Positions 1 through 64,000 of a stretch of 64,000 nt of DNA are shown piece by piece. Below the pieces are notes generated by a model. That model had not been told where the DNA came from. It made no database searches and saw nothing but the letters and a program-made list of their open reading frames with translations. Numbering within the stretch: position 1 is the first letter of the stretch; each line of letters opens with the position of its first letter. A program made the translations under genes and the position numbers. Source of the stretch: a virus; IMG/VR virus record IMGVR_UViG_3300036851_000098, positions 1-64,000 of that record. One strand, 5' to 3'.

Positions 1-2
1 CA

Positions 3-515
3 CCGGATATCTACATCGATCCTTTGGACACAGCCAAGATCGCTGCTTTTCGGGCCCAGACAGCAAAGAACGCAATGGCGCAGCACATCTACATCGAGGC
101 CGTCGATGGGAACGTCTCTTCGAAGATTCCATACGTCTATGGGGTTGATTTCGGTCTTGGTGATGTCATCGAGCTGCAGGGCTTCACACAGATCTTCTCC
201 AAGGCCCGAGTGGTCGAATATATCTACTCGCAAGACCAATATGGCGAGCAGGAATATCCAACACTTGCTGTCCTTGACCCAGATTACATCGGAACGATTC
301 CGGATTTGGAGCCTGATGAAGAGTTCCCAGAGTGGTACGAAGATCCTGATTGGGACCTTGACTTTGACGATGACATTTGGGAAGACGATGAGCATGACAC
401 TGACGAGGATGACGAGGATGACAACGATCCTAATGAAAGAGAGGACCCGAATCCTGATCCTTCACCCGATTTCTCGGGGCCGCCCGTAGCCGACTTCACC
501 TGGGAGATCACCTGA
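3..515 (+). CDS. Tail protein, C-terminal part (truncated by window edge)
   Basis: The frame is open from the first bases of the window, so the start lies upstream. The residues around YGVDFGLGDV and a following ARVVEY segment resemble the C-terminal end of siphovirus tail proteins of the Gp37-like/baseplate type, an inference from family resemblance. The last third is extremely acidic, with runs of Asp and Glu, then Pro-rich. The stop overlaps the ATG of the next gene by one base, so the two tail genes are translationally coupled. Confidence 0.6.
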   Translation, partial: PDIYIDPLDTAKIAAFRAQTAKNAMAQHIYIEAVDGNVSSKIPYVYGVDFGLGDVIELQGFTQIFSKARVVEYIYSQDQYGEQEYPTLAVLDPDYIGTIPDLEPDEEFPEWYEDPDWDLDFDDDIWEDDEHDTDEDDEDDNDPNEREDPNPDPSPDFSGPPVADFTWEIT

Positions 516-2791
516 TGCCAACCGAATCATTTGTTCACAACACAGAATATCCAGTGGTTCTGGTCCCCGGCCAGACTCTGGATGTTCAAGCTTTTATCGA
601 TTTCGATCCTAATGGTGCGGTTACGCACTTCAAGTTCAAGATGCACGCGGAACAGGATGCAGCGGAAGCTCTGTATTATTTCAAAGTTCAGTTCTTCAAT
701 GAAGCTATGGAAGAATCTGATGTTTGGTCAGGTTCTCCAATCACGATTCAGGATGGCTGGATTGGTGAGGCTGGCGAAGCCTGGGGTATTAGTATCCTTC
801 CAGAAGACCAATCGGTGTTCGTGTCAGATCATGCACATTACGGAACAACCGAAGGCCCCTTTACTGCACCCGCATATCTCGGACCTTACGAGGCCGAAGA
901 CGGTGGCACGGTCTGGGAAAATAATGTTATTGAAGAAAAGAAGACCGAAAATCATCTTCCTACTGGGGGTACCTGGTACATCAGACTTGTGTTGGATGCA
1001 GCTGCTCCTAGTAATGTTACGGTAAAGGCTTTCTCACTCGAATTCGATTGGGAAACTTGGTATCCAAGGCAGATCTATTCTGTCCCTCTAACGCAGGGTT
1101 GGGTCTGCGATAATGCATTTCCAACGCCTAGCGGCTTGTATGTAATTCTTCACCGAGGATTTGCATATTTGTATGGAGAGATGCTTGATTGGAACAACTG
1201 GAATGAGGATCTCAACGAGGATTGGTTCACTGAAGTTTACGAGGATGCCACAACTATGCTAGTGGAAGCCGGGGGTCTTCCAGAGGCGGCTAGACCTTCG
1301 GGAAGAGTAGTTGTTCCTATTCGTTTCTACGACTTCGATAGATCAAGTGTTGCGCTAGGAACGACTTGGTATCTGGCAATCGGCGCGGATGGTTCCATTA
1401 AATTCTTGAGTAAGTCTGGTCGACCCGACAAGCTTCGTCTAGGTGGTGGATCTTACTCTTTCGCGCCTATGCAAGTTCGTTGGCCAATCGCTGATCAGTC
1501 GGAAGCAACTGATACAGATGCTGGTGGTATGGACGATCTTGTCTGGAGTGTTCAAAACAATCTGATCAACGACACCGGATCTGAAAGTGGAGACAACCAG
1601 GAATGGGTTCGGGATGGAGATATTACTCTTGCCACTCATGGTGGAATCACCCATCTGCGAGCTAAGGTTTACCACAACGATCCAGACACATCATTGGATG
1701 TTCCTCTTTGGCATACTGGCGGCTATTTAGCCCATGATGCCGTCAAGGTGCTTAACACAGTTCCTGGTGTGGGGCAAGATTTCGGTTTCATCCAGCAGTT
1801 TACGTTGGAGTTGTCTGATATTCCAGCTGGCGCAACTGTTAACTTCGACGCTTCATCGTCTACTGGACAACAGCCTTTGGCGTATCACTGGAACTTCGGT
1901 GATGGAAGTACAGGCTCTGGTAAAATCACATCGCATGTGTATACCGAGCCTGGGACATATTGGGTAAAACTCACTGTTACCGATCCTCGTGATCGGACTG
2001 ACAGCGTGACGAAACGTCCGAGAAACCCTGATCCAGGAGAAGGATATCCTGGAGAGTCGAATGACTGGGCAGCATATGTTAATGACAATGGTGCTGTTAT
2101 CAACGCTGCTGGCCAGCATATACTTTTCCTATCTGCTGATCCTGACACGCAAGTGTTCAAAGGTGAAGACGTAACTCCTGGGACTCTGGGTGGAGCACCG
2201 GGCAGCTGTTTCATTGGTGCGGACGACATTGCTCCATATTTTGCAGCTGATAAAAACTTTATAGACGGGGGTATGCGCGAAGCTAGCACTTCTTTGTCAA
2301 GTCCTCAAATGGAGTATGACCTAGTCAGTGCTGTTGGACGTAAATATGGAGTAGCGATCTGTGTACAGGAAGATGGCAGTCACTATAGACACGAAGTTGA
2401 ATGCACGTCTATTTCCGGAGGCTGGCCATCTGGACGACCAAATACTTATGTGCATAAATTGTACAAGAATATCGGCGGTGCTGATACGCTAATTGCTGGA
2501 CCTGTAACTAATGATTCTCCCTCTTGTTGGGTTTCCGGATTTATTTCATTTAGTGATGTGCAATCTGTTAGATGGCAACCTCATCACACGGGGGCCGTTT
2601 TCAGTGTAGCCGACACTACTGTACCAAAATCGGGCACGTGGGGTTTCTATATTGCTGGAGACGTTACTGTAGAGACTCTTGCCGTCACAGGTAATGCGTT
2701 TCCATCATATCCACCACCTGGAGAGATCGTCAACATCGAGGCTTGGTGGCCAACTTACTACGAGTACGACGAGGCACCACCGAATCCATGA
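515..2791 (+). CDS. PKD-domain tail or adsorption protein
   Basis: This 758-aa protein has a PKD fold at about residues 434-500, shown by YHWNFGDGS and GTYWVKLTVTD, the classic WxFGDG and YxVxLTV signatures. PKD domains are beta-sandwich carbohydrate or protein binding modules common in tail fibres. Flanking regions are beta-rich and aromatic, consistent with lectin-like domains, but I do not recognise a family. It follows the preceding tail gene with a one-base overlap and precedes the lysis-type membrane cassette, a typical place for the last tail or host-recognition gene. Function in host binding is inferred. Confidence 0.7.
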   Translation: MPTESFVHNTEYPVVLVPGQTLDVQAFIDFDPNGAVTHFKFKMHAEQDAAEALYYFKVQFFNEAMEESDVWSGSPITIQDGWIGEAGEAWGISILPEDQSVFVSDHAHYGTTEGPFTAPAYLGPYEAEDGGTVWENNVIEEKKTENHLPTGGTWYIRLVLDAAAPSNVTVKAFSLEFDWETWYPRQIYSVPLTQGWVCDNAFPTPSGLYVILHRGFAYLYGEMLDWNNWNEDLNEDWFTEVYEDATTMLVEAGGLPEAARPSGRVVVPIRFYDFDRSSVALGTTWYLAIGADGSIKFLSKSGRPDKLRLGGGSYSFAPMQVRWPIADQSEATDTDAGGMDDLVWSVQNNLINDTGSESGDNQEWVRDGDITLATHGGITHLRAKVYHNDPDTSLDVPLWHTGGYLAHDAVKVLNTVPGVGQDFGFIQQFTLELSDIPAGATVNFDASSSTGQQPLAYHWNFGDGSTGSGKITSHVYTEPGTYWVKLTVTDPRDRTDSVTKRPRNPDPGEGYPGESNDWAAYVNDNGAVINAAGQHILFLSADPDTQVFKGEDVTPGTLGGAPGSCFIGADDIAPYFAADKNFIDGGMREASTSLSSPQMEYDLVSAVGRKYGVAICVQEDGSHYRHEVECTSISGGWPSGRPNTYVHKLYKNIGGADTLIAGPVTNDSPSCWVSGFISFSDVQSVRWQPHHTGAVFSVADTTVPKSGTWGFYIAGDVTVETLAVTGNAFPSYPPPGEIVNIEAWWPTYYEYDEAPPNP

Positions 2792-2816
2792 GTAATCTGA
2801 CGGAAAGGAGAGGAGG

Positions 2817-3056
2817 GTGAGCAAGGAGCAATACGAAGCCTGGTCGCGAATAGTTGCATTCTCGCTGAAGTTGGTAGGCGTTCTGGGCATCATATTTGTT
2901 CCTGTGTTCTGGGCTATCACGGGTCGTGTGGAACTTGCCTTCCTGCCATTTTTCGGGACCTTGGCCGGGGTTGGTCAAGGCCTCGATGTACTTAGAGAAA
3001 TCCAACAAGGTAAAGGAGGTGGGGGTGGGTCAGATGGCTCGAAAAACGCGACTTAG
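2817..3056 (+). CDS. Small two-TM membrane protein, candidate holin
   Basis: This 79-aa protein starts at GTG behind a strong GGAGAGGAGG site. It has two hydrophobic segments (about residues 10-34 and 39-57) and a Gly-rich hydrophilic tail, a class II-like holin layout. It heads five consecutive overlapping membrane protein genes. Family not recognised; holin role is inferred from context. Confidence 0.55.
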   Translation: MSKEQYEAWSRIVAFSLKLVGVLGIIFVPVFWAITGRVELAFLPFFGTLAGVGQGLDVLREIQQGKGGGGGSDGSKNAT

Positions 3057-3201
3057 TCTTATCGGACTGTTGATAGTTGTCTCAGCTGTTTACGCCGCTC
3101 TCGTTTCCAAAGACCCCGATCTAGCACGCACCATCATGGTGGGGTACATCGGAATGGTTCTCACCATATTCGTTGTAAACGAAATGTGGAAGAAGCCATA
3201 A
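3025..3201 (+). CDS. Small membrane protein of lysis cassette
   Basis: About 58 aa, starting at GTG 3025, five bases after GGAGG; ATG 3034 is an alternative. It overlaps the previous gene. Two hydrophobic stretches, SLIGLLIVVSAVYAAL and MVGYIGMVLTIFVV, span nearly the whole protein. Probably a holin partner or antiholin; no family recognised. Confidence 0.5.
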   Translation: MGQMARKTRLSLIGLLIVVSAVYAALVSKDPDLARTIMVGYIGMVLTIFVVNEMWKKP

Positions 3202-3617
3202 TGGAAGAGCGACGTAAACAAGGAGACGATCTTACGGGGCGCCGGAATGGATATGCAGCGTTAAAGAAAGATCTACAACATTTCTTCAAAGAGGTGTGGG
3301 TAGTCGTAGTCCTTATCGGAGTAGTGTGTACTGTCGCGTTAGCTGGATTTGGAATATTTCTTCGGCACCAAGATCAAACAGCCAAAGAGTTTTGTCAAAA
3401 CCAAAATATTAGGCATGACAACGCTATATATTCTCTTATCGCCGGCTCTAATCAAGATCAGTTAGATGCTCCAACAGACGCTGCTCGAACAGATATTCGG
3501 AGACGGCGAGACGTAACCATCGGCATTATTGAAGCAATTGCTCCGAAGACTGATTGTAGTGACTCAGCCAAAGTCAAAGCCATACCAGAAGTAACACCGA
3601 TCCCGGAGCTCCCATGA
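3201..3617 (+). CDS. Single-TM membrane protein, paralogue of next gene
   Basis: This 138-aa protein has a charged N-terminus, one TM helix (around VVVLIGVVCTVALAGFG) and an outer domain with two cysteines and a Pro-rich tail containing PEVTPIPELP. Start and stop overlap its neighbours (ATAATG and ATGA). Topology and tail resemble the next gene, so the pair probably arose by duplication. A role in lysis or envelope modification is inferred from position only. Confidence 0.55.
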   Translation: MEERRKQGDDLTGRRNGYAALKKDLQHFFKEVWVVVVLIGVVCTVALAGFGIFLRHQDQTAKEFCQNQNIRHDNAIYSLIAGSNQDQLDAPTDAARTDIRRRRDVTIGIIEAIAPKTDCSDSAKVKAIPEVTPIPELP

Positions 3618-4018
3618 AAGAGGAAACTTTCGAAGAGAGAATCCTCCGTGAATGGGAGGAATACAGAACAGAGCAAGAAGAACGACTTAGTCATTTTTTC
3701 AAACGGATACTAATCGTATTCGCAATTCTAGGTTTCACCGTTGCTGGTTCTGTGTATTACGTGTATGCAACTTCGAATACTAATAAAAATGCACTTTGTG
3801 CGATGCGTTATGATGCTGAGCGTCGTGTATCCTTGTCTGAGGATTTTCTCAAAGAGAATCCAAACGGAATACCAGGGATTTCTATCGATTCTCTCCGTCG
3901 TAGTACCAATAATGCAAAGCAGACAGCTGAATCTTTGTCGTTCATAGATTGTCCGCCGCTGGAAGATCTACCAGAGGTTTCACCGTCCACATTACCTGAG
4001 GAGAGTCCAGTTCCATGA
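3614..4018 (+). CDS. Single-TM membrane protein of lysis cassette
   Basis: This 134-aa protein has an acidic N-terminus rich in Glu and Arg, one TM helix (around ILIVFAILGFTVAGSVYYV), and an outside domain with paired cysteines and a PEVSPSTLPEESP tail similar to the previous protein. The ATGA overlaps on both sides indicate coupled translation. No enzymatic motif is visible. Confidence 0.55.
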   Translation: MKEETFEERILREWEEYRTEQEERLSHFFKRILIVFAILGFTVAGSVYYVYATSNTNKNALCAMRYDAERRVSLSEDFLKENPNGIPGISIDSLRRSTNNAKQTAESLSFIDCPPLEDLPEVSPSTLPEESPVP

Positions 4019-4422
4019 TGATTCAAGGAAAGACGTACGACACCCTAAAATGGATCGCTCAGATCCTATTGCCCGCACTGGGCTCGCTATATTTCGCCCT
4101 TGCGGGGATCTGGGATCTTCCGTCAGCGGAAGACGTTGTCGGCACCATCGTGGTGGTCGATACCTTCCTTGGCGTCGTGCTCGGACTCTCGCAGTCCAGC
4201 TTTAACAAGCAAACCGCCACCGGAACCGTCGAAACAATTGAGCATCCGGACGGTGCGTTGACATATTCGCTGAACCTTGATGACGAAAATCCGGAGAACC
4301 TGCGCAATAAGAAGCGCGCTGTCTTCGATGTCGTCAAAGGGCAGGGCGGGATGAGTTCCGTCGAGTTGATCGGTCTTCTCTGTCTGATCGGCATCGCAGC
4401 GATTCTTATTGTTCTTCTGTAG
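4015..4422 (+). CDS. r1t-type phage holin
   Basis: This 135-aa protein begins YDTLKWIAQILLPALGSLYF with LAGIW and VDTFLGVVLGLSQ, the characteristic layout of the r1t holin family: two N-terminal TM helices, a soluble loop, and here an additional C-terminal TM helix. Holins permeabilise the membrane to time lysis. The longer-than-usual central segment (about residues 60-115) is hydrophilic. It is the last gene of the membrane cassette and precedes the first TTCGCG-type promoter. Endolysin-like genes are not adjacent; they sit at 53-54.7 kb. Confidence 0.8.
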   Translation: MMIQGKTYDTLKWIAQILLPALGSLYFALAGIWDLPSAEDVVGTIVVVDTFLGVVLGLSQSSFNKQTATGTVETIEHPDGALTYSLNLDDENPENLRNKKRAVFDVVKGQGGMSSVELIGLLCLIGIAAILIVLL

Positions 4423-4427
4423 GGGTA

Positions 4428-4453
4428 TTCGCGGGCGAATCATCGCCTATAAT
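4428..4453 (+). promoter_or_regulatory. TTCGCG-N14-TATAAT promoter 1
   Basis: TTCGCG at 4428-4433 is separated by 14 bases from TATAAT, followed by GAGACCC and the AAGGAG of the gene at 4479. TTCGCG is part of an inverted repeat ATTCGC-GG-GCGAAT. Confidence 0.75.
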
Positions 4454-4478
4454 GAGACCCTTACATAAAGGAGAGTAA

Positions 4479-4766
4479 TTGTTTACCAAGAATCACATCG
4501 AAACTCAGCTCGACGCTGAGATCACATCTCTGCTCAGAAAGCTGAAAGAGACCACAAAGGACTCCGAAGACTACGGAAAGCTACTCGAGCGCCTATCCAA
4601 GTTGCATTCGCTCAAGATGGACGAACGTCCGCGAAAGCGAATCAACCCGGATACGGTGCTTGTAGTAGCTGCCAACATCTTCGGGATTCTGTGGCTCGCT
4701 CGCTATGAGCGCGAGAACGTCATCAAAAGCAGAAACGCTTTGAGTTTCGTGATGAAGCCTCGGTAA
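4479..4766 (+). CDS. Conserved small membrane protein
   Basis: This 95-aa protein starts at TTG after AAGGAGAG. It has a helical N-terminal half with heptad-like Leu spacing, a TM segment around VLVVAANIFGILWLA, then NVIKSRNALSFVMK. I recognise it as a recurring hypothetical family in actinophages with a motif of this kind, but no function is known to me. Own promoter upstream and strong terminator downstream make it a monocistronic unit. Confidence 0.65.
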   Translation: MFTKNHIETQLDAEITSLLRKLKETTKDSEDYGKLLERLSKLHSLKMDERPRKRINPDTVLVVAANIFGILWLARYERENVIKSRNALSFVMKPR

Positions 4767-4796
4767 CCGTTAGTCCCTAAACAGGCTATCGAAATA

Positions 4797-4835
4797 GAGG
4801 GGCTCGTGTGCAAAACACGGCCTCTCTTTTTTTTT
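4797..4835 (+). terminator. Intrinsic terminator
   Basis: GAGGGGC-CGTGT pairs with ACACG-GCCTCTC and is followed by a run of nine T. Closes the 4479-4766 unit. Confidence 0.85.
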
Positions 4836-4877
4836 GAAAACTGAAAAATTCCCGGGGGGAAATTTCTGGATAATGTT

Positions 4878-4915
4878 CAGATATTGGTTCGTGTTTTAGA
4901 TAGATATTGGCTCGT
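4878..4915 (+). promoter_or_regulatory. Tandem AGATATTGGYTCGT repeat
   Basis: AGATATTGGTTCGT (4879-4892) and AGATATTGGCTCGT (4902-4915) are a 13/14 direct repeat, about two helical turns apart, in a noncoding gap. The core matches the CAGATA(C/T)TGG element seen at 31998, 32338, 41950, 42196 and 44356. Candidate operator pair. Confidence 0.4.
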
Positions 4916-4925
4916 ACTCGCGTGA

Positions 4926-5138
4926 TATGCCATTCCCATCGAACAGCACACTCTGGATTTGATCCAGATTCTTAACGGCGGCGTTCGTCCGGAGATCGAA
5001 GAAGAGCACACCTGGTTCATCTTCGATGTCAACCTGCCGGAGACCACCGAGAACCACAAGATCGTTCCCCACGACGAGCTATACGAGAAGAGTGTCGGAA
5101 TCGTCGGACACGGCTACGTCATCCAAATGGTGAAGTAG
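4926..5138 (+). pseudogene. Possible gene remnant or rare-start ORF
   Basis: An open frame of about 70 codons encodes a protein-like sequence (…EEHTWFIFDVNLPETTENHK…) with normal codon usage and ends immediately before a terminator. There is no ATG or GTG start and no convincing ribosome binding site; TTG 4958 is the only usual alternative. It may be the 3' end of a decayed gene, or a gene with a near-cognate start. Confidence 0.4.
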
Positions 5139-5145
5139 TCTAAGA

Positions 5146-5171
5146 GGAGAGCCTACACGGGCTTTCCTTTT
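5146..5171 (+). terminator. Intrinsic terminator
   Basis: GGAGAGCC pairs with GGCTTTCC around a TACACG loop, followed by T4. It overlaps the next promoter by two bases. Confidence 0.75.
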
Positions 5172-5195
5172 CGCGTAAAAAACTTGTCATATAAT
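5170..5195 (+). promoter_or_regulatory. TTCGCG-N14-TATAAT promoter 2
   Basis: TTCGCG and a perfect TATAAT lie 14 bases apart. It drives a 19-codon gene and abuts the preceding terminator directly. Confidence 0.8.
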
Positions 5196-5218
5196 AGAAC
5201 CACTACTAAGGAGTAATC

Positions 5219-5278
5219 ATGCTTCCCGTTTATATTCTTCTCGCCCTTCTTGTGGCGTCGTTGTTTATCTACAAGTAA
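5219..5278 (+). CDS. 19-aa hydrophobic microprotein
   Basis: ATG follows AAGGAGTAATC, giving the peptide MLPVYILLALLVASLFIYK, essentially one TM helix with a lysine end. It has its own promoter 24 bases upstream and its own terminator 25 bases downstream, so it is a complete expression unit. Role unknown; single-helix phage peptides can inhibit or modulate membrane proteins, but that is speculation. Confidence 0.7.
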   Translation: MLPVYILLALLVASLFIYK

Positions 5279-5302
5279 CACCCCCAGAGTAGTTCACTCG
5301 AA

Positions 5303-5330
5303 GGAGAGCCTACACCGGCTTTCCTTTTTT
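5303..5330 (+). terminator. Intrinsic terminator
   Basis: GGAGAGCC-TACACC-GGCTTTCC hairpin followed by T6; nearly identical to the terminator at 5146. Confidence 0.85.
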
Positions 5331-5338
5331 CCCTGCAA

Positions 5339-5364
5339 TTCGCGTATTTTTCATGTTGTATAAT
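5339..5364 (+). promoter_or_regulatory. TTCGCG-N14-TATAAT promoter 3
   Basis: TTCGCG and TATAAT 14 bases apart. No coding gene follows directly; the promoter leads into the structured RNA at about 5370. Confidence 0.8.
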
Positions 5365-5369
5365 GAAAG

Positions 5370-5459
5370 AAGTAGCTCTAAGCAATACGTTAAGTCGGAT
5401 TCGTACCCGAGAAATATTACGGTAAAAGTCCGTCATAGAGCAATGCTTCTATTTTTTTC
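5370..5459 (+). ncRNA. Compact structured RNA with two hairpins
   Basis: GCTCTA (5375-5380) pairs with TAGAGC (5436-5441). It encloses two hairpins, TCGG/CCGA (5395-5410) and ACGG/CCGT (5419-5433). AGAAG (5368-5372) and CTTCT (5446-5450) could extend the closing stem, although the first of these may lie at or before the start site. A T7 run ends it. No ribosome binding site or ORF lies within. It is a three-way-junction candidate small RNA. Family not recognised. Confidence 0.6.
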
Positions 5460-5480
5460 TCAACAACCAAAGGAACAGCT

Positions 5481-5678
5481 ATGAGTAACATTGTTGGTCG
5501 AGTTGTGTACTACGAGGAGGATCCTTCAAATCCTGCCACAGGTTTTAATGCGGGAGCTTATGCTCCTATCGGTTCCAACTATTTCGAGGTCGTTGTGGCT
5601 ATGGCGATGAATCGTCCGTCGGCAACGATCTGCATCAAGCCTGTCAACACGATTCCTTCTTGGGTATGTGATTACTAG
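5481..5678 (+). CDS. Hypothetical protein
   Basis: 65-aa protein starting at ATG after AAAGGAACAGCT. It lacks TM segments or known motifs; the middle is Gly/Ala/Asn rich. It may be co-transcribed by read-through of the preceding RNA unit. Function unknown. Confidence 0.55.
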   Translation: MSNIVGRVVYYEEDPSNPATGFNAGAYAPIGSNYFEVVVAMAMNRPSATICIKPVNTIPSWVCDY

Positions 5679-5679
5679 T

Positions 5680-5705
5680 TTCGCGGATAGTTCACTCCGT
5701 ATAAC
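5680..5705 (+). promoter_or_regulatory. TTCGCG-N14-TATAAC promoter 4
   Basis: TTCGCG, 14-base spacer containing TTCACT, and TATAAC, then GAGACC and AAAGGAG before ATG 5730. Confidence 0.75.
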
Positions 5706-5729
5706 GAGACCACTACCTAAAGGAGTGTA

Positions 5730-5969
5730 ATGTTCGAAATGTTCTACTGGAGTTCGATCATTTCAGCCCTGGAGAAGCTTCCTAAGGAAGCGATCATCTC
5801 TGTCGCCGGAGCCTATGCTGCTGCCGAGATCTACAAGCGTCACACCAATGCTCGTATTCGTCTCGCACAGATCGAAGCCGACGCGCAGGTGAAGATCGCT
5901 GAAGCGGAAAGCGAAACTCTACGTCTGAAGATCAAACTTCAAGAGATCACCGACACCGCCACAAGGTAG
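5730..5969 (+). CDS. Small membrane-associated coiled-coil protein
   Basis: 79 aa with an amphipathic or hydrophobic N-terminal third (FYWSSIISAL…AIISVAGAYAAAEIY) and a C-terminal Ala/Glu-rich coiled coil, typical of prohibitin-like or anchoring helices. Its own promoter and terminator flank it. Function unknown. Confidence 0.6.
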   Translation: MFEMFYWSSIISALEKLPKEAIISVAGAYAAAEIYKRHTNARIRLAQIEADAQVKIAEAESETLRLKIKLQEITDTATR

Positions 5970-5977
5970 TATCAAAA

Positions 5978-6003
5978 AGAGAATCCTCACGGGTTCTCTT
6001 TTT
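5978..6003 (+). terminator. Intrinsic terminator
   Basis: AGAGAATCC pairs with GGGTTCTCT, followed by T-rich tail. Confidence 0.85.
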
Positions 6004-6007
6004 CTTG

Positions 6008-6033
6008 TTCGCGAATTTTTCAGCTCATATAAT
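6008..6033 (+). promoter_or_regulatory. TTCGCG-N14-TATAAT promoter 5
   Basis: TTCGCG at 6008 and TATAAT at 6028, followed by GAGACTC; drives the gene at 6066. Confidence 0.8.
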
Positions 6034-6065
6034 GAGACTCTACACCTCTATCAAAGGAGTACAGC

Positions 6066-6275
6066 ATGTCCGAGAACGAGACCCCTGAGGTCGTCGACTC
6101 GTCCACCCCGTCCAAGCTCGCCCGCGTCAAGCGCGCCGCCATTACCGTCGGAATCTTCGGAATCCCCGTCGTCGTGATGACCGCCGCCTCTTACGCTGGC
6201 TTCAAGACGAGCGTGAACAACGTCGAGACCGCTCGACTCACCCTCGAGGCCGCCAAGCTCGCCAACAAGGCGTAA
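6066..6275 (+). CDS. Small single-TM protein
   Basis: 69 aa with an acidic N-terminus, a basic KLARVKRA flank, one TM helix (AITVGIFGIPVVVMTAASYAG) and a short helical tail. GC-rich codon use compared with neighbours. Flanked by its own promoter and terminator. Function unknown. Confidence 0.6.
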   Translation: MSENETPEVVDSSTPSKLARVKRAAITVGIFGIPVVVMTAASYAGFKTSVNNVETARLTLEAAKLANKA

Positions 6276-6283
6276 TCCTCGAA

Positions 6284-6313
6284 CGAGAGATCCTAACACG
6301 GTCTCTCGTTTTT
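6284..6313 (+). terminator. Intrinsic terminator
   Basis: CGAGAGATCC pairs with GGTCTCTCG around TAACAC, then T5. Confidence 0.85.
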
Positions 6314-6321
6314 CCCTGCAA

Positions 6322-6347
6322 TTCGCGTATTTTTCATGCATTGTAAT
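6322..6347 (+). promoter_or_regulatory. TTCGCG-N14-TGTAAT promoter 6
   Basis: TTCGCG, 14-base spacer, TGTAAT, then GAGACCC and AAGGAG. The 20 bases before it resemble the upstream flank of promoter 3. Confidence 0.75.
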
Positions 6348-6371
6348 GAGACCCTACTAAGGAGAATTACA

Positions 6372-6578
6372 ATGTTTAAGCCCATCCACGCCTTTCGTGC
6401 ATTCCACGCTCTCTGCCGTGAGTACGATCAGCAGGACGGAGTCCAAAGTTACATCAACTACAATCGTAACGCTTTCGCGTACGATCAGGAGATTCAACTC
6501 TATCTGGACCGTCGTCAGGCCGATCTCGACTCCGCTCGTAAGAGCAGCGATTCGCGATTCAATGCGGTGTTTGCATAA
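6372..6578 (+). CDS. Hypothetical protein
   Basis: 68 aa, starting at ATG after AAGGAG. Basic and aromatic N-terminus, otherwise soluble and helical, with DRRQADLDSARKSSDSRF near the end. No recognised family. Confidence 0.55.
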   Translation: MFKPIHAFRAFHALCREYDQQDGVQSYINYNRNAFAYDQEIQLYLDRRQADLDSARKSSDSRFNAVFA

Positions 6579-6606
6579 CATCAGCTTTTTCCAGTCTTTT
6601 CTCGAA

Positions 6607-6635
6607 GAGAGAGCCTTCACAGGCTTTCTCTTTTT
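6607..6635 (+). terminator. Intrinsic terminator
   Basis: GAGAGAGCC pairs with GGCTTTCTC, followed by T5. Confidence 0.8.
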
Positions 6636-6665
6636 CTGTGAGACCCCAAACTAAGGAGAGTAGTA

Positions 6666-6899
6666 ATGCAGAGTTCGCAACACCCACTCACCAACTTCTA
6701 CAACAAGGTTAAGACTCACAGTCCCATTTTGGGAGTCTTGATCAGTGAAGACGTGGTTCTGCTCGCCTTGGGCGCTCTGACTGACGAGCATGAGCCTGTC
6801 CAAGAATCTGTAGACCGGCTACGTGAGATGACCAACATGATGCCCGAGGACATTAGGATCATCCGAGAGGACGCTCTCGCGAAGCTCGGATATCTATGA
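6666..6899 (+). CDS. Hypothetical protein
   Basis: 77 aa, preceded by the recurring GAGACCCCAAACTAAGGAG leader but without an obvious promoter, so it may depend on read-through. Soluble, helical, acidic. Its stop overlaps an in-frame ATG of the next gene (ATGA). Confidence 0.55.
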   Translation: MQSSQHPLTNFYNKVKTHSPILGVLISEDVVLLALGALTDEHEPVQESVDRLREMTNMMPEDIRIIREDALAKLGYL

Positions 6900-6925
6900 T
6901 CGACGGTCGACCGGACGGAGTAACC

Positions 6926-7399
6926 ATGATTGCCAGTTGGTGCGTTCCTTTCGTTCTCCGCGAGTCTCATACATTGAACGTTCTTCAAAGCCGTCTACAC
7001 GGTTTAGACCACTGGTTTCGTGTCTGGCAGAACGGACAGATGTTGGCAAACATGGAAATCGACGTAGATCTTGAAGTCCTTGCCCTGTACGCGTTATTTC
7101 ACGACTCGATGCGTATGAACGAAGGTTCAGATCCGAGTCATGGAATGCGCGGCTTCAGGTTGTGGGAACGTGTCAACCAGCGCCAAGAAGTCGAAGACCT
7201 TCTCAGCGAACGACAGCGAGAGTTATTTTTCGAGGTATGTACTCAACATAGTGATGGGCTTCGAAGTACTGATCCAACTATCGCCGCTTGCTGGGATGCC
7301 GATCGACTGGATCTCCATCGCAAAGGGATCTGGCCGGATGCTCGTTTCATGAGCACCCAAGCAGGACTAAGTCTTGTCATGACTCGGATTACCTCATAA
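6926..7399 (+). CDS. HD-domain phosphohydrolase
   Basis: About 157 aa. The order HGLDHWFRV, ALFHDS, CTQHSDG and CWDADRLDL supplies the H, HD, H and D ligands of the HD superfamily, metal-dependent phosphohydrolases often acting on nucleotides. I chose ATG 6926 (behind CGGAG) over ATG 6896, which overlaps the preceding stop and would add ten residues. Substrate is not predictable; dNTP or signal-nucleotide hydrolysis is possible. Confidence 0.75.
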   Translation: MIASWCVPFVLRESHTLNVLQSRLHGLDHWFRVWQNGQMLANMEIDVDLEVLALYALFHDSMRMNEGSDPSHGMRGFRLWERVNQRQEVEDLLSERQRELFFEVCTQHSDGLRSTDPTIAACWDADRLDLHRKGIWPDARFMSTQAGLSLVMTRITS

Positions 7400-7421
7400 A
7401 CCCTATATTTGCAGGAGAAAC

Positions 7422-7595
7422 ATGAGCGAAGACCAAGAGAAGCATGTGGGCAAGATCAGGCATGATCGAAACAATCAGAAGGATTCGGCGATCGCGATGA
7501 AGAAGAAGGGTCACTCGAATGCAGTCATTGCTGCGATTCTTGGCATCTCAGAAAGCACCGTTCAAGAGGTGCTCAAGCCTAAGAAGGATAAGTAG
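7422..7595 (+). CDS. Small helix-turn-helix protein
   Basis: 57 aa, basic; the second half (KKKGHSNAVIAAILGISE, then STVQEVLKP) is a resolvase-type HTH. It is similar to the HTH near the N-terminus of the RNA-polymerase-like protein at 45275 (DKGMGASAIARQMDLNESTV). Probably DNA binding. RBS GCAGGAG. Confidence 0.65.
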   Translation: MSEDQEKHVGKIRHDRNNQKDSAIAMKKKGHSNAVIAAILGISESTVQEVLKPKKDK

Positions 7596-7621
7596 TTCGC
7601 GAAAAATTCACGTCATAAAAT
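7596..7621 (+). promoter_or_regulatory. TTCGCG-N14-TAAAAT promoter 7
   Basis: Starts directly after the stop codon of the HTH gene. TTCGCG and TTCACG half-sites lie 11 bases apart, and TAAAAT is at 7616. It leads into a noncoding RNA with twin hairpins. Confidence 0.75.
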
Positions 7622-7627
7622 GAGAAG

Positions 7628-7733
7628 AACCCTATCTATGTGTTTATGATCTCACAGGCACTCATAAACTAAATAGCAAAGATAGGGGGACCATGATCCC
7701 ACAGGCACTCATGGTCTCTTCTTATTTTTTCTG
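7628..7733 (+). ncRNA. Twin-hairpin structured RNA with repeated loop
   Basis: Two hairpins carry an almost identical 12-base loop: GTTTATGA/TCATAAAC around TCTCACAGGCAC (7642-7669) and GACCATGA/TCATGGTC around TCCCACAGGCAC (7689-7716). CCCTATC (7630-7636) pairs with GATAGGG (7681-7687) and encloses the first hairpin. The second hairpin is followed by a T-rich tract, so it doubles as terminator. No ORF is present. The conserved loop with diverged but compensated stems is strong evidence for a functional RNA. Confidence 0.75.
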
Positions 7734-7756
7734 AGACCCCAAATTAGGAGGACGAA

Positions 7757-8077
7757 GTGATTCACGAGGAACGGATCCTACAGATTGATGTGGAGGTGAA
7801 AAAACTAAGAAGCAATATTCGTGAACTGTTGAAAGAACGGCGTAGTCTCGTACGATCGGAGTATACGGGATCAGCAAAAACCTGGAGAAACGAGATTATC
7901 ACAATTCTTGACTGCTATCCAGGAGCATCTCGACAGAACATCGTAGATGGACTAAGTTCTTATATTTCCTCAAAGATGCTTACAAACGTGCTTACCACGT
8001 TGCGGCGTCATGGGGAAATCGAGAATCGAGGAACAAAGAAAAATCCGCAGTGGTATATCAAAGAGACCCCAAACTAG
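7757..8077 (+). CDS. Winged-helix protein with coiled-coil N-terminus
   Basis: 106 aa, GTG start after AGGAGGACGAA. Residues 1-35 form a charged coiled coil. The rest has a winged-helix pattern: EIITILDCYPGASRQNIVDGL, then VLTTLRRHGEIENRG and a wing ending in WYIKE. Likely a DNA-binding regulator. The GAGACCCCAAATTAGGAGG leader precedes it. Confidence 0.6.
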   Translation: MIHEERILQIDVEVKKLRSNIRELLKERRSLVRSEYTGSAKTWRNEIITILDCYPGASRQNIVDGLSSYISSKMLTNVLTTLRRHGEIENRGTKKNPQWYIKETPN

Positions 8078-8086
8078 GAGGACGTC

Positions 8087-8254
8087 ATGAAGATCAAACT
8101 CGATCCTCCGGTCGACGGAGTTGACGTCAACATCCACGTAGGACTTCCAACCCAAGATCTTGAGGATCTGATTGACAAAATCACCGATGCGGCCGTCACC
8201 ATTGTGGTGGCGGTCACTGTCGGCGGTATCCTCAAGCACATATTTACTAAGTAA
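8087..8254 (+). CDS. Small protein with C-terminal TM helix
   Basis: 55 aa, ATG after the GAGACCCCAAACTAGGAGG leader. Soluble first half, then a hydrophobic helix (AAVTIVVAVTVGGIL). A tail-anchored layout; function unknown. Confidence 0.6.
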   Translation: MKIKLDPPVDGVDVNIHVGLPTQDLEDLIDKITDAAVTIVVAVTVGGILKHIFTK

Positions 8255-8264
8255 AGGAGAAGTC

Positions 8265-8450
8265 ATGGAGCGTAAGCGCGTCAAGCTGGCAGTGTACGTC
8301 GATCTCGATCCGGTTCCCGGAACGTTCCACTCGGCGGAATCTGCGCAGAATACAGTGCGGAGGCTGCTTAAGCAAAGCATCCCGCATTACAACCCTCTCG
8401 TGTCGATTGAGTCGTATGATACAGAGCAGCAGAAAGAGCTTCAATCATGA
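8265..8450 (+). CDS. Hypothetical protein
   Basis: 61 aa, ATG after AAAGGAGAAGTC. Beta-alpha pattern: KLAVYVDLDPVPGTFHSAES then an amphipathic helix and NPLVSIES. ATGA overlap with the next gene. Similar short proteins are widespread in actinophages; no function known to me. Confidence 0.6.
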   Translation: MERKRVKLAVYVDLDPVPGTFHSAESAQNTVRRLLKQSIPHYNPLVSIESYDTEQQKELQS

Positions 8451-8839
8451 AATTTCGTGGGGTTTTTCATCCGTCTTATAACCCGGAGATCCGTGGGTTT
8501 AATCAAGATGGCGGGGAATTTTACATCGGCTTCTTCACCGATGATGATAGTTCAGATGGAATGATCCAGATTAAACTTACTGTCTGGGCTCCAGATTCCC
8601 CTACTCACAATACCTTTGCTTCGCTACGTGTGTACCATGATGGCATCAAGGTTCTCCGTGAACTAGAAAAGCGTGGATTTCTCAAGTTGTTCGAAGAACT
8701 CAAGGCATCCACGTTTTACGACGTGGTGCAATGCTTCGTTTGGTGTAATATTCCCATTATGTATCACGGTGGGGATGAGTACAAGGAGATGACTCCGCGC
8801 AAGATTTACCAGTTACTGTATGAAGAGCAGATCACGTAA
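8447..8839 (+). CDS. Hypothetical protein
   Basis: 130 aa, acidic and aromatic, mixed alpha/beta, no TM helices. Its start overlaps the previous stop and its end overlaps the next ATG (TAATG), so it is part of a translationally coupled trio at 8265-9159. Unrecognised. Confidence 0.55.
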   Translation: MKFRGVFHPSYNPEIRGFNQDGGEFYIGFFTDDDSSDGMIQIKLTVWAPDSPTHNTFASLRVYHDGIKVLRELEKRGFLKLFEELKASTFYDVVQCFVWCNIPIMYHGGDEYKEMTPRKIYQLLYEEQIT

Positions 8840-9159
8840 TGCCCAAAGTACCCCAAAAGTCTTGGCGAGGACGCGAGTTTCCTCTTGACAAGCATCTGAA
8901 AGACATTCGCGCGGTACGAGTGAGCGCTATCGAAGAAGAGTTGGTGAATCGTGGCTTCTGGTACGTTCAAGTCAAAGGAGACAACGGAGAATTCAGAATT
9001 CGATGTCGGTGCGGAGACATCCGCCCATGGATTGAACATCACTTCGAACAACAGACTCTCTTAGATTTCACCATATTTCCATACAAATGGGATGTTGGTA
9101 GTAAGTTAGATGTAGTCAACATCTTCGTCAAGGCGAAGGTGCACAAACTCGCGACGTAA
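8839..9159 (+). CDS. Hypothetical protein with CRCG motif
   Basis: 106 aa. It contains IRCRCGDIRPW, a possible half of a metal site, and a preceding basic stretch. The final codons contain the CTCGCG element of the next promoter, so gene end and promoter overlap. Function unknown. Confidence 0.55.
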   Translation: MPKVPQKSWRGREFPLDKHLKDIRAVRVSAIEEELVNRGFWYVQVKGDNGEFRIRCRCGDIRPWIEHHFEQQTLLDFTIFPYKWDVGSKLDVVNIFVKAKVHKLAT

Positions 9160-9173
9160 ACATGCTGTATAAT
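9148..9173 (+). promoter_or_regulatory. CTCGCG-N14-TATAAT promoter 8
   Basis: CTCGCG within the end of the previous gene, 14-base spacer, perfect TATAAT at 9168. Leads into a folded leader RNA. Confidence 0.7.
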
Positions 9174-9297
9174 GAAAGGTATCAACTCGATACTGTTGTG
9201 TAACGAACTCTGAGCGCAGAGTCCAGACCTTTCTTCCACGTCCCTTTACGGGGCGACTAGCCTTAACCGGCGAAAGCCCCGTTCACGGGCTCATATT
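9174..9297 (+). ncRNA. Structured leader RNA with alternative terminator
   Basis: GAAAGGT (9174-9180) pairs with ACCTTTC (9227-9233). It encloses hairpins GTATC/GATAC (9079+100 to 9193) and ACTCTG/CAGAGT (9207-9222). Downstream, CGGGGC (9249-9254) can pair with GCCCCG (9276-9281), but the same bases can instead form CCCG-TTCA-CGGG (9278-9289), which precedes a T-rich tract. The two folds exclude each other, an attenuator or riboswitch-like arrangement before the gene at 9322. The start site would fall near 9180, so the outer stem may be incomplete. Confidence 0.55.
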
Positions 9298-9321
9298 TTT
9301 TCCAACTACAAGGAGATTGAA

Positions 9322-9480
9322 GTGCAGCAGAAGAGGGCCAAGCAGCTCTATCGGATTCCGATAGAGTTTTCGAACGGGATGACCCGCACCGTCAAGGTGA
9401 AGGCGAAGGATCGCGAGACCGCTGAGGCCCGCGCTTTGAAGTTCCACCCCAATGCCATCGGGGTGAAGCGAGGTGACTGA
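9322..9480 (+). CDS. Small basic protein
   Basis: 52 aa, GTG after AAGGAGATTGAA. Beta-strand and helix pattern (LYRIPIEFSN, TVKVKAKDRETAEARALKFHP) typical of small phage proteins with a KAxxxxEAxxxA helix. Lies downstream of the structured leader, which may control it. Confidence 0.65.
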   Translation: MQQKRAKQLYRIPIEFSNGMTRTVKVKAKDRETAEARALKFHPNAIGVKRGD

Positions 9481-9733
9481 TTTTCGTAAGAAGCGTGAAT
9501 GGGGAGATGACGAGGAGCGAGTTTGCGACGGTTCGCTTATTTTGCTCACAGGTAAGTATATCCTTCCCGTGGACGAGTCTCCAACTCAAGTTCGGAACAT
9601 CATGGATACGTCCGACGAGAACGAGATGGTCACGTTTCACCACCACTACGATCCCGAAGTAGAGGTGTATGCTCGAAACTGCGAGATAATCGCAATAAAC
9701 GCTCGATGGACAAAGGTGGAAAATCGTGAATAG
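9473..9733 (+). CDS. Hypothetical protein
   Basis: 86 aa, GTG start overlapping the preceding gene by eight bases, RBS GAAGCGAGG. Acidic, His cluster FHHHYDP, no known domain. Confidence 0.55.
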   Translation: MTDFRKKREWGDDEERVCDGSLILLTGKYILPVDESPTQVRNIMDTSDENEMVTFHHHYDPEVEVYARNCEIIAINARWTKVENRE

Positions 9734-9902
9734 GTTCCTGTACAGCGAAAACAGCACCTCCGGTCCGTACCCGGTCTATATTCCGGTGCGTCGGCGCAAG
9801 CGCTACGGGGTCTTCAAGTTCTTCTTCGACTGCCTTCTGGTGTTCATCACCGGAGGGCTCTGGCTCATCTGGATTTTTGTTCGTGAGATGAGAAGGCGGT
9901 AA
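9726..9902 (+). CDS. Small basic membrane protein
   Basis: 58 aa, GTG start overlapping the previous gene. A basic stretch RRRKRYG precedes a TM helix (FFFDCLLVFITGGLWLIWIFV) and a basic tail REMRRR. Function unknown. Confidence 0.6.
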   Translation: MNRFLYSENSTSGPYPVYIPVRRRKRYGVFKFFFDCLLVFITGGLWLIWIFVREMRRR

Positions 9903-10084
9903 TGGACTCCATCACTCAAGAAGCTCTTCAACATTTTGAGGCATCCCTAATTCGGGCATGCCTCGAAAAGATTCGTCCTGACGTAAAAGACGAAGACCCA
10001 ATGCTTCGAGAACTGTACGAAGACGCAATCAAGGCAGGACGTATCCGCGAACCTCTCGAGACTACGATGAAGGAAAGGTCTTGA
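9902..10084 (+). CDS. Hypothetical protein
   Basis: 60 aa, TAATG overlap with the previous gene. Soluble, helical, charged. No known motif. Confidence 0.5.
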   Translation: MDSITQEALQHFEASLIRACLEKIRPDVKDEDPMLRELYEDAIKAGRIREPLETTMKERS

Positions 10085-10407
10085 TGCTCAGTTCTGAAAC
10101 ATGTGAGTGTGGTCATACGCTGGGGAGTCATCCCCCACATCCTGATCATCCTTTCGCTTGGCCTTGTCGGAGCTGCCAATGTTCCGAGTACAAGGCTACG
10201 CCACAACGTATAATGGTCTTTGACTCCGTCGAGTGGGAGAAGGCTGGATACGATCGGCCAGAAGGAAACGATCGGTTCTATCACTCAGCGGAGATCCTCG
10301 AAGTAAGTGGTTTCGGGATTGAGCAAGTAGCAACTATCAAGTTCGAACATGACGGTCGTATCAGTCGTGGTCACTTTACCTCGGCTATGAAAGAGATCGA
10401 GTCATGA
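10084..10407 (+). CDS. Putative zinc-binding protein
   Basis: 107 aa, overlapping TGATG start. CECGH near residue 9 and CRSCQC near residue 30 with a His-rich loop form a likely zinc site. The C-terminal part is beta-rich. Function unknown. Confidence 0.55.
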   Translation: MLSSETCECGHTLGSHPPHPDHPFAWPCRSCQCSEYKATPQRIMVFDSVEWEKAGYDRPEGNDRFYHSAEILEVSGFGIEQVATIKFEHDGRISRGHFTSAMKEIES

Positions 10408-10514
10408 CGTGGACATATTTGATCTTCGGCGTGATCATCTGGTACATCGGAAAGATGCTCTGGTGGATCATCCAGGACCGTCGTGAAAGCTCGCGGCAAA
10501 ATCACGGCACTTAA
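10404..10514 (+). CDS. 36-aa single-TM peptide
   Basis: ATGA overlap with the previous gene. Trp-rich TM helix (TYLIFGVIIWYIGKMLWWII) then a basic tail. Followed directly by a terminator. Confidence 0.6.
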   Translation: MTWTYLIFGVIIWYIGKMLWWIIQDRRESSRQNHGT

Positions 10515-10520
10515 TAGGAG

Positions 10521-10553
10521 GGCCCAGAGTACGTTTCTGGGCCTTCTATTTTT
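10521..10553 (+). terminator. Intrinsic terminator
   Basis: GGCCCAGA (10521-10528) pairs with TCTGGGCC (10536-10543), followed by a T-rich tail. Confidence 0.85.
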
Positions 10554-10580
10554 GTCCCCAAATTAAGGAGTTCCAGGAGA

Positions 10581-11378
10581 GTGCAGCTTCTCAATGATGT
10601 ACGGCAGAAGGCTGGAGAGTTCGTCTCAGCCAATGCTGCCGTTCTACTTACTGGTGGTGGCGTGGTCGGTACGGTCGCCACCGGCCTGGTCGCCTGGAGA
10701 GGCGGCTACAAGACGGCCGAGAAGATCGGTAACGATAAGGTTCAAGATCTTGCAGACCAGCTTTCGGTTGACTCTGAAGCATATGCTTCTGCCGATCTGG
10801 ATAAGTGGGACAAAGCCAAGATCGCGATTCCTCAGGCTTTGCCTCCGATCGTCATCGGTGGTGCCACGATCGCCAGCATCATCATGGGCCACAAGGTGTC
10901 TGCCCAGAAGGCTGCGGCTTTGGCAGCTGCCTACGGCCTCGCTGAGCGTAACCTGTCGGAGTACAAGGCCAAGGTCGAGGAAAAACTCACTGGCCCGAAG
11001 AAGACTGCCATCGAGGACGAGATTGCGCAGGATCGAGTGACCAGAACATCAGGTCACGAGAACATTGTCATCGTGGAGGGTGAGGTTCTCTGTTTCGACG
11101 AGCCTACCGGAAGATATTTCCGAAGCACGATGGAGGACATCAAGACCGCGGTTAACTCGACAAACGCAGAGATCCTCAACCACGAGTTCGCAAATGCCAG
11201 CTTCTTCTACGAGGAGCTCGGCCTGCCCGCCACGACGTGGACAGACGAGGTCGGCTGGAACCACGATCAACTCCTGGATCTGAAGTATTCCACGGTGCTG
11301 ACACCGGACAACAAGCCGTGCATCTCGATCGACTTCAAGGTGCTACCCAAGGCGGAGTACGTCCCAAAGCACTACTAG
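10581..11378 (+). CDS. DUF6353-like membrane protein
   Basis: 265 aa, GTG after CAGGAGA. Two hydrophobic segments (about residues 21-40 and 90-110), then an Ala-rich helix and a soluble beta-rich domain. The order matches the phage DUF6353 family, and the protein is a paralogue of the 314-aa one at 16432 (shared AAYGLAERNLSEYKAKVEE-like helix). Likely a membrane-anchored infection protein; function unknown. Confidence 0.7.
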   Translation: MQLLNDVRQKAGEFVSANAAVLLTGGGVVGTVATGLVAWRGGYKTAEKIGNDKVQDLADQLSVDSEAYASADLDKWDKAKIAIPQALPPIVIGGATIASIIMGHKVSAQKAAALAAAYGLAERNLSEYKAKVEEKLTGPKKTAIEDEIAQDRVTRTSGHENIVIVEGEVLCFDEPTGRYFRSTMEDIKTAVNSTNAEILNHEFANASFFYEELGLPATTWTDEVGWNHDQLLDLKYSTVLTPDNKPCISIDFKVLPKAEYVPKHY

Positions 11379-11889
11379 ACCGACTCGAAGCGCCCGAGCT
11401 CCGATTGCTTCCTTGGTATATCCTTGGGGGTGATCGGAGGAGTCGGTCCGAGGATACTCGGGTCACTTTTTTGCATAAACCGCAAAAGCAAATAGTAACA
11501 CAGGATTATCCGAAGAAACGCAACGAAAGGCCATATCAGCGGCGTTGGTCGGGTAGAGGAAAACGAGAGCTAAGGCAGGCTCGTAGAAATGTTCTCTAGA
11601 TGGGTTGGTGTAGGCAAGTTAGGGTAAGCAAGAACAGTACGATGAGTCCCCTATACCTATCGAAATCTGTCGGGTCCTGAGGGAATGGCGCTCGATCAGC
11701 TAATCGAGGAAGCCGGTCGCTAGAATCCATGCGGGGATCCGGTAGGAAGCTCGATAGACCCGGTATCATCGTATATTAAGATGGCTTTGATATCGGGCAT
11801 GAGGCTATCGAGAGTGGTCGGCATAAGGACTTAGATGCCTCTCCCTTAGCGCGGACCATATATTTGTCAACTGAAGTAAGGAGAGCGAA
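11379..11889 (+). ncRNA. Long folded noncoding region A
   Basis: There is no coding frame here. CCGACTC (11380-11386) pairs with GAGTCGG (11440-11446), and CTCCGAT (11399-11405) with ATCGGAG (11433-11439). They enclose the motif CTTGGTATATCCTTGGGGG, which recurs in regions B and E. A terminator-type hairpin follows at 11448. The remaining 400 bases are purine rich, stop-rich in all frames, and contain further possible pairings. Candidate long structured RNA of unknown family. Confidence 0.5.
11448..11472 (+). terminator. Intrinsic terminator inside region A
   Basis: CCGAG-GATA-CTCGG followed by GTCACTTTTTT. It could end the 10581 gene transcript, so the rest of region A would need another promoter or read-through. 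Confidence 0.7.
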
Positions 11890-12003
11890 GTGCACAAGAT
11901 GCTCGCCTGGCTCCGCCCTCGTCGGCGGTCGCGGCGTGACAAGCTGGCTCAGAAGTTCGGAGAGTTCTTCGGACGGGCCCTATCTCAGAAGCGGAGGAAG
12001 TAG
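11890..12003 (+). CDS. 37-aa very basic protein
   Basis: GTG after AAGGAGAGCGAA. About 16 Arg/Lys residues, including RPRRRSRR and QKRRK, around an amphipathic helix. Probably nucleic-acid or membrane binding. Adjacent to the next ATG. Confidence 0.6.
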   Translation: MHKMLAWLRPRRRSRRDKLAQKFGEFFGRALSQKRRK

Positions 12004-12456
12004 ATGCAGATCCAGATGCGGGTGATTGTTGCGATCGGCGCAGCATATTTCATCGGCTACAGCCGAGGCGTGACGGCGTCGAACAACCTGGGAACCCAGA
12101 TCGGAGAAGGACTCAACAAGGTCGGCGATGGGCTCAAGGCCCTCGCTATTGAGCTTGGAGTCGACTTCAAGAAGTACCAGGAGGAGAAGGAGGAGTTCGA
12201 TCAGAACATCGTCATGAGCGACTCCTATACCGTGGAGGAGAAGATCCGGCGTATGGGTATGCGACGAGATCTTTATCGATCCGACGATCAGATCGCAGAG
12301 AAACTGAACACCACAGTGGAGGACGTAAAGCGTATTCTTGATGAAGGAGCGGTTTCTGACATCGAAGGAGACGTCGTCGACTCCACCGTGGATGAGGACG
12401 TCCGCGCAGCAGCGCTCGGAGAACCGCCGGAAAAGCCCGGCTCAGACGCCACCTGA
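12004..12456 (+). CDS. Hypothetical membrane-anchored protein
   Basis: 150 aa. N-terminal hydrophobic segment (VIVAIGAAYFIGYSRG), a long charged helix, then an HTH-like part around DDQIAEKLNTTVEDVKRIL and an acidic tail. Directly follows the basic 37-aa gene. Confidence 0.55.
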   Translation: MQIQMRVIVAIGAAYFIGYSRGVTASNNLGTQIGEGLNKVGDGLKALAIELGVDFKKYQEEKEEFDQNIVMSDSYTVEEKIRRMGMRRDLYRSDDQIAEKLNTTVEDVKRILDEGAVSDIEGDVVDSTVDEDVRAAALGEPPEKPGSDAT

Positions 12457-12459
12457 ATC

Positions 12460-12741
12460 ATGAACGGGCCTTCCCCAATTATTCCGCCCTGGAATAAGCC
12501 ATATTCCGAGTGGAATCGCATGCAGCTAGACGCTGGTCTCCTCGCTTGCGACGAGTATCGATGGAAGAACCTCGAGCGACAAATCCGACAGGAAATCGCA
12601 GAACGCGATCAAACAAACAGGTGTTCTAACTGCGGTTCTAAAGCTTGCGGTATGTCCATATTCACCAAGCAGTTTCACTGTGATGAATGCGGTCATACGC
12701 AAGAAGCGAGCCAGGACGCGTATCTCAAGGAACTACTTTAA
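12460..12741 (+). CDS. Zinc-ribbon protein
   Basis: 93 aa. CSNCGSKACG and FHCDECGHTQE form a C-terminal zinc ribbon (two CxxC knuckles). N-terminus is Pro/Trp rich. Weak RBS. Possibly nucleic-acid binding. Confidence 0.6.
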   Translation: MNGPSPIIPPWNKPYSEWNRMQLDAGLLACDEYRWKNLERQIRQEIAERDQTNRCSNCGSKACGMSIFTKQFHCDECGHTQEASQDAYLKELL

Positions 12742-12758
12742 AGGAGAGTGAAGTAAAG

Positions 12759-13064
12759 ATGGATGAGCAGGAAAAGGCCGCCGCCAAGGAGCTCGCCGGT
12801 CGTGGTGTGCGTCAGGCCAGGCATGCAGCGAAGAACACGGCCAAGGCCACCGCATACGCCGCCGATGCCATCGGTGACGACATCCAGGAGGGTGCGGAGA
12901 AGGTTGTCGAGGCTGGAAAGCGCATCAACCCGAAGGCACTGACCTTCATCTCGAGCGAGACCGGAATGGGCTTCCTGGCACTTGCTCTCGGTGTTGGAGC
13001 ATTCGCGTTCGCCGGTCGTCGATTCAGCGGCGCTATCGCAGCCCGTAAGCAGGTTGTCAAGTAG
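12759..13064 (+). CDS. Small membrane protein with long N-terminal helix
   Basis: 101 aa, ATG after AAAGGAGAGTGAAG. Ala/Lys-rich amphipathic helix (residues 5-50) followed by a TM segment (MGFLALALGVGAFAFAG) and a basic tail. Part of the conserved core block. Confidence 0.6.
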   Translation: MDEQEKAAAKELAGRGVRQARHAAKNTAKATAYAADAIGDDIQEGAEKVVEAGKRINPKALTFISSETGMGFLALALGVGAFAFAGRRFSGAIAARKQVVK

Positions 13065-13387
13065 TGAAGGTCGACCAATTCGAGCACATCCTGGATGCGC
13101 AAATCAAACGTGTCCAGGCTGTGCTGGTCGCTAAACGCGACGAATATGCAGACGAAGATGTATTGGCAAATTTCAAGCACTCTGCCCATATGCGGGAATG
13201 TGGTCTTCCGCAAGCTGTCGAAGGCATGATGATCAAGCACACGACTTCGATCTACACCATGCTTCGAAGCGAAAAAGCATATCCGATAGAACTTTGGGAT
13301 GAGAAGATCACCGACCACATCAACTACCTCATCCTGCTCAAAGCCTGTCTTCACGAAAACGTCGATAACCCGCAGCTGGAGGTCTAG
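13064..13387 (+). CDS. DUF1599-like protein
   Basis: 107 aa, GTG overlapping the previous stop. The pattern RDEYADEDVLANFKHSA, GMMIKHTTSI, WDEKITDHINYLILLKA matches phage proteins of the DUF1599 (nucleotide-modification-associated) type. Exact biochemical role unknown; assignment rests on motif memory. Confidence 0.6.
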   Translation: MKVDQFEHILDAQIKRVQAVLVAKRDEYADEDVLANFKHSAHMRECGLPQAVEGMMIKHTTSIYTMLRSEKAYPIELWDEKITDHINYLILLKACLHENVDNPQLEV

Positions 13388-14067
13388 TGCTAAAGAAGAC
13401 CGTAACGTACGAGAACCCGTTCACTGAAGAAGAAGTGACTGAGGTTCATTACTTCCATATTTCCAAGGCCGACATGATCAAGCTGGAAATGTCGGAGCAC
13501 AAGAGGCGATACACCGGCACGGATGGCAAGGAGTACACAGGCTGGATGGCCAAGCTTCAACGAATTGTCGACTCCGAAGACGGCAGGGGCATCATGGAGG
13601 AGCTCGAGGATATTCTTCGACGTTCCTACGGCCGCAAGGATGGTGACTTCTTTCGAAAGTCTCCTGAAATTTTGGCAAACTTCGAGGACTCTGGTGCGTT
13701 CGGACAAGTTTTGTTCGAGCTCTGCACTAGCGCTGATATTGCTGCCGACTTCGTTAACCAGGTCTTTCCGAAGAACCTGGAGCAAGTTGCTGCTGAGGTC
13801 GCTGCTCTCGCAAAGGCCGAGGAGACCAAGAGCGAGGACACCCCAACTGAGACAGCCGATATTTCTGAGGAGAGGCAGAAGCGACTGGAAAGGCTGAAGA
13901 GTCTCGAAGATTCGGAAGCTAAGCCGGATGCGGATGCAGAGCGTCGATCGGTCATTTTCAAGGCTACGCCTCAGGATCCGGTTACACTCACTCGGGCTGA
14001 GATGCTCGAGATGGACAACGGACAACTTCAACGCGGCCTAACAGACGGCCGCTACAAGCTCTCCTAG
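13387..14067 (+). CDS. Tail-assembly-chaperone-like protein
   Basis: 226 aa, GTG start overlapping the previous stop. The first 130 residues (KKTVTYENPFTEEEVTEVHY, SKADMIKLEM, LFELCTSADIAADFVNQVFP) resemble tail assembly chaperones of Gram-positive siphophages. An acidic Lys/Glu-rich tail follows. Such proteins normally precede the tape measure gene, but here no tape measure follows; folded region B does. Function is therefore tentative. Confidence 0.55.
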   Translation: MLKKTVTYENPFTEEEVTEVHYFHISKADMIKLEMSEHKRRYTGTDGKEYTGWMAKLQRIVDSEDGRGIMEELEDILRRSYGRKDGDFFRKSPEILANFEDSGAFGQVLFELCTSADIAADFVNQVFPKNLEQVAAEVAALAKAEETKSEDTPTETADISEERQKRLERLKSLEDSEAKPDADAERRSVIFKATPQDPVTLTRAEMLEMDNGQLQRGLTDGRYKLS

Positions 14068-14592
14068 AGAGGTGGGGTCTCACCCAAGGGGTACCAGCGA
14101 TTAAAGCGCTCGGTAGTAGTCAATAACAGCAAATGGCACGATCTGGTTCCCTCCCGTCCCTAGATCGTCCGTATGTGTCTCTTGGGCCCATATTTAAAGA
14201 AGTAGGGACCCCGACGTAGGTGTCAAGCTCTTCAAAAGAGGGAGCGGCCTATAGGAAGCGGGGGAGCCAGATAGGGGACTGCGAAACAGGCCATAAGGCT
14301 AACTTCGCGGTGATATCGCAACCAGTGGGAGGCGATAGGGTGACTCTGGCCCGGTTTAAATGCCCTAGTGAATCGGTCCTGGGCTAAGGATCGCGGACAA
14401 GACAGGCGGAGTTCGAATCTCCGTACAGGGTTGCCTCCTGTATATGGAATTGTAACTTGTTCTCTGGGTATATTCTTGAGGGGGTCCGCGTGCTGCAACA
14501 CGCACGACCACAAAACGACAGCAGCCAGTGCCTGGGTGCTCGATACCTCGTCCCTCCCGGGGGCTTGGCGATTGCGCCCTCAAGATCCATAT
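14068..14592 (+). ncRNA. Long folded noncoding region B
   Basis: Noncoding in all frames. Visible helices are ACGATCT/AGATCGT (14138-14168), CGGAG-TTCGAAT-CTCCG (14407-14423), identical in form to a tRNA T-arm, and GCGTG/CACGC (14488-14503). The motif CTGGGTATATTCTTGAGGGGG (14464-14484), written here as CTGGGTATAT plus TCTTGAGGGGG, matches region A and E elements. I could not build a full tRNA or tmRNA around the T-arm. Candidate structured RNA. Confidence 0.5.
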
Positions 14593-14618
14593 TTCGCGTA
14601 AAATTCACGCATAATAAT
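14593..14618 (+). promoter_or_regulatory. TTCGCG-N14-AATAAT promoter 9
   Basis: TTCGCG and TTCACG half-sites lie 11 bases apart, then AATAAT and GAGACCC. CATATTT sits directly upstream at the edge of region B. Confidence 0.7.
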
Positions 14619-14651
14619 GAGACCCTAAAATCTATTCAAGGAGTATTTTTC

Positions 14652-14942
14652 ATGCTTGACCGAATCGACTTCACGCCCCGTGGCGTTGCGAAGTTCGTAG
14701 TCAACGCCGCCGTCGCCGCGAAGGTTTCAGCAACCACTGTCAATGCTATCGACGAGAACACCAGGTACGACAAGGACAACTTCCTCGTCGGTACCACCGG
14801 TACGCTCGTCGGTGCATATGTCAGCGCCAAGCTGGAACCGCTCACGGACAAGGCCGTCGACCTGACCGCTGACTTCATCACCGCCCAGCGCGAGAAGTAC
14901 GAGACCAGAAGGTCTGAAAAGAACACTGCCGAAAAGGCTTAG
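14652..14942 (+). CDS. Hypothetical helical protein
   Basis: 96 aa, ATG after AAGGAGTATTTTTC. Ala/Val-rich helices and a Gly-rich turn (LVGTTGTLVGAYVSAKL) that could insert in membrane; basic C-terminus. Own promoter and terminator. Confidence 0.6.
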   Translation: MLDRIDFTPRGVAKFVVNAAVAAKVSATTVNAIDENTRYDKDNFLVGTTGTLVGAYVSAKLEPLTDKAVDLTADFITAQREKYETRRSEKNTAEKA

Positions 14943-14952
14943 TTCTCAGAAA

Positions 14953-14980
14953 GGGAGGCCCTAACACAGCTTCTCTTTTT
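14953..14980 (+). terminator. Intrinsic terminator
   Basis: Imperfect hairpin GGGAGGCC/GCTTCTC around CTAACACA, followed by T5; overlaps the next promoter. Confidence 0.65.
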
Positions 14981-15004
14981 CGCGTGAAAATCACTCTCTT
15001 TAAT
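14979..15004 (+). promoter_or_regulatory. TTCGCG-N14-TTTAAT promoter 10
   Basis: TTCGCG starts in the T-tract of the previous terminator. TTTAAT at 14999 leads into a structured noncoding RNA. Confidence 0.65.
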
Positions 15005-15095
15005 AGAAGAATAGATAATTTCCGCGCTTCCTTTGGAAGCAGTCTACTGGTGGCGGAATTAAAAAGACTATTACCAGCATCTGCTCTTCTCTTTT
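15005..15095 (+). ncRNA. Pseudoknot-capable structured RNA
   Basis: GCTTCC-TTT-GGAAGC (15026-15040) is a perfect hairpin. TTCCGC (15020-15025) pairs with GCGGAA (15053-15058) around it. AGTCT (15041-15045) inside that loop can pair with AGACT (15065-15069) outside, or CTGGT (15047-15051) with ACCAG (15073-15077), giving pseudoknots. AGAAGA/TCTTCT could close the ends; a T5 tract ends the unit. No ORF. Confidence 0.6.
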
Positions 15096-15120
15096 TCGCG
15101 TGAGAAACACGCCATCTAAT
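15095..15120 (+). promoter_or_regulatory. TTCGCG-N14-TCTAAT promoter 11
   Basis: Begins in the T-tract of the preceding RNA unit. TCTAAT is followed by GAGACCC and AAAAGG before ATG 15147. Confidence 0.7.
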
Positions 15121-15146
15121 GAGACCCTACAAATAAAAGGATTTTC

Positions 15147-15305
15147 ATGAACAAGTTTCTCGAAAACCTTCGTCGTGAGGCCGAGGAAAACCCGGTCGCA
15201 GCTCTCGCTGCAGCAGCAGCCCTGCTGACAGCGATCACCAGCTTCCGCAACTCCAACTCATGGCGCAAGGAGACGAATCGCCGCGTCAAGATGTCCAAGA
15301 AGTAG
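15147..15305 (+). CDS. Small Ala-rich helical protein
   Basis: 52 aa with a charged start, a hydrophobic Ala/Leu helix (VAALAAAAALLTAITSF) and a basic tail (RRVKMSKK). Probably membrane associated. Own promoter and terminator. Confidence 0.65.
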   Translation: MNKFLENLRREAEENPVAALAAAAALLTAITSFRNSNSWRKETNRRVKMSKK

Positions 15306-15315
15306 ACGTCCAGAA

Positions 15316-15346
15316 TGAGGAGCCCTAACACGGCTTCTCATTTTTT
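15316..15346 (+). terminator. Intrinsic terminator
   Basis: TGAGGAGCC pairs with GGCTTCTCA around CTAACAC, followed by T6. Confidence 0.85.
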
Positions 15347-15371
15347 GCCAAACCCAAACTTTAGGAGTTCC

Positions 15372-16022
15372 ATGGAAGACTTTCCCGCTAACAGCGCCAG
15401 AATAAGAGCGCGATCTGAGGGACCACCCCCCGATCAGACGATCAGGCGCGGAGAGGCCATCGAGCAGGTTACATCTGCCGAGGTCCGTCAGCGGCGAAGG
15501 GGTCTTGGCCGTCGGGTCAAAGAGACATTTGTCGGTGGTAGTGGGCGTATGGCGTTCGACTACATGATCGCTGACGTCGTGGTTCCCGCAATTCAAGACA
15601 CCATCCTCGAAGCTCTTCAAGGTGGACTCGAACGGTTGATCAAGGGTGAGACTCGTCATAGACGAGGGTTCACTACCGCATCGCCATATACCAATCTTAC
15701 CAATCCTCCTCGCATCAACTATCAGAGTATGGGCCATACCCCTACAGCTCGGACTCTTTCACCTCAGGCTCGGACTCGTCACGATTTTCGAGATATCGTG
15801 ATTGCATCACGGCAGGAAGCAGATGAAGTTCTCGAACGGATGTACGATATTCTGGGTAAGTATGGCAGCGTATCGGTATCTGATCTATATGAGCTTACCG
15901 GCATCCAGAGCGGGCACACTGATCACAAGTGGGGCTGGGTGACCCTACGTGGTGCCAAGATCGCTCGGATGCGAAACCAGGGATATTTGTTGGATCTACC
16001 AATTCCGGAGCCTCTAGGCTAA
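15372..16022 (+). CDS. Conserved phage core protein (VSVADLYEL type)
   Basis: 216 aa, ATG after TTAGGAGTTCC. The pattern MEDFPANSAR… YMIADVVVPAIQDTI … LERLIKGET … ADEVLERMYDILGKYGSVSV … KWGWVTLRGA is a widely conserved hypothetical protein of Gram-positive siphophages, usually beside the genes found next here. The N-terminus is disordered and basic. Function unknown. Confidence 0.7.
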   Translation: MEDFPANSARIRARSEGPPPDQTIRRGEAIEQVTSAEVRQRRRGLGRRVKETFVGGSGRMAFDYMIADVVVPAIQDTILEALQGGLERLIKGETRHRRGFTTASPYTNLTNPPRINYQSMGHTPTARTLSPQARTRHDFRDIVIASRQEADEVLERMYDILGKYGSVSVSDLYELTGIQSGHTDHKWGWVTLRGAKIARMRNQGYLLDLPIPEPLG

Positions 16023-16255
16023 TGGCTAACGCCGAGCAAAAACGAGCGTTTGTCGCTAGTCTATATGTTGGCCCAGGTTGGATGCGCCGGGTTGCGAACA
16101 TGCTTGATGATCAAATCACGGCCATCTATCTAGATCATCAAGGAGAGAAGCAGCACCGTCTTCCGAAGCCCAAGCCGGAACCGGTACAGGAACATCTCGA
16201 TATTCCACTTGGGCACGGTCCTCACGCCAACGAGGACGAATTCCAAATCATTTAG
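16022..16255 (+). CDS. Hypothetical protein
   Basis: 77 aa, TAATGG overlap. Helical first half (VASLYVGPGWMRRVANMLDD) then a Pro/Lys-rich linker and acidic end. Conserved neighbour of the preceding gene. Confidence 0.55.
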   Translation: MANAEQKRAFVASLYVGPGWMRRVANMLDDQITAIYLDHQGEKQHRLPKPKPEPVQEHLDIPLGHGPHANEDEFQII

Positions 16256-16264
16256 GAGAGTTAG

Positions 16265-16435
16265 ATGGAGGAGTCGACCGAAGAAGAGTTTCGCGTCTCG
16301 CGTCCTCTTCCTTGCCCAGAGTGCCTAAGCGCAAAGGGTTTCAACAGAGTGGGTAAGTTCCGCTCGCAATGCCAAAACTGCAACGCGCTGATCCCAAACT
16401 CAGCGATTGACCAAGAAGATCAGGAGCCTCAATGA
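16265..16435 (+). CDS. Small zinc-ribbon protein
   Basis: 56 aa, ATG after AGGAGAGTTAG. CPEC and CQNC spaced by about 20 residues form a zinc ribbon. ATGA overlap with the next gene. Confidence 0.65.
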   Translation: MEESTEEEFRVSRPLPCPECLSAKGFNRVGKFRSQCQNCNALIPNSAIDQEDQEPQ

Positions 16436-17376
16436 GATTCGTACCAACCGCGATCAGTCGAAAGGTCGCTTCGCAAGCATTGCTTACCAAGAAGAACTCG
16501 CCGACGATCCTGTTCGGCGTGGGCGTCGTCAGCATGGTGGGCTCCACAGTCCTCGCATGCCGTGCGACTCTTAAAATGGAGGAGGCCCTCGACAAGATCG
16601 AGGACGACAAGAATCAGGCCGTGAAGACGAAGGAACTGGTCGACTCAGGTCAGATGAATTCAGATGTCACATATTCGGACAAGGAGCACAAGCGGGACCT
16701 CGCCATCATCAGCGTGCGTGGTGTTGGGAGTATTGCCAAGCTGTATGCGCCGTCGGTTATTCTTGGCGGTGTTGGCATTGTCTGTCTGACCAAGTCGCAT
16801 TCAATCCTTATGGAGCGTAATACGGCATTGACGGCAGCTTACATTACCATCGACAAGGCATTCTCGGCATACCGAGAGCGAGTGGTCGATCGCTACGGCG
16901 AGGACGTGGATCGCGAGCTTCGTTACGGCTCAGAGGAGATCGACGACATCGACGAGGAGACCGGTAAGGTCAAGACGTTGACTGTGGCGGCTTCTGGAGA
17001 GGTCTCGGGCTATGCCCGGTGGTTCGACGACACGAACGCCAACTGGAACGGCCCGGATTTCGATCGACACAACTGGCTATTTCTGCGTAATCAGCAGAAC
17101 TGGGCCAACGACATGCTTCGAGCTCGGGGGCATTTGTTTCTGAACGAGGTCTACTCGATGTTGGGGCTAACTCATACCTCAGCCGGAGCCATTGTGGGCT
17201 GGGTCTACAAGCGAGAGAACGAAGTCGGAGATAACTTCGTCGACTTTGGCTGCTGGGATCAAGAGAGCGGCCAGCCCAACGAGTTCTACAACGGCCGAGA
17301 GGGGATCCTACTCGACTTCAATGTCGACGGCCCCATTTGGGCACTTATCGATGACAGTGTTGCGAGGAACTCATGA
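16432..17376 (+). CDS. DUF6353-like membrane protein
   Basis: 314 aa. Two TM segments (SPTILFGVGVVSMVGSTVLA and SVILGGVGIVCLTKS) bracket a charged loop. The helix AAYITIDKAFSAYRERVVD and a C-terminal soluble domain with repeated WNGPDFD and WANDMLRARGHLFLNEVY motifs complete it. This is the usual DUF6353 architecture in phage core blocks. It overlaps both neighbours by four bases. Function unknown. Confidence 0.75.
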   Translation: MRFVPTAISRKVASQALLTKKNSPTILFGVGVVSMVGSTVLACRATLKMEEALDKIEDDKNQAVKTKELVDSGQMNSDVTYSDKEHKRDLAIISVRGVGSIAKLYAPSVILGGVGIVCLTKSHSILMERNTALTAAYITIDKAFSAYRERVVDRYGEDVDRELRYGSEEIDDIDEETGKVKTLTVAASGEVSGYARWFDDTNANWNGPDFDRHNWLFLRNQQNWANDMLRARGHLFLNEVYSMLGLTHTSAGAIVGWVYKRENEVGDNFVDFGCWDQESGQPNEFYNGREGILLDFNVDGPIWALIDDSVARNS

Positions 17377-18338
17377 ACAACTCTATTTCAGAGAAGTTCC
17401 AGGAGCTCTCAGAGCATATTCTCCCGCATGTCAAGACCGCGGCAAAGGACCAGGTCATCGAGGTTCTGAACGAAGCTTCGATCGAGGCTTTGGCTGAATC
17501 TGCCGCTCAGAAGGATGCTATGGTTCGGATTACCGAGTCCATGAGCAAAATCAAGGTCCAGTTCGGTCTTCTCGGAATCGCAATGGGTGCGACCGCTGGA
17601 GGAATGGCTGCTTTCGCCATCGCATACCGCAAGGCGGAGACAAAGTACTCCAAGATCGCCGATGAAGAGATCGAGGAGATGCGCGAGCACTACCAGGCGA
17701 AGAGTCTGGCGCTGGAAGCCGACAAAGGTAAGGGCGACCTTGAGGAGATCGTCAAGGAGAGGGGATATTCTTCTCCCGAATCCCAGAGTGTCCCTCAGCC
17801 AATGGCAATTCAGCCTCCGTTGAAGGTGGTGGAGGAGGCCGCAGAAGCAGTCGAAGGATCAGTAGATCTGGATGCTCCTGAGAACGCCTCTATCAAGGCG
17901 CAGGTCGGTGAGCCTGAACCTAGAAACATATTCCAGCAGGCTGAGACCACTCACGAGTGGGACTGGGAAGCTGAGCGACGGAGTCGACGGCCGAATAAGC
18001 CGTATGTCGTGCATGCCGACGAGCGCCATGAGATCGAGGAGTACCACGATGTCAGCCTGACGTACTACGAGGTAGACGACGTTCTGTGTGACGATCGAGA
18101 CGAAATCGTCGATCCGGCCGATCGTGACGAACTCATCGGAGAAGCGAACTTGGAGCGGTTTGGCCATGGTTCGGGCGATGCGTCTGTCGTCTATATTCGG
18201 AACGACAAACTTGAGATCCTCTACGAGGTGATCAAATCGCCGAATTCCTTTGCGGAGGAAGTGCACGGAATCAAGCACGAGTCCTATGACCGAGGAAACC
18301 TTAGGCGCATGCGAATGAGGGAGATGGATGACGAATGA
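17373..18338 (+). CDS. Conserved phage core membrane protein
   Basis: 321 aa. One TM helix (LLGIAMGATAGGMAAFAIAYR, about residues 69-89) then a coiled coil, a Pro-rich linker and an acidic C-terminal domain ending HGIKHESYDRGNLRRMRM. The gene follows the DUF6353 gene with an ATGA overlap, a linkage common in related phages. Function unknown. Confidence 0.65.
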   Translation: MNNSISEKFQELSEHILPHVKTAAKDQVIEVLNEASIEALAESAAQKDAMVRITESMSKIKVQFGLLGIAMGATAGGMAAFAIAYRKAETKYSKIADEEIEEMREHYQAKSLALEADKGKGDLEEIVKERGYSSPESQSVPQPMAIQPPLKVVEEAAEAVEGSVDLDAPENASIKAQVGEPEPRNIFQQAETTHEWDWEAERRSRRPNKPYVVHADERHEIEEYHDVSLTYYEVDDVLCDDRDEIVDPADRDELIGEANLERFGHGSGDASVVYIRNDKLEILYEVIKSPNSFAEEVHGIKHESYDRGNLRRMRMREMDDE

Positions 18339-18870
18339 CCAACTTAGAGAAGACTATCTAGGCTGGTTAGCGCCTCAACTCGGAATCGAGAACGGTAATC
18401 CGGGCAAGACCTATAATGAACTTCTCATTGCAATGTTCGAGAAGGAATTTGGTTGGGTTTTGCCCATGGATGAGAATCGAATGGTGGATGGCACTGACTT
18501 GCGAGTGGAGTATGCCCGCAAGCATCATATTCGCCCAAACACCTTGGAATTCCTTGGCGGGTGTTCGTTTCTTGAGGTTTTGATAGGACTTTCTCGTCGT
18601 CTGTCTTTTGCCGCAGGGGAGGATGCTCCAGGGTGGGCCTGGCAGCTTATTTGTAATCTCGAACTGCACAAGATGCCAGATCCACTCACGCGGCACAAGT
18701 ACCGAAAGGTGCAAGAAATCATGGATGGTGTAATTGGTAGGACGTATGCACCCGATGGCACCGGTGGGTTTTTTCCTCTGGCTTGGCCGGATGATGATCA
18801 AACCACAGTCGAACTCTGGTATCAGATGCATTCGTTTGTCGAAGAATTACATCCGGAGCATCGAAGATGA
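18328..18870 (+). CDS. Conserved phage protein (WxxPMDENR type)
   Basis: 180 aa. The N-terminal part FGWVLPMDENRMVDGTDLR, LGGCSFLEVLIGLSRRLSF and a C-terminal WYQMHSFVEEL motif define a common hypothetical protein of Gram-positive phages in this same gene order. Soluble, mainly helical. Overlaps the previous gene by eleven bases. Confidence 0.7.
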   Translation: MTNDQLREDYLGWLAPQLGIENGNPGKTYNELLIAMFEKEFGWVLPMDENRMVDGTDLRVEYARKHHIRPNTLEFLGGCSFLEVLIGLSRRLSFAAGEDAPGWAWQLICNLELHKMPDPLTRHKYRKVQEIMDGVIGRTYAPDGTGGFFPLAWPDDDQTTVELWYQMHSFVEELHPEHRR

Positions 18871-19091
18871 CCAATATAGAGGTAGGGATCAAGAAGGAGA
18901 GTTCACACAAGAGGCCGAAAGAAGTTGCTCATGATGAATCACCGGCCGTAGTCAGTAGTCACGCTTTCGAACCCATCGCAGAATGGTGGTCGAGGTGTAA
19001 GCATTGCTCTCTATATGAAGCTGCTCACGCTGAGACCACTCTGCATCATCCGGTTGGGTACGTTTCCGACGATATGCAAGCCGAGGAGTAG
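18867..19091 (+). CDS. Hypothetical Cys/His protein
   Basis: 74 aa, ATGA overlap. WWSRCKHCSLYEAAHAE holds a CxxC and His, a possible metal site. No known domain. Confidence 0.5.
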   Translation: MTNIEVGIKKESSHKRPKEVAHDESPAVVSSHAFEPIAEWWSRCKHCSLYEAAHAETTLHHPVGYVSDDMQAEE

Positions 19092-19093
19092 TA

Positions 19094-19327
19094 GTGGAAG
19101 AGAGTAGCACTGAGCGATTTCTTCGTTTGATGAATGAACAAAACATCGCAATCGCTGCCCAGGATGCTCAGAAAATCAGCAATCGATCTACGCCAGACCC
19201 AGTCCGACTACAAAGAGACCAGGAACGTCGAGAAAAATATGGCGAATTGCGAGCTCGTGAGCATCCTGGTAAACGCCCAAAGCAAGCGCACAGCATATTT
19301 CCTTATATAGATCTTTCGAAGGACTAG
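19094..19327 (+). CDS. Hypothetical protein
   Basis: 77 aa, GTG start two bases after the preceding stop. Highly charged, helical, with LRLMNEQNIAIAAQDAQ. Directly precedes the replication polyprotein. Confidence 0.5.
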   Translation: MEESSTERFLRLMNEQNIAIAAQDAQKISNRSTPDPVRLQRDQERREKYGELRAREHPGKRPKQAHSIFPYIDLSKD

Positions 19328-19347
19328 ATTAGGAGAGAGGAGGTTTA

Positions 19348-22300
19348 GTGGATTTCTATCAGATCCTTGCACGCGAAACAAAGGACAAGAACGATCCGAG
19401 GTTGGAGTTGTACCCTGACTTCGTGGTCGGGCGCTCTGAGGATCTGATGGTCCAAGGCGGTAAGTTCTACGCCATTTGGGATGAAGAGAAGGGCCTATGG
19501 TCTCGCGATGAATATGACGTTCAGCGTCTTGTCGATGAGGATCTTCGGCAAACGAGAGAGCGGTTGGAACAGGATACAGGCCAGAAGTACACCGTGAAGT
19601 TCATGCGGTCATTCCACTCGAACATCTGGGCGCAGTTCCGGAAGTTCATGGCACATATTTCGGATAACAGCAAGCCCTTGGACCGAAAGTTGGTGTTCGC
19701 CAACACGGAAGTGAAGAAGAAGGACTACGCTAGCAAGAAGCTTCCCTATGACATCGGTGAAGGTGATATTTCCGCATGGGAAGAACTGACATCAACTCTG
19801 TATTCTCCAGACGAACGAGCGAAGATCGAGTGGGCGATCGGGTCAATTGTTGCCGGGGATTCAAAGAAGATCCAGAAGTTCCTGGTGTTCTACGGACCTC
19901 CAGGTACCGGGAAGTCAACGATCTTAAATATCATTCAGCAACTGTTCGAGGGGTATACGACTTCCTTCGATGGGAAGGCCCTTGGGTCATCTAGCTCTCA
20001 GTTCGCTACTGAGGCATTCAAATATAACCCTCTGGTGGCTATTCAGCATGACGGCGATCTTAGTCGTATCGAGGACAATGCGCGGCTGAACTCTATTGTC
20101 GCTCACGAAGAAATGACGATGAACGAGAAGTATAAGCCTTCATATTCTTCAAGAATCGATGCCATGCTGTTCCTCGGATCGAATCAGCCGGTGAGAATCT
20201 CCGATGCCAAGTCGGGTATTATTCGTCGACTGATCGATATTCATCCGACAGGAATCAAGTTCGCGCCAAAGCGCTACCAAACGCTTATGACTCAGATCGG
20301 CTTTGAGCTTGGCGCCATAGCGCATCATTGTCATCAAGTATATTTGACGATGGGCAAGAACTTCTATAACGGTTATCGCCCGTTGGAGATGATGTTGCAG
20401 ACCGATGTCTTCTTCAACTTCATCGAAGCTTACTTCGATGTGTTCAAGAAGCAGAATTACACCACACTCAAGCAGGCTTACACGATGTATCGTGAGTACT
20501 GCGCTGAGAGCGGAATCGAGCGGCCCATGCCTCAGTACAAGATGCGTGAGGAACTGCGCAACTACTTTGATGAGTTCAAGGATAGAGGTGAGATCGATGG
20601 GGAAGCAGTTCGAAGCCTATATATGGGCTTCACGGCCGAGAAGTTCAAGACTCCTACGGATGATCCGACGCAGTTTTCGCTCGTCCTTGAAGAGAAGACG
20701 TCTCTGCTGGATGAGCTCCTCGCACGATTTCCCGCTCAGCTAGCAAACGCTGATGGGATGCCTACCAAACGGTGGGCAAATGTGACGACAACTCTTTCAG
20801 ATATTGATTCGCGAAAAATTCACTACGTGAAAGTTCCTGAAAAACACGTGGTTATCGACTTCGATCTGAAGGACCAAAATGGCCATAAAGCTCTGGAAAG
20901 AAACCTGGAAGCGGCATCTCACTGGCCTGCTACTTATGCAGAGATCAGCAAGTCCGGCTCAGGAATCCATCTTCATTACAACTACACCGGAGGCGATGTC
21001 TCAGATCTCAGGCGTGATTACGCTGATGGGATCGAAGTTAAGGTTTATACTGGTGACGCCTCTCTCCGTCGACGACTTACTCGCTGTAATAACGTGGGAG
21101 TGGCCGAAATCTCCAGCGGGCTTCCGCTAAAAGACAAGAGGGAGCCGATGCTAAAGACAAAAACTATGCAGAGCGAACAAGGGCTCCGAGATTTGATTCA
21201 GCGGAATCTTCGTAAGGAGATTCATCCTGGAACCAAGCCTTCGGTGGACTTCATCAAGAAGGTCCTCGATGATGCTTACGAGTCAGGTATTCAGTATGAC
21301 GTGACCGATCTTCGTAGTCGTATTGTCGCTTTCGCCAACAACTCCTCCAATCAGGCGCAGGCGTGTCTGAAGACGGTCAACGAGATGCGATGGAAGTCAG
21401 AAGAAGCTGGAGAAACCAAGGAGGAAGCCTTCACTTCCGACCATAATGTTGACGTAAAAGACGATCGCATTGCGTTCTTCGACGTAGAAGTCTATGAGAA
21501 CCTCTTCGTGATCTGCTGGAAATTCCAGGGATCTGATGAAGTGGTGAAGATGGTCAACCCAAAGGCCCATGAGGTCGCGGAGTTGTTCAGTCTCAAGCTG
21601 GTTGGTTTCTACAACCGTCGATACGACAATCATATTCTTTACGCAGCAGCTATGGGAGCCAGTAACGCGGAGCTCTTCACGTTGTCAAAGAAGTTGGTTA
21701 TTGATAACAACCGATCAGTGTCGTTTGCTCAGGCGTACAATCTCTCATACGCTGATATTTGGGAGTTCTCGTCTGAGAAGAAGTCTCTGAAGAAGTTCGA
21801 GATTGACCTGGGGATCCTGCACATGGAGCTGGATATTCCTTGGGATCAGCCTGTTGACGAGAAGGATTGGCCCAGAGTTGTGGCATACTGTGAAAACGAC
21901 GTGCGCGCAACCGAAGCCGTGTTTGAGGATCGTAAGGGGGACTTCACAGCGCGGCTAATTCTAGCTGAGTTGTCTGGTTTGACCCCCAACGATACTACGC
22001 AAAACCATACCGCCAAGATCATATTTGGCGACAAGGTGAAGACAGCCAACAAAGACTTCGTCTACACCGATCTCTCGAAGGAGTTCCCCGGGTACAAGTT
22101 CGAGCTCGGAAAGAGCTATTACAAGGGGGAAGAGCCTGGCGAAGGTGGCTATGTGTATGCCGAGCCGGGTATGTATTCAAATGTCGCCGTCTTGGATGTT
22201 GCATCGATGCATCCGATGTCGATCATCAAGCTGAACGCATTCGGTCCTTATACGCAGAAGTTCGAAGACTTGATCAAAGCTCGCATCGCGATCAAACGTA

Positions 22301-23205
22301 AAGATTTTGAGGCTGCCTCCTACATGATGGATGGGCGCCTGAAGCCGTTCCTCCTAAACGAGGACGAAAGCTATGACGTAGAGGGAGCTGACAAGCTTGC
22401 CTACGCACTCAAGATCGTGATCAATATTGTTTACGGTCTCACTTCTGCCAAGTTCGATAATCCGTTCCGCGATATTCGCAACGTCGACAACATCGTCGCC
22501 AAACGCGGCGCCTTATTCATGATCGATCTCAAGCACGCCTTGCAAGAGAAGGGCGTCTCGGTTGTGCACATCAAGACGGACTCTGTCAAGATCCCGGATA
22601 CTACTCCGGATATCATCAAATTTGTCACAGAGTTCGGTGCCAAGTACGGGTATGACTTCGAGCACGAAGAGACATATGACCGATTCTGCCTGGTCAACGA
22701 TGCGGTCTACGTGGCTGGGATTCAGGCAGTGCCTTGGGAAGAGAACTTCCCGAAGTATAAGTGGACTGCTGTTGGTGCACAGTTCCAGCACCCTTACGTC
22801 TTCAAGACGTTGTTCTCAGAAGAAGATATTTCGTTTGAGGATTATCGAGAGGGTCGTTCTGTCGTCAAGGGAGCGATGTATCTCGATAAAGCGGAAATGG
22901 AAGAGCCTGACTACACCAAGATGCGCCATATTGGCAAGACTGGCCTGTTCGTTCCAGTTCTGTCTGGTGGCGGAAAGCTTTACCGCGTCAACAAAGATAC
23001 AGATGCCGAAGGTCACGATATCGAAAAATACTACGCGGTGAGCGGTACTAAGGGCCATCTCTGGATGGATGCCGATGAAGCAAGCGAAGCCAACGAGAAG
23101 GGCAATCTCGAAATTGACATGTCATATTTCGAGAAATTGAAAGATGACGCCGTCAAGACGATCGAGAAGTTCGGTAACTTCGACGAATTCATAGGGAGGA
23201 AGTGA
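19348..23205 (+). CDS. SF3 helicase-primase-family B DNA polymerase fusion
   Basis: 1285 aa, GTG after GGAGAGAGGAGG. Residues 1-310 form a D5/SF3-type helicase with Walker A GPPGTGKST (about 183), the HDGD strand and the GSNQPVRI motif. Residues about 490-570 resemble a prim-pol-like domain (HVVIDFDLKD, SKSGSGIHLH). Residues 700-860 hold a 3'-5' exonuclease: FFDVEVYEN, FYNRRYDN, YCENDVRATE. Polymerase motifs A (LDVASMHPMS), B (KIVINIVYGLTSAKF) and C (HIKTDS) follow. Motif C has Lys where DTD is usual, leaving one Asp. One protein could unwind, prime and synthesise DNA. Primase assignment is the weakest part. Confidence 0.85.
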   Translation: MDFYQILARETKDKNDPRLELYPDFVVGRSEDLMVQGGKFYAIWDEEKGLWSRDEYDVQRLVDEDLRQTRERLEQDTGQKYTVKFMRSFHSNIWAQFRKFMAHISDNSKPLDRKLVFANTEVKKKDYASKKLPYDIGEGDISAWEELTSTLYSPDERAKIEWAIGSIVAGDSKKIQKFLVFYGPPGTGKSTILNIIQQLFEGYTTSFDGKALGSSSSQFATEAFKYNPLVAIQHDGDLSRIEDNARLNSIVAHEEMTMNEKYKPSYSSRIDAMLFLGSNQPVRISDAKSGIIRRLIDIHPTGIKFAPKRYQTLMTQIGFELGAIAHHCHQVYLTMGKNFYNGYRPLEMMLQTDVFFNFIEAYFDVFKKQNYTTLKQAYTMYREYCAESGIERPMPQYKMREELRNYFDEFKDRGEIDGEAVRSLYMGFTAEKFKTPTDDPTQFSLVLEEKTSLLDELLARFPAQLANADGMPTKRWANVTTTLSDIDSRKIHYVKVPEKHVVIDFDLKDQNGHKALERNLEAASHWPATYAEISKSGSGIHLHYNYTGGDVSDLRRDYADGIEVKVYTGDASLRRRLTRCNNVGVAEISSGLPLKDKREPMLKTKTMQSEQGLRDLIQRNLRKEIHPGTKPSVDFIKKVLDDAYESGIQYDVTDLRSRIVAFANNSSNQAQACLKTVNEMRWKSEEAGETKEEAFTSDHNVDVKDDRIAFFDVEVYENLFVICWKFQGSDEVVKMVNPKAHEVAELFSLKLVGFYNRRYDNHILYAAAMGASNAELFTLSKKLVIDNNRSVSFAQAYNLSYADIWEFSSEKKSLKKFEIDLGILHMELDIPWDQPVDEKDWPRVVAYCENDVRATEAVFEDRKGDFTARLILAELSGLTPNDTTQNHTAKIIFGDKVKTANKDFVYTDLSKEFPGYKFELGKSYYKGEEPGEGGYVYAEPGMYSNVAVLDVASMHPMSIIKLNAFGPYTQKFEDLIKARIAIKRKDFEAASYMMDGRLKPFLLNEDESYDVEGADKLAYALKIVINIVYGLTSAKFDNPFRDIRNVDNIVAKRGALFMIDLKHALQEKGVSVVHIKTDSVKIPDTTPDIIKFVTEFGAKYGYDFEHEETYDRFCLVNDAVYVAGIQAVPWEENFPKYKWTAVGAQFQHPYVFKTLFSEEDISFEDYREGRSVVKGAMYLDKAEMEEPDYTKMRHIGKTGLFVPVLSGGGKLYRVNKDTDAEGHDIEKYYAVSGTKGHLWMDADEASEANEKGNLEIDMSYFEKLKDDAVKTIEKFGNFDEFIGRK

Positions 23206-23330
23206 TGAGGGAAGAACTACAAGAAAAGCTAGTGCTAGGTGGGTTTGTGTTGATTGGGCTTGCCCAACTGGCACTCCACCCTCGAAAGACATACAACCTA
23301 GTCGTCCATAAAGTCGGCTGGCACAACTGA
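23205..23330 (+). CDS. 41-aa small membrane peptide
   Basis: ATG overlaps the polymerase stop (TGATG), RBS GGGAGGAAG. Hydrophobic centre LVLGGFVLIGLAQLAL, then a basic aromatic tail. Confidence 0.6.
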   Translation: MREELQEKLVLGGFVLIGLAQLALHPRKTYNLVVHKVGWHN

Positions 23331-23521
23331 TGGGAATCAACAACATAGGATTTCTTATCTCGGACGGCGACATTCACATTACGCTGCACCCTCCTGAGAG
23401 TTCGAGGATTATTCAAGCTCAAGCTGCATACGCACAAACTCTGATCGAAGCTCATCGCCGCGGAGAACATCCGTGGGGAAACATGCGACGAGATTGTCCG
23501 TTGTGCCAGCTGAATAAATAG
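23330..23521 (+). CDS. Hypothetical protein
   Basis: 63 aa, overlapping TGATG start. Beta-rich start then a helix with HRRGEHPWGNMRRDCPLC, one CxxC. No recognised family. Confidence 0.5.
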   Translation: MGINNIGFLISDGDIHITLHPPESSRIIQAQAAYAQTLIEAHRRGEHPWGNMRRDCPLCQLNK

Positions 23522-23531
23522 AAAGGAAATT

Positions 23532-23792
23532 TTGTCCCGACATATTATCGAGCAGGGGGAGAAGAAATACGTGTTCGGCTGGGATCAGTCGCTCATGAGC
23601 TTCTATCTTCAAATTCATGATCTACTCAAAGAGCCAGATCATGAGGATCGAATTCCTGTTTGGTTGGGGGCTACAGTAAATACTCGCATGTACGAAGTTG
23701 AGGAGCTTGTACATGCAGCTCAGAAGTATGGGCTACATATTGATCATCAAACGCAGGTCAAACTCTACGGAGAAAAAGATGATGGAGTCTAG
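23532..23792 (+). CDS. Conserved actinobacterial/phage hypothetical protein
   Basis: 86 aa, TTG start after GAAAGGAAATT. VFGWDQSLMSFYLQIHDL, VWLGATVN, EELVHAAQKYGLHI is a pattern I know from small proteins of actinobacterial plasmids and phages. Function unknown. Confidence 0.6.
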   Translation: MSRHIIEQGEKKYVFGWDQSLMSFYLQIHDLLKEPDHEDRIPVWLGATVNTRMYEVEELVHAAQKYGLHIDHQTQVKLYGEKDDGV

Positions 23793-24075
23793 AATAGAAG
23801 CATCTGCTGAGGAGAGGCAAAAAGTTCTTCTTAACATGCTAAACACTCTAGGCTCTTTGACAGTTCAGAAAGCATGGGAAGTTGGACATAGTGCAGGGTT
23901 CTACATCGGTGGCGATGTAGGTCTTGTCAAGGACGATCTAAAGGCGCTCAGTAATCAACGACTGGCTCGTCGACATGATGGGTTTTGGCGCCACATCAAT
24001 GAGCCGGATCGTATTCGGCGAAAGTATAAGCGGTGGGCTGATTACTGGACCCCGCTTGGGAAAGGAGTTAAGTGA
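23779..24075 (+). CDS. Putative winged-helix protein
   Basis: 98 aa, ATGATG start overlapping the previous gene. LLNMLNTLGSLTVQKAWEVG then DDLKALSNQRLARRHDGFWR and a basic tail suggest a winged-helix fold. Possibly DNA binding. Confidence 0.5.
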   Translation: MMESRIEASAEERQKVLLNMLNTLGSLTVQKAWEVGHSAGFYIGGDVGLVKDDLKALSNQRLARRHDGFWRHINEPDRIRRKYKRWADYWTPLGKGVK

Positions 24076-24545
24076 AGTATAGAAAGAAGCCACCTGTCGT
24101 CGAAGCCACTCAGTGGTGGAGAAACGGCGATCATCCCCAAGACAAGTCAAAGTCGGTAGACACCGCTGGTGGAGGAACTACTCTCACCGAAGGTAAGGTC
24201 GTCCGATATTTCCGCCGACTCAACGTTCCTGGGAATCGATTCTGTCAGGAATGTGGGCAGATTATGCAGCGGCACGGTCTCCTTAACGGACTGAACGGAG
24301 AAGAGGTCATCTGCCCTGGTGACTATATCGTCACCAACAAGCAGGGGCTTCTCTACCGAATGAGGTCCGTCGACTTCGAGGCTCAGTACGAGCCGTACGA
24401 TACGGTCGCTCATCCGTCGCCCAAGATGGATAAGCCCGAGCCGGTCTTGGCGGATGAGGAACAAGGGAAGAACCCTCCGAAGGAGGATAAATCCCCTCCC
24501 AAGAAGCCTGAGCCAATCACAGTCGATCCTGGCAAAGTAAGTTCG
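24072..24545 (+). CDS. Conserved phage protein (PGDY/W motif)
   Basis: 158 aa, GTG start. MKYRKKPPVVEATQWWRNGD, EGKVVRYFRRL, a CQECGQIMQRHG zinc-like site and CPGDYIVTNKQG belong to a common phage family with a PGDW motif. The C-terminus is Pro/Lys-rich and disordered. Paralogous domain at 25677. The stop is at 24546-24548, so the gene overlaps the next start. Confidence 0.65.
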
Positions 24546-24754
24546 TGAGGATTAACCAAGATACTCTGCGTCGAGATACGGTGGTATTGATAACCGAGAT
24601 CGACAAGCAGATCGAAGAAGCTAAGTCAGCTATGAGAGCCTCTACGTCGACTACGTTGACGCGCAACTTCTCAGCTGATTCCACGTATGCCACGTTGCTT
24701 GGAGCCAAGGCAACGGCATACAACACACTCGTACTCCTCCAAACCAAGAGATAA
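24545..24754 (+). CDS. Hypothetical helical protein
   Basis: 69 aa, GTG overlapping the previous stop. Two helices with a Ser/Thr-rich turn; no motif recognised. Confidence 0.55.
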   Translation: MRINQDTLRRDTVVLITEIDKQIEEAKSAMRASTSTTLTRNFSADSTYATLLGAKATAYNTLVLLQTKR

Positions 24755-24756
24755 AG

Positions 24757-24978
24757 ATGGATGAGTACCCCATATTCACCAAGGAAGCGTTGAAGGATCA
24801 AGATGGTAAAAAGGTCCCTCTGACCAAGTACCCAGGGGGACCGGTCATCGGCGAATGCACTCTGAAGTACAACGAAGCTGAGAAACGGTTGGACCTTGTT
24901 GAAGCCAGCATCACAGACGAGGCGTATCTCAAGTTGCTCAGCAATCCATCCGTGCCCATATCTAAGAAGGAGAGGTAA
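24757..24978 (+). CDS. Hypothetical protein
   Basis: 73 aa. PLTKYPGGPVIGECTLKYNEAEKRL suggests a small beta fold. Overlaps the next gene by one base (TAATG). Confidence 0.55.
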   Translation: MDEYPIFTKEALKDQDGKKVPLTKYPGGPVIGECTLKYNEAEKRLDLVEASITDEAYLKLLSNPSVPISKKER

Positions 24979-25466
24979 TGTCACGTGTAGAAGAGCCAGT
25001 TGTGATGGAGAATGTGAGGATCATTTTCCGTAACTTCGAAGGCAAGGAAGGCCCGTTCAACAAGCCGGGAGAGCGAAACTTCGGCGTGGTCCTTCCGCCT
25101 GACGTCGCCGAAGCCATGGCGCGCGACGGATGGAACGTCAAATATCTCGACCCGAGAGACGAAGACGAGATCGACCCCAATGATCCGTTGGAGGGCCGGA
25201 CCCCATGGCTATCGGTGAAGGTCGCCTACGACAAGGGACGTCCGCCGAAGATCATGCTGATCACGTCTCGTGGAAAGACGGCGCTGGACGAGGCCACGGT
25301 CAAGGAGCTCGATTGGGCCGACATCACTAACGTCGATCTGATCGTCAGTCCGTTTAACTGGGAAATCAACCAGAAGGCGGGAGTCGCGGCCTACTGCAAG
25401 TCGATGTTTGTCACGATCGAGGAGGACGAACTCGAGCGCAAGTACGCAGAGATGGACGGGCAGTAA
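24978..25466 (+). CDS. Conserved phage protein, possible ssDNA-binding
   Basis: 162 aa, ATG after AAGGAGAGGTA. NVRIIFRNFEGKEGPFNK, RNFGVVLP, DGWNVKYLDPRDE, VKVAYDKGRPPKI, VDLIVSPFNWEIN and an acidic C-terminus EEDELERKYAEM define a family common in Gram-positive phages near replication genes. An acidic tail is typical of SSB-like proteins, but the function is only suggested. Confidence 0.65.
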   Translation: MSRVEEPVVMENVRIIFRNFEGKEGPFNKPGERNFGVVLPPDVAEAMARDGWNVKYLDPRDEDEIDPNDPLEGRTPWLSVKVAYDKGRPPKIMLITSRGKTALDEATVKELDWADITNVDLIVSPFNWEINQKAGVAAYCKSMFVTIEEDELERKYAEMDGQ

Positions 25467-25561
25467 TGGTTCGACAGTGGAACTGGGAACTGATCGGAGT
25501 TCTCTTCGCGCTGGCATGCTTCTGGGTCTTTGTGATCTGGAGCTTGATGGAGATCTTCTAA
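25466..25561 (+). CDS. 31-aa single-TM peptide
   Basis: TAATG overlap start. Trp-rich helix (LIGVLFALACFWVFVIW) with a short acidic end. Function unknown. Confidence 0.55.
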   Translation: MVRQWNWELIGVLFALACFWVFVIWSLMEIF

Positions 25562-25562
25562 C

Positions 25563-25643
25563 GTGATCACCGGCGCCATCATCATGCTTGTGGGGATCCT
25601 CGTTGGATGGGCCCTGAAATCTTCTACCACTTCTGACACGTAA
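25563..25643 (+). CDS. 26-aa single-TM peptide
   Basis: GTG two bases after the preceding stop. Helix AIIMLVGILVGWALK then a Ser/Thr tail. A small hairpin (CCGTA/TACGG) follows at 25647-25659. Confidence 0.5.
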   Translation: MITGAIIMLVGILVGWALKSSTTSDT

Positions 25644-25676
25644 ATCCGTAAAATACGGAAGGACACTGCCGTACAT

Positions 25677-26084
25677 ATGACAGCTGTTACCACAACTCGA
25701 TACATCAGGAAGCCACTCTACGTCGATGCTGTGAGGGTGACCAAGCAGAACTTCGACGCGATTGCGGAGTGGTGCCAGGGTGAGATCCTGGAGGAGGATG
25801 ACAGGAACCAGCAGGAACAGAAGTTCATCCGGGTCCGTGTCCACAATCCGAAGAACACGCGTCAGACGCAGGCGTTCGTCGGAGACTGGATCCTCTATAC
25901 CGAGCGCGGCTACAAGGTCTACACGAACAAGGCCTTCCGAGGTTCGTTTGACCTGGTGGAAGTGGAGGATCCGGACCTGGACCTCGACGAGGAGCTCTCA
26001 GAGGAGGAAGAGGCGACCTTTCAGAACGGCACTAAGCTAGAGGAGAAGACCTTTTCGGAACCCGCCGATGAGAAGGTGGCGTAG
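25677..26084 (+). CDS. Conserved phage protein (GDW motif)
   Basis: 135 aa. YIRKPLYVDAVRVTKQN, IAEWCQGEI, FVGDWILYTERGYKVYTNKA share the layout of the PGDW family and of the protein at 24072. The acidic C-terminal tail is disordered. Confidence 0.6.
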   Translation: MTAVTTTRYIRKPLYVDAVRVTKQNFDAIAEWCQGEILEEDDRNQQEQKFIRVRVHNPKNTRQTQAFVGDWILYTERGYKVYTNKAFRGSFDLVEVEDPDLDLDEELSEEEEATFQNGTKLEEKTFSEPADEKVA

Positions 26085-26086
26085 TC

Positions 26087-26437
26087 ATGTCGACAACACC
26101 GGATATTTTCGGGGATAACCGGCAAGACATCGCACCGCCGGAGCGTTCGCTCAAGCAACGTATGGAGGCGTTGCATACCGCCAATCGAATCCGTTCCGCA
26201 CGAGCGAAGTTGAAGCTCGATCTGAAAGCGGGACGTGAGCGCGTTCACGATATTCTTCTGGAACCGCCGGAGTATATCGAGACGATGAAGGCTTTCGACC
26301 TATTGTTGGCCACACCGAAGTACGGACGAGTCAAGACAAATCGACTCTTGGCTCAGTGCCGGATGTCTCCCTCGAAGACGATCGGTGGAATGAGCGAACG
26401 TCAGCGGAACGAACTCGTCTCAATGCTGAGACGATAG
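26087..26437 (+). CDS. mIHF-like nucleoid protein
   Basis: 116 aa. The C-terminal 70 residues (PPEYIETMKAFDLLLA, PKYGRVKTNRLLAQCRMS, SKTIGGMSERQRNEL) match the actinobacterial integration host factor mIHF, including its H2TH-like region and the S-K-T-GG-S-RQR signature. mIHF bends DNA and organises the nucleoid in actinobacteria. The N-terminal 40 residues are basic and variable. It suggests an actinobacterial host and a role in phage DNA organisation or replication. Confidence 0.8.
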   Translation: MSTTPDIFGDNRQDIAPPERSLKQRMEALHTANRIRSARAKLKLDLKAGRERVHDILLEPPEYIETMKAFDLLLATPKYGRVKTNRLLAQCRMSPSKTIGGMSERQRNELVSMLRR

Positions 26438-26961
26438 CAGCTATATCTGGTCGACAGCCGGTGACGATCTAGGGAATAGGTAGCCACGCATTCAAATAAG
26501 TCGTGAGGGTAGAACAATACGCATCGCTTTAACGGATAAGTGATCTTAAGTTATTGCGACTCGTGTCCCTCGTTGTGTAAATCCTATTAGGGCTGTGGAA
26601 GCGGGTAGATCACAAAACCCCCTTCGCCCTAGATGACCGATAAAATAGAGGTCCGGGGGTGATAAACCACACCGGTATAAGTCGATTTCTGAGGTCGATC
26701 GAAAGGGTGAGTCCTAGGCCACCTTACCTCTATAAACGTGATGGGACACGCCCATCGCCGTAAGTCCTGCAACGCGTGGAGGCAAATGCCTGCGAAGCTC
26801 GTGTCAGTCAGGTAAATCGGCAACACGTGAGGTTCGCCGCTCACGTCAATAGAGCACCCGTTGTGGTGGACTCGAGTTAAACCCGGGGTAGTGACCTGGT
26901 ACCAGGGGGAGATCGGCGCCCCCTGGTCATTACATATTCCCCCCGGAAAGGAGGTGACAGC
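26438..26961 (+). ncRNA. Long folded noncoding region C
   Basis: No coding frame. A strong hairpin ACCAGGGGG/CCCCCTGGT (26901-26927) sits near the end, partly competing with CCTGGTACCAGG (26895-26906). ACGTGAG/CTCACGT enclose a GTTCGCCG loop around 26826-26848. Many other G/C-rich complementary blocks occur. CATATTCC precedes the RBS of the next gene. Candidate structured RNA or long leader. Confidence 0.5.
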
Positions 26962-27141
26962 ATGGGGAGAAAGTGGGCAAAGGTTGGTTTGACTTCCGAC
27001 GGAACGCTGTACATCTCTGAGGAAGTTCGTCCGGGAGATGCGATGCGTCTCGAGAAGGCGATGACCAACCCCGAGAAGAAGGAACAGCTCGAGAAGCGTA
27101 TGGACGATCTGATCGTCGCTCTCGGGGCGAAGTGGGGATAA
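26962..27141 (+). CDS. Small soluble protein
   Basis: 59 aa, ATG after AAAGGAGGTGACAG. KWAKVGLTSDGTLYISEEVR then a charged helix with KKEQLEKRMDDLIVALG. Unknown family. Confidence 0.6.
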   Translation: MGRKWAKVGLTSDGTLYISEEVRPGDAMRLEKAMTNPEKKEQLEKRMDDLIVALGAKWG

Positions 27142-27254
27142 GTTAGAAGTTGGGAGTCCTAGCGTACGCCTATTGGCTGTAACCGCGTATTCTGGCGGCA
27201 GAACAGTAGCTTTGCGTGTAAAGAGGACGAAGTTGGATTGGGGAGCGCCGGAGA

Positions 27255-27725
27255 GTGTCGCTCGAGGCACAGAAGGTCGGGAAACTCCAACATATGTACA
27301 ACACAATTCCTGGGTGGATACCTAGGAGAAAGGATGGGCGGATGCTCACCCGAATCAGGATCGAAGTAGAAGGCGCCGATTCGGCGGCCGCATGCGAGGA
27401 AGAGCTTTCCAAGTACGAACACGCCATGCAAGTAACCGAGGCGCAACGCTATGGCATCGGCTACGAATACATCGAAACCGAGAAAGGAATAAATCAGTCC
27501 TCAGCCACTCATCGCCCATGGGATTTCTCGGTGGAAACCCGAGACTTCTATAACTCGCAACTCGGACGTGAGGTGACCGATGAGGTCATCGAATACGATG
27601 CGTCTCTGCCTGGCTACCGAGGTCGGCGAGTGGTGCAGTTCAAGCGTATGGACACGCGTGCCTACACATACGGCCGAGCGGATCAGCATGAGGTCGGAGA
27701 GGCGGCTCGTCAGAGCCTTGCTTAA
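27255..27725 (+). CDS. Hypothetical protein
   Basis: 156 aa from GTG 27255; ATG 27342, behind AGGAGAAAGG, is an alternative start giving about 127 aa. LTRIRIEVEGADSAAACEEE suggests a beta-alpha fold. The C-terminal half is aromatic, basic and includes YGRADQHEVGEAARQ. Lies between folded regions C and D. Confidence 0.5.
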   Translation: MSLEAQKVGKLQHMYNTIPGWIPRRKDGRMLTRIRIEVEGADSAAACEEELSKYEHAMQVTEAQRYGIGYEYIETEKGINQSSATHRPWDFSVETRDFYNSQLGREVTDEVIEYDASLPGYRGRRVVQFKRMDTRAYTYGRADQHEVGEAARQSLA

Positions 27726-28345
27726 TAAGTAATTCAGTAGATCGGGAGATCGGGCCCCTTTTGATCGGGGGTGGATAATACCGGCTGACGCGGGATGATG
27801 GAGATCATATCCGAAAGGATAAGGTCGTTGGGACGCCCGCATTACTTTGGGTCAACCTGGGCTCAAGGGTCGACGAGAGTCGATTGGCTCACTCCGTACG
27901 TTATGTCGGAGGACAACAGAGGCCAATGGCGGACTACGCCTGTTCGAAAGCGAGGCGTCGGTTTGAGAGGGCCGAAGACGTTTGAATTCCTCTCTTGTGT
28001 GGTCAAGACCCGATAAGAAGCTTGGTCATAAGGACTAAAAGGCAGACTAAGCTCGCCGCACAAAGTAGGCCTGCTCTACTATTTCAGGAAGTCCGACTCT
28101 AGTGAGAATACCTATGGGCCCTCCTAGATAGGCGCTGCGTCAGAGGTCAGACGTAGAGGGATGGAATAGAACCCCACCTCTTATCCAACGATGGGAGACG
28201 TTAGGAATCGGAGTGAGCCGATCCTGAACGCGAACCTATTGGCTGCGGCCATGGAAGAAGGATTCCACTTTGTATAAGAGTTTCTCTCTGAAAGACCGGT
28301 CTATTCGCGATCCCATATTTAGAGACCCCAATTTAAAGGAACATC
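27726..28345 (+). ncRNA. Long folded noncoding region D
   Basis: About 620 bases with no supported gene. It contains a GNRA-type hairpin TATCC-GAAA-GGATA (27808-27821), a CCCC/GGGG hairpin at 27755-27770, and several complementary G/C-rich blocks such as GAGAGG/CCTCTC near 27970-28000. It ends with CCATATTT followed by the GAGACCC leader. Candidate structured RNA. Confidence 0.5.
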
Positions 28346-28441
28346 ATGAAGCTTTTCTTCGTAATTCTTCTAGCAATCCTCGTCGCATTTGGTGGACTGC
28401 TGTGGTTCCTTCGTTGGGCCGCGCAGGATATCGACCAGTGA
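28346..28441 (+). CDS. 31-aa single-TM peptide
   Basis: ATG after TTTAAAGGAACATC. KLFFVILLAILVAFGGLLWF helix then charged tail. Coupled to the next gene by an ATGA-like GTGA overlap. Confidence 0.6.
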   Translation: MKLFFVILLAILVAFGGLLWFLRWAAQDIDQ

Positions 28442-28857
28442 GCACTAACCGTATCCCAGTTTTGCTCCTTCCTGGGGTAAATCACACCGAAGATCTTGTG
28501 GGATTCGGCGAACTCACAGATGACGGAAAGCTGATCATCACCGTAGAGCACGACCGAGGATATTCGAGAACTCTATCTGAGTCTCGGGTTTACTCTACAA
28601 GACGGCTACCGAACGAGAAGTATATGATGAAGTGGTTGCAAAGGTTTCAACGCAGTAAAGAAGAACGTGTTCTCAAAGCAATTCGAAACAATGTCCGATT
28701 TACTTTAGAGATCAGCAAGGAAGCGCGCATTGGTATTAGTTCCTTATATCCCATTCTAGCCCGTTTAGAGAATGACGGAGTCATCGACAGCGCTTGGGGT
28801 TGGGACGACAATATCAAACGGCGAGTCTATTACATCAAGGAAGAAAATCATGAGTAA
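28438..28857 (+). CDS. PadR-like winged-helix protein
   Basis: 139 aa, GTG overlapping the previous stop. Residues 80-139 (ERVLKAIRNNVRFTLEIS, SSLYPILARLENDGVIDSAW, RRVYYIKEE) match a PadR-type winged helix. The N-terminal half is a beta-rich domain of unknown type. Likely transcription regulator. Confidence 0.65.
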   Translation: MSTNRIPVLLLPGVNHTEDLVGFGELTDDGKLIITVEHDRGYSRTLSESRVYSTRRLPNEKYMMKWLQRFQRSKEERVLKAIRNNVRFTLEISKEARIGISSLYPILARLENDGVIDSAWGWDDNIKRRVYYIKEENHE

Positions 28858-29104
28858 TTGGCCAACGTTGTCAACTACCTGGCCGATCATCTGGGCGGTA
28901 AAGCGGAATGACGGGGAGCCAGGTCTCGTTATCTGTCGGGCTAAGGACAGAGAAGGAGCCAAGCGGATTGCAGCAAAGCGACTACTTGGTAATCCGGATC
29001 AGTTCATTGTCGAACCCCTCTCTCGAGAAGGAGAGGCGGTCGTATTTGATCTCGAAATTGAAGGGAAGAAGAATGACACGCGTCTACGAGGTTTTCGTGG
29101 TTAG
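28850..29104 (+). CDS. Hypothetical protein
   Basis: 84 aa, start overlapping the previous gene. IIWAVKRNDGEPGLVICRAKDREGAKRIAAKRL gives a beta-beta-alpha pattern seen in small phage proteins. Confidence 0.5.
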   Translation: MSNWPTLSTTWPIIWAVKRNDGEPGLVICRAKDREGAKRIAAKRLLGNPDQFIVEPLSREGEAVVFDLEIEGKKNDTRLRGFRG

Positions 29105-29147
29105 TGGTTCCACTCGGAACCTACAGGCTAAGACTAGCCTGGTCTAA
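29073..29147 (+). CDS. Possible 24-aa peptide
   Basis: ATG after GAAGGGAAGAAG, overlapping the previous gene out of frame. MTRVYEVFVVSGSTRNLQAK. The good RBS supports it, but it is short and may not be real. Confidence 0.35.
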   Translation: MTRVYEVFVVSGSTRNLQAKTSLV

Positions 29148-29171
29148 CCACCAACTAGAAGGAGGCCAGTA

Positions 29172-29324
29172 ATGGCCGAGGGCGCGAACTCCATCGTCGA
29201 CCTCAAGAAGTACTTGTCGACACCGGAGAACCCGGTGACAATGGAAGAGCTCAAGGAGTTTTGGGAGTCCTGCTCCGACGAGGAGAAGGAGCAGTTCAAG
29301 AACACGGAGCTGCCGAAAAGCTAG
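29172..29324 (+). CDS. Small acidic protein
   Basis: 50 aa, ATG after AAGGAGGCCAGTA. Acidic, helical (VTMEELKEFWESCSDEEKEQ). It resembles small phage proteins with an EF-hand-like appearance but no calcium motif is complete. Confidence 0.6.
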   Translation: MAEGANSIVDLKKYLSTPENPVTMEELKEFWESCSDEEKEQFKNTELPKS

Positions 29325-29940
29325 TGTGTTAATTTGGTTGATAATGATGCCTGGGAGAAGAACGGGATTCATTATCAACCTTGGGTGAGAGTGAAGCTAA
29401 ACGTCGATCTGTGTATGCGCCTGCCATCATCACTGGGTATATACTAGGGAGTTTGGTGGAACGTTAGGACTACATAGGAACGCGCAATATGTCCTTCTCA
29501 CCCTAAATAATCGGGGAGCCTCACCGGTGCACCGGGAGAAGGAGGCGATGCTGAATAGGGGAGTGGGCTAATGATCCACGGGTGACTTCAGCAAAAGTAG
29601 TGCTTGTCAGACCCCTGGAGGTCGTGAAACACCTCGGGGCAAGTGGCTGATGAGATCTGGCAGCGTACCGGTATTTAAGCCATCTCCCGGATGCGTGGTC
29701 AGGGGGCAATGGGGTCTCACCGGGGGGTTGGTATGGATTGCGGATTCCTGATACTGACTCCCCGGCCCGCCTCAATAAGACTTATATTCAAATAATCAAT
29801 TGGAGGAATCATGAGCGATTGATCGGTAGGGCGTCGGAATCCGACCCCAATTAAATATCAACCAGGAACGGTAAAGAGAGTGGGGGTGTCTACGGCGAGA
29901 GGGTCGAGGCACCCCTGCATATTTCAGAAAGGAGGCACGT
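29325..29940 (+). ncRNA. Long folded noncoding region E
   Basis: No supported gene. A 12-bp hairpin GGTTGATAATGA/TCATTATCAACC (29336-29380), a CCCC…CGGGG hairpin with AGGT/ACCT (29612-29639), and the motif ACTGGGTATATACTAGGGAG (29432-29451) are visible. CTGATGAG at about 29650 recalls a hammerhead core, but the partner GAAA is not placed correctly. CATATTT appears at the end. Candidate structured RNA. Confidence 0.5.
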
Positions 29941-30417
29941 ATGATGAGACCACTACTAGCAGTTCTAGCAACTCTCTGTACGTGTATCGGGCTGGCAGCG
30001 CCAGCTTCAGCGGATTGGCGATGGGCCGATCCAACTATCAAACCGGTCAAACCGAAGATATTTGATTGCAAGATAAAACTGTGCCAAAAGAAGGCCAAGC
30101 GTGTAGCAACCCTGAAATACAGGTTGAAGGTAGCGAAGTACTCGTATAAGAAGGAGCGCGAGTGGCAGCGCTGGATCAACCAGTATATTCCGGCCTGTAC
30201 TTGGTACGGCGAGAGTGGCCCAGGACCTGAATTTGCGGCCTGGCGATACGCCGTACCAAATACAATGGGATCATCTGCTCGAGGGAAATACCAGATGATG
30301 CCCGGAACTTACTCTTCAAGAGCCAGATATTTCGATTGGAGTCCGCTCGATCAAGAGATCGCGGGTCATCGAGAGTTCTGGGCAAACGGAACCTCCCCCT
30401 GGGAGGCTTGCCACTAG
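29941..30417 (+). CDS. Secreted lysozyme-like/transglycosylase protein
   Basis: 158 aa, ATG after AGAAAGGAGGCACGT. A signal peptide (MMRPLLAVLATLCTC… ending APASA) precedes a basic linker and a C-terminal lysozyme-like module: CTWYGESGPGPEF with a candidate catalytic Glu and GKYQMMPGTYSS, as in Rpf/SLT-type muralytic domains. It probably acts on the cell wall from outside. Its position far from the tail and lysis genes and its signal peptide suggest a role before or outside normal lysis. Confidence 0.7.
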   Translation: MMRPLLAVLATLCTCIGLAAPASADWRWADPTIKPVKPKIFDCKIKLCQKKAKRVATLKYRLKVAKYSYKKEREWQRWINQYIPACTWYGESGPGPEFAAWRYAVPNTMGSSARGKYQMMPGTYSSRARYFDWSPLDQEIAGHREFWANGTSPWEACH

Positions 30418-30431
30418 AAAGGAATGTTGGG

Positions 30432-30689
30432 ATGGACGGCGACCTCGCATTGAAGTATCTCGATGCTACGCCTAAATGCCCTCGAACTGAGACAATTGAA
30501 AAAAGCTCTGGTCGAGGCGTTATGGGAAGCAAATCAAAGGTCGAAGTGATGTGTGGCGCCGTCCTTTCCTGGAAACATGGTGTGAACGGGTTCGGCTCAT
30601 GGTGGTGCGGCGTTCATGGCCTGATTGACGAGGCTCGTCCAGTTCAACCACTACGCGGAGATTCCCGAGAAGGTCTTTCAGCAGCGTAA
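30432..30689 (+). CDS. Hypothetical protein
   Basis: 85 aa, ATG after GAAAGGAATGTTGG. Trp/Cys/Gly-rich middle (VMCGAVLSWKHGVNGFGSWW), no complete metal site. Unknown. Confidence 0.45.
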   Translation: MDGDLALKYLDATPKCPRTETIEKSSGRGVMGSKSKVEVMCGAVLSWKHGVNGFGSWWCGVHGLIDEARPVQPLRGDSREGLSAA

Positions 30690-30698
30690 GGAGAGAGC

Positions 30699-30917
30699 AT
30701 GCCTTTCGAAATGACAATGCGTCCAAGCGAGTTGCGTGGTGTTCGTGAAGCAATGCGCACCATGCCCAAGCTCATACAATCTCTCAACGATGGGGAAGTT
30801 GAGAAATATGTTCTTATGAAGCGAGGGCGTGTTGTTGCCGTAATGCTAGATCTGGAAGACTACTCCGAAATGGTAGAAAGGACGAAGAATGCCGACAGAG
30901 TCGAACACCAGCAGTGA
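30699..30917 (+). CDS. Phd/YefM-type antitoxin-like protein
   Basis: 72 aa, ATG after AAGGAGAGAGC. MTMRPSELRGVREAMRTMP, then EKYVLMKRGRVVAVMLDLED and YSEMVE follow the Phd/YefM antitoxin fold (N-terminal DNA-binding helix region, beta strands, V-xLDxEDY motif). No recognisable toxin follows: the next gene encodes 58 aa with no toxin-like motif. It may therefore be an orphan regulator or a phage antidote to a host toxin. Confidence 0.65.
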   Translation: MPFEMTMRPSELRGVREAMRTMPKLIQSLNDGEVEKYVLMKRGRVVAVMLDLEDYSEMVERTKNADRVEHQQ

Positions 30918-31065
30918 TCTAGGCCCCAATGCTCGGCACAAGCACACACCGACTCCAGTGAAATGTTTTGACGGCAAGGGAGAAGTGCGTCTTTTGATAC
31001 CCATCGAAACTCCTAAAGAGCGAATGGCACGAGTGGTCAAGAATATTCGAGAGAAGAAGCGATGA
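30889..31065 (+). CDS. Small basic protein
   Basis: 58 aa, ATG overlapping the antitoxin-like gene, RBS AAAGGACGA. Disordered N-terminus, then VRLLIPIETPKERMARVVKN and a basic end. Unknown. Confidence 0.5.
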   Translation: MPTESNTSSDLGPNARHKHTPTPVKCFDGKGEVRLLIPIETPKERMARVVKNIREKKR

Positions 31066-31241
31066 GAACCAAGAAGGTTCGTAACTATTTCGCCCCTCGG
31101 TGGTGGCAATTCAAGCTTCGCTATCGACTTAAAAAACAGGAACGTCGACTAGCTCAACTCGTACAGCGAAGAAAAATCGATGATATAGAATCTACCATCG
31201 ATCATCGAATTATCTATGGAACCAAAATAGACAAAGGATAA
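31062..31241 (+). CDS. Small very basic protein
   Basis: 59 aa, ATGA overlap. Arg/Lys/Trp-rich (APRWWQFKLRYRLKKQERR). Likely nucleic-acid or membrane binding. Confidence 0.55.
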   Translation: MRTKKVRNYFAPRWWQFKLRYRLKKQERRLAQLVQRRKIDDIESTIDHRIIYGTKIDKG

Positions 31242-31242
31242 A

Positions 31243-31497
31243 ATGACTCTTCTTGACGGTGAACACTACGTTGGAATTCCTGGGCATGTGCTAACTTCTC
31301 GAGAGTGGGCTTCAGATCAGCTTCAAGAAGTATCGGAATACTGTTTCACTGGTAGTTACCCACACGAAATTAAAGCGTTTGATCTAGGACGTGCCATAGG
31401 TCGAGCACTTTCTAACAACAACGAAGACGATTCCTATGGAGAGCTACGTAGAGGAATTGAGCACTATCTACATAGCAAAGGGGAGACAGGAGACTAA
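31243..31497 (+). CDS. Hypothetical protein
   Basis: 84 aa. Mixed fold with DLGRAIGRALSNNNEDDSYGEL; no recognised family. RBS AAAGGATAAA. Confidence 0.5.
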   Translation: MTLLDGEHYVGIPGHVLTSREWASDQLQEVSEYCFTGSYPHEIKAFDLGRAIGRALSNNNEDDSYGELRRGIEHYLHSKGETGD

Positions 31498-31499
31498 GA

Positions 31500-31934
31500 T
31501 TGAAAGCAGATTTCACCATCACGATTCATACGGGGAGAAAGCCTATGGGAGTACGTGTGATCGTGTACGAGAACGTCCGAGCTCTTCGAAGCGCGGCTAC
31601 GCAGCATGACAACCTATATTGGAATCGCCCAGTACGAGGTAAGCCGAAATACGGAGAGTTCAAAGACACTCTCGGAATCTGTCATCGCCATCACTGGGAT
31701 GGAGATTCTGTCTATGCGATTGTCAGAGTGGCTCCACCAAACATAGGAATAGGAATCATCTCTCACGAACTGGCCCACGCTGCGATATGGCTGTGGGCAA
31801 TCGAGAACAAATTCGACGAGAAAGCACTCACATGTGAAAATGACGAATGGTTCTGCTGGGTGCTGGGAGAATTAGTGCGAGAAACTGTTAACAAATTCTA
31901 TGAAATAGGAATCTGGGAAGACAAAAACTCGTAA
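31500..31934 (+). CDS. Putative HExxH zinc metallopeptidase
   Basis: 144 aa, TTG start after AGGAGAC. The motif SHELAHAAIWLW at about residues 82-93 gives HExxH, and ENDEWFCWVLGELV later provides acidic residues that could act as a third ligand, as in gluzincins. Upstream beta strands (TITIHTG, VRVIVYENV) fit a minigluzincin fold. Function unknown. Confidence 0.55.
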   Translation: MKADFTITIHTGRKPMGVRVIVYENVRALRSAATQHDNLYWNRPVRGKPKYGEFKDTLGICHRHHWDGDSVYAIVRVAPPNIGIGIISHELAHAAIWLWAIENKFDEKALTCENDEWFCWVLGELVRETVNKFYEIGIWEDKNS

Positions 31935-31997
31935 TTTGCAGGGAGAAAAGGCGCCTTCGGCGCGGAAATCAACTGCCCTTGCATAAGACACACGGTT

Positions 31998-32010
31998 CAG
32001 ATACTGGGAT
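31998..32010 (+). promoter_or_regulatory. CAGATACTGGGAT element upstream of csrA-like gene
   Basis: Identical in its first 13 bases to the elements at 41950 and 42196. It lies 23 bases before the csrA-like start. Candidate operator or RNA element. Confidence 0.45.
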
Positions 32011-32032
32011 ATTTAAAAAGAAAGGAATCGCC

Positions 32033-32281
32033 ATGGGACTAGCTCTCACTCGTAAGCGCAATCAGTCGATCGTGCTTTTTCAAGATGGAGAGACGCTTTG
32101 CCGGGTTACCGTCGTGGAGATCGGCGACGGGAAGGTTAAGTTGGGATTCGAGGCGCCCAAGGATGTGACGATCTTGCGCGAAGAGATCATCGATCGGACT
32201 CCGACTGTCGGTCCAGATAAGAACGATAACTCCATCAACGACGATTTCGTCGAGCGCGTCAAGGCATATTTGCCTGAATAG
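32033..32281 (+). CDS. csrA: CsrA-like translational regulator
   Basis: 82 aa, ATG after AAAGGAATCGCC. LALTRKRNQSIVLFQDGE, VTVVEIGDGKVKLGFEAPKD, VTILREEI matches CsrA: the LTRKxNESI start, the KVKLGF-AP core and the VxREEI strand carrying the RNA-binding Arg. A 20-aa extension follows. CsrA dimers bind GGA motifs in mRNA leaders and block or stabilise translation. Phage-borne CsrA is unusual, and a target set could be this phage's AAGGAG-containing leaders or host mRNAs; that is inference. The element at 31998 and a terminator at 32307 flank the gene. Confidence 0.8.
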   Translation: MGLALTRKRNQSIVLFQDGETLCRVTVVEIGDGKVKLGFEAPKDVTILREEIIDRTPTVGPDKNDNSINDDFVERVKAYLPE

Positions 32282-32306
32282 TTCGTGGGGTTTCACTGCG
32301 CATAAT
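32282..32306 (+). promoter_or_regulatory. TTCGTG-N13-CATAAT variant promoter
   Basis: Divergent member of the promoter family (13-base spacer). A terminator hairpin starts immediately after CATAAT, so it may be weak or non-functional. Confidence 0.4.
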
Positions 32307-32334
32307 AGAAGATTTAACCGTCTTCTCTTTTTTT
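32307..32334 (+). terminator. Intrinsic terminator
   Basis: AGAAGA-TTTAACCG-TCTTCT followed by CTTTTTTT. Ends the csrA-like unit. Confidence 0.85.
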
Positions 32335-32337
32335 AAA

Positions 32338-32347
32338 CAGATATTGG
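32338..32347 (+). promoter_or_regulatory. CAGATATTGG element before ArsR-like gene
   Basis: Same core as the elements at 4878, 31998 and 41950. Sits 42 bases upstream of the regulator gene, consistent with autoregulation. Confidence 0.4.
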
Positions 32348-32379
32348 GCTTCCAAATTTAGTCTATAGAAAGGGCCATA

Positions 32380-32691
32380 ATGAAGAAGGTAGATGCAGAG
32401 AAATTGGTCCGCCATCCCGTTCGCGTCCAGATTGTGGCGCTGCTGGCAGATCAGACAATGTCTCCGAAGGACCTCGCCGATCAGACTGGGGTCACTCTGG
32501 GGACCGTGGCATACCATGTCCGAACGATGGAGAAGTTCGGCGCCATTCGGTTGGCTAAGACAAGGCCCGTGCGTGGGGCGATCGAACATTTCTACACCTT
32601 GCGCACGCCCGCAAGAGAGCCGATCAAGACGGCTTTGACCAAGATGTCGAAGGAACGATCAGCGGCTGAAAACGCACTGACAATACTCTAG
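32380..32691 (+). CDS. ArsR-like winged-helix regulator
   Basis: 103 aa, ATG after AGAAAGGGCCATA. HPVRVQIVALLADQTMSPKD, LADQTGVTLGTVAYHVRTME and a wing (GAIRLAKTRPVRGAIEHFYTL) match the ArsR winged helix with no visible metal site. Likely a transcription regulator of the phage. Confidence 0.75.
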   Translation: MKKVDAEKLVRHPVRVQIVALLADQTMSPKDLADQTGVTLGTVAYHVRTMEKFGAIRLAKTRPVRGAIEHFYTLRTPAREPIKTALTKMSKERSAAENALTIL

Positions 32692-32692
32692 C

Positions 32693-32890
32693 ATGTCCAT
32701 TGATCCAGTATGCGCGATTCACGGCAAACGCTGGTCAGAACACGACGGTGGACGCTGTCTCTACTGCTGCATCTGCTTTAAGCCGCTGGAACCCGAAGAC
32801 TGCGTCGAAGATTCCTCAGGAAAGAAATGGGATGTTTGTAAGGGACAATGTGCAATCGAAGCCGGTATACAAGAAAGGAAAATTAAATGA
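32693..32890 (+). CDS. Small zinc-binding protein
   Basis: 65 aa. Cys clusters CAIHGK, CLYCCICFKPLEPEDC and CKGQC form one or two zinc knuckles. Possibly nucleic-acid binding. Confidence 0.6.
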   Translation: MSIDPVCAIHGKRWSEHDGGRCLYCCICFKPLEPEDCVEDSSGKKWDVCKGQCAIEAGIQERKIK

Positions 32891-33069
32891 ACGATGCTGA
32901 CCGAATCGCCAAAGCCGGAGGCATTGTGGATATTACACCAGGATGCTTCGCGCTCAAGGACGGATCAATTCTCTCGTGGCGAGGAGAGAACTACGTTCCC
33001 CAGAAACCTTCTCTATTGGCCCGTTTTCACAATTGGCGCGTTAGGCGCTGGAACAAGAGGCACGCATGA
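32887..33069 (+). CDS. Hypothetical basic protein
   Basis: 60 aa, ATGA overlap. C-terminal half very basic (ARFHNWRVRRWNKRHA). Unknown. Confidence 0.5.
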   Translation: MNDADRIAKAGGIVDITPGCFALKDGSILSWRGENYVPQKPSLLARFHNWRVRRWNKRHA

Positions 33070-33473
33070 ACCCTTTGGACTTGGCCGCGAGCGAATTGCT
33101 AATCTGGGGGATTTTCCTTCATCTCGTAGCTGACTGGTTGTTGCAGAACGACTGGATGGCAAACAATAAGCAGAGCCCGCTTCATCCTGCAGCATGGGTC
33201 CACGCAGGAATTCACGGAATTCTGTTCGCGCTCATCTTCGGCTGGGTCGCGTTCCCTTTGACAATCGCGCACCTTCTCATCGATACGCGCAAGCCTGTGG
33301 TCTGGTGGGCTAGATTCATCAGACAGACTCCGTCAACAGTATTTATGGTTACCAACCCTAATACTGGTGGTCGTGTGGCTCTGATGGATATGGGGACCAT
33401 GGTACGAATCTGGGTGGATCAGGTCTTTCACATTTTCTGTGTGGGAATCGCTGCTCTACTGGTAACGCTGTAG
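33066..33473 (+). CDS. DUF3307 membrane protein
   Basis: 135 aa, overlapping start. FLHLVADWLLQNDWMANNK, HAGIHGILFALIFG and AHLLID are characteristic of DUF3307: H-xx-ADxxLQ-xxxMA-xK and His residues in three or four TM helices. Function unknown; common in phages. Confidence 0.75.
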   Translation: MNPLDLAASELLIWGIFLHLVADWLLQNDWMANNKQSPLHPAAWVHAGIHGILFALIFGWVAFPLTIAHLLIDTRKPVVWWARFIRQTPSTVFMVTNPNTGGRVALMDMGTMVRIWVDQVFHIFCVGIAALLVTL

Positions 33474-33510
33474 TTTCTAACGAGACAACCAAAACTAAGG
33501 AGAGTTCGTA

Positions 33511-33756
33511 ATGGAATACATCGAATATCGCCGTAAGATCAAGAGTCTGAAAAAGCACAAGACCACGATCGCATGTGGTGTAACCGCTGTCGTCACCACC
33601 GCCATCACGTGGAAGGTGTCTGGCGTCGTCATGAATCACACGTTCAACCAGCGCTACCAAGCCCTGCTCCTCCGCGAAGTCGTCTTGCGCGACTTTGTGA
33701 GCGCCAAGGGTCTTAAGGAAGAGTTCCTCAACGAGTTCATTCCGTCTTTGAACTAG
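33511..33756 (+). CDS. Small single-TM protein
   Basis: 81 aa, ATG after ACTAAGGAGAGTTCGTA. Basic N-terminus, TM helix (TTIACGVTAVVTTAITWKV) and a helical outside part. Unknown. Confidence 0.6.
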   Translation: MEYIEYRRKIKSLKKHKTTIACGVTAVVTTAITWKVSGVVMNHTFNQRYQALLLREVVLRDFVSAKGLKEEFLNEFIPSLN

Positions 33757-33760
33757 AAGA

Positions 33761-33786
33761 TTCGCGAAGTTTTCATGGGGTATAAT
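33761..33786 (+). promoter_or_regulatory. TTCGCG-N14-TATAAT promoter 12
   Basis: TTCGCG at 33761, TATAAT at 33781, then GAGACCC. Drives 33811. Confidence 0.8.
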
Positions 33787-33810
33787 GAGACCCTTATTGA
33801 AAGGAAAATC

Positions 33811-34020
33811 ATGTCCCAGCCTCCGCTCAATCTGCTTGCAGAAGTGCTTGTCGCCGAAGACGATTTGCTCAAAGCTCAGCGAAAGATCGCCCGCGTTCAG
33901 AAGACCCCCATTGGGAAACTTCCGATCGTTCGATCCAAGTTGAACAGTCGACAGATCAATCTCGCCAGCAAGCACATTCGCATCAAAGCCGCGAAGCAGT
34001 ACCTGAATTCCACCACTTAG
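33811..34020 (+). CDS. Hypothetical helical protein
   Basis: 69 aa, ATG after AAAGGAAAATC. Basic, two long helices, no TM. Own promoter and terminator. Confidence 0.6.
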   Translation: MSQPPLNLLAEVLVAEDDLLKAQRKIARVQKTPIGKLPIVRSKLNSRQINLASKHIRIKAAKQYLNSTT

Positions 34021-34027
34021 TTTCAAA

Positions 34028-34055
34028 GAAGAGAATCTTCACGGATTCTCTTTTT
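34028..34055 (+). terminator. Intrinsic terminator
   Basis: AAGAGAATC pairs with GATTCTCTT, T-rich tail merges into the next TTCGCG. Confidence 0.85.
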
Positions 34056-34079
34056 CGCGAGATATTCACGCAGCATAAT
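34054..34079 (+). promoter_or_regulatory. TTCGCG-N14-CATAAT promoter 13
   Basis: TTCGCG and TTCACG half-sites 11 bases apart, CATAAT at 34074, GAGACCC after. Confidence 0.75.
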
Positions 34080-34112
34080 GAGACCCTATTCATCCTTAAC
34101 AGGAGACTTGTT

Positions 34113-34382
34113 ATGCCCAAGTTTGCCCTCGTTCCTGCATTCCTCGCCGGAGCCATCATCGCAGATGCGTACAGGTGTCACCGTGCCAAGAAGGCCATTC
34201 TCTGCATGGCAGATGAGATCAACGACGTCGTTCTCGAAACCGTCATCGATCCGCTCCACCAGGAAAACGCTCTTCTCGCTGCCACGGTCGACTACCTCGC
34301 GTCCAAGATCGCTGACTCCGACATGGAGCTGGACGAGTTCGACCTGATCATCATCAACGATCTCGCTCAGATGAAGCAGTAA
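34113..34382 (+). CDS. Small N-terminally anchored protein
   Basis: 89 aa with a short hydrophobic start (FALVPAFLAGAIIADAY) then a charged helical body. Own promoter and terminator. Unknown. Confidence 0.6.
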   Translation: MPKFALVPAFLAGAIIADAYRCHRAKKAILCMADEINDVVLETVIDPLHQENALLAATVDYLASKIADSDMELDEFDLIIINDLAQMKQ

Positions 34383-34387
34383 TCCAA

Positions 34388-34421
34388 AGAGGGAGGCCCT
34401 AACACGGCCTCTCTTTTTTTT
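34388..34421 (+). terminator. Intrinsic terminator
   Basis: AGAGGGAGGCC/GGCCTCTCT hairpin around CTAACAC, followed by T8. Confidence 0.9.
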
Positions 34422-34432
34422 AAAGGAGGGTA

Positions 34433-34762
34433 ATGCAGACACACGAATACGAAGTTGTCAATCCAACGCATTACAAAAACAACAGAGCATGTATCGAAGC
34501 CTATACCAAGGAAGGCTGGCGACTGGTAGCGGTGATCCCACCCCCCACCCACGGCTCTGGATACACGCATTCCATGGTTTTCGAAAAGCCAATTAAAAAG
34601 CAAATAGAACTAAAATCACCGGGGACTGTTGAAGCATTAATCGAGAATCTGAGACAATTCGACCCCAAAGCTTCATATTCGCTGATGATGACCTTAGGTG
34701 GAAATCATTCATATCTCATCATTGGGGAAGCTGGTGAGGAAAACGCAGTACCACTAACATAA
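34433..34762 (+). CDS. DUF4177-like protein
   Basis: 109 aa, ATG after AAAGGAGGGTA. The N-terminal 50 residues (EYEVVNPTHYKNNRACIEAY, GWRLVAVIP, MVFEKP) resemble DUF4177 small beta-alpha proteins. The C-terminal half includes GTVEALIENLRQFDPKASYSL. Function unknown. Confidence 0.6.
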   Translation: MQTHEYEVVNPTHYKNNRACIEAYTKEGWRLVAVIPPPTHGSGYTHSMVFEKPIKKQIELKSPGTVEALIENLRQFDPKASYSLMMTLGGNHSYLIIGEAGEENAVPLT

Positions 34763-34772
34763 AAGGAGAGTC

Positions 34773-35318
34773 ATGCCTATCAGTGCTCTAACTGGCGAGA
34801 GGATGGTCCCCGTGTTGTACTGCGATCTCGACGGTACGATTCGACACGGGAAAGACGAACTGGGTCGATTTGTCAATGGCCCAGAGGATGTCAAGGTTTT
34901 TGACGAGATTCCTGCTCTGTTTCGCGCATACAAGAAGCTTGAATGGCGCATTGTCGGAATCAGTAACCAGGGTGGCATCGCTCTTGGCTATATGGACATG
35001 AAGACTTGTACCGCTGCGATGATCGAGACCAACAGACAATGCAAGGGTATGTTTGATAAGATCGCTTGGTGTCAACATCACCCAAATGCCAAGGATCCTG
35101 AGATGGCTGTCTGCTGGTGTCGTAAACCCCGCCCCGGTTTGGTTATCGAGTCAGCGTTGGCTCTGGCTGAGAAAACTGGAGAGATCTATCCTCCGCATCT
35201 AGGTTTGTTCGTCGGGGATCGTCCTGAAGATGAATTGTGTGCTCAAGGCGCTGGATTGCGGTTCATGCCCGCCGACGAATGGCGCACAGGTGCGCATATC
35301 GTTACTCTTGAGAGATGA
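34773..35318 (+). CDS. HAD-family phosphatase
   Basis: 181 aa, ATG after AAAGGAGAGTC. HAD motifs are clear: YCDLDGTIRH (motif I), VGISNQGGI (II), CRKPRPG (III) and GDRPEDELCAQGAG (IV). The layout is that of GmhB/histidinol-phosphatase and polynucleotide 3'-phosphatase-like enzymes. A Cys/His cluster (CQHHPN…CWC) resembles the GmhB zinc loop. A DNA/RNA end-healing or sugar-phosphate role is possible; no kinase or ligase partner was seen. Confidence 0.75.
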   Translation: MPISALTGERMVPVLYCDLDGTIRHGKDELGRFVNGPEDVKVFDEIPALFRAYKKLEWRIVGISNQGGIALGYMDMKTCTAAMIETNRQCKGMFDKIAWCQHHPNAKDPEMAVCWCRKPRPGLVIESALALAEKTGEIYPPHLGLFVGDRPEDELCAQGAGLRFMPADEWRTGAHIVTLER

Positions 35319-35644
35319 CAGTTCAATCCGTAACATCCCAAGTAAATTCTCATGGGCTTGTAATTCTCGATTCCAAGGAAATTTTAATGGCTAAATTCGT
35401 TGGTCGTCGTGGTGATCTGAAGTGGGGACCATACGATTATCCCGTGACCAAGACGCAGAAGATCACGTTGGAAGGACTTCACAACATCATGAAGGGCGTG
35501 CCTCGTACCAATCGTGGAAAGATGCCCGCGGGGTATTATGGGTCTCAGCGCCCCAGTGATGGTGGTATCATCGTTGGTTTGAACCACTATTCGGTGACCG
35601 TGCACCGTAACGGTCGCATTACCAGCAACCGGGAAAAGATCTAG
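35315..35644 (+). CDS. Hypothetical protein
   Basis: 109 aa from ATGA overlap at 35315; ATG 35387 with AAGGAA upstream is an alternative start (85 aa). Basic beta-rich sequence, KWGPYDYPVTKTQ and HYSVTVHRNGRIT. Unknown. Confidence 0.5.
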   Translation: MTVQSVTSQVNSHGLVILDSKEILMAKFVGRRGDLKWGPYDYPVTKTQKITLEGLHNIMKGVPRTNRGKMPAGYYGSQRPSDGGIIVGLNHYSVTVHRNGRITSNREKI

Positions 35645-35652
35645 GAGGAAAC

Positions 35653-35829
35653 ATGAACGACGAAGTCATCGAGACTTTACCAGGTCTCTATACAGTTCGG
35701 ACTCGCTTTCACCACCACGGAGATATGGTCCAAAATCTAGAATTTGTCGAAGCGATTCGACTGGTTCAAGATCGTTTCGAAAAGAGCAACGGTGCGGTGT
35801 TCTTTGCCTCAATCGAACGGCAGGAATAA
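35653..35829 (+). CDS. Hypothetical protein
   Basis: 58 aa, ATG after CTAGGAGGAAAC. Strand-strand-helix layout (GLYTVRTRFHHHGD, FVEAIRLVQDRFE). Unknown. Confidence 0.55.
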   Translation: MNDEVIETLPGLYTVRTRFHHHGDMVQNLEFVEAIRLVQDRFEKSNGAVFFASIERQE

Positions 35830-35837
35830 AGAGCATT

Positions 35838-36059
35838 ATGGATCCTATTTCGAATCTGCGTGAGCAATTAGAACTTTCCCGAGATATTATCGCGCTAGTC
35901 AACGGTACCCACGAACGCGGTATGACTGAGGAAGAGCGAGCCAAGAATGAAAGCCGCGGCGAACGACTCGCCTGGGCTGTACTTGCACTCGATGAATGGC
36001 GACGAAATGGTGGGTCTGACCCCTATCAGAATGCTCACCAAGGAGATAACAAAAATTAG
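35838..36059 (+). CDS. Hypothetical helical protein
   Basis: 73 aa. Charged, helical. It contains the AAGGAG RBS used by the next gene within its last codons. Confidence 0.5.
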   Translation: MDPISNLREQLELSRDIIALVNGTHERGMTEEERAKNESRGERLAWAVLALDEWRRNGGSDPYQNAHQGDNKN

Positions 36060-36231
36060 AAAACATCGGTGGCGATTCAAACCATCTACACAAAACTACA
36101 TCTGTACAAGATGTAAATGTTGGGACTACGAACTAATACAAATTGACTCTACCGGGCATTTCTATCCTCCGTGTAGACACCGTCAAACACTCGTTAATTG
36201 GATCTTAGCTCTTCTTAGGAAAGGAGCCTAA
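36055..36231 (+). CDS. Small zinc-binding protein, likely ATT start
   Basis: About 58 aa. ATT 36055 lies nine bases after AAGGAG and overlaps the preceding TAG. ATG 36031 would add eight residues but lacks an RBS. CTRCKCWD…CRHRQ gives a zinc-ribbon-like site. C-terminus is hydrophobic and basic. The rare start is supported by a similar case at 37715. The stop overlaps the next ATG by one base. Confidence 0.5.
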   Translation: MRKHRWRFKPSTQNYICTRCKCWDYELIQIDSTGHFYPPCRHRQTLVNWILALLRKGA

Positions 36232-36335
36232 TGGAGGTATCAGTTGGAGAATTCGCAGTCATCGCATTTATTATCCTTGTCAGCGTTTTGATCGGCTACG
36301 CGCTTGGTGCACCGAAAAAGGATGATGAAAGCTGA
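36231..36335 (+). CDS. 34-aa single-TM peptide
   Basis: ATG after AAAGGAGCCTA. FAVIAFIILVSVLIGYALG helix and a short charged tail. Confidence 0.6.
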   Translation: MEVSVGEFAVIAFIILVSVLIGYALGAPKKDDES

Positions 36336-36598
36336 TGGCTGGGATCGGATGTCGATGCGGTTGGCCATTGGATCCCTGTGCCCCACAGCACGCTGAGGGT
36401 AAGCCGTGCGGTAAAAAGCGACATGAAGCTGAATTGGCGAAGAGACACAAAGAAAGCATCTGGGGTCAAGCAGAAATCGCAATCGAGACAGGGGATCTAC
36501 ACAAAGCTGTAGCTTTGTTGTTGGATATCTGTAAAAAGCAGCAAACAGAGATTGAAGCAAACCGCCCAGACCCAAGAATAGCGTTTATTGGGGGATAG
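36335..36598 (+). CDS. Cys-rich N-terminal protein
   Basis: 87 aa, TGATG overlap. CRCGWPLDPC…GKPCG likely binds metal; the rest is helical with a DLHKAVALLLDIC helix. Unknown. Confidence 0.5.
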   Translation: MAGIGCRCGWPLDPCAPQHAEGKPCGKKRHEAELAKRHKESIWGQAEIAIETGDLHKAVALLLDICKKQQTEIEANRPDPRIAFIGG

Positions 36599-36610
36599 AA
36601 AGGAATCAAC

Positions 36611-36808
36611 ATGTGGGTTTTAGTGGTTTACAACGAACATTCAGACACAGTTTATGTTTATGGAGGTACTGAAAAGAAGCCGTGGACTTCTGATCAGGCT
36701 AACGAAGCTGCCGCAGAATATGTTCGACGTCACATCAGCAACAAGGGAAACTTCTCCAGCGATACATTTCGGATGACGGTCATTCAGATCGAAGCATTGG
36801 CAAAGTAG
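36611..36808 (+). CDS. Hypothetical protein
   Basis: 65 aa, ATG after AAAGGAATCAAC. WVLVVYNEHSDTVYVYGG start, then a helix and strands. Unknown. Confidence 0.5.
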   Translation: MWVLVVYNEHSDTVYVYGGTEKKPWTSDQANEAAAEYVRRHISNKGNFSSDTFRMTVIQIEALAK

Positions 36809-36810
36809 GA

Positions 36811-37269
36811 ATGCCTTCAGAAACTCACGGACATCGTAAAGGCCCTAGGAAACAGAAGTCCAACGGGCAAAAGAACCAATGGGATCCCACCTACGGATCG
36901 TGGCGAGAAATGAAACGGCGGTGTTTAGATCCGAAACGATCAGACTTTCAGTATTATGGCGCCGTAGGAATTCAAGTATGCCCGCAATGGATTGCAAAAC
37001 CGGGTGGGTTTGAGCAATTCTTAAAGGACGTAGGTAAGAGACCTGACGGACATACTCTGGACCGTATAAATCCGTATGGGCATTACGAGCCGGGAAATGT
37101 GCGTTGGGTTCCTACCTTAGAAAATTCTTCTGGGAATCGCCGTTCTGACTGGGATCGTGACTATGGTCCACCACCAGAGGACAGTTTGTTCCAAATCCAG
37201 CCTAAGTGGCCTGAGCTTCTAGTAGATCAAGATAAGCCTGAGACGGACGAAGAAGAGATTCCTTTTTAG
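36811..37269 (+). CDS. HNH-type homing endonuclease-like protein
   Basis: 152 aa. YGSWREMKRRCLDP, FQYYGAVGIQVC, GHTLDRINPYGHYEPGNVRW, ENSSGNRR is the pattern of free-standing phage HNH nucleases with an HNH-like core (HTLDRI-N-GNVRW). Basic N-terminus. Probably a mobile homing gene inserted between small accessory genes. Confidence 0.75.
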   Translation: MPSETHGHRKGPRKQKSNGQKNQWDPTYGSWREMKRRCLDPKRSDFQYYGAVGIQVCPQWIAKPGGFEQFLKDVGKRPDGHTLDRINPYGHYEPGNVRWVPTLENSSGNRRSDWDRDYGPPPEDSLFQIQPKWPELLVDQDKPETDEEEIPF

Positions 37270-37282
37270 AAAGAAGGTGATG

Positions 37283-37489
37283 ATGGCCGACTGTCCTGCG
37301 GGACGAATTCCTAGCACTTGTCCTGATACATGTTCTTGCGCGAGTATCTGCGGGCAGGCGATTATCGATGGACGCTACACCCTTAAGTGGGAAAAAGGCT
37401 TGAATATAGAAAGTAAGCGCTTACGTCGATTGGTCGGTCCATGGTTACTCGATCGTAGTAGTCCACAGGTCAAATTGAAGGATCTCTAA
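37283..37489 (+). CDS. Cys-rich small protein
   Basis: 68 aa; ATG 37283 fits AAGAAGG best, ATG 37280 is possible. CPAGRIPSTCPDTCSCASIC likely binds metal. Basic C-terminus. Unknown. Confidence 0.5.
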   Translation: MADCPAGRIPSTCPDTCSCASICGQAIIDGRYTLKWEKGLNIESKRLRRLVGPWLLDRSSPQVKLKDL

Positions 37490-37506
37490 GTTAAAAAGGA
37501 GGTGTC

Positions 37507-37710
37507 GTGTTAGACGTGAGCAAAATCACGCTAGATGACCTCAATGAAGAGATCGATCGTACAGTAGACAAATTGGAACGTTTGTTAAAGCTACATGACG
37601 CAGTGTCTTCTCAGAATCAGCGCCGAGTTGAGAAACTCATCTCTGAATACAATACCATGCTTAGAAAACAGTCCAAAGACGCTGGAATGATCGAAATCGC
37701 TAGGAGGTGA
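37507..37710 (+). CDS. Small coiled-coil protein
   Basis: 67 aa, GTG after AAGGAGGTGTC. Strongly helical with heptads (LNEEIDRTVDKLERLLKLHD). Unknown. Confidence 0.55.
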   Translation: MLDVSKITLDDLNEEIDRTVDKLERLLKLHDAVSSQNQRRVEKLISEYNTMLRKQSKDAGMIEIARR

Positions 37711-37714
37711 CGTA

Positions 37715-38035
37715 ATTTCAAAGATCGATCTGTCAACACTATTACCTCCGCTTATCGCAGATCCCGACAGCGAAGCCGGACGATTCCTTTCATCACGCGG
37801 GCTACCGTTGACCTATGAGAACAGACGTGTACTCGGAACTCGCTCCTGTGGGAAAGAAATACTAAGTCTGTTACCAAGTGGTCCAGTTGTCATAGATTGC
37901 CAACATGTCGAAGTAATCAGTCCGACAGTCTTTCACGAATTGCTTCTAAAACGAGATGATCTTACGTTTGAAGGGATGAACGAAGATGTCCAAGAATCTT
38001 TGAAGCTTGTCGAAGAAAGACTAGGTAAAAATTAG
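37715..38035 (+). CDS. STAS-like (DUF4325-type) protein with ATT start
   Basis: 106 aa. The protein-like sequence begins at ATT 37715, seven bases after GGAGG, and no ATG or GTG lies before TTG 37808. GRFLSSRGLPLTYENRRVLG, GPVVIDCQHVEVISPTVFHE matches the STAS-like DUF4325 fold, often seen near signalling or defence genes. A near-cognate ATT start is the best explanation. Confidence 0.55.
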   Translation: MSKIDLSTLLPPLIADPDSEAGRFLSSRGLPLTYENRRVLGTRSCGKEILSLLPSGPVVIDCQHVEVISPTVFHELLLKRDDLTFEGMNEDVQESLKLVEERLGKN

Positions 38036-38049
38036 AAAGGAGGTGGCAT

Positions 38050-38358
38050 ATGGTAAATGCTGAATTGAAGAAACTGACAGCTAAAGAGTTCCGAGCTCAG
38101 GGATACCTACAAGAACTCAATCGACGATTTCTTCATCCTCTAGGTCTTGCCCTTGAAGTGACCCTCCACGAAGACGGCAATGAAACTTTTGGTGAAGTCT
38201 GGGATTGCCGAGATGATCCAGAGGGATTGATCTATGGCCCGGGTGTCATCAATCCCAAGAAGGCTAAATTCGTCTACGACGAGACCGCAGCTCGTTTTCC
38301 AGAACGAGTGAAGAGACTCGGATTCGACATCCAACCGGATGGAGAGATAGATACGTAA
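38050..38358 (+). CDS. Hypothetical conserved protein
   Basis: 102 aa, ATG after AAGGAGGTGGCAT. KEFRAQGYLQELNRRFLHPL, GLALEVTLHEDGNETFGEVW, GVINPKKAKFV is a pattern I know from actinophage hypothetical proteins; function unknown. Confidence 0.6.
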   Translation: MVNAELKKLTAKEFRAQGYLQELNRRFLHPLGLALEVTLHEDGNETFGEVWDCRDDPEGLIYGPGVINPKKAKFVYDETAARFPERVKRLGFDIQPDGEIDT

Positions 38359-38525
38359 TGGGAGAATTAGAAAGGAATGACGGCATACCACACAAACGGC
38401 CCATTTGTCCGCACTGTGGAGAATTAGCTCCTTACGGTGACGAGCGGTTGGCGTGGATAAGCTGGCACATCGATCATCCTATTCATGCTTGGTGGTGGAG
38501 ATGGAAGAACCGTAAGAAAAAGTAG
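38358..38525 (+). CDS. Small zinc-binding protein
   Basis: 55 aa, TAATG overlap. CPHCGE and HxxHP/HAWWW His residues, basic end. Unknown. Confidence 0.55.
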   Translation: MGELERNDGIPHKRPICPHCGELAPYGDERLAWISWHIDHPIHAWWWRWKNRKKK

Positions 38526-38540
38526 AAAGGATTCGTAATA

Positions 38541-38648
38541 ATGTTTATCATTTACTACTGGGCTTCACACCCCTGTGGCGGATGGTATCTAGAAGCAGCA
38601 CACTATTGGACCGAGAATGGGCGTGGTAAATACGCTCCAAGAAGGTGA
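38541..38648 (+). CDS. 35-aa aromatic peptide
   Basis: ATG after AAAGGATTCGTAATA. Tyr/Trp-rich soluble peptide (IIYYWASHPCGGWYLE). Unknown. Confidence 0.45.
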   Translation: MFIIYYWASHPCGGWYLEAAHYWTENGRGKYAPRR

Positions 38649-38649
38649 C

Positions 38650-38763
38650 ATGCTCGGCTGTCATTACGATCGAAATACGGGAGCAATGATCTGTTGGTGG
38701 GAGGAGAACGGAAAGGTCGTTGCGGTATGGGTAGTCAATCGTAAACAGAGACGGAAAAATTAG
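38650..38763 (+). CDS. 37-aa hypothetical peptide
   Basis: ATG just after the preceding stop. Aromatic and basic (ICWWEENGKVVAVWVV). Unknown. Confidence 0.4.
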   Translation: MLGCHYDRNTGAMICWWEENGKVVAVWVVNRKQRRKN

Positions 38764-38779
38764 AAAGGAGGTGACAGTA

Positions 38780-39997
38780 ATGGGAGAGATTCGAACCGGC
38801 GTTAAACTGGCTGAGCATCAGCAGATCGCTCTAGGTAAGTTGAAGGACGGCAATATCCTTTGGGGCGGCGTCGGTTCGGGTAAGAGTCGAGTTGGTATGG
38901 CGTACTATTGCACGACCGAACAAGACGAAGACTTGATCGTCATCACGACGGCCAAGAAGCGTGATTCTCTGGATTGGGAGACCGAGGCGGCACGATTCGG
39001 CGTGGGTAAGGAGAGAGACGCCACTCAGCACGGCACCATTACTGTCGACTCCTGGAACAACATCGAGAAATACATCGATGTAGAGGGCGCGTTCTTTATT
39101 TTCGACGAGCAACGACTGGTGGGAGCGGGTAAGTGGTCGAAGTCGTTTCTTAAGATCGCGAAGCGCAACCGATGGATCATGTTGTCAGCGACACCAGGAG
39201 ATACCTGGCTGGATTACATTCCCGTATTCGTGGCAAATGGGTTCTACCGAAATCGCACCGAATTCAAGCGCGAGCACGTGATCTACCGCCCATTCTCGAA
39301 GTATCCCGTAGTGGAGAGATATGTAGGAGTCCAGCGTCTGGTACGTCACCGTAATCAGATACTGGTGCACATGCCGTATGCAAAGGAGACGACTCGCCAC
39401 CCAGTTAACATCTGGTGTGAACATGATGAGGTCGCTCTGGCTCGAGTTTCACATGGACTGTGGAACATATTTGAAGAAAAGCCTATCCGAGACAAGGCTG
39501 AGCTTTTCCATGTGATGCGCAGGGTTGTAAACTCTGATCCATCCCGTCTAAGGGCTGTCCAAGAACTGCTGGACAAACACGACAGGCTGATCGTCTTCTA
39601 CAGTTTTGACTACGAGCTCGCAATCCTTCGAGAGCTATCTGAATCTTCAAAGCGGGTTTATGCCGAGTGGAACGGTCACAAGCATGAAGAGATCCCCACG
39701 ACGGACAAGTGGGTCTACGTGGTTCAGTATGTCGCAGGTGCAGAAGGATGGAATTGCGTCACGACAAATGCGGTGTGTTTCTACAGTCTGACATATTCGT
39801 ATAAAATGTGGGAACAAGCCCACGGGCGAATTGACAGGCTCGATACCGACTTCATTGATCTGTATTACTACGCGCTCCGGTCGAAGGCTACGATCGACTG
39901 GGCCATTTGGCGTTCTTTGAAGTCTAAGAAGTCTTTCCAGACCGAGCACTTCGACATGACAGATGCCGAGTTTGCGGATTTTTCCTATCAGGAGTAG
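38780..39997 (+). CDS. SF2-type helicase/ATPase
   Basis: 405 aa, ATG eight bases after GGAGG. Walker A GGVGSGKSRVG (about residue 32), motif II FIFDEQRLVG with DEQR instead of DExH/DEAD, motif III LSATPGDTW, and motif VI HGRIDRLD support an SNF2/DEAD-like superfamily 2 helicase with two RecA domains. Such helicases occur in phage replication or recombination modules. Confidence 0.8.
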   Translation: MGEIRTGVKLAEHQQIALGKLKDGNILWGGVGSGKSRVGMAYYCTTEQDEDLIVITTAKKRDSLDWETEAARFGVGKERDATQHGTITVDSWNNIEKYIDVEGAFFIFDEQRLVGAGKWSKSFLKIAKRNRWIMLSATPGDTWLDYIPVFVANGFYRNRTEFKREHVIYRPFSKYPVVERYVGVQRLVRHRNQILVHMPYAKETTRHPVNIWCEHDEVALARVSHGLWNIFEEKPIRDKAELFHVMRRVVNSDPSRLRAVQELLDKHDRLIVFYSFDYELAILRELSESSKRVYAEWNGHKHEEIPTTDKWVYVVQYVAGAEGWNCVTTNAVCFYSLTYSYKMWEQAHGRIDRLDTDFIDLYYYALRSKATIDWAIWRSLKSKKSFQTEHFDMTDAEFADFSYQE

Positions 39998-40011
39998 AAA
40001 GGTGGCCACGA

Positions 40012-40209
40012 TTGAATAATTGTCTGTGTCTCTGCTCCGCTAACCACCCGGATCAACTCGGTGTCTGCACGGGCGACCCGACTCGAACGCTTCGGTTCAG
40101 CGACTTCCCAAAGGACTCACCTCTTCACGGACTAGATCATGTAGATATACACATGTGTGAATCGTGTTTTCTAAGAACAACAGCTAGGAGAAAAGATGGA
40201 AGCTCTTAG
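40012..40209 (+). CDS. Cys-rich small protein
   Basis: 65 aa, TTG start after GAAAGGTGG. CLCLCSANHP…CTGD and a CESC motif likely bind zinc. Unknown. Confidence 0.5.
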   Translation: MNNCLCLCSANHPDQLGVCTGDPTRTLRFSDFPKDSPLHGLDHVDIHMCESCFLRTTARRKDGSS

Positions 40210-40444
40210 AATCATCCCTGATTTGGAACGTCATGGTATTCGCGACGAGCCGTATAATGTCGTGGAATACGATAACGGTCCTATTATCATCGGTGGAATG
40301 TCCAAGGGCACCGAGAACGGAAAGCCGGTTGTCATGATCGCTATCGATACTGATGACGGAGATGTCATGGTCATTCAGACCACGTTGGCTTTATTCCTCA
40401 GTGCTGCCGATGCGCTCAAAGCTTACCATGGTGATCCCAGATAG
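40196..40444 (+). CDS. Hypothetical protein
   Basis: 82 aa, RBS AGGAGAAAAG. GPIIIGGMSKGTENGKPVVM, IDTDDGDVMVIQTT is a beta-rich fold with a C-terminal helix. A family of this kind recurs in actinophages. Unknown function. Confidence 0.55.
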   Translation: MEALRIIPDLERHGIRDEPYNVVEYDNGPIIIGGMSKGTENGKPVVMIAIDTDDGDVMVIQTTLALFLSAADALKAYHGDPR

Positions 40445-40458
40445 ATGGAGAATCGTCG

Positions 40459-40674
40459 ATGAGCGATGAAACCGAGAAGATGAGTCAAGAAGAGTTATTG
40501 CGTTGGAACCTGGTTCGAGCCGAGCAGCACGCGTCTCAAGCTTTAGACCTGATCTATGGAAACAAAGCAGGTGGGATCCGGGTTCCGCGCGGTTTCTGGT
40601 GGCGTAGAAGACTACTAGCTGCTCAGAATCATCTAATGACTCTGACAGTAAGAGAATTGAATAAAAAAGGGTGA
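40459..40674 (+). CDS. Hypothetical protein
   Basis: 71 aa. LLRWNLVRAEQHASQALDLIY is helical; basic C-terminus. Unknown. Confidence 0.5.
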   Translation: MSDETEKMSQEELLRWNLVRAEQHASQALDLIYGNKAGGIRVPRGFWWRRRLLAAQNHLMTLTVRELNKKG

Positions 40675-40677
40675 CAG

Positions 40678-40902
40678 ATGTCTGATCTCGTCTCATTTAC
40701 TATCGAAGTCGATATGGAGAAACGTTGGGTACCACACTTCCTGGGTATGTTACAGTCAATGGAACATCTAGGTCGTCTAGGTTTGTCACGAGCGCTTACG
40801 TTCTTCTCAGATGGAGACGGAGACTTCCATCCGCGATTCAAATGGAATATCGAAGCACAACCAATTCAGCCAGGTGAGGAATATTCATGGGATGCAGGAT
40901 GA
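40678..40902 (+). CDS. Hypothetical protein
   Basis: 74 aa. VSFTIEVDMEKRWVPHFLGM, LGRLGLSRALTFFSDGDGDFHPRFKW: beta-alpha-beta. Conserved-looking actinophage small protein; unknown function. Confidence 0.55.
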   Translation: MSDLVSFTIEVDMEKRWVPHFLGMLQSMEHLGRLGLSRALTFFSDGDGDFHPRFKWNIEAQPIQPGEEYSWDAG

Positions 40903-41075
40903 AAGATAGCGGATACGAACAACTCGTCACCAACATACGAACTGAGGCCGATAACCTAAAGGCACATCAAGATGCATCCCCCCAGCAAGTGAGAGCTCTT
41001 CGGCAATTCGCTGATTTCATCGCAATGGGACGTTGGGGCAACAACAATCGTGAAACGGAGGTGAAAAATTGCTAG
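40899..41075 (+). CDS. Hypothetical protein
   Basis: 58 aa, ATGA overlap. Charged helical protein with QQVRALRQFADFIAMG. Unknown. Confidence 0.5.
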   Translation: MKDSGYEQLVTNIRTEADNLKAHQDASPQQVRALRQFADFIAMGRWGNNNRETEVKNC

Positions 41076-41320
41076 AATATCGCGCTATCGTGCGTTTCGA
41101 AGATCGCCATGACACTTGGTCTTTTTCCCCACACGTTACCAAGTGGAATCCAGATCGACAAGCAGCACTCATTTACATTGAGATTTACAGAGGTATTCCT
41201 TCATATAGGTCAGGTAAGATCGAAAAACGAGAAGTTGGGTTCCCAAAAGACGATGAGCTGTTCCCTAAGGAGGTGAAAGATGGCAGCAAAGCGACTGAAA
41301 ACGAAGATAACCCCCGATGA
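41069..41320 (+). CDS. Hypothetical protein
   Basis: 83 aa, TTG seven bases after GGAGGTG. Basic beta-rich, WSFSPHVTKWNPDRQAALIY. Unknown. Confidence 0.5.
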   Translation: MLEYRAIVRFEDRHDTWSFSPHVTKWNPDRQAALIYIEIYRGIPSYRSGKIEKREVGFPKDDELFPKEVKDGSKATENEDNPR

Positions 41321-41522
41321 TCAGCTAACTGAGTACTTGAAAGTTGCAGAGGAGGCCCTCATAGGGGCCGTAAAGCTCTTCTCAGAGCATAAAACGCTTA
41401 ATCGAAGGGTTGGGTACCTAACACGGCTCGTAAGGGCTCAGGAGGGCGTTACGGGCCTTCATAGGGAGGAATTGGTGCGTGCGCTGGCTACGAAAGGTAG
41501 AAAAGGGCGGAAAAAGGCTTAA
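41280..41522 (+). CDS. Hypothetical basic protein
   Basis: 80 aa, ATG after AAGGAGGTGAAAG inside the previous gene. Helical and basic at the end (KGRKGRKKA). Unknown. Confidence 0.5.
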   Translation: MAAKRLKTKITPDDQLTEYLKVAEEALIGAVKLFSEHKTLNRRVGYLTRLVRAQEGVTGLHREELVRALATKGRKGRKKA

Positions 41523-41538
41523 AAGGGGGTCTAAATCG

Positions 41539-41733
41539 ATGGAAGAGACCATCACAAACCTGGATTCGTACGTCAATGGCTATAAAGTCGTGTCCTCGGA
41601 TGAAAAGACGGTTACTTTGGAGGATGGGGTAACCGTTGAGAAGGCGAAATGTGAGTATGTAGGGCGTTTGTCCGAGTCTGGGGCAACATTGTATCACTGC
41701 GATGATCTTAGAGAAGAGGGCGATCAACTGTGA
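41539..41733 (+). CDS. Hypothetical protein
   Basis: 64 aa. Small beta-barrel-like sequence GYKVVSSDEKTVTLEDGVTV. Stop overlaps the next start. Unknown. Confidence 0.5.
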   Translation: MEETITNLDSYVNGYKVVSSDEKTVTLEDGVTVEKAKCEYVGRLSESGATLYHCDDLREEGDQL

Positions 41734-41969
41734 TCAAGCTTATATTCCCTCCTGGGTTCCCCCATGATCTGGAAGTTCACATCCGGCCAGACTCTATTGA
41801 ATACTGGAGATGGGGCGGAAAGATCCTGGAGCTCACTCCCCCACAATACGGGATGATTCACAGGGCTATAGAAGAGAAGCTACGCTCTATAGAGGTGGAT
41901 CAGCTGTTTGTGCCGTATAAGCCGGAAAAACTCGAAAATCGGGTAGATTCAGATACTGGGATGCCCTAA
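41730..41969 (+). CDS. Hypothetical protein
   Basis: 79 aa, GTG overlapping the previous gene. IKLIFPPGFPHDLEVHIRPD start; the last codons contain the first CAGATACTGGGATGC element. Unknown. Confidence 0.5.
   Translation: MIKLIFPPGFPHDLEVHIRPDSIEYWRWGGKILELTPPQYGMIHRAIEEKLRSIEVDQLFVPYKPEKLENRVDSDTGMP
41950..41964 (+). promoter_or_regulatory. CAGATACTGGGATGC element, copy 1
   Basis: Exact 15-base match to 42196-42210. It overlaps the end of the 41730 gene and marks the left edge of the repeat-rich intergenic region. Confidence 0.5.
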
Positions 41970-42195
41970 AACAAGCTAAAAACGGCTTGCCAAGCTTTTT
42001 GCCAAGATTTTCTTTGGCAAGATTTTAATGCTGAATCACCTGCAAATAAGCGGTTTTGTGTTGCGAAAACGCTTGCCAAGAAATTTCGTAAAAAGTTTTT
42101 TAATATTTTACGACTTCAATATCTGATTATACCTATGGTATTCCTTATATATCTACGCGGGCGCGCGGAAAAATAGGGGGTTCCATACAAGGAAT

Positions 42196-42210
42196 CAGAT
42201 ACTGGGATGC
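42196..42210 (+). promoter_or_regulatory. CAGATACTGGGATGC element, copy 2
   Basis: Exact copy of 41950-41964, 246 bases away, in noncoding DNA. Confidence 0.5.
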
Positions 42211-42283
42211 GTTTTTATAAAAACTTTTTGTCCTCAAAATCTTGGCAGACAAATTCGGCCTAAAAAGTCGCTGTTTGCGGAGA

Positions 42284-42295
42284 ATCCCAGTATCT
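42284..42295 (-). promoter_or_regulatory. Inverted AGATACTGGGAT element
   Basis: ATCCCAGTATCT on the + strand is the inverse of the element core; faces copy 2. Confidence 0.5.
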
Positions 42296-42423
42296 ATTTG
42301 GTCTATTTGCCAAGATTTGCCAAGATTTAGGATAATGTGGACCGCGAAAACCCATGCTGTAGGGGTACTCTAATATCTGAAAACGGGTGCCAAATCGACA
42401 GATATTGACTGAAAGGAAAATTG

Positions 42424-42654
42424 ATGGCTTCATTGGTGAACGCTGAGTTTAGATACTGGAGGACAGACACCAAGCGTCACAGTCGGGAAATCTACGCGCT
42501 TGTGTACAACGATCCGGCAAAGCCCTCGCCTCATGATCCATTGATCGGGACGATGGAGACTGCCGATTTGGCTGAGATCGTGGTGGAAGTACACAACAAC
42601 GCTATCCGGAAGTACGGAAAGCGGTATCTGAAGGTGCTGCAATCAGATGGATGA
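42424..42654 (+). CDS. Hypothetical protein
   Basis: 76 aa, ATG after GAAAGGAAAATTG. First gene after the iteron region. FRYWRTDTKRHSREIYALVY, EIVVEVHNNAIRKYGKRYLKV: alpha-beta. Unknown. Confidence 0.55.
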   Translation: MASLVNAEFRYWRTDTKRHSREIYALVYNDPAKPSPHDPLIGTMETADLAEIVVEVHNNAIRKYGKRYLKVLQSDG

Positions 42655-42835
42655 AGAGAGATTGGTTGAGATTCGTGGATTTGCGCTTGATCTTGTCGAA
42701 GAACTATTCGCGACTGGTAATTACAACCATCTCGATGGGTACGGCGGCGCCAGTCTCGTTATTGATCTCGAAGAAGCTGTGACGGCGCTTCATAAAAAAG
42801 GGTGGGCGATCGCTCGAGAGCTCGGGGATGGTTAG
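42647..42835 (+). CDS. Hypothetical protein
   Basis: 62 aa, overlapping start. Acidic helices, LVIDLEEAVTALHKKGWAIA. Unknown. Confidence 0.5.
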   Translation: MDEERLVEIRGFALDLVEELFATGNYNHLDGYGGASLVIDLEEAVTALHKKGWAIARELGDG

Positions 42836-43034
42836 TTTTCCTATGCTGAATCATGTGTGGTATTACGTGATTCGGAAACCAGATGAAATGTTCAGGTTCA
42901 TCGATAGGAAGGCAGTCATAACATACTACCGACCATGGCATACTGTTGTCTATCTAGAAGGCGCCTTTGAGTCGGATGACAAAGAAGAGCTCATGCAAGA
43001 GGTGTATCGAGCAGCAGCTTCAAAACTCAACTGA
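42828..43034 (+). CDS. Hypothetical protein
   Basis: 68 aa, overlapping start; ATG 42843 is possible. HVWYYVIRKPDEMFRFIDRK aromatic beta-rich protein. Unknown. Confidence 0.5.
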   Translation: MVSFPMLNHVWYYVIRKPDEMFRFIDRKAVITYYRPWHTVVYLEGAFESDDKEELMQEVYRAAASKLN

Positions 43035-43044
43035 AAGGATTCCT

Positions 43045-43341
43045 ATGATGGTTAGCGATTACACGTATGAGGCTTCACGCATGGCGAACTTCGGACGGGA
43101 CACCGCCAAGGCGCATTCTACATTTACTCGATCGACTGAGAAGTTGGCTGCTGAAATCAACGCCGCAATCGACAACGGCATCAAGCCTATCAAGGTTGCA
43201 CACGATGTCATGGGGCGGTGCTCATCAAGAGAGATGCAGATCGAACTTCTGTCATCTTTGATGGCATTGGCGCAGATGAACAAGATTCCGCAGTCGGTGG
43301 TGGACCCCTTCGAGGGAGGTATCCGTGTTAAACGAGTCTGA
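43045..43341 (+). CDS. Hypothetical helical protein
   Basis: 98 aa, ATGATG after GAAAGGATTCCT. Long helices (STEKLAAEINAAIDNGIKPI, MQIELLSSLMALAQMNKIPQ). Unknown. Confidence 0.55.
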   Translation: MMVSDYTYEASRMANFGRDTAKAHSTFTRSTEKLAAEINAAIDNGIKPIKVAHDVMGRCSSREMQIELLSSLMALAQMNKIPQSVVDPFEGGIRVKRV

Positions 43342-43486
43342 TGTTGAATGTGGACGGAGACTTGTTTTAAATCTTCGGAACGCATGCCATGATGCCAATT
43401 CTCCGATTGTCCCAACGCCCATTGCTGAAGCAATCAGAGCGTTGGTAGTGTGGGCAGAGAAGGGAAAAGAAAATGAAAGAGAATGA
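43325..43486 (+). CDS. Hypothetical protein
   Basis: 53 aa, GTG after GGGAGGTATCC inside the previous gene. Helical, with two cysteines. Unknown. Confidence 0.5.
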   Translation: MLNESDVECGRRLVLNLRNACHDANSPIVPTPIAEAIRALVVWAEKGKENERE

Positions 43487-43649
43487 TAGATCTCAGGATA
43501 CGAAAGTGTTTCTTGGTGGACGAGCTTTGTGTTCTCCTATGTTTAGATGCTTTCCTCCTCAACCTACCATCTGTCTAATTTGTCAAGGAACTACGACTGA
43601 GTTTTGTTTGCTGGTAGAGAAATTGGAGAGAGCTGATGATAGAGAATGA
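43473..43649 (+). CDS. Cys-rich hypothetical protein
   Basis: 58 aa, overlapping start. CLICQGTTTEFC likely metal binding. Overlaps the next start as well. Confidence 0.45.
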   Translation: MKENDRSQDTKVFLGGRALCSPMFRCFPPQPTICLICQGTTTEFCLLVEKLERADDRE

Positions 43650-44139
43650 TGGATGGAGGCCGGTGGAAGGATTTCCTGGTTATAGCATAAACGCCCTAGG
43701 CCAGATTGCAAGAGACTCTACTGGTCGGTTGCTGCGTCCAAGGTATAATCAGTATGGTGTCCCCTACGTCGGACTTATGCGAAATTGGCAACAGTGTATT
43801 CGTTCTCTACCCCGATTGGTGGCGTTGGCGTTTCTAGATAATCCATCGGATATTTTCGATACTCCGATTCAAATAGATGGGGATCCGGCTAACTGTCGAG
43901 CCGACAATCTGATGTGGCGTCCTCGGTGGTATGCGGTGCTTTACAAGAAGCAGTTTGAAAAGGAAGGTCGATATGAGAATCCTATCGATTCTCCTGTGCA
44001 TGCTGTGAACGAAGGAGAGCGTTTTTCAAACTCTTTGGAGGCAGCGTGCCGGTATGGTCTTCTAGAACGTGAGGTCGTGTTGTCTATTCTTAATAAGACA
44101 CCAGCATGGCCTACATATCAATTCTTCGAGATGCTGTAG
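43636..44139 (+). CDS. NUMOD4/HNH homing endonuclease-like protein
   Basis: 167 aa, ATG after TTGGAGAGAGCTG. WRPVEGFPGYSINALGQIAR is the NUMOD4 motif; the HNH-like core LPRLVALAFLDNP…IDGDPANCRADNLMWRP is degenerate at the first His, so activity is uncertain. The C-terminal part (SLEAACRYGLLEREVVLSIL) resembles a NUMOD1-type DNA-binding helix pair. Probably a homing endonuclease, possibly decayed. Confidence 0.7.
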   Translation: MIENDGWRPVEGFPGYSINALGQIARDSTGRLLRPRYNQYGVPYVGLMRNWQQCIRSLPRLVALAFLDNPSDIFDTPIQIDGDPANCRADNLMWRPRWYAVLYKKQFEKEGRYENPIDSPVHAVNEGERFSNSLEAACRYGLLEREVVLSILNKTPAWPTYQFFEML

Positions 44140-44146
44140 GGGTCAA

Positions 44147-44320
44147 ATGGAATCCGAGATTTTGGTAAACCTTAGTTTGCGTCTGCCTCAAGCGGATCGG
44201 CGAGCATTAGCTGACCATTTGGCCCCAGTTATCAAGGAGGCAATCATTGCTGGAGGAGACAGTGTAGTTGTTTCGTTGCAACCGTATGATCCAGACAAAG
44301 ACCCAGAAGGCGAGGAATAG
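44147..44320 (+). CDS. Hypothetical protein
   Basis: 57 aa, start after TAGGGGTCAA. ILVNLSLRLPQADRRALADH helical; small acidic tail. Unknown. Confidence 0.5.
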   Translation: MESEILVNLSLRLPQADRRALADHLAPVIKEAIIAGGDSVVVSLQPYDPDKDPEGEE

Positions 44321-44355
44321 AGCCAAATAGTGAGCAAATCACTCCTTATTTTTTT

Positions 44356-44365
44356 CAGATACTGG
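44356..44365 (+). promoter_or_regulatory. CAGATACTGG element
   Basis: Core of the repeated element, directly beside the −35 region of the next promoter. Placement suggests regulation of this promoter. Confidence 0.4.
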
Positions 44366-44391
44366 ATCGTGGAGAAATCGCGCCATATAAT
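44366..44391 (+). promoter_or_regulatory. ATCGTG-N14-TATAAT promoter 15
   Basis: Divergent −35-like box ATCGTG and TATAAT 14 bases apart. A hairpin GGG-TACAATAT-CCC with T-rich tail follows before the 44453 start, so it may be attenuated. Confidence 0.6.
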
Positions 44392-44452
44392 AGAAGGAGG
44401 GTACAATATCCCTTCTGCTTCTTTCTTTTTTCGGCGATCGGAAGGAGGTTTT

Positions 44453-44770
44453 GTGGCTGAGAACGCCTATCAGCGAAAATTGATCCGTAAGTTGAAGAGA
44501 ATGTTTCCTGGCTGCGAAATCCTCAAAAACGATTCGCAATATCTTCAAGGAGTGTTGGATCTTACAATTTTGTGGGGTCCTTTGTGGGCAATGCTTGAGG
44601 TTAAAACGTCTCGTGATGCTCCATTTCGTCCAAATCAAGAGTACTACATCAAGCGGTTTGATGAGATGGCGTTTGCGTCTTCTATCTGCCCCGAAGATGA
44701 AGAGGAGGTGCTAACTGCGCTTCAACAAGCATTCGCATCTCGAGGGGCAGCATGCGTTCCTCAGTCCTAG
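44453..44770 (+). CDS. VRR-NUC-type PD-(D/E)xK nuclease
   Basis: 105 aa, GTG after GGAAGGAGGTTTT. QRKLIRKLKRMFPGCEILKN, YLQGVLDLTILWGPLWAMLEVKTSRDAPFRPNQ has the D…ExK core with following Gln of VRR-NUC nucleases. Probably a Holliday-junction or flap-type endonuclease in replication or recombination. It overlaps the next gene by 56 bases in a different frame. Confidence 0.75.
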   Translation: MAENAYQRKLIRKLKRMFPGCEILKNDSQYLQGVLDLTILWGPLWAMLEVKTSRDAPFRPNQEYYIKRFDEMAFASSICPEDEEEVLTALQQAFASRGAACVPQS

Positions 44771-45275
44771 TTCGTATCACTGGATCAACTACGACGAAGA
44801 AAAACTTAGGTTTCGCTATAAGACTCTTCGTGCGGCGCTCGAAGGAATAGAGCAGCATCGCTACGCAGCGATTTGTATCGCCGAAAGGATTGTCCAAGAT
44901 GATGAAAGAACAACCCTGGGACTGTACATCAATCAATGCATTCAATACAGAATGCACCCAGAAATTGTCCTGTTTTATTCTCCTAATGCATTCGGAACAG
45001 TTGACGCCATTGCGTATCGATATCGAGTGCTTAGGATCTCAGATCTCAAGACAGGAGCCACTCGAGTCTCAGAACATCAGCTGGAAGTATATGCAGCGTT
45101 TTTCTGTCTCGAGTACGAAATTAGTCCTTTCCACATGAGAGGAATTGAGCTTCGTATTTACAAAGACGGCAAAGTACAGGTGTACGATGCTGATCCCCAC
45201 TACATAAAGGGGCTCATGGATAAGATCGTTCGTTTCGACGGAATTCTCAACATGCTTCGAGAGGAGGTGTCGTAG
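44715..45275 (+). CDS. RecB/Cas4-like exonuclease with probable CTG start
   Basis: About 186 aa. The frame opens at a stop at 44712. CTG 44715, seven bases after GAGGAGGTG, is the first start and gives KHSHLEGQHAFLSPSSYHW, a conserved phage N-terminus that would be lost from ATG 44952. FGTVDAIAYR, RISDLKTGATRVSEHQLEVY provide the D, D-x-K and Q of the RecB/Cas4 nuclease core. Likely processes DNA ends for recombination. A programmed frameshift from the previous gene is a less likely alternative. Confidence 0.65.
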   Translation: MRFNKHSHLEGQHAFLSPSSYHWINYDEEKLRFRYKTLRAALEGIEQHRYAAICIAERIVQDDERTTLGLYINQCIQYRMHPEIVLFYSPNAFGTVDAIAYRYRVLRISDLKTGATRVSEHQLEVYAAFFCLEYEISPFHMRGIELRIYKDGKVQVYDADPHYIKGLMDKIVRFDGILNMLREEVS

Positions 45276-48139
45276 TGCGCGTTACTGAAGAAGACTACTT
45301 GATGCATTACGGCATCAAGCGTAAGTCAGGTCGGTATCCTTGGGGATCTGGTCAGAATCCTCTACAACGTTCAAAGACGTTCCTAGGAATAATCGAGCAA
45401 CACAAGAAAATCGACAAAATGACTGAGTCCGAGATTGCTAGGGCATACTCGGATAATGATCACAAACTCAGTGTCGCTGACATTAGAGCAATGAGGTCTA
45501 TTGCTGGTGCAGAAGTCAAGATGGATCAGATTCGTACTGCCCAACGTCTAAGAGATAAGGGTATGGGCGCGTCTGCGATTGCAAGGCAGATGGACCTAAA
45601 CGAGTCTACTGTCCGTTCGCTTCTGGAGCCAGGTAGGCAGGAGAAGTTGGACATTCTCATGAATACCGCCGACATGCTCAAGCGGCAGGTCGAAGAAAAG
45701 GGTATGATTGACGTCGGTTCAAACGTCAATCTAGATCTTCCGATTGGCGACAATCCTGCCACCCGAATCGGAATTAGTCCAGATAAGTTTGCTACTGCTC
45801 TTTCCATGCTCAAGGAAGAGGGCTACCAAGTTCATACTTTCAACGCCCCTCAGGTTGGAACTGGAGAGATGACCAAGTACAAGGTGCTGGTCAAGCCTGG
45901 GGTTACGCAGAAAGAAGCTTGGTCCAATCGTGACAACATTCGTCTGATCTCGGAAAAGACCGACGATCGTGGCAGAAATTTCACCGATTTTGGTATCCAG
46001 CCTCCGTTGAATGTCTCCTCCAAGCGAGTGGGCATCAACTATAAGGAGGATGGTGGTAGTGACGCGGACGGCGTGATCTATGTTCGTCCTGGTGTCCCTG
46101 ATATAACGCTTGGTAAATCTCGTTATGCTCAGGTTCGTATTGCGATTGATGGTTCACACTATCTCAAGGGTATGGCTGTCTACAAAGACAATCTACCCCC
46201 TGGCATGGATCTTCAGTTCAATACGAACAAGTCCAACACGGGCAATAAGCGTGACGCTATGAAACCCCTGAAGAGGGACCCTCAAACGGGTGAGGTCGAT
46301 AAGGATAACCCATTTGGTGCCGTCATCAAGAAGGATGGCCAGATCCTAGATAAGAATGGGAAAGTCAAGTCGGCGATGAATCTCATCAACGAAGAGGGTG
46401 ATTGGGATACATGGTCAAGAAACTTGTCCAGTCAGGTTCTCTCGAAGCAGAAGCCTGAACTAATTAAGACCCAATTGGATCTTACTCATGATCGGCGTAG
46501 AGCTGAGCTTGAAGAAATTCGCTCGCTCACTAACCCGCAGATCAAGAGAAAGCTTCTCGAAACTTTCGCTGAAGAGACTGATGCTGCAGCTGTGCATCTC
46601 AAAGCAGCAGCTATGCCTAATCAGGCTACTAAAGTCATTCTTCCGTCGAACAAAGTAAAGCCTAATGAGATCTTTGCTCCTACTTTCAGGGATGGAGACA
46701 AGGTTGCTCTTGTGCGATTCCCTCATGCGGGAACGTTCGAGATTCCAGAACTGACTGTTAACAACAAGTCACGTGAAGCAAAGGCTCTAGTTGGACTGAA
46801 CAAGGGTGGGACAGCAAGAGACGCTGTAGTCATTCACCCCAAGGTAGCAGAGAGACTATCTGGTGCTGACTTTGATGGCGACGCTGTCGTTGTCATTCCA
46901 AACAATCGTGGGCGGATTACCCATAAGCCCCCGTTGGAGGGACTTAAGGGATTTGATCCTCAAAGCGAATTTGCTCCCTATCATGGTATGAAGACCATTG
47001 ATGGAGGAACGTACAACGCTACTACAAAGAAGATCGAATACCCTAAGGACAAGGACGGTAACGAACGCAGTCCCAACAAGTCGAGAAAACAGCATGAGAT
47101 GGGTAACGTTACCAACCTAATCTCTGACATGACCATTCGTGGTGCTAACAACGACGAGATAGCTCGTGCAGTGAAGCACTCTATGGTGGTTATCGATTCT
47201 GAGAAGCATGTTCTCGACTTCAAGGCTTCGGAGAGAATCAACGGAATCACAGCTCTTAAGAAGAAGTATCAAGGCGTGCACCCTAAGACAGGGCAAGCAC
47301 GTGGTGCTTCTACGATCATTACTCGTGCTACTGCACAGACTCATCCTGTACAAAGGAAGGACGCATCAGCTGGTCCTGGCAGAACTAGGATCTCTAGTGG
47401 TACGGTTGACAATCGTACAGGTAAGAAGCTGTATGAACCTACGGGTAAGCGTAAGCGTGACGGTAGTCTAGCTACGTTTAAGTCTCAGAAGTTGGCTGAG
47501 ACAGATGATGCCTTTGAGTTGGTGTCAAAAGGTAGGGGCACTACGGAAGAACAGCTCTATGCTGAGCATTCTAATCGGCTTAAGGCTATGGCCAATGAGG
47601 TACGTAAAGAACTAATCCGTATCAAGCCCATCCCCTACTCGCCCTCAGCCAACAAGGTGTACAAGCATGAAGTGGATTCGCTTACAGCGAAATTGCGTAA
47701 GGCTGAAAAGAACGCCCCCCTCGAACGGCAGGCCCAGGCTGTAGCCAGGCGGATCGTTGCGGATCGTAAACGCGCAAACCCAGGGATGGAGAAGGACGAG
47801 GAGCGGAAGATCAAAGGTCAGGCGTTGACCGAAGCTCGACGTAGAACAGGAGCGGGTAAAGTACGCCTAGGTTCTGATGAATCCCCCATTACTGATCGTG
47901 AGTGGGAAGCTATTCAGAATGGTGCGATCTCGAATCACATGTTGGATAACATCTTGAAGAACTCTAACATAGACAAGATCCGTGAGCGCGCAACACCTAG
48001 AGAGAAGCCTGTGATGAGTAATGTCATGACAGCTAGGGCCAGGCAGATGATTGCGTCTGGGTACCCATTGTCGGTCATTGCTGAGCAACTGGACATTCCT
48101 GTGTCCACCCTTAAGTCTGGGCTTGAGGATGGGGGGTGA
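45275..48139 (+). CDS. RNA polymerase beta-prime-like protein with DFDGD motif
   Basis: 954 aa, GTG overlapping the previous stop, after GAGGAGG. The N-terminus contains LMHYGIKRKSGRYPWGSG (residues 9-26), a tag related to HYG…RWG motifs of phage head proteins. An HTH follows (DKGMGASAIARQMDLNESTV, about 90-115). VALVRFPHAGTFEIPELTV and VVIHPKVAERLSGADFDGDA (DFDGD at 532-536) align with the double-psi beta-barrel of RNAP beta-prime (R-x-P and HP…ADFDGD). Basic middle segments and a C-terminal HTH end it. This resembles single-chain YonO or crAss-like RNAPs. Transcription activity is inferred; the second barrel is not assigned. Confidence 0.65.
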   Translation: MRVTEEDYLMHYGIKRKSGRYPWGSGQNPLQRSKTFLGIIEQHKKIDKMTESEIARAYSDNDHKLSVADIRAMRSIAGAEVKMDQIRTAQRLRDKGMGASAIARQMDLNESTVRSLLEPGRQEKLDILMNTADMLKRQVEEKGMIDVGSNVNLDLPIGDNPATRIGISPDKFATALSMLKEEGYQVHTFNAPQVGTGEMTKYKVLVKPGVTQKEAWSNRDNIRLISEKTDDRGRNFTDFGIQPPLNVSSKRVGINYKEDGGSDADGVIYVRPGVPDITLGKSRYAQVRIAIDGSHYLKGMAVYKDNLPPGMDLQFNTNKSNTGNKRDAMKPLKRDPQTGEVDKDNPFGAVIKKDGQILDKNGKVKSAMNLINEEGDWDTWSRNLSSQVLSKQKPELIKTQLDLTHDRRRAELEEIRSLTNPQIKRKLLETFAEETDAAAVHLKAAAMPNQATKVILPSNKVKPNEIFAPTFRDGDKVALVRFPHAGTFEIPELTVNNKSREAKALVGLNKGGTARDAVVIHPKVAERLSGADFDGDAVVVIPNNRGRITHKPPLEGLKGFDPQSEFAPYHGMKTIDGGTYNATTKKIEYPKDKDGNERSPNKSRKQHEMGNVTNLISDMTIRGANNDEIARAVKHSMVVIDSEKHVLDFKASERINGITALKKKYQGVHPKTGQARGASTIITRATAQTHPVQRKDASAGPGRTRISSGTVDNRTGKKLYEPTGKRKRDGSLATFKSQKLAETDDAFELVSKGRGTTEEQLYAEHSNRLKAMANEVRKELIRIKPIPYSPSANKVYKHEVDSLTAKLRKAEKNAPLERQAQAVARRIVADRKRANPGMEKDEERKIKGQALTEARRRTGAGKVRLGSDESPITDREWEAIQNGAISNHMLDNILKNSNIDKIRERATPREKPVMSNVMTARARQMIASGYPLSVIAEQLDIPVSTLKSGLEDGG

Positions 48140-48143
48140 AACA

Positions 48144-48434
48144 GTGGCTCACGAACCTGAATACATGTTGACAACGGTAGACAACCCATTTGATCCTTGG
48201 ACACAGTGGGATGAATGGTTCGCTTACGATCAGAATTCTGGGTACAATACCCCCGGCCTCCTGGCCAGGGTAGCTCTTGCCTCTAACGAATTAGCTGAAG
48301 TGGATCAAGATCATGCTATCCAGACAGCTATCCAAGAGATCGTGCGCGAGAATGTTTCTGGTGTTCATACGAAAGTGAAAGAAGGAGAAGTACAAACACT
48401 TTCTAATCAGAACGAATCTGAGACCGAGGCATAA
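48144..48434 (+). CDS. Conserved phage protein (DxWFAYDxxxGYNT type)
   Basis: 96 aa, GTG. YMLTTVDNPFDPWTQWDEWF, DQNSGYNTPGLLARVA, HAIQTAIQEIVREN is a widespread siphophage protein, usually encoded between genes like the one before and the head or terminase module. Function unknown. Confidence 0.75.
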   Translation: MAHEPEYMLTTVDNPFDPWTQWDEWFAYDQNSGYNTPGLLARVALASNELAEVDQDHAIQTAIQEIVRENVSGVHTKVKEGEVQTLSNQNESETEA

Positions 48435-48788
48435 GGTTTATGTTAAATCTCAGGTATAGAAATTAGGTATCTCACATGAGTGAAGCACGACCCCCCTACC
48501 TCCACCTACCATGGATAGATAGTTAAAGAAAAACTTTTTCATACATGTTCTTTTCTTTTTTTTTGTAAAAGATTAGAAAAGAAATTTTTAGAACGGGTAG
48601 GGGGGAGGGGTCAAAAAAATTTAACCCCCCGTGTGCATCGCTCGGCTCCCAAAAATATCCCCGGGGGGATTTTTTCTGGGAACAATCTGGTATGGTACCC
48701 GGCATAAACCCCTTGGTAAGCGCGAAGAAGCCTTACTCATCAGTTCGAAACATAGTGCAAAAATTTTCAGATAAGAAAGGAGGCACCG
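48435..48788 (+). other. Intergenic region with complementary G/C tracts
   Basis: No gene. CCCCCCTACC (48491-48500) is fully complementary to GGTAGGGGGG (48596-48605). Poly-T tracts and a second GGGG/CCCC pairing lie near 48606-48625, and a CCCCGGGGGG block is near 48660. Together these could form long hairpins (transcript barrier), or mark a packaging or origin site. No TTCGCG-type promoter is visible. Confidence 0.5.
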
Positions 48789-49475
48789 ATGGGCATCCAT
48801 GTCAAGGGTGTTGAACAGCAGTACTCCAATCTGGGCCGCCAGATGGTTCATGATTCCAAGTCGCGTGCCTTCCCAACCGATGTCATCATCGACAAATCGA
48901 AGTGGGTTGATAAGAAGGTTCGTATCTACGACCCTGAGATCAATCCGAATCAGTGTCACGGCGAGTGCACGGGTTGCGCGAAAGCGATGGAGATGAATGC
49001 GCTTGGTAATCGGGTCGCCGGTGTTGTTCTCGGAATGAACAAAGCACACGAACTGTATTCGGCGGCAACTAAGATCGATCCATTCGAAGGAACGTGGCCG
49101 CCTGAAGATACTGGGTCGTCTGGTCTCGCTGCAGCGAAGGCGGCAAAAGCCTTAGGGCTCGGTGGGGCCTATCGTCACGTATTCGGTGGAGCAAACGAAG
49201 TTGTGCAGTTGATCATGCTCGGCCGCGTTGTCAACATCGGGACGTGGTGGTACGAAGGTATGTTCCACCCGAACTCATACAAAGTCATCGTGCCAACTGG
49301 CGACATTGTTGGCGGCCATCAGTACATCGCAAGAGGGTACGATGTCGACACCGACCGTGTCATGATTCGCTGCTGGTGGGGCTCGTTCCGAGATGTATGG
49401 ATCAAACGGTCGGACCTTCATAAGCTTTTACTGGATGGTGGGGATGCTCACATCCAGGATCGACTCAAGCCGTAG
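48789..49475 (+). CDS. Papain-like peptidase-fold phage protein
   Basis: 228 aa, ATG after AAAGGAGGCACCG. HGECTGCAKAMEMNALG with Cys at about residue 60, PFEGTWPPEDTGSSGLAAAK, YRHVFGG and the late GGHQYIARGYDVDTDRVMIR match phage proteins with the papain-like C1/C39 fold (Cys, then His). The third residue before the Cys departs from the usual Gln oxyanion position, so activity is uncertain. Possibly a structural or morphogenetic peptidase. Confidence 0.65.
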   Translation: MGIHVKGVEQQYSNLGRQMVHDSKSRAFPTDVIIDKSKWVDKKVRIYDPEINPNQCHGECTGCAKAMEMNALGNRVAGVVLGMNKAHELYSAATKIDPFEGTWPPEDTGSSGLAAAKAAKALGLGGAYRHVFGGANEVVQLIMLGRVVNIGTWWYEGMFHPNSYKVIVPTGDIVGGHQYIARGYDVDTDRVMIRCWWGSFRDVWIKRSDLHKLLLDGGDAHIQDRLKP

Positions 49476-49478
49476 CTT

Positions 49479-49595
49479 ATGACTGTCCTGTTTAGTGTGA
49501 TAAACATTCATTCGGGTGCAGTCATATCCACCGTGACATACGTTGTCGGGCTGAAGTCCGATCGCGTACTATCGGTATCGTCAGGTAAGAGATAG
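49479..49595 (+). CDS. Possible 38-aa peptide
   Basis: ATG shortly after the peptidase stop; no good RBS. MTVLFSVINIHSGAVISTVT, mostly beta. Low confidence. Confidence 0.3.
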   Translation: MTVLFSVINIHSGAVISTVTYVVGLKSDRVLSVSSGKR

Positions 49596-49617
49596 TACAC
49601 ACAACTAAGGAGGCATC

Positions 49618-49830
49618 ATGGCCCCTATCGAAGACGAGAATGTCCCGCACGAGGCTGAGCACGCTGCTGCAACCGATGCTCAGATGCGCCGCACTTCAGA
49701 TCACGCGGCCATCGCAGATCTCGCGGCCCCGTCCGCGGCATATGTGGAGGCTGAGCAGATCGCACAGACCAACGCGATCAATGCGATCCTCGACGTCCTC
49801 CGAGACGCCGAGCTGATCCCGAGCGCGTAA
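49618..49830 (+). CDS. Hypothetical helical protein
   Basis: 70 aa, ATG after AAGGAGGCATC. Ala/Asp-rich helices (HEAEHAAATDAQMRRTSDHA, AYVEAEQIAQTNAINAIL). Resembles short phage head-associated proteins but no firm family. Confidence 0.6.
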   Translation: MAPIEDENVPHEAEHAAATDAQMRRTSDHAAIADLAAPSAAYVEAEQIAQTNAINAILDVLRDAELIPSA

Positions 49831-49899
49831 ACTTCTGTGACGTGGGGTAGGCGCTTACTCAGGTCTGCCCCACCTCACGAAGAGGAAGGAGGTGAGTGT

Positions 49900-50145
49900 A
49901 TGAACGCTACCACTCACGAAGCAGTGGGAACCGTGATCGAGTATGTTGATCCGGTCGGTAAGAGTCACGATGCGCTGGTCACCGCTGTTTGGGGACCAGA
50001 TCTTGGTGTGAACTCCATTAACTTGGTGTTCGTTTCGGATAATCATGCGAAGACCGACTCGTGTGGTCGCCAGATTGTACGAGAAACTAGCGTCTCGCCC
50101 GAAGGACCAAACACAGCATACGGTAGATTTTACCGAATCAAGTAG
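49900..50145 (+). CDS. Hypothetical protein
   Basis: 81 aa, ATG after GGAAGGAGGTGAGTGT. Beta-rich (VGTVIEYVDPVGKSHDALVT). Unknown. Confidence 0.55.
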   Translation: MNATTHEAVGTVIEYVDPVGKSHDALVTAVWGPDLGVNSINLVFVSDNHAKTDSCGRQIVRETSVSPEGPNTAYGRFYRIK

Positions 50146-50213
50146 TCTCAATTGGGGTGGCGCCGACGAGGTACCTCAAAGCCCCGAGGCCATATACAAA
50201 CAGGAGAGACATT

Positions 50214-50447
50214 ATGCATCTTACAAAGGATGAACTCGCGCATCGGTTCCAGTTCCATCCGGCCGACGCACAGAACAAGAAGGAAGCTCATGAGGAAGTT
50301 CGCAATGTGTTGCTCGAGGCTGCCGACAAGATTGTTGACCTTACGGGTGCTCAGTCACGTGAACAATCGCTTGCGGTGACCCATCTCGAGGAAGCTATGT
50401 TCTGGGCAAACGCTGCCATTGCACGCGGCGATGGACCGAGGACGTGA
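50214..50447 (+). CDS. Acb2-like cyclic-nucleotide sponge (anti-CBASS)
   Basis: 77 aa, ATG after CAGGAGAGACATT. RFQFHPADAQNKKEAHEEVR, NVLLEAADKIVDLTGAQSRE, QSLAVTHLEEAMFWANAAIA follows the Acb2 family pattern (FxxHPP…K…R…REQSLAxTxLEEAMxWANAxIAR). Acb2 proteins sequester cyclic di- and trinucleotide signals and block CBASS abortive infection. The short helical protein has the right size. Its neighbours are head- and wall-related enzymes rather than early genes. Confidence 0.8.
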   Translation: MHLTKDELAHRFQFHPADAQNKKEAHEEVRNVLLEAADKIVDLTGAQSREQSLAVTHLEEAMFWANAAIARGDGPRT

Positions 50448-50890
50448 GCGCACTTCTCATGATTCCGCGACTTATTGTCGTGGACCGGGAGAACTTCACA
50501 CTCGACATCTATCGATGGCGTACGTTCAAACAACGTTACGATACTCAACATCGATATATGGTCACCGTAGGCAAGGAAGGCAATGAGACTCCTCATGGTC
50601 TGTACTTTGTCGAGCGTAAGACACGAGAAGCAGACTGGCGTATTCCAGAAGACCCGGACTATTCCGAAGAAAGCTGGGGAAGCATCGTTCCACACGGCGC
50701 CCCAGGCAATCCGTTCAAAAGCGGATTCATATCTCTGGGTGGAGATGTATCGGGCATTGGCATTCACGATACGACGTTTGAACCTCGAGTGGGTACAGCG
50801 TCTAGTCATGGGTGTATCCGGATGAGAACTGAGGATTTTCTGGAGATCTATGATAGGTGCAAGATCGGAACACCAGTCTATCTACACTAG
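50444..50890 (+). CDS. L,D-transpeptidase (YkuD) family protein
   Basis: 148 aa, GTG overlapping the preceding stop. RLIVVDRENFTLDIYRWRTF, HRYMVTVGKEGNETPHGLY, SGIGIHDT, SHGCIRMRTEDFLEIYD: His, and the catalytic Cys in SHGCIRM of YkuD domains (about residue 122). It can cross-link or edit actinobacterial peptidoglycan, where 3-3 cross-links are common. No signal peptide; it may act as virion-associated wall enzyme. Confidence 0.8.
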   Translation: MSALLMIPRLIVVDRENFTLDIYRWRTFKQRYDTQHRYMVTVGKEGNETPHGLYFVERKTREADWRIPEDPDYSEESWGSIVPHGAPGNPFKSGFISLGGDVSGIGIHDTTFEPRVGTASSHGCIRMRTEDFLEIYDRCKIGTPVYLH

Positions 50891-50932
50891 GAGAGTTGGC
50901 TAACAGGACTGTAGGGGACCTGGGAGGCAACA

Positions 50933-51253
50933 ATGTATTTCGTTGTACCACAGACGTGGGTTACTCCGGCGATAACCGCCGCGGCTCTTCATTTCGGGCC
51001 AATTGGCCAACCTGTGGAAGTTAAGTATCGGGCTCTCGATTGGGGGATAGGTACGATCGACAGACCGAACGTGATAATTGTGGATAAGCGACCAAGATGG
51101 GATTGGTCTAGAGTAAAAGCTCAATGCACGCTTGTTCATGAGTATGGACATTTGACAGGAAATAGACACTCAGACAATCCGAAATCAGTAATGTATCCGG
51201 TTTACAGATACCGGGTTTGCAAACGATGGCTAATACGCCATGGGGTGCTGTAA
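50933..51253 (+). CDS. Minimal metzincin-type metallopeptidase
   Basis: 106 aa, ATG after GGGAGGCAACA. HEYGHLTGNRH (about residues 67-77) is the extended metzincin zinc site HExxHxxGxxH, and SVMYP supplies a Met-turn. Only a small beta-rich N-terminal part precedes the site, so it is a minimal catalytic domain. No signal peptide. Target unknown: virion or wall proteins, or host factors. Confidence 0.7.
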   Translation: MYFVVPQTWVTPAITAAALHFGPIGQPVEVKYRALDWGIGTIDRPNVIIVDKRPRWDWSRVKAQCTLVHEYGHLTGNRHSDNPKSVMYPVYRYRVCKRWLIRHGVL

Positions 51254-51269
51254 AAGAAGGAGAGATAAA

Positions 51270-51650
51270 TTGACCAACGCACGGCCGAACACAAAGTTCT
51301 TGGACAATCTTGACGAGGCTACTCTTCGCCAAGTGTGTAGCAGGCTAGATGCGCTTGAACCTTATATTGCGGAGCATCGAGATCTTGTCAAACGTCGCCG
51401 TGCGTTGGAGATTCGCCTGGGCAAAATTTCAAAGTCGGATCGAGTGCGACAACTTCTTGCTCATCATCCTAATGGGCTTACACGAGCAGTGATAGGAGAT
51501 AAACTTGACATAACAGTCGGACTGTCGGGAGTGTTGGGTGAACTTAAACGACAAGGGCATATCGATCAGCCTGGGAAAGGACTCTATCGGCTCACTGACC
51601 TTGGCCATCAGGCCACGAGTTCAATGGTGGTTAACCAAAACGCAACCTAA
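51270..51650 (+). CDS. Winged-helix protein
   Basis: 126 aa, TTG after GAAGGAGAGATAAA. Coiled-coil start, then DRVRQLLAHHPNGLTRAVIG, DKLDITVGLSGVLGELKRQG and GKGLYRLTDLG give a winged helix. Overlaps the sigma factor frame by over 100 bases. Confidence 0.6.
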   Translation: MTNARPNTKFLDNLDEATLRQVCSRLDALEPYIAEHRDLVKRRRALEIRLGKISKSDRVRQLLAHHPNGLTRAVIGDKLDITVGLSGVLGELKRQGHIDQPGKGLYRLTDLGHQATSSMVVNQNAT

Positions 51651-52284
51651 TCGACAAGATCATGAAGATCTTGTAAGCGCGGTGATGATTCAGCTTTTAG
51701 AGGCTGAAGTAAGATTTACCGGTACTCCAGAAACTTGGCCAGCATATGCTTGGCCTAGAATCAAAGGCACTATTCTTGACGAAATTCGTAAAACTAAACC
51801 AAGAGGGTTTCGTCGACGGCGACACGATGATACACCTGTGATCGTGTCTATTAACGAATTCATTGGGGAAACCGATCAGACTCTAAGCGATACGATTCCT
51901 GATATAAAAGCGATCATCGATCATGATCCGGTCGCAGAACAGAAATTTGCTGATGCTATCTCCGCACTTTCTGTTAACGAACGGGTTGTGGTTGAGTTAA
52001 TGATTGACCAGGATCTGTCATCAGCCGATATAGCAAAAGTCCTTGGCGTAACTAATGGGCGAGTAAGTCAGATGGCGAAAGCTATTCGACATCAACTAGT
52101 AGAGAGTCTTGCGCACCCAATGCTACGCAAGGAGGCTCTTTGTTCTCTACGCTCTGAAAGCTTTCTCCGTGATCGAGTCCGGAGTGGTCACAGCGTAAGA
52201 GAGATAGCAGACGAACTAGGTGTAGCTCGAACCAGCGTTCGAGAATGGATGAGGCTATACCAAATTCAACCAGTCAATCGCTGA
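51538..52284 (+). CDS. Sigma-70 family RNA polymerase sigma factor
   Basis: 248 aa from GTG 51538; a TTG near 51592 is an alternative, because the first 20 codons overlap the preceding gene. RQDHEDLVSAVMIQLLEAEV and WPRIKGTILDEIRKTKPRGF resemble region 2 of sigma factors of the FliA/SigB type. LSVNERVVVELMIDQDLSSA, DIAKVLGVTNGRVSQMAKAI is region 4. A further HTH (SGHSVREIADELGVARTSVR) follows at the C-terminus, an uncommon addition. It probably directs late phage or host transcription. Confidence 0.75.
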   Translation: MNLNDKGISISLGKDSIGSLTLAIRPRVQWWLTKTQPNRQDHEDLVSAVMIQLLEAEVRFTGTPETWPAYAWPRIKGTILDEIRKTKPRGFRRRRHDDTPVIVSINEFIGETDQTLSDTIPDIKAIIDHDPVAEQKFADAISALSVNERVVVELMIDQDLSSADIAKVLGVTNGRVSQMAKAIRHQLVESLAHPMLRKEALCSLRSESFLRDRVRSGHSVREIADELGVARTSVREWMRLYQIQPVNR

Positions 52285-52325
52285 AGTAAGCGGTCAAACT
52301 AACACTAAAGAAAGGAGTGTGACTA

Positions 52326-52655
52326 ATGGCCAGATCAAGATCGTCTGATCGTAAGAACAACCCAGCGCGCACTCCTGAAGCGCGGGAGCTACAACTTGCC
52401 TCGGCGGCTTACGACCTAGCTGAGGAACAGCTCAACGCTGGCACAGCCTCATCGCAGGTAATCACCCACTTCCTGAAGATGGGGTCAACAAGGGAACGTC
52501 TCGAGCAGCAAAGCATCCAGCACGACATCGAACTCAAGAAGGTGAAGGCCGAGCAGATCGAAGCGCAGAAGCACATTGAGAGCCTCTTTGTCGAGGCCAT
52601 CAGTGCGATGCGGTCGTATCAGGGTGGGGAGCCAGTCGAGTCTCCGGACGAGTAA
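52326..52655 (+). CDS. Terminase small-subunit-like protein
   Basis: 109 aa, ATG after AAAGGAGTGTGACTA. ASAAYDLAEEQLNAGTASSQ, VITHFLKMGSTRERLEQQSI, and a Lys/Glu-rich coiled coil with AEQIEAQKHIES are typical of small proteins encoded near terminases in Gram-positive phages, thought to be small terminase subunits. TerL itself is 8 kb downstream. Confidence 0.6.
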   Translation: MARSRSSDRKNNPARTPEARELQLASAAYDLAEEQLNAGTASSQVITHFLKMGSTRERLEQQSIQHDIELKKVKAEQIEAQKHIESLFVEAISAMRSYQGGEPVESPDE

Positions 52656-52660
52656 GTTCT

Positions 52661-53071
52661 ATGCGAACTCGAACCTATAGAGAGCTTCGACGTATTGGAA
52701 CCTTTGAAGAGCGCTTCCAATATCTCTCGCTTTCTGGTGAAGTCGGAGCAGCGACTTTCGGCTTTGATCGTTGGGTCAATCAGCAGTTCTATCGTTCCAG
52801 AGAGTGGAAGCAAGCTCGCAACTATGTTGTTGTAAGAGACAACGGTTGTGATCTGGGAATTCCTGGTTTAGAAATTCAAAATGGGTATGTGGTTCACCAC
52901 ATGAATCCACTGACTCCAGAAGATTTGGAACGAGGTGGCGATTGGATTCTCGATCCAGAGTATCTGATCACCACCACACATCGCACGCACAACGCCATTC
53001 ACTACGGTGATGAGAGTTTACTCCGCAGAGCGCCTGTTGAAAGACGACCTGGGGATACAAAGCTGTGGTAA
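52661..53071 (+). CDS. HNH endonuclease
   Basis: 136 aa, ATG. YRSREWKQARNYVVVRDNGC, DLGIPGLEIQNGYVVHHMNP, LITTTHRTHNAIHYG: the HNH core (HH-M-P, later H…NAIH) of phage nucleases that commonly sit beside the terminase and aid DNA packaging. It directly follows the small-terminase-like gene. Confidence 0.8.
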   Translation: MRTRTYRELRRIGTFEERFQYLSLSGEVGAATFGFDRWVNQQFYRSREWKQARNYVVVRDNGCDLGIPGLEIQNGYVVHHMNPLTPEDLERGGDWILDPEYLITTTHRTHNAIHYGDESLLRRAPVERRPGDTKLW

Positions 53072-53198
53072 CTCATCCACAGTAAAGGATCGTGAACGAC
53101 CCGGCTTCGTAGGAGCTGAAGCGAGATGAGCGGGGAGGGCGATGGCCCCGGTTGAGTCGTCCAACCGTCGACCCGTTGAATAGACATAAAGGAGAGTA

Positions 53199-53918
53199 AT
53201 GTCAAGATTTATCCTCGATACGAGGCTGAGTGAAGCTCACTACGTTCTTTGTACGGAAGCCATTCGTCGTGGCATCATCACGCCGAGCGATCTTAACGAA
53301 GGTCGCCGGACAATGGACGAACAGTGGGCATTCTATAACAATCAGCCCCCATTGGCTGCATATCCTCGTCCGACTGCCCCACACATCTGGGCAGGTAAGG
53401 CGAATCATGCAATTGATGCCAACTCCTGGAATGGCGCGGCGCGACGTCTGGCCAACTTCTACGAGAGTCAAGGCGTTGACGTCGTTTTCAACGTTCCGGG
53501 TGAGAATTGGCACTTCCAGCCTACATCTGAGTCGCAGCTTCTCAATGCTGCTAATCGGATTCGGGATCGCCGCGATCTCCTAATTTCCAAAGTTGGAGAG
53601 ACCGAGCCACGTATCAACTTCTTCAAGTTCCAGCTGCACTACATTCACGATCCGGATACTGGGAAGTCATATTTCCAGCCTGGTCAGAAGCGCCCTGACG
53701 AAGGCTACGGAGACAAGTTCACTCCGGAGCTTGAAACTTCAGTTAAGAAGTTCCAACGAGATCACGATCTCAAGGCTGACGGCGTCATCGGGCCGATCAC
53801 CGATCGTAAGATCGATGCCGCGTATACGCGCGCGAAGAACAACCGTACACTCAAGTCTGTTGAGCTGCATGCCAAGGAGCGTAAGGCTCGGGTCGAGGCT
53901 GGAAAGGCGGCGATGTGA
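53199..53918 (+). CDS. M15-type peptidase with peptidoglycan-binding domain
   Basis: 239 aa, ATG after AAAGGAGAGTA. HAIDAN near residue 70 and ENWHFQ near 102 supply the H…D and E-WH residues of M15/VanY-like D-Ala carboxypeptidase or endopeptidase domains. FTPELETSVKKFQRDHDLKA, DGVIGPITDRKIDAA is a PG_binding_1 domain. The C-terminus is basic and Ala-rich. Likely one half of a two-gene lysin. Confidence 0.8.
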   Translation: MSRFILDTRLSEAHYVLCTEAIRRGIITPSDLNEGRRTMDEQWAFYNNQPPLAAYPRPTAPHIWAGKANHAIDANSWNGAARRLANFYESQGVDVVFNVPGENWHFQPTSESQLLNAANRIRDRRDLLISKVGETEPRINFFKFQLHYIHDPDTGKSYFQPGQKRPDEGYGDKFTPELETSVKKFQRDHDLKADGVIGPITDRKIDAAYTRAKNNRTLKSVELHAKERKARVEAGKAAM

Positions 53919-54710
53919 ATGACACTACCGAGTAGTCCGCCAATTTATCGGAGTTGGACGGAGCTAGTTGCACCGATTCGTTTTGGCGAAGGTCTGTCCA
54001 GCCATGGTTGGGAAACAGGTACCTGGCGTGTTTATGCATTGCAGACGGGCTTGAAGGCCGTTGGTCGTGACACTGTGCCAGATGGAATGTTTGGTGAGTA
54101 TACCAAGAAGCAAGTGATCGGATTCCAGGCTAATAATGGGCTTACAGCAGATGGAATCGCTGGACAGCTAACACAACGTGCACTTGTTAAGAAGGCTGCA
54201 ACGCGCTTGCGTGACATGTTTTACCCGCGCGTGCCTGAGGGCATGATGTTTGGTATTGCAATCAAGGAAACATCCGGTTTTGTCGGAGCGACCAACGACT
54301 TCGATCCGAGTCTGTCAGATCTGGGTTGCGATTGCGGTGTGATTCAGCGTCGGGTCAAAGGTCCGCCATATTCCATGGAAACTCTGTTGCTCGCGTTTGA
54401 TGTTGCCCAGGCATTGATCTGGGGAGCGGTTGACGACGGCGGCGGCGATCCAGGAAAGATGAAGGGATATTTGCCGCGTTACGATCGGCTTACTCGCGCA
54501 CAGCCGACTCTTTCTGAGCTGACTAAGCGTAAAGCCGTGATCATCGCTCACAACGCACCGTTCATGTATGAGCAGTTCGTTGACCACGGGCGTTTGACGA
54601 CTCCGAATGCGCTTGCGAAGTGGACACTCAAGCCTGGTGGCGGTCACTATACGCATGCCGAGTGGCTAGAAGTCTACACGAGCGAAGTTCTTTCATTCGT
54701 GACTGGGTAA
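53919..54710 (+). CDS. Lysin with PG-binding and lysozyme-like domains
   Basis: 263 aa, ATG immediately after the previous stop. WRVYALQTGLKAVGRDTVPD, GMFGEYTKKQVIGFQANNGL, DGIAGQLTQRAL is a PG_binding_1 domain (residues 35-85). The rest (GIAIKETSGFVGATNDFDPS, LSDLGCDCGVIQR, YLPRYDRL) resembles lysozyme-like glycosidases with a Glu in KETSG. Probably the muramidase half of the lysin pair. No signal peptide. Confidence 0.75.
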   Translation: MTLPSSPPIYRSWTELVAPIRFGEGLSSHGWETGTWRVYALQTGLKAVGRDTVPDGMFGEYTKKQVIGFQANNGLTADGIAGQLTQRALVKKAATRLRDMFYPRVPEGMMFGIAIKETSGFVGATNDFDPSLSDLGCDCGVIQRRVKGPPYSMETLLLAFDVAQALIWGAVDDGGGDPGKMKGYLPRYDRLTRAQPTLSELTKRKAVIIAHNAPFMYEQFVDHGRLTTPNALAKWTLKPGGGHYTHAEWLEVYTSEVLSFVTG

Positions 54711-54743
54711 CTACTTAGAACGCTAACCAAGGAGGCGATTTTC

Positions 54744-55097
54744 TTGGCACAGACCAAGGCAGAGCGTAGTGCAGCAGCGAAGAAGGCTGCCGCAACTCGG
54801 AAGAAGAACGCCAAGGCCACTGAACGAGGGGTCGAAGCAAGGAAGGCTCGGGCTATGCAGGCCACGGCCGAGGATGTCGCGTCGATGGAAGAGCCCCAGC
54901 AGGCTGAGGGTCTTTCTGAGTACCGACCGAAGCACAAGGCTCTTCAGGCTGCTGGTTTGGATCAGCAGGCCGCACATAAGGTGCGGGAGGCCGAGCGGCA
55001 GGCGGAACGTGACAGGCATCTTGCACTCACTGGTGATGTCAGTCGCGGTCTTGTTCGTAAGAGCCGTGGGATTCCGCGCAAGGGCCGGAAGAACTAA
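54744..55097 (+). CDS. Lys/Ala-rich virion-associated-like protein
   Basis: 117 aa, TTG after AAGGAGGCGATTTTC. Low-complexity, basic (AERSAAAKKAAATRKKNAKA) with further charged helices and SRGIPRKGRKN at the end. Possibly DNA-binding or scaffold; unknown. Confidence 0.5.
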   Translation: MAQTKAERSAAAKKAAATRKKNAKATERGVEARKARAMQATAEDVASMEEPQQAEGLSEYRPKHKALQAAGLDQQAAHKVREAERQAERDRHLALTGDVSRGLVRKSRGIPRKGRKN

Positions 55098-55127
55098 CAT
55101 TCAACATATTTCGAAAGGGGGTGGAGA

Positions 55128-55553
55128 ATGGAACAGAGCATTCTAAAGAGTACCAAGAAGTATGTGGGTCTTGATCCTGAAAACACAGCATTCGATCTTG
55201 ACATCCTCACCCTTATTAACTCGGCGTTCTCCACCATCCACGATCTGGGTGTGGGTCCTGATAGTGGCTTCGCTATCGAAGACGAAGAAACGGTGTGGCA
55301 GGATTTTCTTGATGAGGACCCCGTGCAGCTTGGGCATATCAAAATCGTCGTCTGGACTCGGACACGGCTGGGATTTGATCCTCCTACTCAGCAATTCCTT
55401 ATCGAGGCAATCAACAAGCAGCGTGAGGAAGCTGAGTGGCGACTCAACACGAACCGCGAAGCAGTCGCGTGGGTCGATCCTGATCCGGCTGATGTCGTAG
55501 ATGAAGACGAATTGGTCGTCCTCGACGGCGGCGACGCGGAGGATTCACCATGA
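55128..55553 (+). CDS. Hypothetical structural-type protein
   Basis: 141 aa, ATG after AAAGGGGGTGGAGA. DLDILTLINSAFSTIHDLGV, FDPPTQQFLIEAINKQREEA resemble head-tail-connector-like phage proteins, with an acidic tail. Overlaps the collagen-like gene by four bases. Confidence 0.55.
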   Translation: MEQSILKSTKKYVGLDPENTAFDLDILTLINSAFSTIHDLGVGPDSGFAIEDEETVWQDFLDEDPVQLGHIKIVVWTRTRLGFDPPTQQFLIEAINKQREEAEWRLNTNREAVAWVDPDPADVVDEDELVVLDGGDAEDSP

Positions 55554-58378
55554 GTCGAATCGTTTTCAAGCTTCGACGAGATTTCGCCGCAGATTGGACT
55601 GCGGCAAATCCTGTCCTTTCTGATGGCGAGCCTGGATTGGAGATCGATACCGGGAATCTGAAGGTCGGCGATGGAATCACCGCTTGGAATGAGCTGGATT
55701 ATTTTGTCGAAGCAGGATCGGTTGGGCCAGCAGGCCCGGCAGGTCCCGAAGGCCCGGCAGGTCCCGAAGGCCCGGCAGGTCCCGAAGGCCCTGCAGGCGC
55801 CGATGGCGCAGATGGCGCACCTGGTCCGGCAGGTCCAGCTGGTGAACCGGGTTCAGCAGGAGCTGATGGCGAAGACGGTGCCACAGGTCCGCAGGGCGCA
55901 ACTGGCCCCGCAGGGCCGCAGGGTGTTGAAGGACCGCAAGGCGGGCAGGGGCCTCAGGGTGCTGACGGCACTTCCTTCATTTACCAAGGTGAATGGAACA
56001 ATACCGATACATACAATCCTCTTGATGTTGTTCGCAGTCCAATTTCTTTTGATACGTATATTGCAGTTCAAGAGAATACTGGAGTAAACCCCGACACCGA
56101 TACGACGAACACGTATTGGGATCCGATTGCTATTGAAGGCGTTATGGGTCCCGAAGGCCCGCAAGGTGAGCAGGGGGCAACCGGTCCTGCGGGTCCTCAA
56201 GGTATTCAGGGGATTCAGGGTGAGCAAGGCGAAACTGGTCCTGCTGGTCCCGAAGGCCCCGAAGGTCCCGAAGGACCTCAGGGTGAGACCGGCCCTATGG
56301 GCCTACCCTCTCCTGGTGCTGTGTTGTTCTTCGAAACGTTCGACGTGGATCTTTCCAACTATTCACAGCCCTCACGGGGTGCTGTGTCTGGTGGATTGTT
56401 CAACGCGGTTACGCCGTTCAATGTGGACACTGTTATGTCAACAGTGCTCAAGTTCCCGTACGGCGTCATCATGCATGAAATCAAGTATGTAATCGGTTCG
56501 GGTGGCACCACTCCTAATGGCGTTGGCGTCATGCTTCGATATCTTGACGATAACAACTACGTCTTCGTCAGGCATGAGTATATTGCCAACCGTCTTGGTG
56601 TGTACAGGAAAATTGGCGGCGCTTCGCCCGCACTTGTTGGTCGAATCAATGTTGCGGCGACGGCTGTCGGAGCTACTCGTTGGCTGAGAGCTTGGCTAAC
56701 GCCAGATGGCTATGCGCATGCTGCACTATTTTCTTCTGACCCCAACGTCGATACTCCTCCGGATCCAATCTCGGTTACCTCAGAACAGGGAACGGTTCTC
56801 AGTTCGAACGCCACGTTTGGCGCTATGCGCAACGATTTGGCGGCTGGTCTATATTTCAATCTGCCTTCGGCTACGACGAAGATCGACCATCATAAGGTCT
56901 ACGTTGCATCTCGCGGGCCTAAGGGTGACACTGGTTCTACGGGAGTAACTGGTGCTACTGGGGCTACCGGAGCAACTGGTGCCACTGGGGCTACCGGACC
57001 TGCCGGGCCGACTGGTGCTGAGGGCGATTCGGCCTATGAGGTTGCTGTCGCGAATGGGTTTGTGGGAACTGAGGAAGACTGGCTCGAGTCGTTGGGCGGT
57101 ATCCAAGGTCCTGCGGGCGAAGATGGTTCGACATGGCATTCTGGAACAGGCGCTCCTTCTGGGGCTATCCATGATGTCGGCGATTGGTATCTGGATGATT
57201 CCAATGGCAATGTCTATGAGAAAACTGGTGCTTCTTCGTGGACGCTTCGAGATAATTTGACAGGTCCACAGGGTATTCAGGGTATTCAGGGTGATCCTGG
57301 TGAAGGTGGAAGCGCCGCTGTTTGGCGTTCTGGTACAGGAGCTCCTTCGGGTGCTCTCGGTAATATCGGCGACTGGTATCTGGATGATGCTAATGGCGAT
57401 GTATATGAAAAGACCGGATCGTCCACTTACACGCTTCGTGACAACATTATGGGGCCCGCTGGTGCTGATGGTACTATTGGTGCCGATGGCGCGGATGGAT
57501 CAGTTTGGCGTTCGGGTTCCGGAGCTCCTTCGGGAGCTCTAGGAGTAATTGGTGATTGGTATCTTGACACCGCTAATGGCGATGTGTATGAGAAGACTGG
57601 TTCTTCTACTTACACTCTGCGTGATAACCTTACTGGCCCAGCTGGTGCAGATGGAACTGACGGGTCGGTTTGGCGATCTGGTACTGGTGCACCTTCTGGT
57701 GCGTTAGGTGTAATTGGAGACTGGTATCTGAACGACGCTAACGGAGATGTTTACGAGAAGACTGGCTCTTCTACGTATACTCTGCGTGACAACCTTACTG
57801 GTCCTACGGGTGCGGCTGGTGCCGATGGCGCTGACGGAGCCGATGGATCGCCTGGCGCAGCCGGTGCGGATGGTGTTGATGGATCAGTTTGGCGTTCGGG
57901 TTCCGGAGCTCCTTCGGGAGCTCTGGGGGTGATTGGCGATTGGTATCTTGACACCGCTAATGGCGATGTGTATGAGAAGACTGGTTCTTCTACTTATACA
58001 CTTCGAACCAATATTACTGGGCCGCAAGGTCCTGCTGCATCAAACGTCTATTACCACACGTTTAATTTCACAGTCATGGGCACTGTGGCTGATGGAATCA
58101 CAGTTCCTGATGTTCGTATTAGGTTGGCGACGGGACAGACAGCTCGTCTAATTGTTGTGGAAGCGAATATTGTTACCGGCTCTATCACCATTCAACCGCG
58201 TATCAATGGTTCTAATGCAGGCTCTTCGTTCTCCACCGATTCGGATGCAGCTTGGGAAACGAGTGCAACATTGAACACCTCGCTATCTGATGGTGATGTG
58301 CTCGATTTTACAACCGCTTCTGGTGCATCTTCTCCGGCGAACCTGACTGTCGCATTTGTGGTGGAGTATACGATCTAA
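55550..58378 (+). CDS. Collagen-like tail fibre protein
   Basis: 942 aa. The N-terminal 60 residues (KLRRDFAADWTAANPVLSDG, EPGLEIDTGNLKVGDGITAW) are a known fibre/hyaluronidase-associated start. Many Gly-X-Y collagen-like runs (GPAGPAGPEGPAGPEGPAG etc.) alternate with a carbohydrate-type beta domain (about residues 260-440) and five copies of a SGTGAPSGALGxIGDWYLDD, NGDVYEKTG module. The C-terminal domain is beta-rich. It is a trimeric tail or baseplate fibre for host recognition. Internal DNA repeats suggest recombination-prone length variation. Confidence 0.85.
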   Translation: MSRIVFKLRRDFAADWTAANPVLSDGEPGLEIDTGNLKVGDGITAWNELDYFVEAGSVGPAGPAGPEGPAGPEGPAGPEGPAGADGADGAPGPAGPAGEPGSAGADGEDGATGPQGATGPAGPQGVEGPQGGQGPQGADGTSFIYQGEWNNTDTYNPLDVVRSPISFDTYIAVQENTGVNPDTDTTNTYWDPIAIEGVMGPEGPQGEQGATGPAGPQGIQGIQGEQGETGPAGPEGPEGPEGPQGETGPMGLPSPGAVLFFETFDVDLSNYSQPSRGAVSGGLFNAVTPFNVDTVMSTVLKFPYGVIMHEIKYVIGSGGTTPNGVGVMLRYLDDNNYVFVRHEYIANRLGVYRKIGGASPALVGRINVAATAVGATRWLRAWLTPDGYAHAALFSSDPNVDTPPDPISVTSEQGTVLSSNATFGAMRNDLAAGLYFNLPSATTKIDHHKVYVASRGPKGDTGSTGVTGATGATGATGATGATGPAGPTGAEGDSAYEVAVANGFVGTEEDWLESLGGIQGPAGEDGSTWHSGTGAPSGAIHDVGDWYLDDSNGNVYEKTGASSWTLRDNLTGPQGIQGIQGDPGEGGSAAVWRSGTGAPSGALGNIGDWYLDDANGDVYEKTGSSTYTLRDNIMGPAGADGTIGADGADGSVWRSGSGAPSGALGVIGDWYLDTANGDVYEKTGSSTYTLRDNLTGPAGADGTDGSVWRSGTGAPSGALGVIGDWYLNDANGDVYEKTGSSTYTLRDNLTGPTGAAGADGADGADGSPGAAGADGVDGSVWRSGSGAPSGALGVIGDWYLDTANGDVYEKTGSSTYTLRTNITGPQGPAASNVYYHTFNFTVMGTVADGITVPDVRIRLATGQTARLIVVEANIVTGSITIQPRINGSNAGSSFSTDSDAAWETSATLNTSLSDGDVLDFTTASGASSPANLTVAFVVEYTI

Positions 58379-59724
58379 TGCCTGCGCCTCCGACACCCAC
58401 TACCATTGGCGATGTTCTTTCAACAGTTAACTCAGCATCAGTGATTATTACAACCACTGATGCTGTAGCAGCTGGTGAATCGATTATCGTTGCGGCCATG
58501 AGAAAAACTAATGGTTGTGATTTGGCTCATGTTCAAGATTCTGGCGGAAATATTTATGAGATAGAAGGCACAACCACAACGGGTCTAGCGGGCGGAATTG
58601 CTGTTGCTACTGCTAAAACAGCATTACCTGTAGGATCGACAATTACAGTGACTTTCACTGTAACTGCTAATACGGATCCAAAGTATGCAGCAGCATATAA
58701 AACTTCGACAGCTGTTGTAATTGATCAAAGAGCACTAGCAACAGGCGCTGCTACAACTGCTTGGTCATCGGGCGCTACTGGGACTACTAGCCATGCCAAT
58801 GAGTTAGTATTCACAATGGCGGCAACTAATACATCACCTGTTTCTTCAACTCCTGATGGTTCTCAGATTGAACTGTATGACAATTCAACTACCGGTGCTG
58901 CTTTTGTAGCCCAATACGAATTGATTAGTTCTATTGGTACGCCAAGTGGTTCCGGAGTTTGGTCTACGTCTGCGACAAACTGGCTTGCTGTTTGTGTGAC
59001 TTTACGTGACGCATCGACAGGTATTACCAGAGAAACAGTCGGTACGCCTACCGCCGTTACCACATTTGGCCAGGGTGGACAAGGATTGACCTCGACAATT
59101 ACAACCACTGGAGCTATTCCATCTGGAGCTACAGCATTTCTTGTTGTTGGTAGTTCGGTTGTTGGCGCGGGTGTTCTTTCCGTTAAAGATAACGACGGTA
59201 ATCTATGGCATAGAGTCGCCAATCAGACATCAGCAAATTCCGTTAATGCTTCAATTTTCGCTCGTTATATGCGAGCTGGGTTGGCTTCTGGGAAGATTAT
59301 TACAATTACGTATGCCAGCGGATCATCTAAGACAGCACAAGCGGTTATTGGCTATATGACTGGGCGTGCTTTAGTAGATGCGGTTGCTAGCGCTGGTGGA
59401 GGATCTGGAACAGCGTGGTCCACAGGAGCGAGTGGCGCGACGGTCTTGTCTGATGAGCAATCGGTTGCCGTTGCGAATGCTAGTTCGGCGACATCGAATT
59501 CAAACACAACTGGTTCGTCTCCAGCAATGACTGAGATGAATGACATTAGTGGTAACTCCCGAGCTACGGTGCTTACCCGAGCAAGTTCGTCTATTGGCTC
59601 AGGTACTGCTGTTACTGCAGCAGGAACATGGGCTGCTGGGTCTACTTGGAACGCAGCGGTGGCAACATTTGCTGGCGTACTTGATGGTGTGGAGCCGTTC
59701 ACGAACTTTAATGTGATTGGCTAA
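58378..59724 (+). CDS. Beta-rich tail/adhesin protein
   Basis: 448 aa. Two long Ser/Thr/Ala-rich beta-sandwich repeats with recurring ATxGAAxTAWSSGATGTTSH and SGTAWSTGASG turns. No enzymatic motif. Overlap with the fibre stop (TAATG). Probably a fibre tip or adhesin. Confidence 0.7.
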   Translation: MPAPPTPTTIGDVLSTVNSASVIITTTDAVAAGESIIVAAMRKTNGCDLAHVQDSGGNIYEIEGTTTTGLAGGIAVATAKTALPVGSTITVTFTVTANTDPKYAAAYKTSTAVVIDQRALATGAATTAWSSGATGTTSHANELVFTMAATNTSPVSSTPDGSQIELYDNSTTGAAFVAQYELISSIGTPSGSGVWSTSATNWLAVCVTLRDASTGITRETVGTPTAVTTFGQGGQGLTSTITTTGAIPSGATAFLVVGSSVVGAGVLSVKDNDGNLWHRVANQTSANSVNASIFARYMRAGLASGKIITITYASGSSKTAQAVIGYMTGRALVDAVASAGGGSGTAWSTGASGATVLSDEQSVAVANASSATSNSNTTGSSPAMTEMNDISGNSRATVLTRASSSIGSGTAVTAAGTWAAGSTWNAAVATFAGVLDGVEPFTNFNVIG

Positions 59725-59771
59725 TGTTCGAAGCTATTCGTCAGCAATTGAAAAGGAGGTGAAGCTTCAAA

Positions 59772-60980
59772 ATGGGTAGTAATCTTGTCGTAGTGGCTAT
59801 CCCCGATGAGAACGATCGTGTATGGAAGGTCTCGAGCGAAAAGATTCCTCATCTCACCGTCCTCTTCCTGGGTGATGTGGACGAGGTTTCAAATCTCGAT
59901 CAGATCGTCCAGTTCGTGGAGCATGCGGCCGAGCAGACGCTGCGGCGGTTCTATCTTCCGGTGGACCGTCGCGGTGAGCTTGGCGCCGACAAAGCGGACG
60001 TTCTCTTTTTCAAGAAGGGACGTTACGACTTCAAGGCGATTCGAGACTTCCGAACGGCGCTTCTTCAGGACAGCAACATCAGGAAAGCGTACGATTCTAC
60101 AACACAATTCGAAACGCCGCCTGCGGTTGGTTCTCCTGGGCAGTCCTGGATCCCTCATCTGACTCTCGGCTATCCGACGTCGCCAGCCAAGCCTGAGAAG
60201 GGAGATCAGTATCCCGGATTCTACGACGTCTGCTTCCACAAGATCGCTGTGTGGGTGGGAGATTACGAGGGCTCCGAGTTTCTGTTGAAGGATCAGTGGG
60301 AAGAGATGGAGCTAGCTGAGGTTGCGCCAATGGACGTAGCTATGAGCGATCTGGTAAGTCGGAATCAGGCTCGTATTGCTCTCGGCCTTAAGGAGATCGA
60401 AGCCGAGCTCGAACACTATGGCGTGAAGGGTATGCGTTGGGGACAGCGTAGGTCGGAGCGTCAGCTTGCTGTGGCTCAGAAGCGAAGGAATGACGCTAAG
60501 ACTCTGGAAGAAGCTGCTGCTCGTAGAGGCGAAGGGGCTACTCGTGGAATCCTTGAGCGACTCGCTGCTCAAGAGCGAAGCGGAGCGCTTAAGCTTGAAG
60601 CCAAAGCTAGGTCAAGACAAGAGAAATTGGCTGAGAAAACGGCTACAGTAGAGCCTACCGCTAAGTCTGTTGTTCCTCCTGGGTCGAAGCGTAAGACTAA
60701 AATCGATGTTGAAGGTGGAGAAAATCATCCGGCTACGGAAGACGCGCTTAACGTAGCTAAGGCTCAAGTTAAATTGCAAAAGAGTGGTGCTGCTGCTCTC
60801 TCTAATAAAGAGCTTCGTGAAGTTGCTAATCGGCTGCAACTAGAGCAACAAGTCAAGCAGCTGTCTACGTCTGGTGGACGTAAGTTTGTAACTAACCTGT
60901 TGAGAGAACAGGGCAAGCAACAGACTCAAAGTCTTATCAACGAGCAGATCAGAGACTTGCGGCGTCGCCAGGCAGCATAA
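59772..60980 (+). CDS. 2H-phosphoesterase fused to HYGVKGMRWG head-tag
   Basis: 402 aa, ATG after AAAGGAGGTGAAGCTTCAAA. Residues 1-200 contain the two signature H-x-T motifs, IPHLTVLFLGD (about 25-35) and IPHLTLGYP (about 127-135), of the 2H phosphodiesterase fold (LigT/Acb1-like). EHYGVKGMRWGQRRSERQ (about 213-230) is the tag found in phage head-associated and muF-type proteins. A long Ala/Glu/Lys coiled coil follows. Potential roles: RNA or cyclic-oligonucleotide cleavage, and capsid packaging. The link to anti-CBASS is inference. Confidence 0.7.
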   Translation: MGSNLVVVAIPDENDRVWKVSSEKIPHLTVLFLGDVDEVSNLDQIVQFVEHAAEQTLRRFYLPVDRRGELGADKADVLFFKKGRYDFKAIRDFRTALLQDSNIRKAYDSTTQFETPPAVGSPGQSWIPHLTLGYPTSPAKPEKGDQYPGFYDVCFHKIAVWVGDYEGSEFLLKDQWEEMELAEVAPMDVAMSDLVSRNQARIALGLKEIEAELEHYGVKGMRWGQRRSERQLAVAQKRRNDAKTLEEAAARRGEGATRGILERLAAQERSGALKLEAKARSRQEKLAEKTATVEPTAKSVVPPGSKRKTKIDVEGGENHPATEDALNVAKAQVKLQKSGAAALSNKELREVANRLQLEQQVKQLSTSGGRKFVTNLLREQGKQQTQSLINEQIRDLRRRQAA

Positions 60981-60994
60981 GAAAGGAGGGGTAC

Positions 60995-62740
60995 GTGGCA
61001 CTGTCCAACAAAGCAGTCCCGGTGTATTACGGGCAGTTCCGCGATGCGGTGATGCGGGGCGACATTCCGGTCAACCGGGAAATCTCACTAGAGATGAACC
61101 GGATCGATTCGCTCATCGCAAACCCCAACATCTATTACGACGATCAGGCAGTGGAGGGCTTTCTCCGCTTTTGCGAGGGCGAGATGACCCTTACAGATGG
61201 AAACGATCTCCACCTCCTATTCACATTCAAGCTATGGGCCGAACAGATCTTCGGCTGGTATTACTTCGTTGACCGGTCGATTTACGTCCCCTCTGATGGT
61301 AATCACGGGGGTCATTACGAGACTAGGACGATCAAAATCCGGTTGATCAAGAAGTTCTACCTTATCGTAGCCCGAGGTGCGGCCAAATCGATGTTCGCTG
61401 CATTAATCCAGGCATACTTCCTAACCGTCGATACGGCGACTACTCATCAGATCACAGCGGCCCCGACCATGAAGCAGGCAGAAGAGGTCATGTCCCCCTT
61501 CCGTACTGCCATCACCAGAGCTAGAGGTCCGTTGTTCAAGTTCCTTACCGAGGGATCTCTGCAGAATACTACCGGAGATCGGATGCTTCGGCAGAAGTTG
61601 GCAGCAACTAAGAAGGGAGTCGAGAACTTCCTTACTGGATCACTGCTTGAAGTCCGTCCAATGACCATTAATAAGCTTCAGGGTCTTCGAACCAAGATCG
61701 CTTCAATCGATGAGTGGCTTTCTGGTGACCTTCGAGAGGATGTAATTGGCGCAGTTGAGCAGGGTGCTTCTAAGCTTGATGACTATTTGATCATTGCTAT
61801 CTCTTCTGAGGGCACTGTTCGAAATGGTTCCGGTGACACAATCAAAATGGAACTTGCTGACATCCTCAAGGGTGAGTATGCAGCTCCTCACGTTTCAATC
61901 TGGCACTACAAACTGGACGAATTGGAGGAAGTTGGCGATCCGTCTACGTGGTTGAAGGCGAATCCTAATCTTGGGCAAACAGTTACATACGAGACTTATC
62001 AGCTCGATGTCGAAAGAGCTGAAAAAGCTCCAGCTGCTCGTAACGATATTCTTGCCAAGCGTTTTGGTATCCCGATGGAGGGTTACACATACTTCTTCAC
62101 GTATGAAGAGACTCTTCCGCATCGTGTTCGTGAGTTCTGGCAGCTTCCGTGTTCTCTGGGTATGGATGCTTCACAGGGTGACGACTTCTGGGCGTTTACT
62201 TTCTTGTTCCCGCTAGGCGGAAGCCGATTTGGTGTAAAAACTCGCAGCTACATCACCGAGCGGACGCTCATGATGTTGCAGCCTGCCATGCGCCAGAAGT
62301 ATGAAGAGTTCATCCAAGAGGGAAGTCTTCATGTAATGCCGGGAACCGTTCTCGAATGGGAACAGATCTATGATGACATGGATGCGTTTATCATCAAAGC
62401 AGAGTACGACGTTCGATGCTTTGGTTACGACCCGTACAATGCTAAAGAGTTCGTTACTCGATGGGAAGCTGAAAATGGCCCATTCGGTATTGAGAAGGTG
62501 ATTCAGGGTGCGAAGACTGAGTCCGTGCCGTTAGGAGAGTTGAAAAAGCTTTCAGAAGATCGTTTTCTCATATTTGACCAGTCTCTGATGTCATTCGCCA
62601 TGGGTAATGCTATTACTCTGGAAGATACAAATGGTAATCGCAAGCTGCTTAAGAAGCGCCAAGAGGAGAAAATCGACAACGTGGCGGCCATGATGGATGC
62701 TTACATCGCGTTCAAGGCAAACACAGAGGCATTCGAATGA
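60995..62740 (+). CDS. terL: Terminase large subunit
   Basis: 581 aa, GTG after AAAGGAGGGGTAC. LIVARGAAKSMFAALI near residue 125 is the deviant Walker A of TerL, SIDEW near 237 is motif II, and MDASQGDDFWAF near 389, FGYDPYNAKE and DNVAAMMDAYIAFK supply the RNase H-like nuclease aspartates. The HK97-type terminase packages DNA into the procapsid. It lies between a 2H-phosphoesterase and fibre-like genes, not beside a portal gene. Confidence 0.9.
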   Translation: MALSNKAVPVYYGQFRDAVMRGDIPVNREISLEMNRIDSLIANPNIYYDDQAVEGFLRFCEGEMTLTDGNDLHLLFTFKLWAEQIFGWYYFVDRSIYVPSDGNHGGHYETRTIKIRLIKKFYLIVARGAAKSMFAALIQAYFLTVDTATTHQITAAPTMKQAEEVMSPFRTAITRARGPLFKFLTEGSLQNTTGDRMLRQKLAATKKGVENFLTGSLLEVRPMTINKLQGLRTKIASIDEWLSGDLREDVIGAVEQGASKLDDYLIIAISSEGTVRNGSGDTIKMELADILKGEYAAPHVSIWHYKLDELEEVGDPSTWLKANPNLGQTVTYETYQLDVERAEKAPAARNDILAKRFGIPMEGYTYFFTYEETLPHRVREFWQLPCSLGMDASQGDDFWAFTFLFPLGGSRFGVKTRSYITERTLMMLQPAMRQKYEEFIQEGSLHVMPGTVLEWEQIYDDMDAFIIKAEYDVRCFGYDPYNAKEFVTRWEAENGPFGIEKVIQGAKTESVPLGELKKLSEDRFLIFDQSLMSFAMGNAITLEDTNGNRKLLKKRQEEKIDNVAAMMDAYIAFKANTEAFE

Positions 62741-62976
62741 ACAATACTTACAGAGCACACATTTTCAAGCAATGTCAAGTCGGGCTACGTGAGGAAGTAA
62801 AGCTTAGATTGTTTACTACATTAGGTGATCCAATTGACCTATGTGGTAACGATGAAGAAGATCCCGATATTCCCATCCCGGAGGATCTCTCTGAGCATGT
62901 GAATTCGGAAACTCCACATCCTATCTACGATGACGGGCCGTCTCTTGTCCTCCTTTATGAGAATGCGAAGGTTTGA
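62737..62976 (+). CDS. Hypothetical protein after terL
   Basis: 79 aa, overlapping start. Acidic, beta-rich (REEVKLRLFTTLGDPIDLCG, DPDIPIPEDLSEHV). Probably a structural accessory protein of the fibre region; unknown. Confidence 0.5.
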   Translation: MNNTYRAHIFKQCQVGLREEVKLRLFTTLGDPIDLCGNDEEDPDIPIPEDLSEHVNSETPHPIYDDGPSLVLLYENAKV

Positions 62977-62978
62977 TC

Positions 62979-63632
62979 ATGTCGCTCCAAACCCGTCTAA
63001 GTGACCTGATCACTGCGGTCGGCACTGATTACAAGCAGCTTCGAACCTGGCTTACCGGATCTGCTTCTGGAGATCTTACTGGTCTTACAACCACGGACAA
63101 GACTAGCGTTGTGGCGGCCATTAACGAGGTTGATGCGCAGTCCAGTGCTCCTCCGGATGCCAGTACTACGGTCAAGGGGCTCATCGAGATTGCTACATTG
63201 GCTGAGGTAAGTACAGGCACGGATTCTGATCGTGCAGTTACGCCTGCGGGTGTTAAGCAGGAGACTGATGCCGTAAGAGACGCAATTCTAGGTGTCGGAG
63301 TTCCTGCCGCATTGGACACTTTGGACGAGTTGGCTGCCGCTTTGGGCGACGATGCCAACTTCGCTTCGTCAGTTACTACCTCTCTGGCTGGAAAGCAGCC
63401 GCTTGACACAGATTTGACAGCCATTGCAGCGCTAGTATCGGCTGCAGACAAGTTCCCGTATGCTACGGGAGCAGGTACCTGGACGTTGGGTGACGTGTCG
63501 GCGTTTGCCCGAACGTTGCTCGACGATGCTGACGCAGCGACTACTCGTGGGACGCTTTCGGTTTACAGCCAAGTCGAGCTTGGTAACCCTGATACCGATC
63601 TTGCAGCGCTCTACGCAACCGCTAAGGCGTAA
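62979..63632 (+). CDS. Tail-fibre-like protein
   Basis: 217 aa, ATG overlapping the preceding stop region. MSLQTRLSDLITAVGTDYKQ is the same N-terminal module as the next gene. TTTDKTSVVAAINEVDAQ, IEIATLAEVSTGTDSDRAVT and GKQPLDTDLTAIAALV repeats are typical of phage tail fibres. Probably modular fibre proteins with exchangeable tips. Confidence 0.75.
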   Translation: MSLQTRLSDLITAVGTDYKQLRTWLTGSASGDLTGLTTTDKTSVVAAINEVDAQSSAPPDASTTVKGLIEIATLAEVSTGTDSDRAVTPAGVKQETDAVRDAILGVGVPAALDTLDELAAALGDDANFASSVTTSLAGKQPLDTDLTAIAALVSAADKFPYATGAGTWTLGDVSAFARTLLDDADAATTRGTLSVYSQVELGNPDTDLAALYATAKA

Positions 63633-63634
63633 TC

Positions 63635-64000
63635 ATGGCCTCGCTGGCCACTCGCATCAGTGAGCTAATCACAGCTATTGGTGCGGATATTAAAGCGTTG
63701 CAAACCAGGGATACAAGTTACAACGCATCGACATCGGCGCAATCTGGAATCAGCGGCGATACATATTTGGCGGGGTCTAGCATTGCGATTCCACAAGGTA
63801 AGATAAAAGCTGGAACGATCTACCGATGCAAGTTCAACGTTGTTAAGACTGCAGCCGGAACTGGCGCGCCGGTTATATCTGTTCGAGTCGGAACAGCGGC
63901 ATCAACGGCTGATACCGCTCGGGCCACGTTGACATTTGCTGCGCAGACTGCGGTAGTCGATGAGGGTATATTTGAGGTAGATTGTGTATTCCGTGCTGCT
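63635..64000 (+). CDS. Tail-fibre-like protein, truncated at window end
   Basis: The start MASLATRISELITAIGADIK matches the N-terminus of the previous protein, so both may anchor to the same structure. A beta-rich domain follows (TYLAGSSIAIPQGKIKAGTI). The frame is open to the last base; the stop lies beyond the window. Confidence 0.7.
   Translation, partial: MASLATRISELITAIGADIKALQTRDTSYNASTSAQSGISGDTYLAGSSIAIPQGKIKAGTIYRCKFNVVKTAAGTGAPVISVRVGTAASTADTARATLTFAAQTAVVDEGIFEVDCVFRAA

Follow-up and report, generated by a model that had tools for sequence, protein, structure and literature searches.

The window analysed here, a stretch of 64,000 nucleotides, comes from a virus record of 79,866 bases; in database comparison, the best neighbours of this record are phages of Gordonia, Rhodococcus, and Arthrobacter. 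Its 4.4 to 15 kb region is made up of small genes, between which lie terminator-like hairpins and a recurrent promoter-like site. The segment at 7596-7730, which contains no open reading frame of 40 or more amino acids, is flanked on the plus strand by two genes. Directly upstream, at 7422-7595, a 57-aa helix-turn-helix (HTH) protein is encoded (HTH_23, E=1.7e-5), which resembles the N-terminal HTH of the phage's RNA polymerase and is a candidate partner of the RNA described below. Downstream, at 7757-8077, a gene behind a GAGACCCCAAATTAGGAGGA leader encodes a winged-helix-like protein of 106 aa. A neighbouring 55-aa protein of the window phage has a homologue beside a related element in another phage (L219), which indicates that the two gene neighbourhoods are related. 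A 167-aa HD-domain protein (6896-7399) is also encoded in two related records, G003 and G011. The terminator hairpins between genes (5145, 5302, 5977, 6287, 6607, and 15318 in the window, and others in G003 and G011) carry a loop like CCTAACACGG on differing stems. A leader motif, GAGACCCCAAACTAGGAGGA, occurs at 6640, 7733, and 8063, ahead of genes that have no promoter of their own, and resembles the transcript start behind the promoter (GAGACCC).

Anatomy of the twin-hairpin element

The element, like its flanking genes, is read on the plus strand, and contains two hairpins of 28 nt each, at 7642-7669 and 7689-7716, that share a 20-nt apex, ATGATCYCACAGGCACTCAT. The original prediction had pointed to two 12-base loops, and both are present, TCTCACAGGCAC at 7650-7661 and TCCCACAGGCAC at 7697-7708, on the 8-bp stems GTTTATGA/TCATAAAC and GACCATGA/TCATGGTC, respectively. 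It had further described the stems as different but fully paired. All pairs are indeed intact, but only the outer 4 bp differ, with three pairs altered on both sides and none broken, because the shared 20-nt block makes the inner four pairs of both hairpins identical. The loop of the first hairpin is predicted to consist of a U bulge, 2 bp, and CACA, followed by CAC. The helix proposed to enclose it was recovered in the sequence and in the predicted folds, with its 5' arm CCCTATCT at 7630-7637 and its 3' arm AGATAGGG at 7680-7687. An outer helix, GAGAAGA/TCTTCTT (7622-7628/7717-7723), had been overlooked; it closes the whole element just before TTTTTT and, in the predicted folds, joins the putative transcript start to the U-run. 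Its 3' arm and the T-run (7717-7730) constitute a probable intrinsic terminator. The position of the T-run is common to relatives, and the same pairing of 5' and 3' ends is found in many promoter-linked RNA units.

The twin-hairpin observation was confirmed as real and not due to chance. The element folds with a z-score of -4.3, and none of 200 dinucleotide shuffles folded as well; direct repeats of at least 17 nt arose in 0 of 2000 shuffles, compared with the 20 nt observed. The 64 kb contain 28 hairpins with a perfect 8-bp stem, and the twin hairpins are the only pair among them to share a 12-mer. A shuffle control for covariation between them, which is weak with only two sequences, was reached in 63 of 500 cases.

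Promoter-like site and YonO-like polymerase

Immediately ahead of the closing helix, at 7596-7621, lies TTCGCG-AAAAATT-CA-CGTCA-TAAAAT, followed by GAGA, a site that recurs in the genome and in relatives and presumably serves as a promoter. The consensus built from 263 instances in the window phage and related phages reads TTCGCG-N-A/T-rich(6)-CA-N5-TATAAT-[GA][AG][GA]A; the search pattern itself demanded TTCGCG, C, and most of TATAAT, so that independent evidence comes from the remaining positions only. The usual spacer of 16-18 nt is absent from this site, and a standard sigma-70 promoter scan did not list 7596. In many of the RNAs downstream, the paired 5' end extends to the first purine after TATAAT, which suggests that transcription may start there; for the element, the start would probably be the first base of the 7622-7628 arm or a few bases later. 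Non-coding units behind the promoter, defined by the lack of a start codon behind a ribosome site downstream of it, include tRNA-like units as well as structured RNAs with a terminal T-run. The tRNA-like units behind it suggest that this promoter yields stable RNAs.

Several such units were observed in their own right. Single tRNA-like genes, each with its own TTCGCG promoter, are present at L325, L348, L350, L268, and L148, and their acceptor stem is lengthened by the terminator stem. Window positions 5339-5460 hold a promoter-RNA-terminator unit with a multibranched fold and no ORF, for which no relatives were found. Another promoter-driven structured RNA at 14979-15095 has AAAAGACTATTACCAG and a CTGGT/ACCAG pairing in common with an RNA of another phage (L222:10648).

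The window phage encodes a YonO-like single-chain RNA polymerase at 45275-48139 on the plus strand, a 954-aa protein with a DFDGD motif that matches phrog_4291 over its whole length and is a candidate reader of the TTCGCG promoters. Polymerase matches were obtained in 49 of 64 records, all of them picked by promoter or by DNA polymerase; these 49 include G003, with a weak HTH match only, and G057, with an edge fragment. Among 50 unrelated viral records used as a control, two gave matches, both weak and confined to the HTH. The link between promoter and polymerase is an association and not proof, because the set includes many fragmentary records and 14 of the 64 had been selected for a related DNA polymerase. 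The promoter sequence of YonO was left undetermined in a 2017 study (PMC5467207). The TTCGCG-CA-TATAAT-GAGA site is a concrete candidate promoter for the YonO-like enzyme family.

Repeated-tip RNAs in related phages

Repeated apices with a score of at least 9 were detected in 5 of 42 non-coding promoter-linked segments (the window, L230, L229, L252, and L219), compared with a mean of 0.0 in ten shuffles per segment. Further loci of this kind are L303, G003 (L347), and L275, and L431 came to light when the L252 tip served as a scan pattern. Repeated apices on diverged stems occur at no fewer than nine loci besides the window. The features that recur in many related phages, Gordonia and Rhodococcus isolates included, are two or three identical tips, compensated stems, the TTCGCG-CA-TATAAT promoter, and the closing helix, and almost all of these phages encode a YonO-like polymerase. 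L275 comprises three tandem RNAs with three, three, and two tip copies. The tips of L252, L431, and L275 are AUUGC or AUUGA pentaloops; across seven AUUGM-type hairpins from three phage contigs, 84% of cells are paired, and the score for pairing and covariation exceeded all 500 shuffles. The window's own tip differs from the AUUGM shape of these relatives. Record G115 (a 33-kb phage fragment; L275, L480, and L492) contains many repeated-tip RNAs with several different tips, along with three phrog_27818 genes.

The gene that usually adjoins these RNAs encodes a small phrog_27818-type protein, membrane-like in an N-terminal stretch and NUMOD/HTH-like at its C-terminus. It was identified by family match at L275, L252, L431, and G003 and by inspecting translations at L303, L229, and L219; L230 has no adjoining gene of this type. 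The family is present in 13 of 67 records, and searching beside its members brought up additional RNAs of the repeated-tip kind in Rhodococcus phage ReqiPepy6, Gordonia phage Avazak, G009, G054, G115, and G025. Such a neighbour is usual in the class and not known to define it. In the window phage genome (G000), no phrog_27818 match was detectable, and the 57-aa HTH gene adjoins the RNA instead.

A homologous triple-hairpin RNA in the Gordonia phages Avazak, Artorias, Perkunas, and Rickmore retains its scaffold and most of its outer stems, and the tip, the same in all three hairpins of a phage, is CCCGUUAUACGGA in Avazak, ACCUUUAUGAGGA in Artorias, and CGCCGUUUGGGUA in Rickmore. In the alignment, 97.3% of 112 pair cells are standard and nine pairs are changed on both sides, a result reached by 0 of 500 shuffles. 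Since the tip copies change in concert in these isolates, they probably share one role. In five Gordonia phages, the linked proteins are near-constant in the stretch read, and most of the few differing residues fall in the putative recognition helix, where Artorias and Perkunas, with a common loop core, both have KISRN. The apparent co-variation between protein and tip is seen in five phages, too few sequences for a test.

With a promoter just upstream, a repeated apex on compensated stems, a closing helix with a T-run, and a YonO-like polymerase in the genome, the window element most likely belongs to an apparently undescribed group of RNAs in phages that have their own RNA polymerase. Comparison with relatives lends good support to the proposal that it is a discrete RNA with its own TTCGCG promoter and terminator. 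The original prediction had also read a constant loop on diverging stems as a binding site. That argument is supported for the class by the nine or more other loci and the concerted change of the Gordonia apices, but conservation of this particular loop was not supported: the 20-mer had no exact match in the viral or genome contigs searched, and looser two-copy loop patterns returned only non-hairpin, apparently coding repeats. Likewise, a nucleotide search of phages with the locus gave no match, and a search for relatives via the downstream protein found none. Rfam 15 returned no family at gathering score in the whole window or in seven loci of the class, and no meaningful hit even when E was allowed to rise to 1. 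Scans for twin hairpins that did not depend on the promoter lacked specificity; the reversed-sequence control of the first was invalid because reversal preserves pairing, and the second showed little contrast with control contigs. Mimicry of tRNA or of CRISPR repeats by the loops was considered and dropped after inspection by eye only. The repeated-tip stretches in the Gordonia and Rhodococcus records carry no RNA annotation.

Possible functions and known systems

On a slight balance of probability, we read the locus as a phage gene for a discrete non-coding RNA that displays the same recognition hairpin twice, with an HTH protein as the probable partner. This reading builds on what the computation shows: the anatomy, the compensated stems, the recurrence in relatives, the linkage to a gene, and the concerted tip changes in isolates. 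A transcript of about 110 nt would be made from the phage-type promoter at 7596-7621, presumably read by the phage polymerase, and would end at 7730, its two ends pairing with each other as the terminator stem. Within this closed ring, two equivalent hairpins would show the same tip, the stems acting as scaffold and the tip as the functional part, so that the two copies may form a multivalent ligand for one partner. That partner would most likely be the small HTH protein encoded beside the RNA, in relatives the membrane-anchored phrog_27818 protein and in the window phage possibly the 57-aa HTH protein, and the effect might be that of a scaffold, a decoy, or a membrane tether. Counting against this reading are the absence of the window loop from all other sequences searched, the undetected phrog_27818 gene in the window phage, the small sample of five phages behind the protein-tip co-variation, and a window tip unlike the AUUGM shape of some relatives. 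A broader proposal, which we put forward tentatively and rate as less likely than not, is a new RNA-protein module in which two or three copies of a recognition hairpin, with tips exchanged in concert between phages, would be recognised by a linked and often membrane-anchored HTH protein through its recognition helix, as an RNA "password" for each phage made from a dedicated YonO-like polymerase promoter; the window would then be a two-hairpin member with its own tip.

The repeated loops could instead pair with host or phage RNA, the two copies raising the capacity of an antisense or sponge RNA, a role that we judge unlikely but worth weighing. Known antisense RNAs present their loops in a similar way, and a changing RNA target would also suit the concerted change of tips. 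However, the longest exact match elsewhere in the phage genome is 9 nt on either strand, complementary sites are not in excess, loop matches with two mismatches are at chance level in that genome, and in relatives a large part of the changing tip is base-paired. It is less probable still that the element is a cis-acting 5' leader or attenuator of the winged-helix gene at 7757-8077, in which a ligand on the loops would open the closing-helix terminator. Promoter, structure, terminator, and RBS do stand in line, and in G003 a two-hairpin RNA likewise precedes a homologue of this gene. Yet the repeated-loop RNAs of relatives sit before or after quite different genes, several of them in tandem, and the GAGACCCC leader is also found behind plain terminators.

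The two-hairpin RNA comes straight after a phage promoter, and terminator-like hairpins are frequent in this region, which would also suit an antiterminator like HK022 put, a nascent twin hairpin that modifies the polymerase so that it passes later terminators. We consider this very improbable: a terminator-like helix and U-run close the element itself, a genome has few elements of this kind but many terminators, and repeated identical tips are not known as a feature of put. Scarcely any weight falls on the view that the element is just a terminator region in which a local duplication arose, without a separate function. In G003 and G011, this gene region does contain a plain terminator flanked by the same TTTTTTCTGAGACC, but the compensated stems, shuffle tests, recurrence, and concerted evolution speak against it. 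Antisense, cis-leader, and put-like roles are rated less likely than a pair of sites bound by a single partner, for which an HTH protein is the most likely candidate. If the two-binding-site reading is true, a class of RNA genes has gone unnoticed in a large group of actinophages, of which laboratory collections include many; the concerted evolution of the tips would point to a specific partner, and the RNA-protein code could be tested in plaque-forming Gordonia phages.

Among known systems, sponge RNAs of the CsrB/RsmZ type offer the same loop motif on several hairpins to one RNA-binding protein. The window loops, TCYCACAGGCAC, lack the GGA motif of CsrA, and the phage RNAs differ in having only two or three hairpins, a tip that varies by phage, and linked proteins of the HTH type. 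The TwoAYGGAY RNA likewise has two hairpins with the same loop; the window loops are other than AYGGAY and have no Rfam match. TwoAYGGAY is listed as a candidate motif for human gut, gamma-proteobacteria, and Clostridiales (PMC2864571). In some relatives the hairpin has one bulge on the 5' side, 2-3 bp, and a small loop, and so resembles a protein-binding hairpin of the MS2 operator type, but the likeness is only one of shape, with no coat protein involved, and the window's own tip differs. HK022 put also places two hairpins close behind a phage promoter, whereas the phage RNAs have a closing terminator helix, identical repeated tips, and, in relatives, tandem copies. SPbeta, which like the window phage encodes a YonO-type polymerase, has a YonO start site upstream of an unannotated non-coding RNA, and its late genes form one operon (PMC5467207); the window phage, unlike SPbeta, has many short units with a clear candidate promoter.

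Follow-up and report, generated by a model that had tools for sequence, protein, structure and literature searches.

A putative head-packaged single-chain two-barrel RNA polymerase with a head-protein-like tag in phages of Gram-positive bacteria

Introduction

YonO of phage SPbeta is a single-chain two-barrel phage RNA polymerase with a catalytic aspartate triad (PMC5467207). Phage P23-45 encodes gp64, a non-virion enzyme, as well as a virion enzyme that forms a fusion with the tape measure (PMC10770324), and the two-barrel RNA polymerase of the crAss-like phage phi14:2 (6vr4) is packaged into the virion. In phage T4, capsid-targeting sequences, i.e. short N-terminal peptides common to head-internal proteins, are sufficient for packaging, and internal proteins that are related, basic and equipped with these sequences have also been described (PMC9026906). 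Here we analyse a 64,000-nucleotide stretch of virus DNA (the window, to which all coordinates refer) encoding a two-barrel polymerase with an N-terminal peptide resembling the tags of head-module proteins.

Results

A predicted single-chain two-barrel polymerase

The open reading frame at 45275..48139 (+ strand) starts with GTG and encodes an uninterrupted protein of 954 amino acids (0 internal stops). It belongs over its full length to PHROG 4291 (profile match of 1173 bits over residues 3-952), which spans 250 deposited phage records. It is preceded directly 5' by a RecB-like exonuclease gene (44952..45275, + strand), also the neighbour in several relatives, and followed directly 3' by a small conserved gene (phrog_4303; 48159..48434, + strand, start approximate). 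From the N-terminus the protein carries the tag LMHYGIKRKSGRYPWGSG (residues 9-26), RFPH (residues 481-484) and HPKVAERLSGADFDGD (residues 521-536). The preliminary description had noted a DFDGD motif with an upstream R-x-P segment in the order seen in RNA polymerase beta-prime, and this order holds, with RFPH preceding an invariant LSGADFDGD. In an alignment of 37 sequences R481, P483, H484 and L528-D536 were invariant, the catalytic DFDGD motif (residues 532-536; 46868..46882, + strand) being found in 37/37 relatives. The tag residues G24 and G26 were likewise invariant, and H11, G13, R16, S18, G19, R20, Y21, W23 and S25 were conserved to at least 90%. Judged from this alignment, conservation of the motifs and the tag is far from chance.

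Searches of the PDB by sequence, with the single protein or with the alignment, gave no polymerase match and only weak HTH and unrelated matches, and a search by fold was therefore needed. In an AlphaFold model (pLDDT 80.7) residues 241-785 matched residues 681-1196 of QDE-1 (VIA-align Z 17.4 over 378 residues; Foldseek E 4.7e-9), plant RDR2 (Z about 14-17) and the RNA polymerases P74 gp62 and P23-45 gp64 of phages (Z 12.9 over 355-366 residues). The double-psi barrel fold, whose absence would have spoken against the earlier proposal, was thus recovered. The match spans both catalytic barrels in one chain and the DxDxD aspartates fall within the region matched to QDE-1. The beta-like barrel region comprises about residues 265-350 (46067..46324, + strand; boundaries approximate) with invariant G280, R288, K298-G299 and K319, and the beta-prime-like barrel region about residues 465-545 (46667..46909, + strand), reading RFPH...FEIPELTVNN...HPKVAERLSGADFDGD. 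The basic residues R288, K298 and K319, invariant in the alignment, are candidates for the catalytic residues of the beta-like barrel. When a viral structure library was searched with the model, just a few two-barrel proteins were returned. The YonO-like precedent that had been invoked stands as a functional one but does not extend to sequence, as there was no detectable similarity between YonO and the polymerase (BLASTP best E 2.5; hhalign probability 3% over 20 columns) and YonO was assigned to phrog_8308.

The HTH motifs proposed at both ends were also borne out. The N-terminal helix-turn-helix (residues 82-116; 45518..45622, + strand) is HTH_7 / Sigma70_r4-like and exceeds the Pfam HTH_7 cutoff at residues 82-113. 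At the C-terminal one (about residues 915-948; 48017..48118, + strand) residues 916-952 were modelled by AlphaFold as three helices; it has a weaker match to phrog_14025, and the homologue in phage 1706 has a weaker C-terminal match to Sigma70_r4.

Likeness of the polymerase tag to tags of the head module

The N-terminal tag of the polymerase (45299..45352, + strand) reads LxHYGIKRKSGRYPWGSG and lies within residues 1-33, which are predicted by AlphaFold to be disordered, as would be expected for a tag. It appears to be a long-form variant related to Pfam DUF7211: the two have (D/E)(Y/F)LxHYG...WG in common, and the match of the longer variant to DUF7211 is weak and below cutoff (E 0.14 and 9.6e-4). 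In L048, two small basic proteins with the long-form tag match the polymerase PHROG and one of them also matches cargo PHROGs. The likeness of the N-terminus to tags of phage head proteins, suggested in the preliminary description, is supported by a second tag, LEHYGVKGMRWG, in the open reading frame at 59772..60980 (+ strand) upstream of the terminase gene, which matches DUF7211 with 43.6 bits. This 402-aa protein, a putative head cargo, has an N-terminal 2'-5' RNA ligase (2H)-like domain and carries the DUF7211 tag internally (LEHYGVKGMRWGQRR; 60393..60458, + strand). The adjacent gene for the terminase large subunit (60995..62740, + strand) marks the head module. In six annotated relatives (Rima, ReqiPepy6, Teacup, OhMyWard, HotFries and BitterVaud1) the genes that run from immediately upstream of TerL to the portal were all tagged (23/23); the TerL-portal interval of the present phage includes untagged genes as well.

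All of the tagged proteins selected by pattern (88/88) matched DUF7211. They are otherwise unrelated, with 2H phosphoesterase, glutamine deamidase and GNAT domains, and are basic, with a median charge of +0.084 per residue, compared with -0.019 in the remaining ORFs (p about 1e-62). We suggest that the tag would function as a capsid-targeting signal. A different role in the head module, for example in binding the maturation protease or nucleic acid, is possible but doubtful. It is compatible with the literature searched, which takes in few subscription journals and in which we found no DUF7211 experiment. The same literature yielded no phage paper with the tag strings or the promoter-motif strings described below. 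Such a role is less easily reconciled with the portability of the module, which occurs N-terminally or internally on unrelated head-module enzymes and on a distantly encoded polymerase, and with its position within the first 60 residues in 145/171 tags.

Evidence bearing on packaging

In the GenBank record of phage 1706 (EU081845) the polymerase homologue, orf75, is deposited as 'structural protein'. The sole tagged proteins found in this phage were orf7 and orf75, and orf7 was deposited with the same label. ReqiPepy6 gp106 is annotated as similar to 1706 orf75, and the homologue in ReqiPoco6 is also labelled 'structural protein', a label that may have been copied from phage 1706. The 1706 label reportedly rests on mass spectrometry. 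Together, the labels in 1706 and ReqiPoco6, the shared tag and the promoter-like motif give indirect support to packaging of the polymerase in the head.

We regard it as unlikely that the polymerase is instead a non-virion DNA-dependent enzyme made after infection, with the HYG peptide serving, for instance, in docking or regulation. The nearest phage structures found, P74 gp62 and P23-45 gp64, would fit such an enzyme, gp64 being non-virion (PMC10770324), as would the transcription of late genes by YonO (PMC5467207). However, the deposition of homologues as 'structural protein', the relation of the polymerase tag to that of head-module proteins and the absence of the motif directly 5' of the polymerase gene in Rima, Teacup, ReqiPepy6 and the present phage all argue against a non-virion enzyme.

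A repeated promoter-like motif

Twelve copies of a promoter-like motif, TCGCR-N6-ACA-N5-TATARTGA, were found in this phage, all on the + strand. They are located at 4429..4455, 5171..5197 (weaker), 5340..5366, 5681..5707, 6009..6035 (with a terminator-like hairpin and T-run on its 5' side), 6323..6349, 7597..7623, 9149..9175 (16/16 core positions), 14594..14620, 15096..15122, 33762..33788 (top PWM score of this phage) and 34055..34081 (immediately 3' of a terminator-like hairpin and T-run). Copies lie mostly within the block of genes that separates tail/holin from DNA polymerase and, here as in relatives, mostly upstream of small genes, which are probably early genes; the structural genes and the polymerase gene lack the motif. 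Rima has 12 copies and four further actinophages have 7-18, nearly all on the + strand. Variants with the same spacing were found in the Firmicutes phages 1706, P118 and FP_oengus, the last having 12 exact copies of CGCG-N15-TTTATG versus 0 in shuffles. For the 1706-type core a threshold of 13 matches was too loose, giving counts near the shuffled level in AT-rich genomes, and only high-scoring copies and gaps checked by eye were kept. The control phages phiC31 and TP901-1 had 1 and 0 motif sites, respectively, and no match to the polymerase profile, the latter being uninformative by itself. A T7-type polymerase was seen in none of 28 phages, a negative that carries no weight since the control gave no signal either.

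Among 23 virus contigs chosen by the motif alone, 21 encode the polymerase. It was not seen in 2/23 motif-selected and 3/16 tag-selected contigs, which may be fragments, and a DUF7211 match was missing in 6/25 polymerase-bearing contigs. Records with the DNA polymerase of these phages number 253, against 250 for the RNA polymerase, and the two enzymes are distributed alike. Tag, motif and polymerase therefore co-occur at least partly because all of them mark one phage lineage, and the strong form of the argument, in which the motif is evidence specific for the polymerase, was rejected.

That the motif is a promoter for the host RNA polymerase, aided by a phage DNA-binding or sigma factor, and that the two-barrel protein serves a different or later function, is distinctly unlikely in our view. 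In its favour, TATAAT looks like a host -10 box, a sigma-like protein is encoded at 51538-52284 in this phage, and the motif follows the entire lineage and not the polymerase alone. But a protein with sigma-70 region 2 was found in only 1/28 motif- or polymerase-bearing phages, namely the present one. Moreover, the conserved upstream box is too near TATAAT for a sigma-70 -35 element, conservation extends beyond the -10 box, and in FP_oengus TATAATG is replaced by CTTTATG with unchanged spacing. A scan for sigma-70-type promoters at 44-53 kb gave 2 sites, fewer than the 9.4 in shuffles. The motif is a candidate promoter, the genes behind it may be early ones, and the polymerase may be the enzyme that uses it.

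The database label

The name 'RNA-dependent RNA polymerase' seems to derive from resemblance to Pfam RdRP (PF05183), which matches the polymerase with 14.4 bits, below the gathering cutoff of 23.8, and 29/37 relatives at E<=0.1 (best 3.9e-6). A QDE-1-like activity on RNA, in line with that product name and with QDE-1 and plant RDR2 as top structural matches, is very improbable given the DNA genomes of these phages, a promoter-like DNA motif tied to the lineage, the origin that the label seems to have, and the description of the structural relatives P23-45 gp64 and gp96 as transcribing phage genes (PMC10770324).

Discussion

Computation shows the fold and catalytic motif of the polymerase, the tag that is shared and where it lies in the head module, and the promoter-like motif together with its distribution. 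A tagged polymerase together with about 12 promoter-like copies, mostly before probable early genes, suggests an injected transcription machine in phages of Gram-positive bacteria. We consider it rather probable that the protein is a DNA-dependent RNA polymerase with two barrels in a single chain, that it is packaged in the head and that it transcribes early genes from the repeated motif. In this model the disordered N-terminal HYG...SGRYPWGSG peptide would be a capsid-targeting tag, by which the polymerase would be packaged into the phage head, and the enzyme would be ejected along with the DNA. In the new host it would recognise the TCGCR-N6-ACA-N5-TATARTGA promoter, probably via its two HTH domains, and transcribe the small early genes, while late genes, among them those for the polymerase and the structural proteins, lack the motif and would presumably be transcribed by the host RNA polymerase.

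We give about even chances to a more general reading, an undescribed delivery system of Gram-positive siphophages in which HYG/DUF7211 loads enzymes into the head and the injected polymerase fires early promoters. The loaded set would then comprise the two-barrel RNA polymerase, a glutamine deamidase-like domain, acetyltransferases and RNA-end enzymes. Hosts among the about 250 records include Streptomyces, Gordonia, Arthrobacter, Rhodococcus, Lactococcus, Faecalibacterium, Bifidobacterium and others.

In many cultured actinophages and lactococcal phages, the gene that bears the name 'RNA-dependent RNA polymerase' or 'HTH protein' probably encodes a virion RNA polymerase. For this gene the analysis supplies a fold together with candidates for the packaging signal and the promoter, each of which can be put to the test in phages grown in the laboratory. 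If the model is true, it would explain how transcription may start without host sigma factors in such phages, and the portable peptide would allow further injected effectors to be recognised from their sequence. The evolution of cellular RNA polymerases could also be studied with the help of small two-barrel polymerases that have defined promoters.

The closest relatives, within PHROG 4291 (1706 orf75, Rima gp86, ReqiPepy6 gp106 and FP_oengus 'putative RNA polymerase'), are full-length homologues with 35-52% identity that have the HYG tag, DFDGD and two HTHs as here, several with the same neighbouring genes; the records examined annotate no function, tag role or promoter and usually read 'RNA-dependent' or 'HTH protein'. 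P23-45 gp64 and P74-26 gp62 (8f72, 8f5m) are likewise phage-encoded with two barrels in one chain, but smaller (about 590 residues). The closest solved folds to residues 241-785, QDE-1 and plant RDR2, are cell-encoded two-barrel polymerases that act in eukaryotic RNA silencing and differ in their ends and role. To our knowledge, neither HTHs nor an HYG tag are present in gp64 or gp62. YonO, reported to transcribe late genes, is dissimilar in sequence. The T4 capsid-targeting sequences are unrelated in sequence to DUF7211, a putative targeting peptide. The virion-packaged phi14:2 enzyme (6vr4), whose PDB entry is one chain of about 2,166 residues, is a weak Foldseek match (E 0.048). If our model is true, a head-packaged single-chain two-barrel polymerase would join the crAss-like, jumbo-phage and tape-measure-fused polymerases that are already known.

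Fold and family of the polymerase

The window covers positions 1-64,000 of a virus record of 79,866 bases, and its ORF at 45275-48139 (+ strand) encodes a protein of 954 residues. All features named in the preliminary description, from the HYG tag to the DFDGD motif, are present in the sequence of this ORF in the order claimed, and the helix-turn-helix (HTH) motifs described at both ends were both found. The alignment of 37 sequences, consisting of the window polymerase and relatives from viral contigs, was invariant at LSGADFDGD, R481-x-P483-H484, K298-G299 and K319, and 29 of the 37 matched Pfam RdRP (QDE-1-like) at E≤0.1 (best E 3.9e-6). A structure search with an AlphaFold model (pLDDT 80.7, pTM 0.66; residues 1-33 disordered) gave matches over residues 241-785 to QDE-1 at Z 17.4 (rmsd 4.1, 378 residues), to plant RDR2 at a Z of about 14-17 and to the phage RNA polymerases P74 gp62 and P23-45 gp64 at Z 12.9 (355-366 residues), and Foldseek of the model against QDE-1 gave an E of 4.7e-9. 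The double-psi-barrel fold proposed earlier thus agrees with the model, and the fold matches, invariant motifs and Pfam matches together identify the protein as a single-chain two-barrel polymerase.

The polymerase belongs to PHROG 4291, which it matches over its full length; YonO is in a different PHROG and no sequence similarity between the two was detectable. Homologues were present in 250 of 50,697 deposited phage records, chiefly from phages of Arthrobacter, Gordonia and Streptomyces, with fewer in phages of Lactococcus, Curtobacterium, Rhodococcus, Microbacterium and Faecalibacterium and in one human-gut siphovirus. The gene is usually located at the extreme right end of linear actinophage genomes with one small gene beyond it. 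One 95.6-kb contig encodes a second protein (G013:C1:16723-17538) that matches the polymerase profile at the N-terminal HTH. Elsewhere in the window, 55550-58378 encodes a collagen-like protein of 942 residues that contains GPxG repeats and recurring WRSGTGAPSGALG units and is probably a tail fibre.

Related tags on the polymerase and head-module proteins

Peptides of the HYGVKGMKWG type correspond to Pfam DUF7211, which matched all 88 tagged proteins scanned, as expected given that nearly all were preselected by the HYG pattern. Outside the tag these proteins vary in their domains, which are 2'-5' RNA ligase-like in 11, glutamine deamidase in 6, GNAT in about 5 and portal in 1. The deamidase-like domains are papain-fold and the single portal protein is fused to the tag; the deamidase-like, GNAT and portal-fusion proteins are candidate injected effectors. 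Tagged proteins were markedly basic, with a median of +0.084 charges per residue against -0.019 for the remaining ORFs at these loci (Mann-Whitney p about 1e-62, the proteins not being independent).

By our own count, all 23 genes in the slot running from just upstream of the terminase gene (TerL) to the portal gene were tagged in six annotated relatives, namely Rima gp7, 9, 10 and 11, ReqiPepy6 gp13 and gp15-21, Teacup gp6 and gp8-11, OhMyWard gp16, 18 and 19, HotFries gp5 and BitterVaud1 gp12 and 14, and outside it only OhMyWard gp5 was tagged besides the polymerase. In the window phage a tagged gene (59772-60980) adjoins TerL (60995-62740) on its upstream side and the genes from TerL to portal are untagged. 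Rima gp7 (L044:2282-3130) and HotFries gp56 (L058:40499-43240) are deposited without the HYG tag, because their annotated start codons fall downstream of it; these starts are probably mis-called.

The polymerase tag (residues 9-26) is a longer variant, HYGxxRxSGRYPWGSG, and every one of the 120 viral-contig ORFs in which it was found is a polymerase. The human-gut phage MT835616 (L048) encodes two small, very basic proteins (1284-1898 and 3636-4214) with the long form HYGLPRRSGRYK[WY]GSG; both match the polymerase PHROG at its tag end, and one of them matches cargo PHROGs as well, which connects the long and short forms. The earlier comparison of the polymerase N-terminus with tags of phage head proteins is consistent with these related tags on head-module genes. 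Short N-terminal capsid-targeting sequences, through which T4 internal proteins are loaded, are a precedent for such a tag (PMC9026906).

A rival reading is that the polymerase is a non-virion enzyme. Its homologue in Lactococcus phage 1706, orf75, was labelled 'structural protein' in the original GenBank record (EU081845). The record of ReqiPepy6 gp106 notes similarity to '1706_gp75, structural protein' and the ReqiPoco6 homologue carries the same label, possibly copied from 1706. The 1706 label is reportedly based on mass spectrometry; given that it is also attached to orf62 and orf71, which are small and lie outside the structural cluster, an experimental origin is suggested. The only tagged 1706 proteins found were orf75 and orf7, both labelled 'structural', and orf7 has two degenerate tags and a net charge of +39.

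A promoter-like motif, mostly on one strand

Rima has 12 intergenic copies of a sequence resembling TCGCA-N6-ACA-N5-TATARTGAGACC; they all lie on the + strand, within the small-gene block from holin to DNA polymerase. A scan that required at least 13 of the 16 positions of the core TCGCR-N6-ACA-N5-TATARTGA gave 12 copies in the window phage (all +), 12 in Rima, 7 in HotFries, 18 in ReqiPepy6 (17 +), 13 in OhMyWard (12 +), 12 in Teacup and 7 in BitterVaud1 (all +), compared with 0.3-1.4 on average in shuffled versions of these genomes, 1 in the control phage phiC31 and 0 in TP901-1. Human saliva phage D_HF4_2 has 7 copies, all +, and in all 62 multi-site loci the sites were on one strand. Contigs such as L321, L327, L354 and L359 carry dense single-strand arrays, up to 10 copies in 8.7 kb. 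In Firmicutes relatives the motif differs in sequence and keeps its spacing (1706 TTTTACATAnnCTATAGTAG, P118 TTTTACATACCCTATAATGA), and FP_oengus has 12 exact CGCG-N15-TTTATG copies, all +, where none is expected. In the window phage a terminator-like hairpin with a T-run precedes several of the copies, and about 30-38 bases past the start of the TATA box there is often a start codon that has a ribosome-binding site. The genes behind the sites are called early from position and size only.

The motif could instead be a promoter for the host polymerase acting with a phage factor. Its upstream box lies nearer to TATAAT than a sigma-70 -35 element would, the conserved stretch extends past -10, and FP_oengus has CTTTATG where others have TATAATG, so host sigma-70 is predicted to be a poor recogniser. 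Sigma-70 region 2 was detected in 1 of 28 phages of the lineage tested, the window phage, whose ORF at 51538-52284 has sigma-70 regions 2 and 4 and an extra C-terminal HTH. Sigma-70-type promoter-like sites were rarer at 44000-53000 than in shuffles (2 vs 9.4 expected).

When contigs were picked by the motif alone, 21 of the 23 with a length of 38 kb or more contained the polymerase; when they were picked by the short tag alone, 13 of 16 did (non-reference contigs, 41 kb or more). Of 25 contigs picked by the polymerase, 19 had DUF7211. The closest polymerase relative (79% identical) is on a 54,002-bp contig (L036) that contains the motif; DUF7211 gave no match in this contig, which may be missing the head module. 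Given that the DNA polymerase is distributed over phage records in essentially the same way (253 vs 250), tag, motif and polymerase are markers of one phage lineage. The polymerase would be the natural user of the motif, though the association does not single it out.

Proposed mechanism and comparison with known systems

The fold and the motif were obtained by computation. We infer packaging, the role of the tag, the activity of the promoters, the timing of expression and the pairing of enzyme with promoter. In the simplest account, the polymerase would be packaged in the phage head, loading through its tag, and ejected together with the DNA, after which it would transcribe early genes from the motif promoters; the late genes, its own among them, would be left to the host enzyme. 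Alternatively, its activity could be RNA-templated: homologues are annotated 'RNA-dependent RNA polymerase', the name later given to 1706 orf75 by RefSeq, as well as 'helix-turn-helix protein' or 'hypothetical protein', and that of Faecalibacterium phage FP_oengus is a 'putative RNA polymerase'.

A head tag common to the polymerase and other cargo, and a promoter family whose conservation extends from phages of Lactococcus to those of Streptomyces, both appear undescribed in the literature examined. Virion two-barrel polymerases are already known in crAss-like phages (6vr4), in jumbo phages (PMC7598289) and in P23-45, where the enzyme is fused to the tape measure (PMC10770324).
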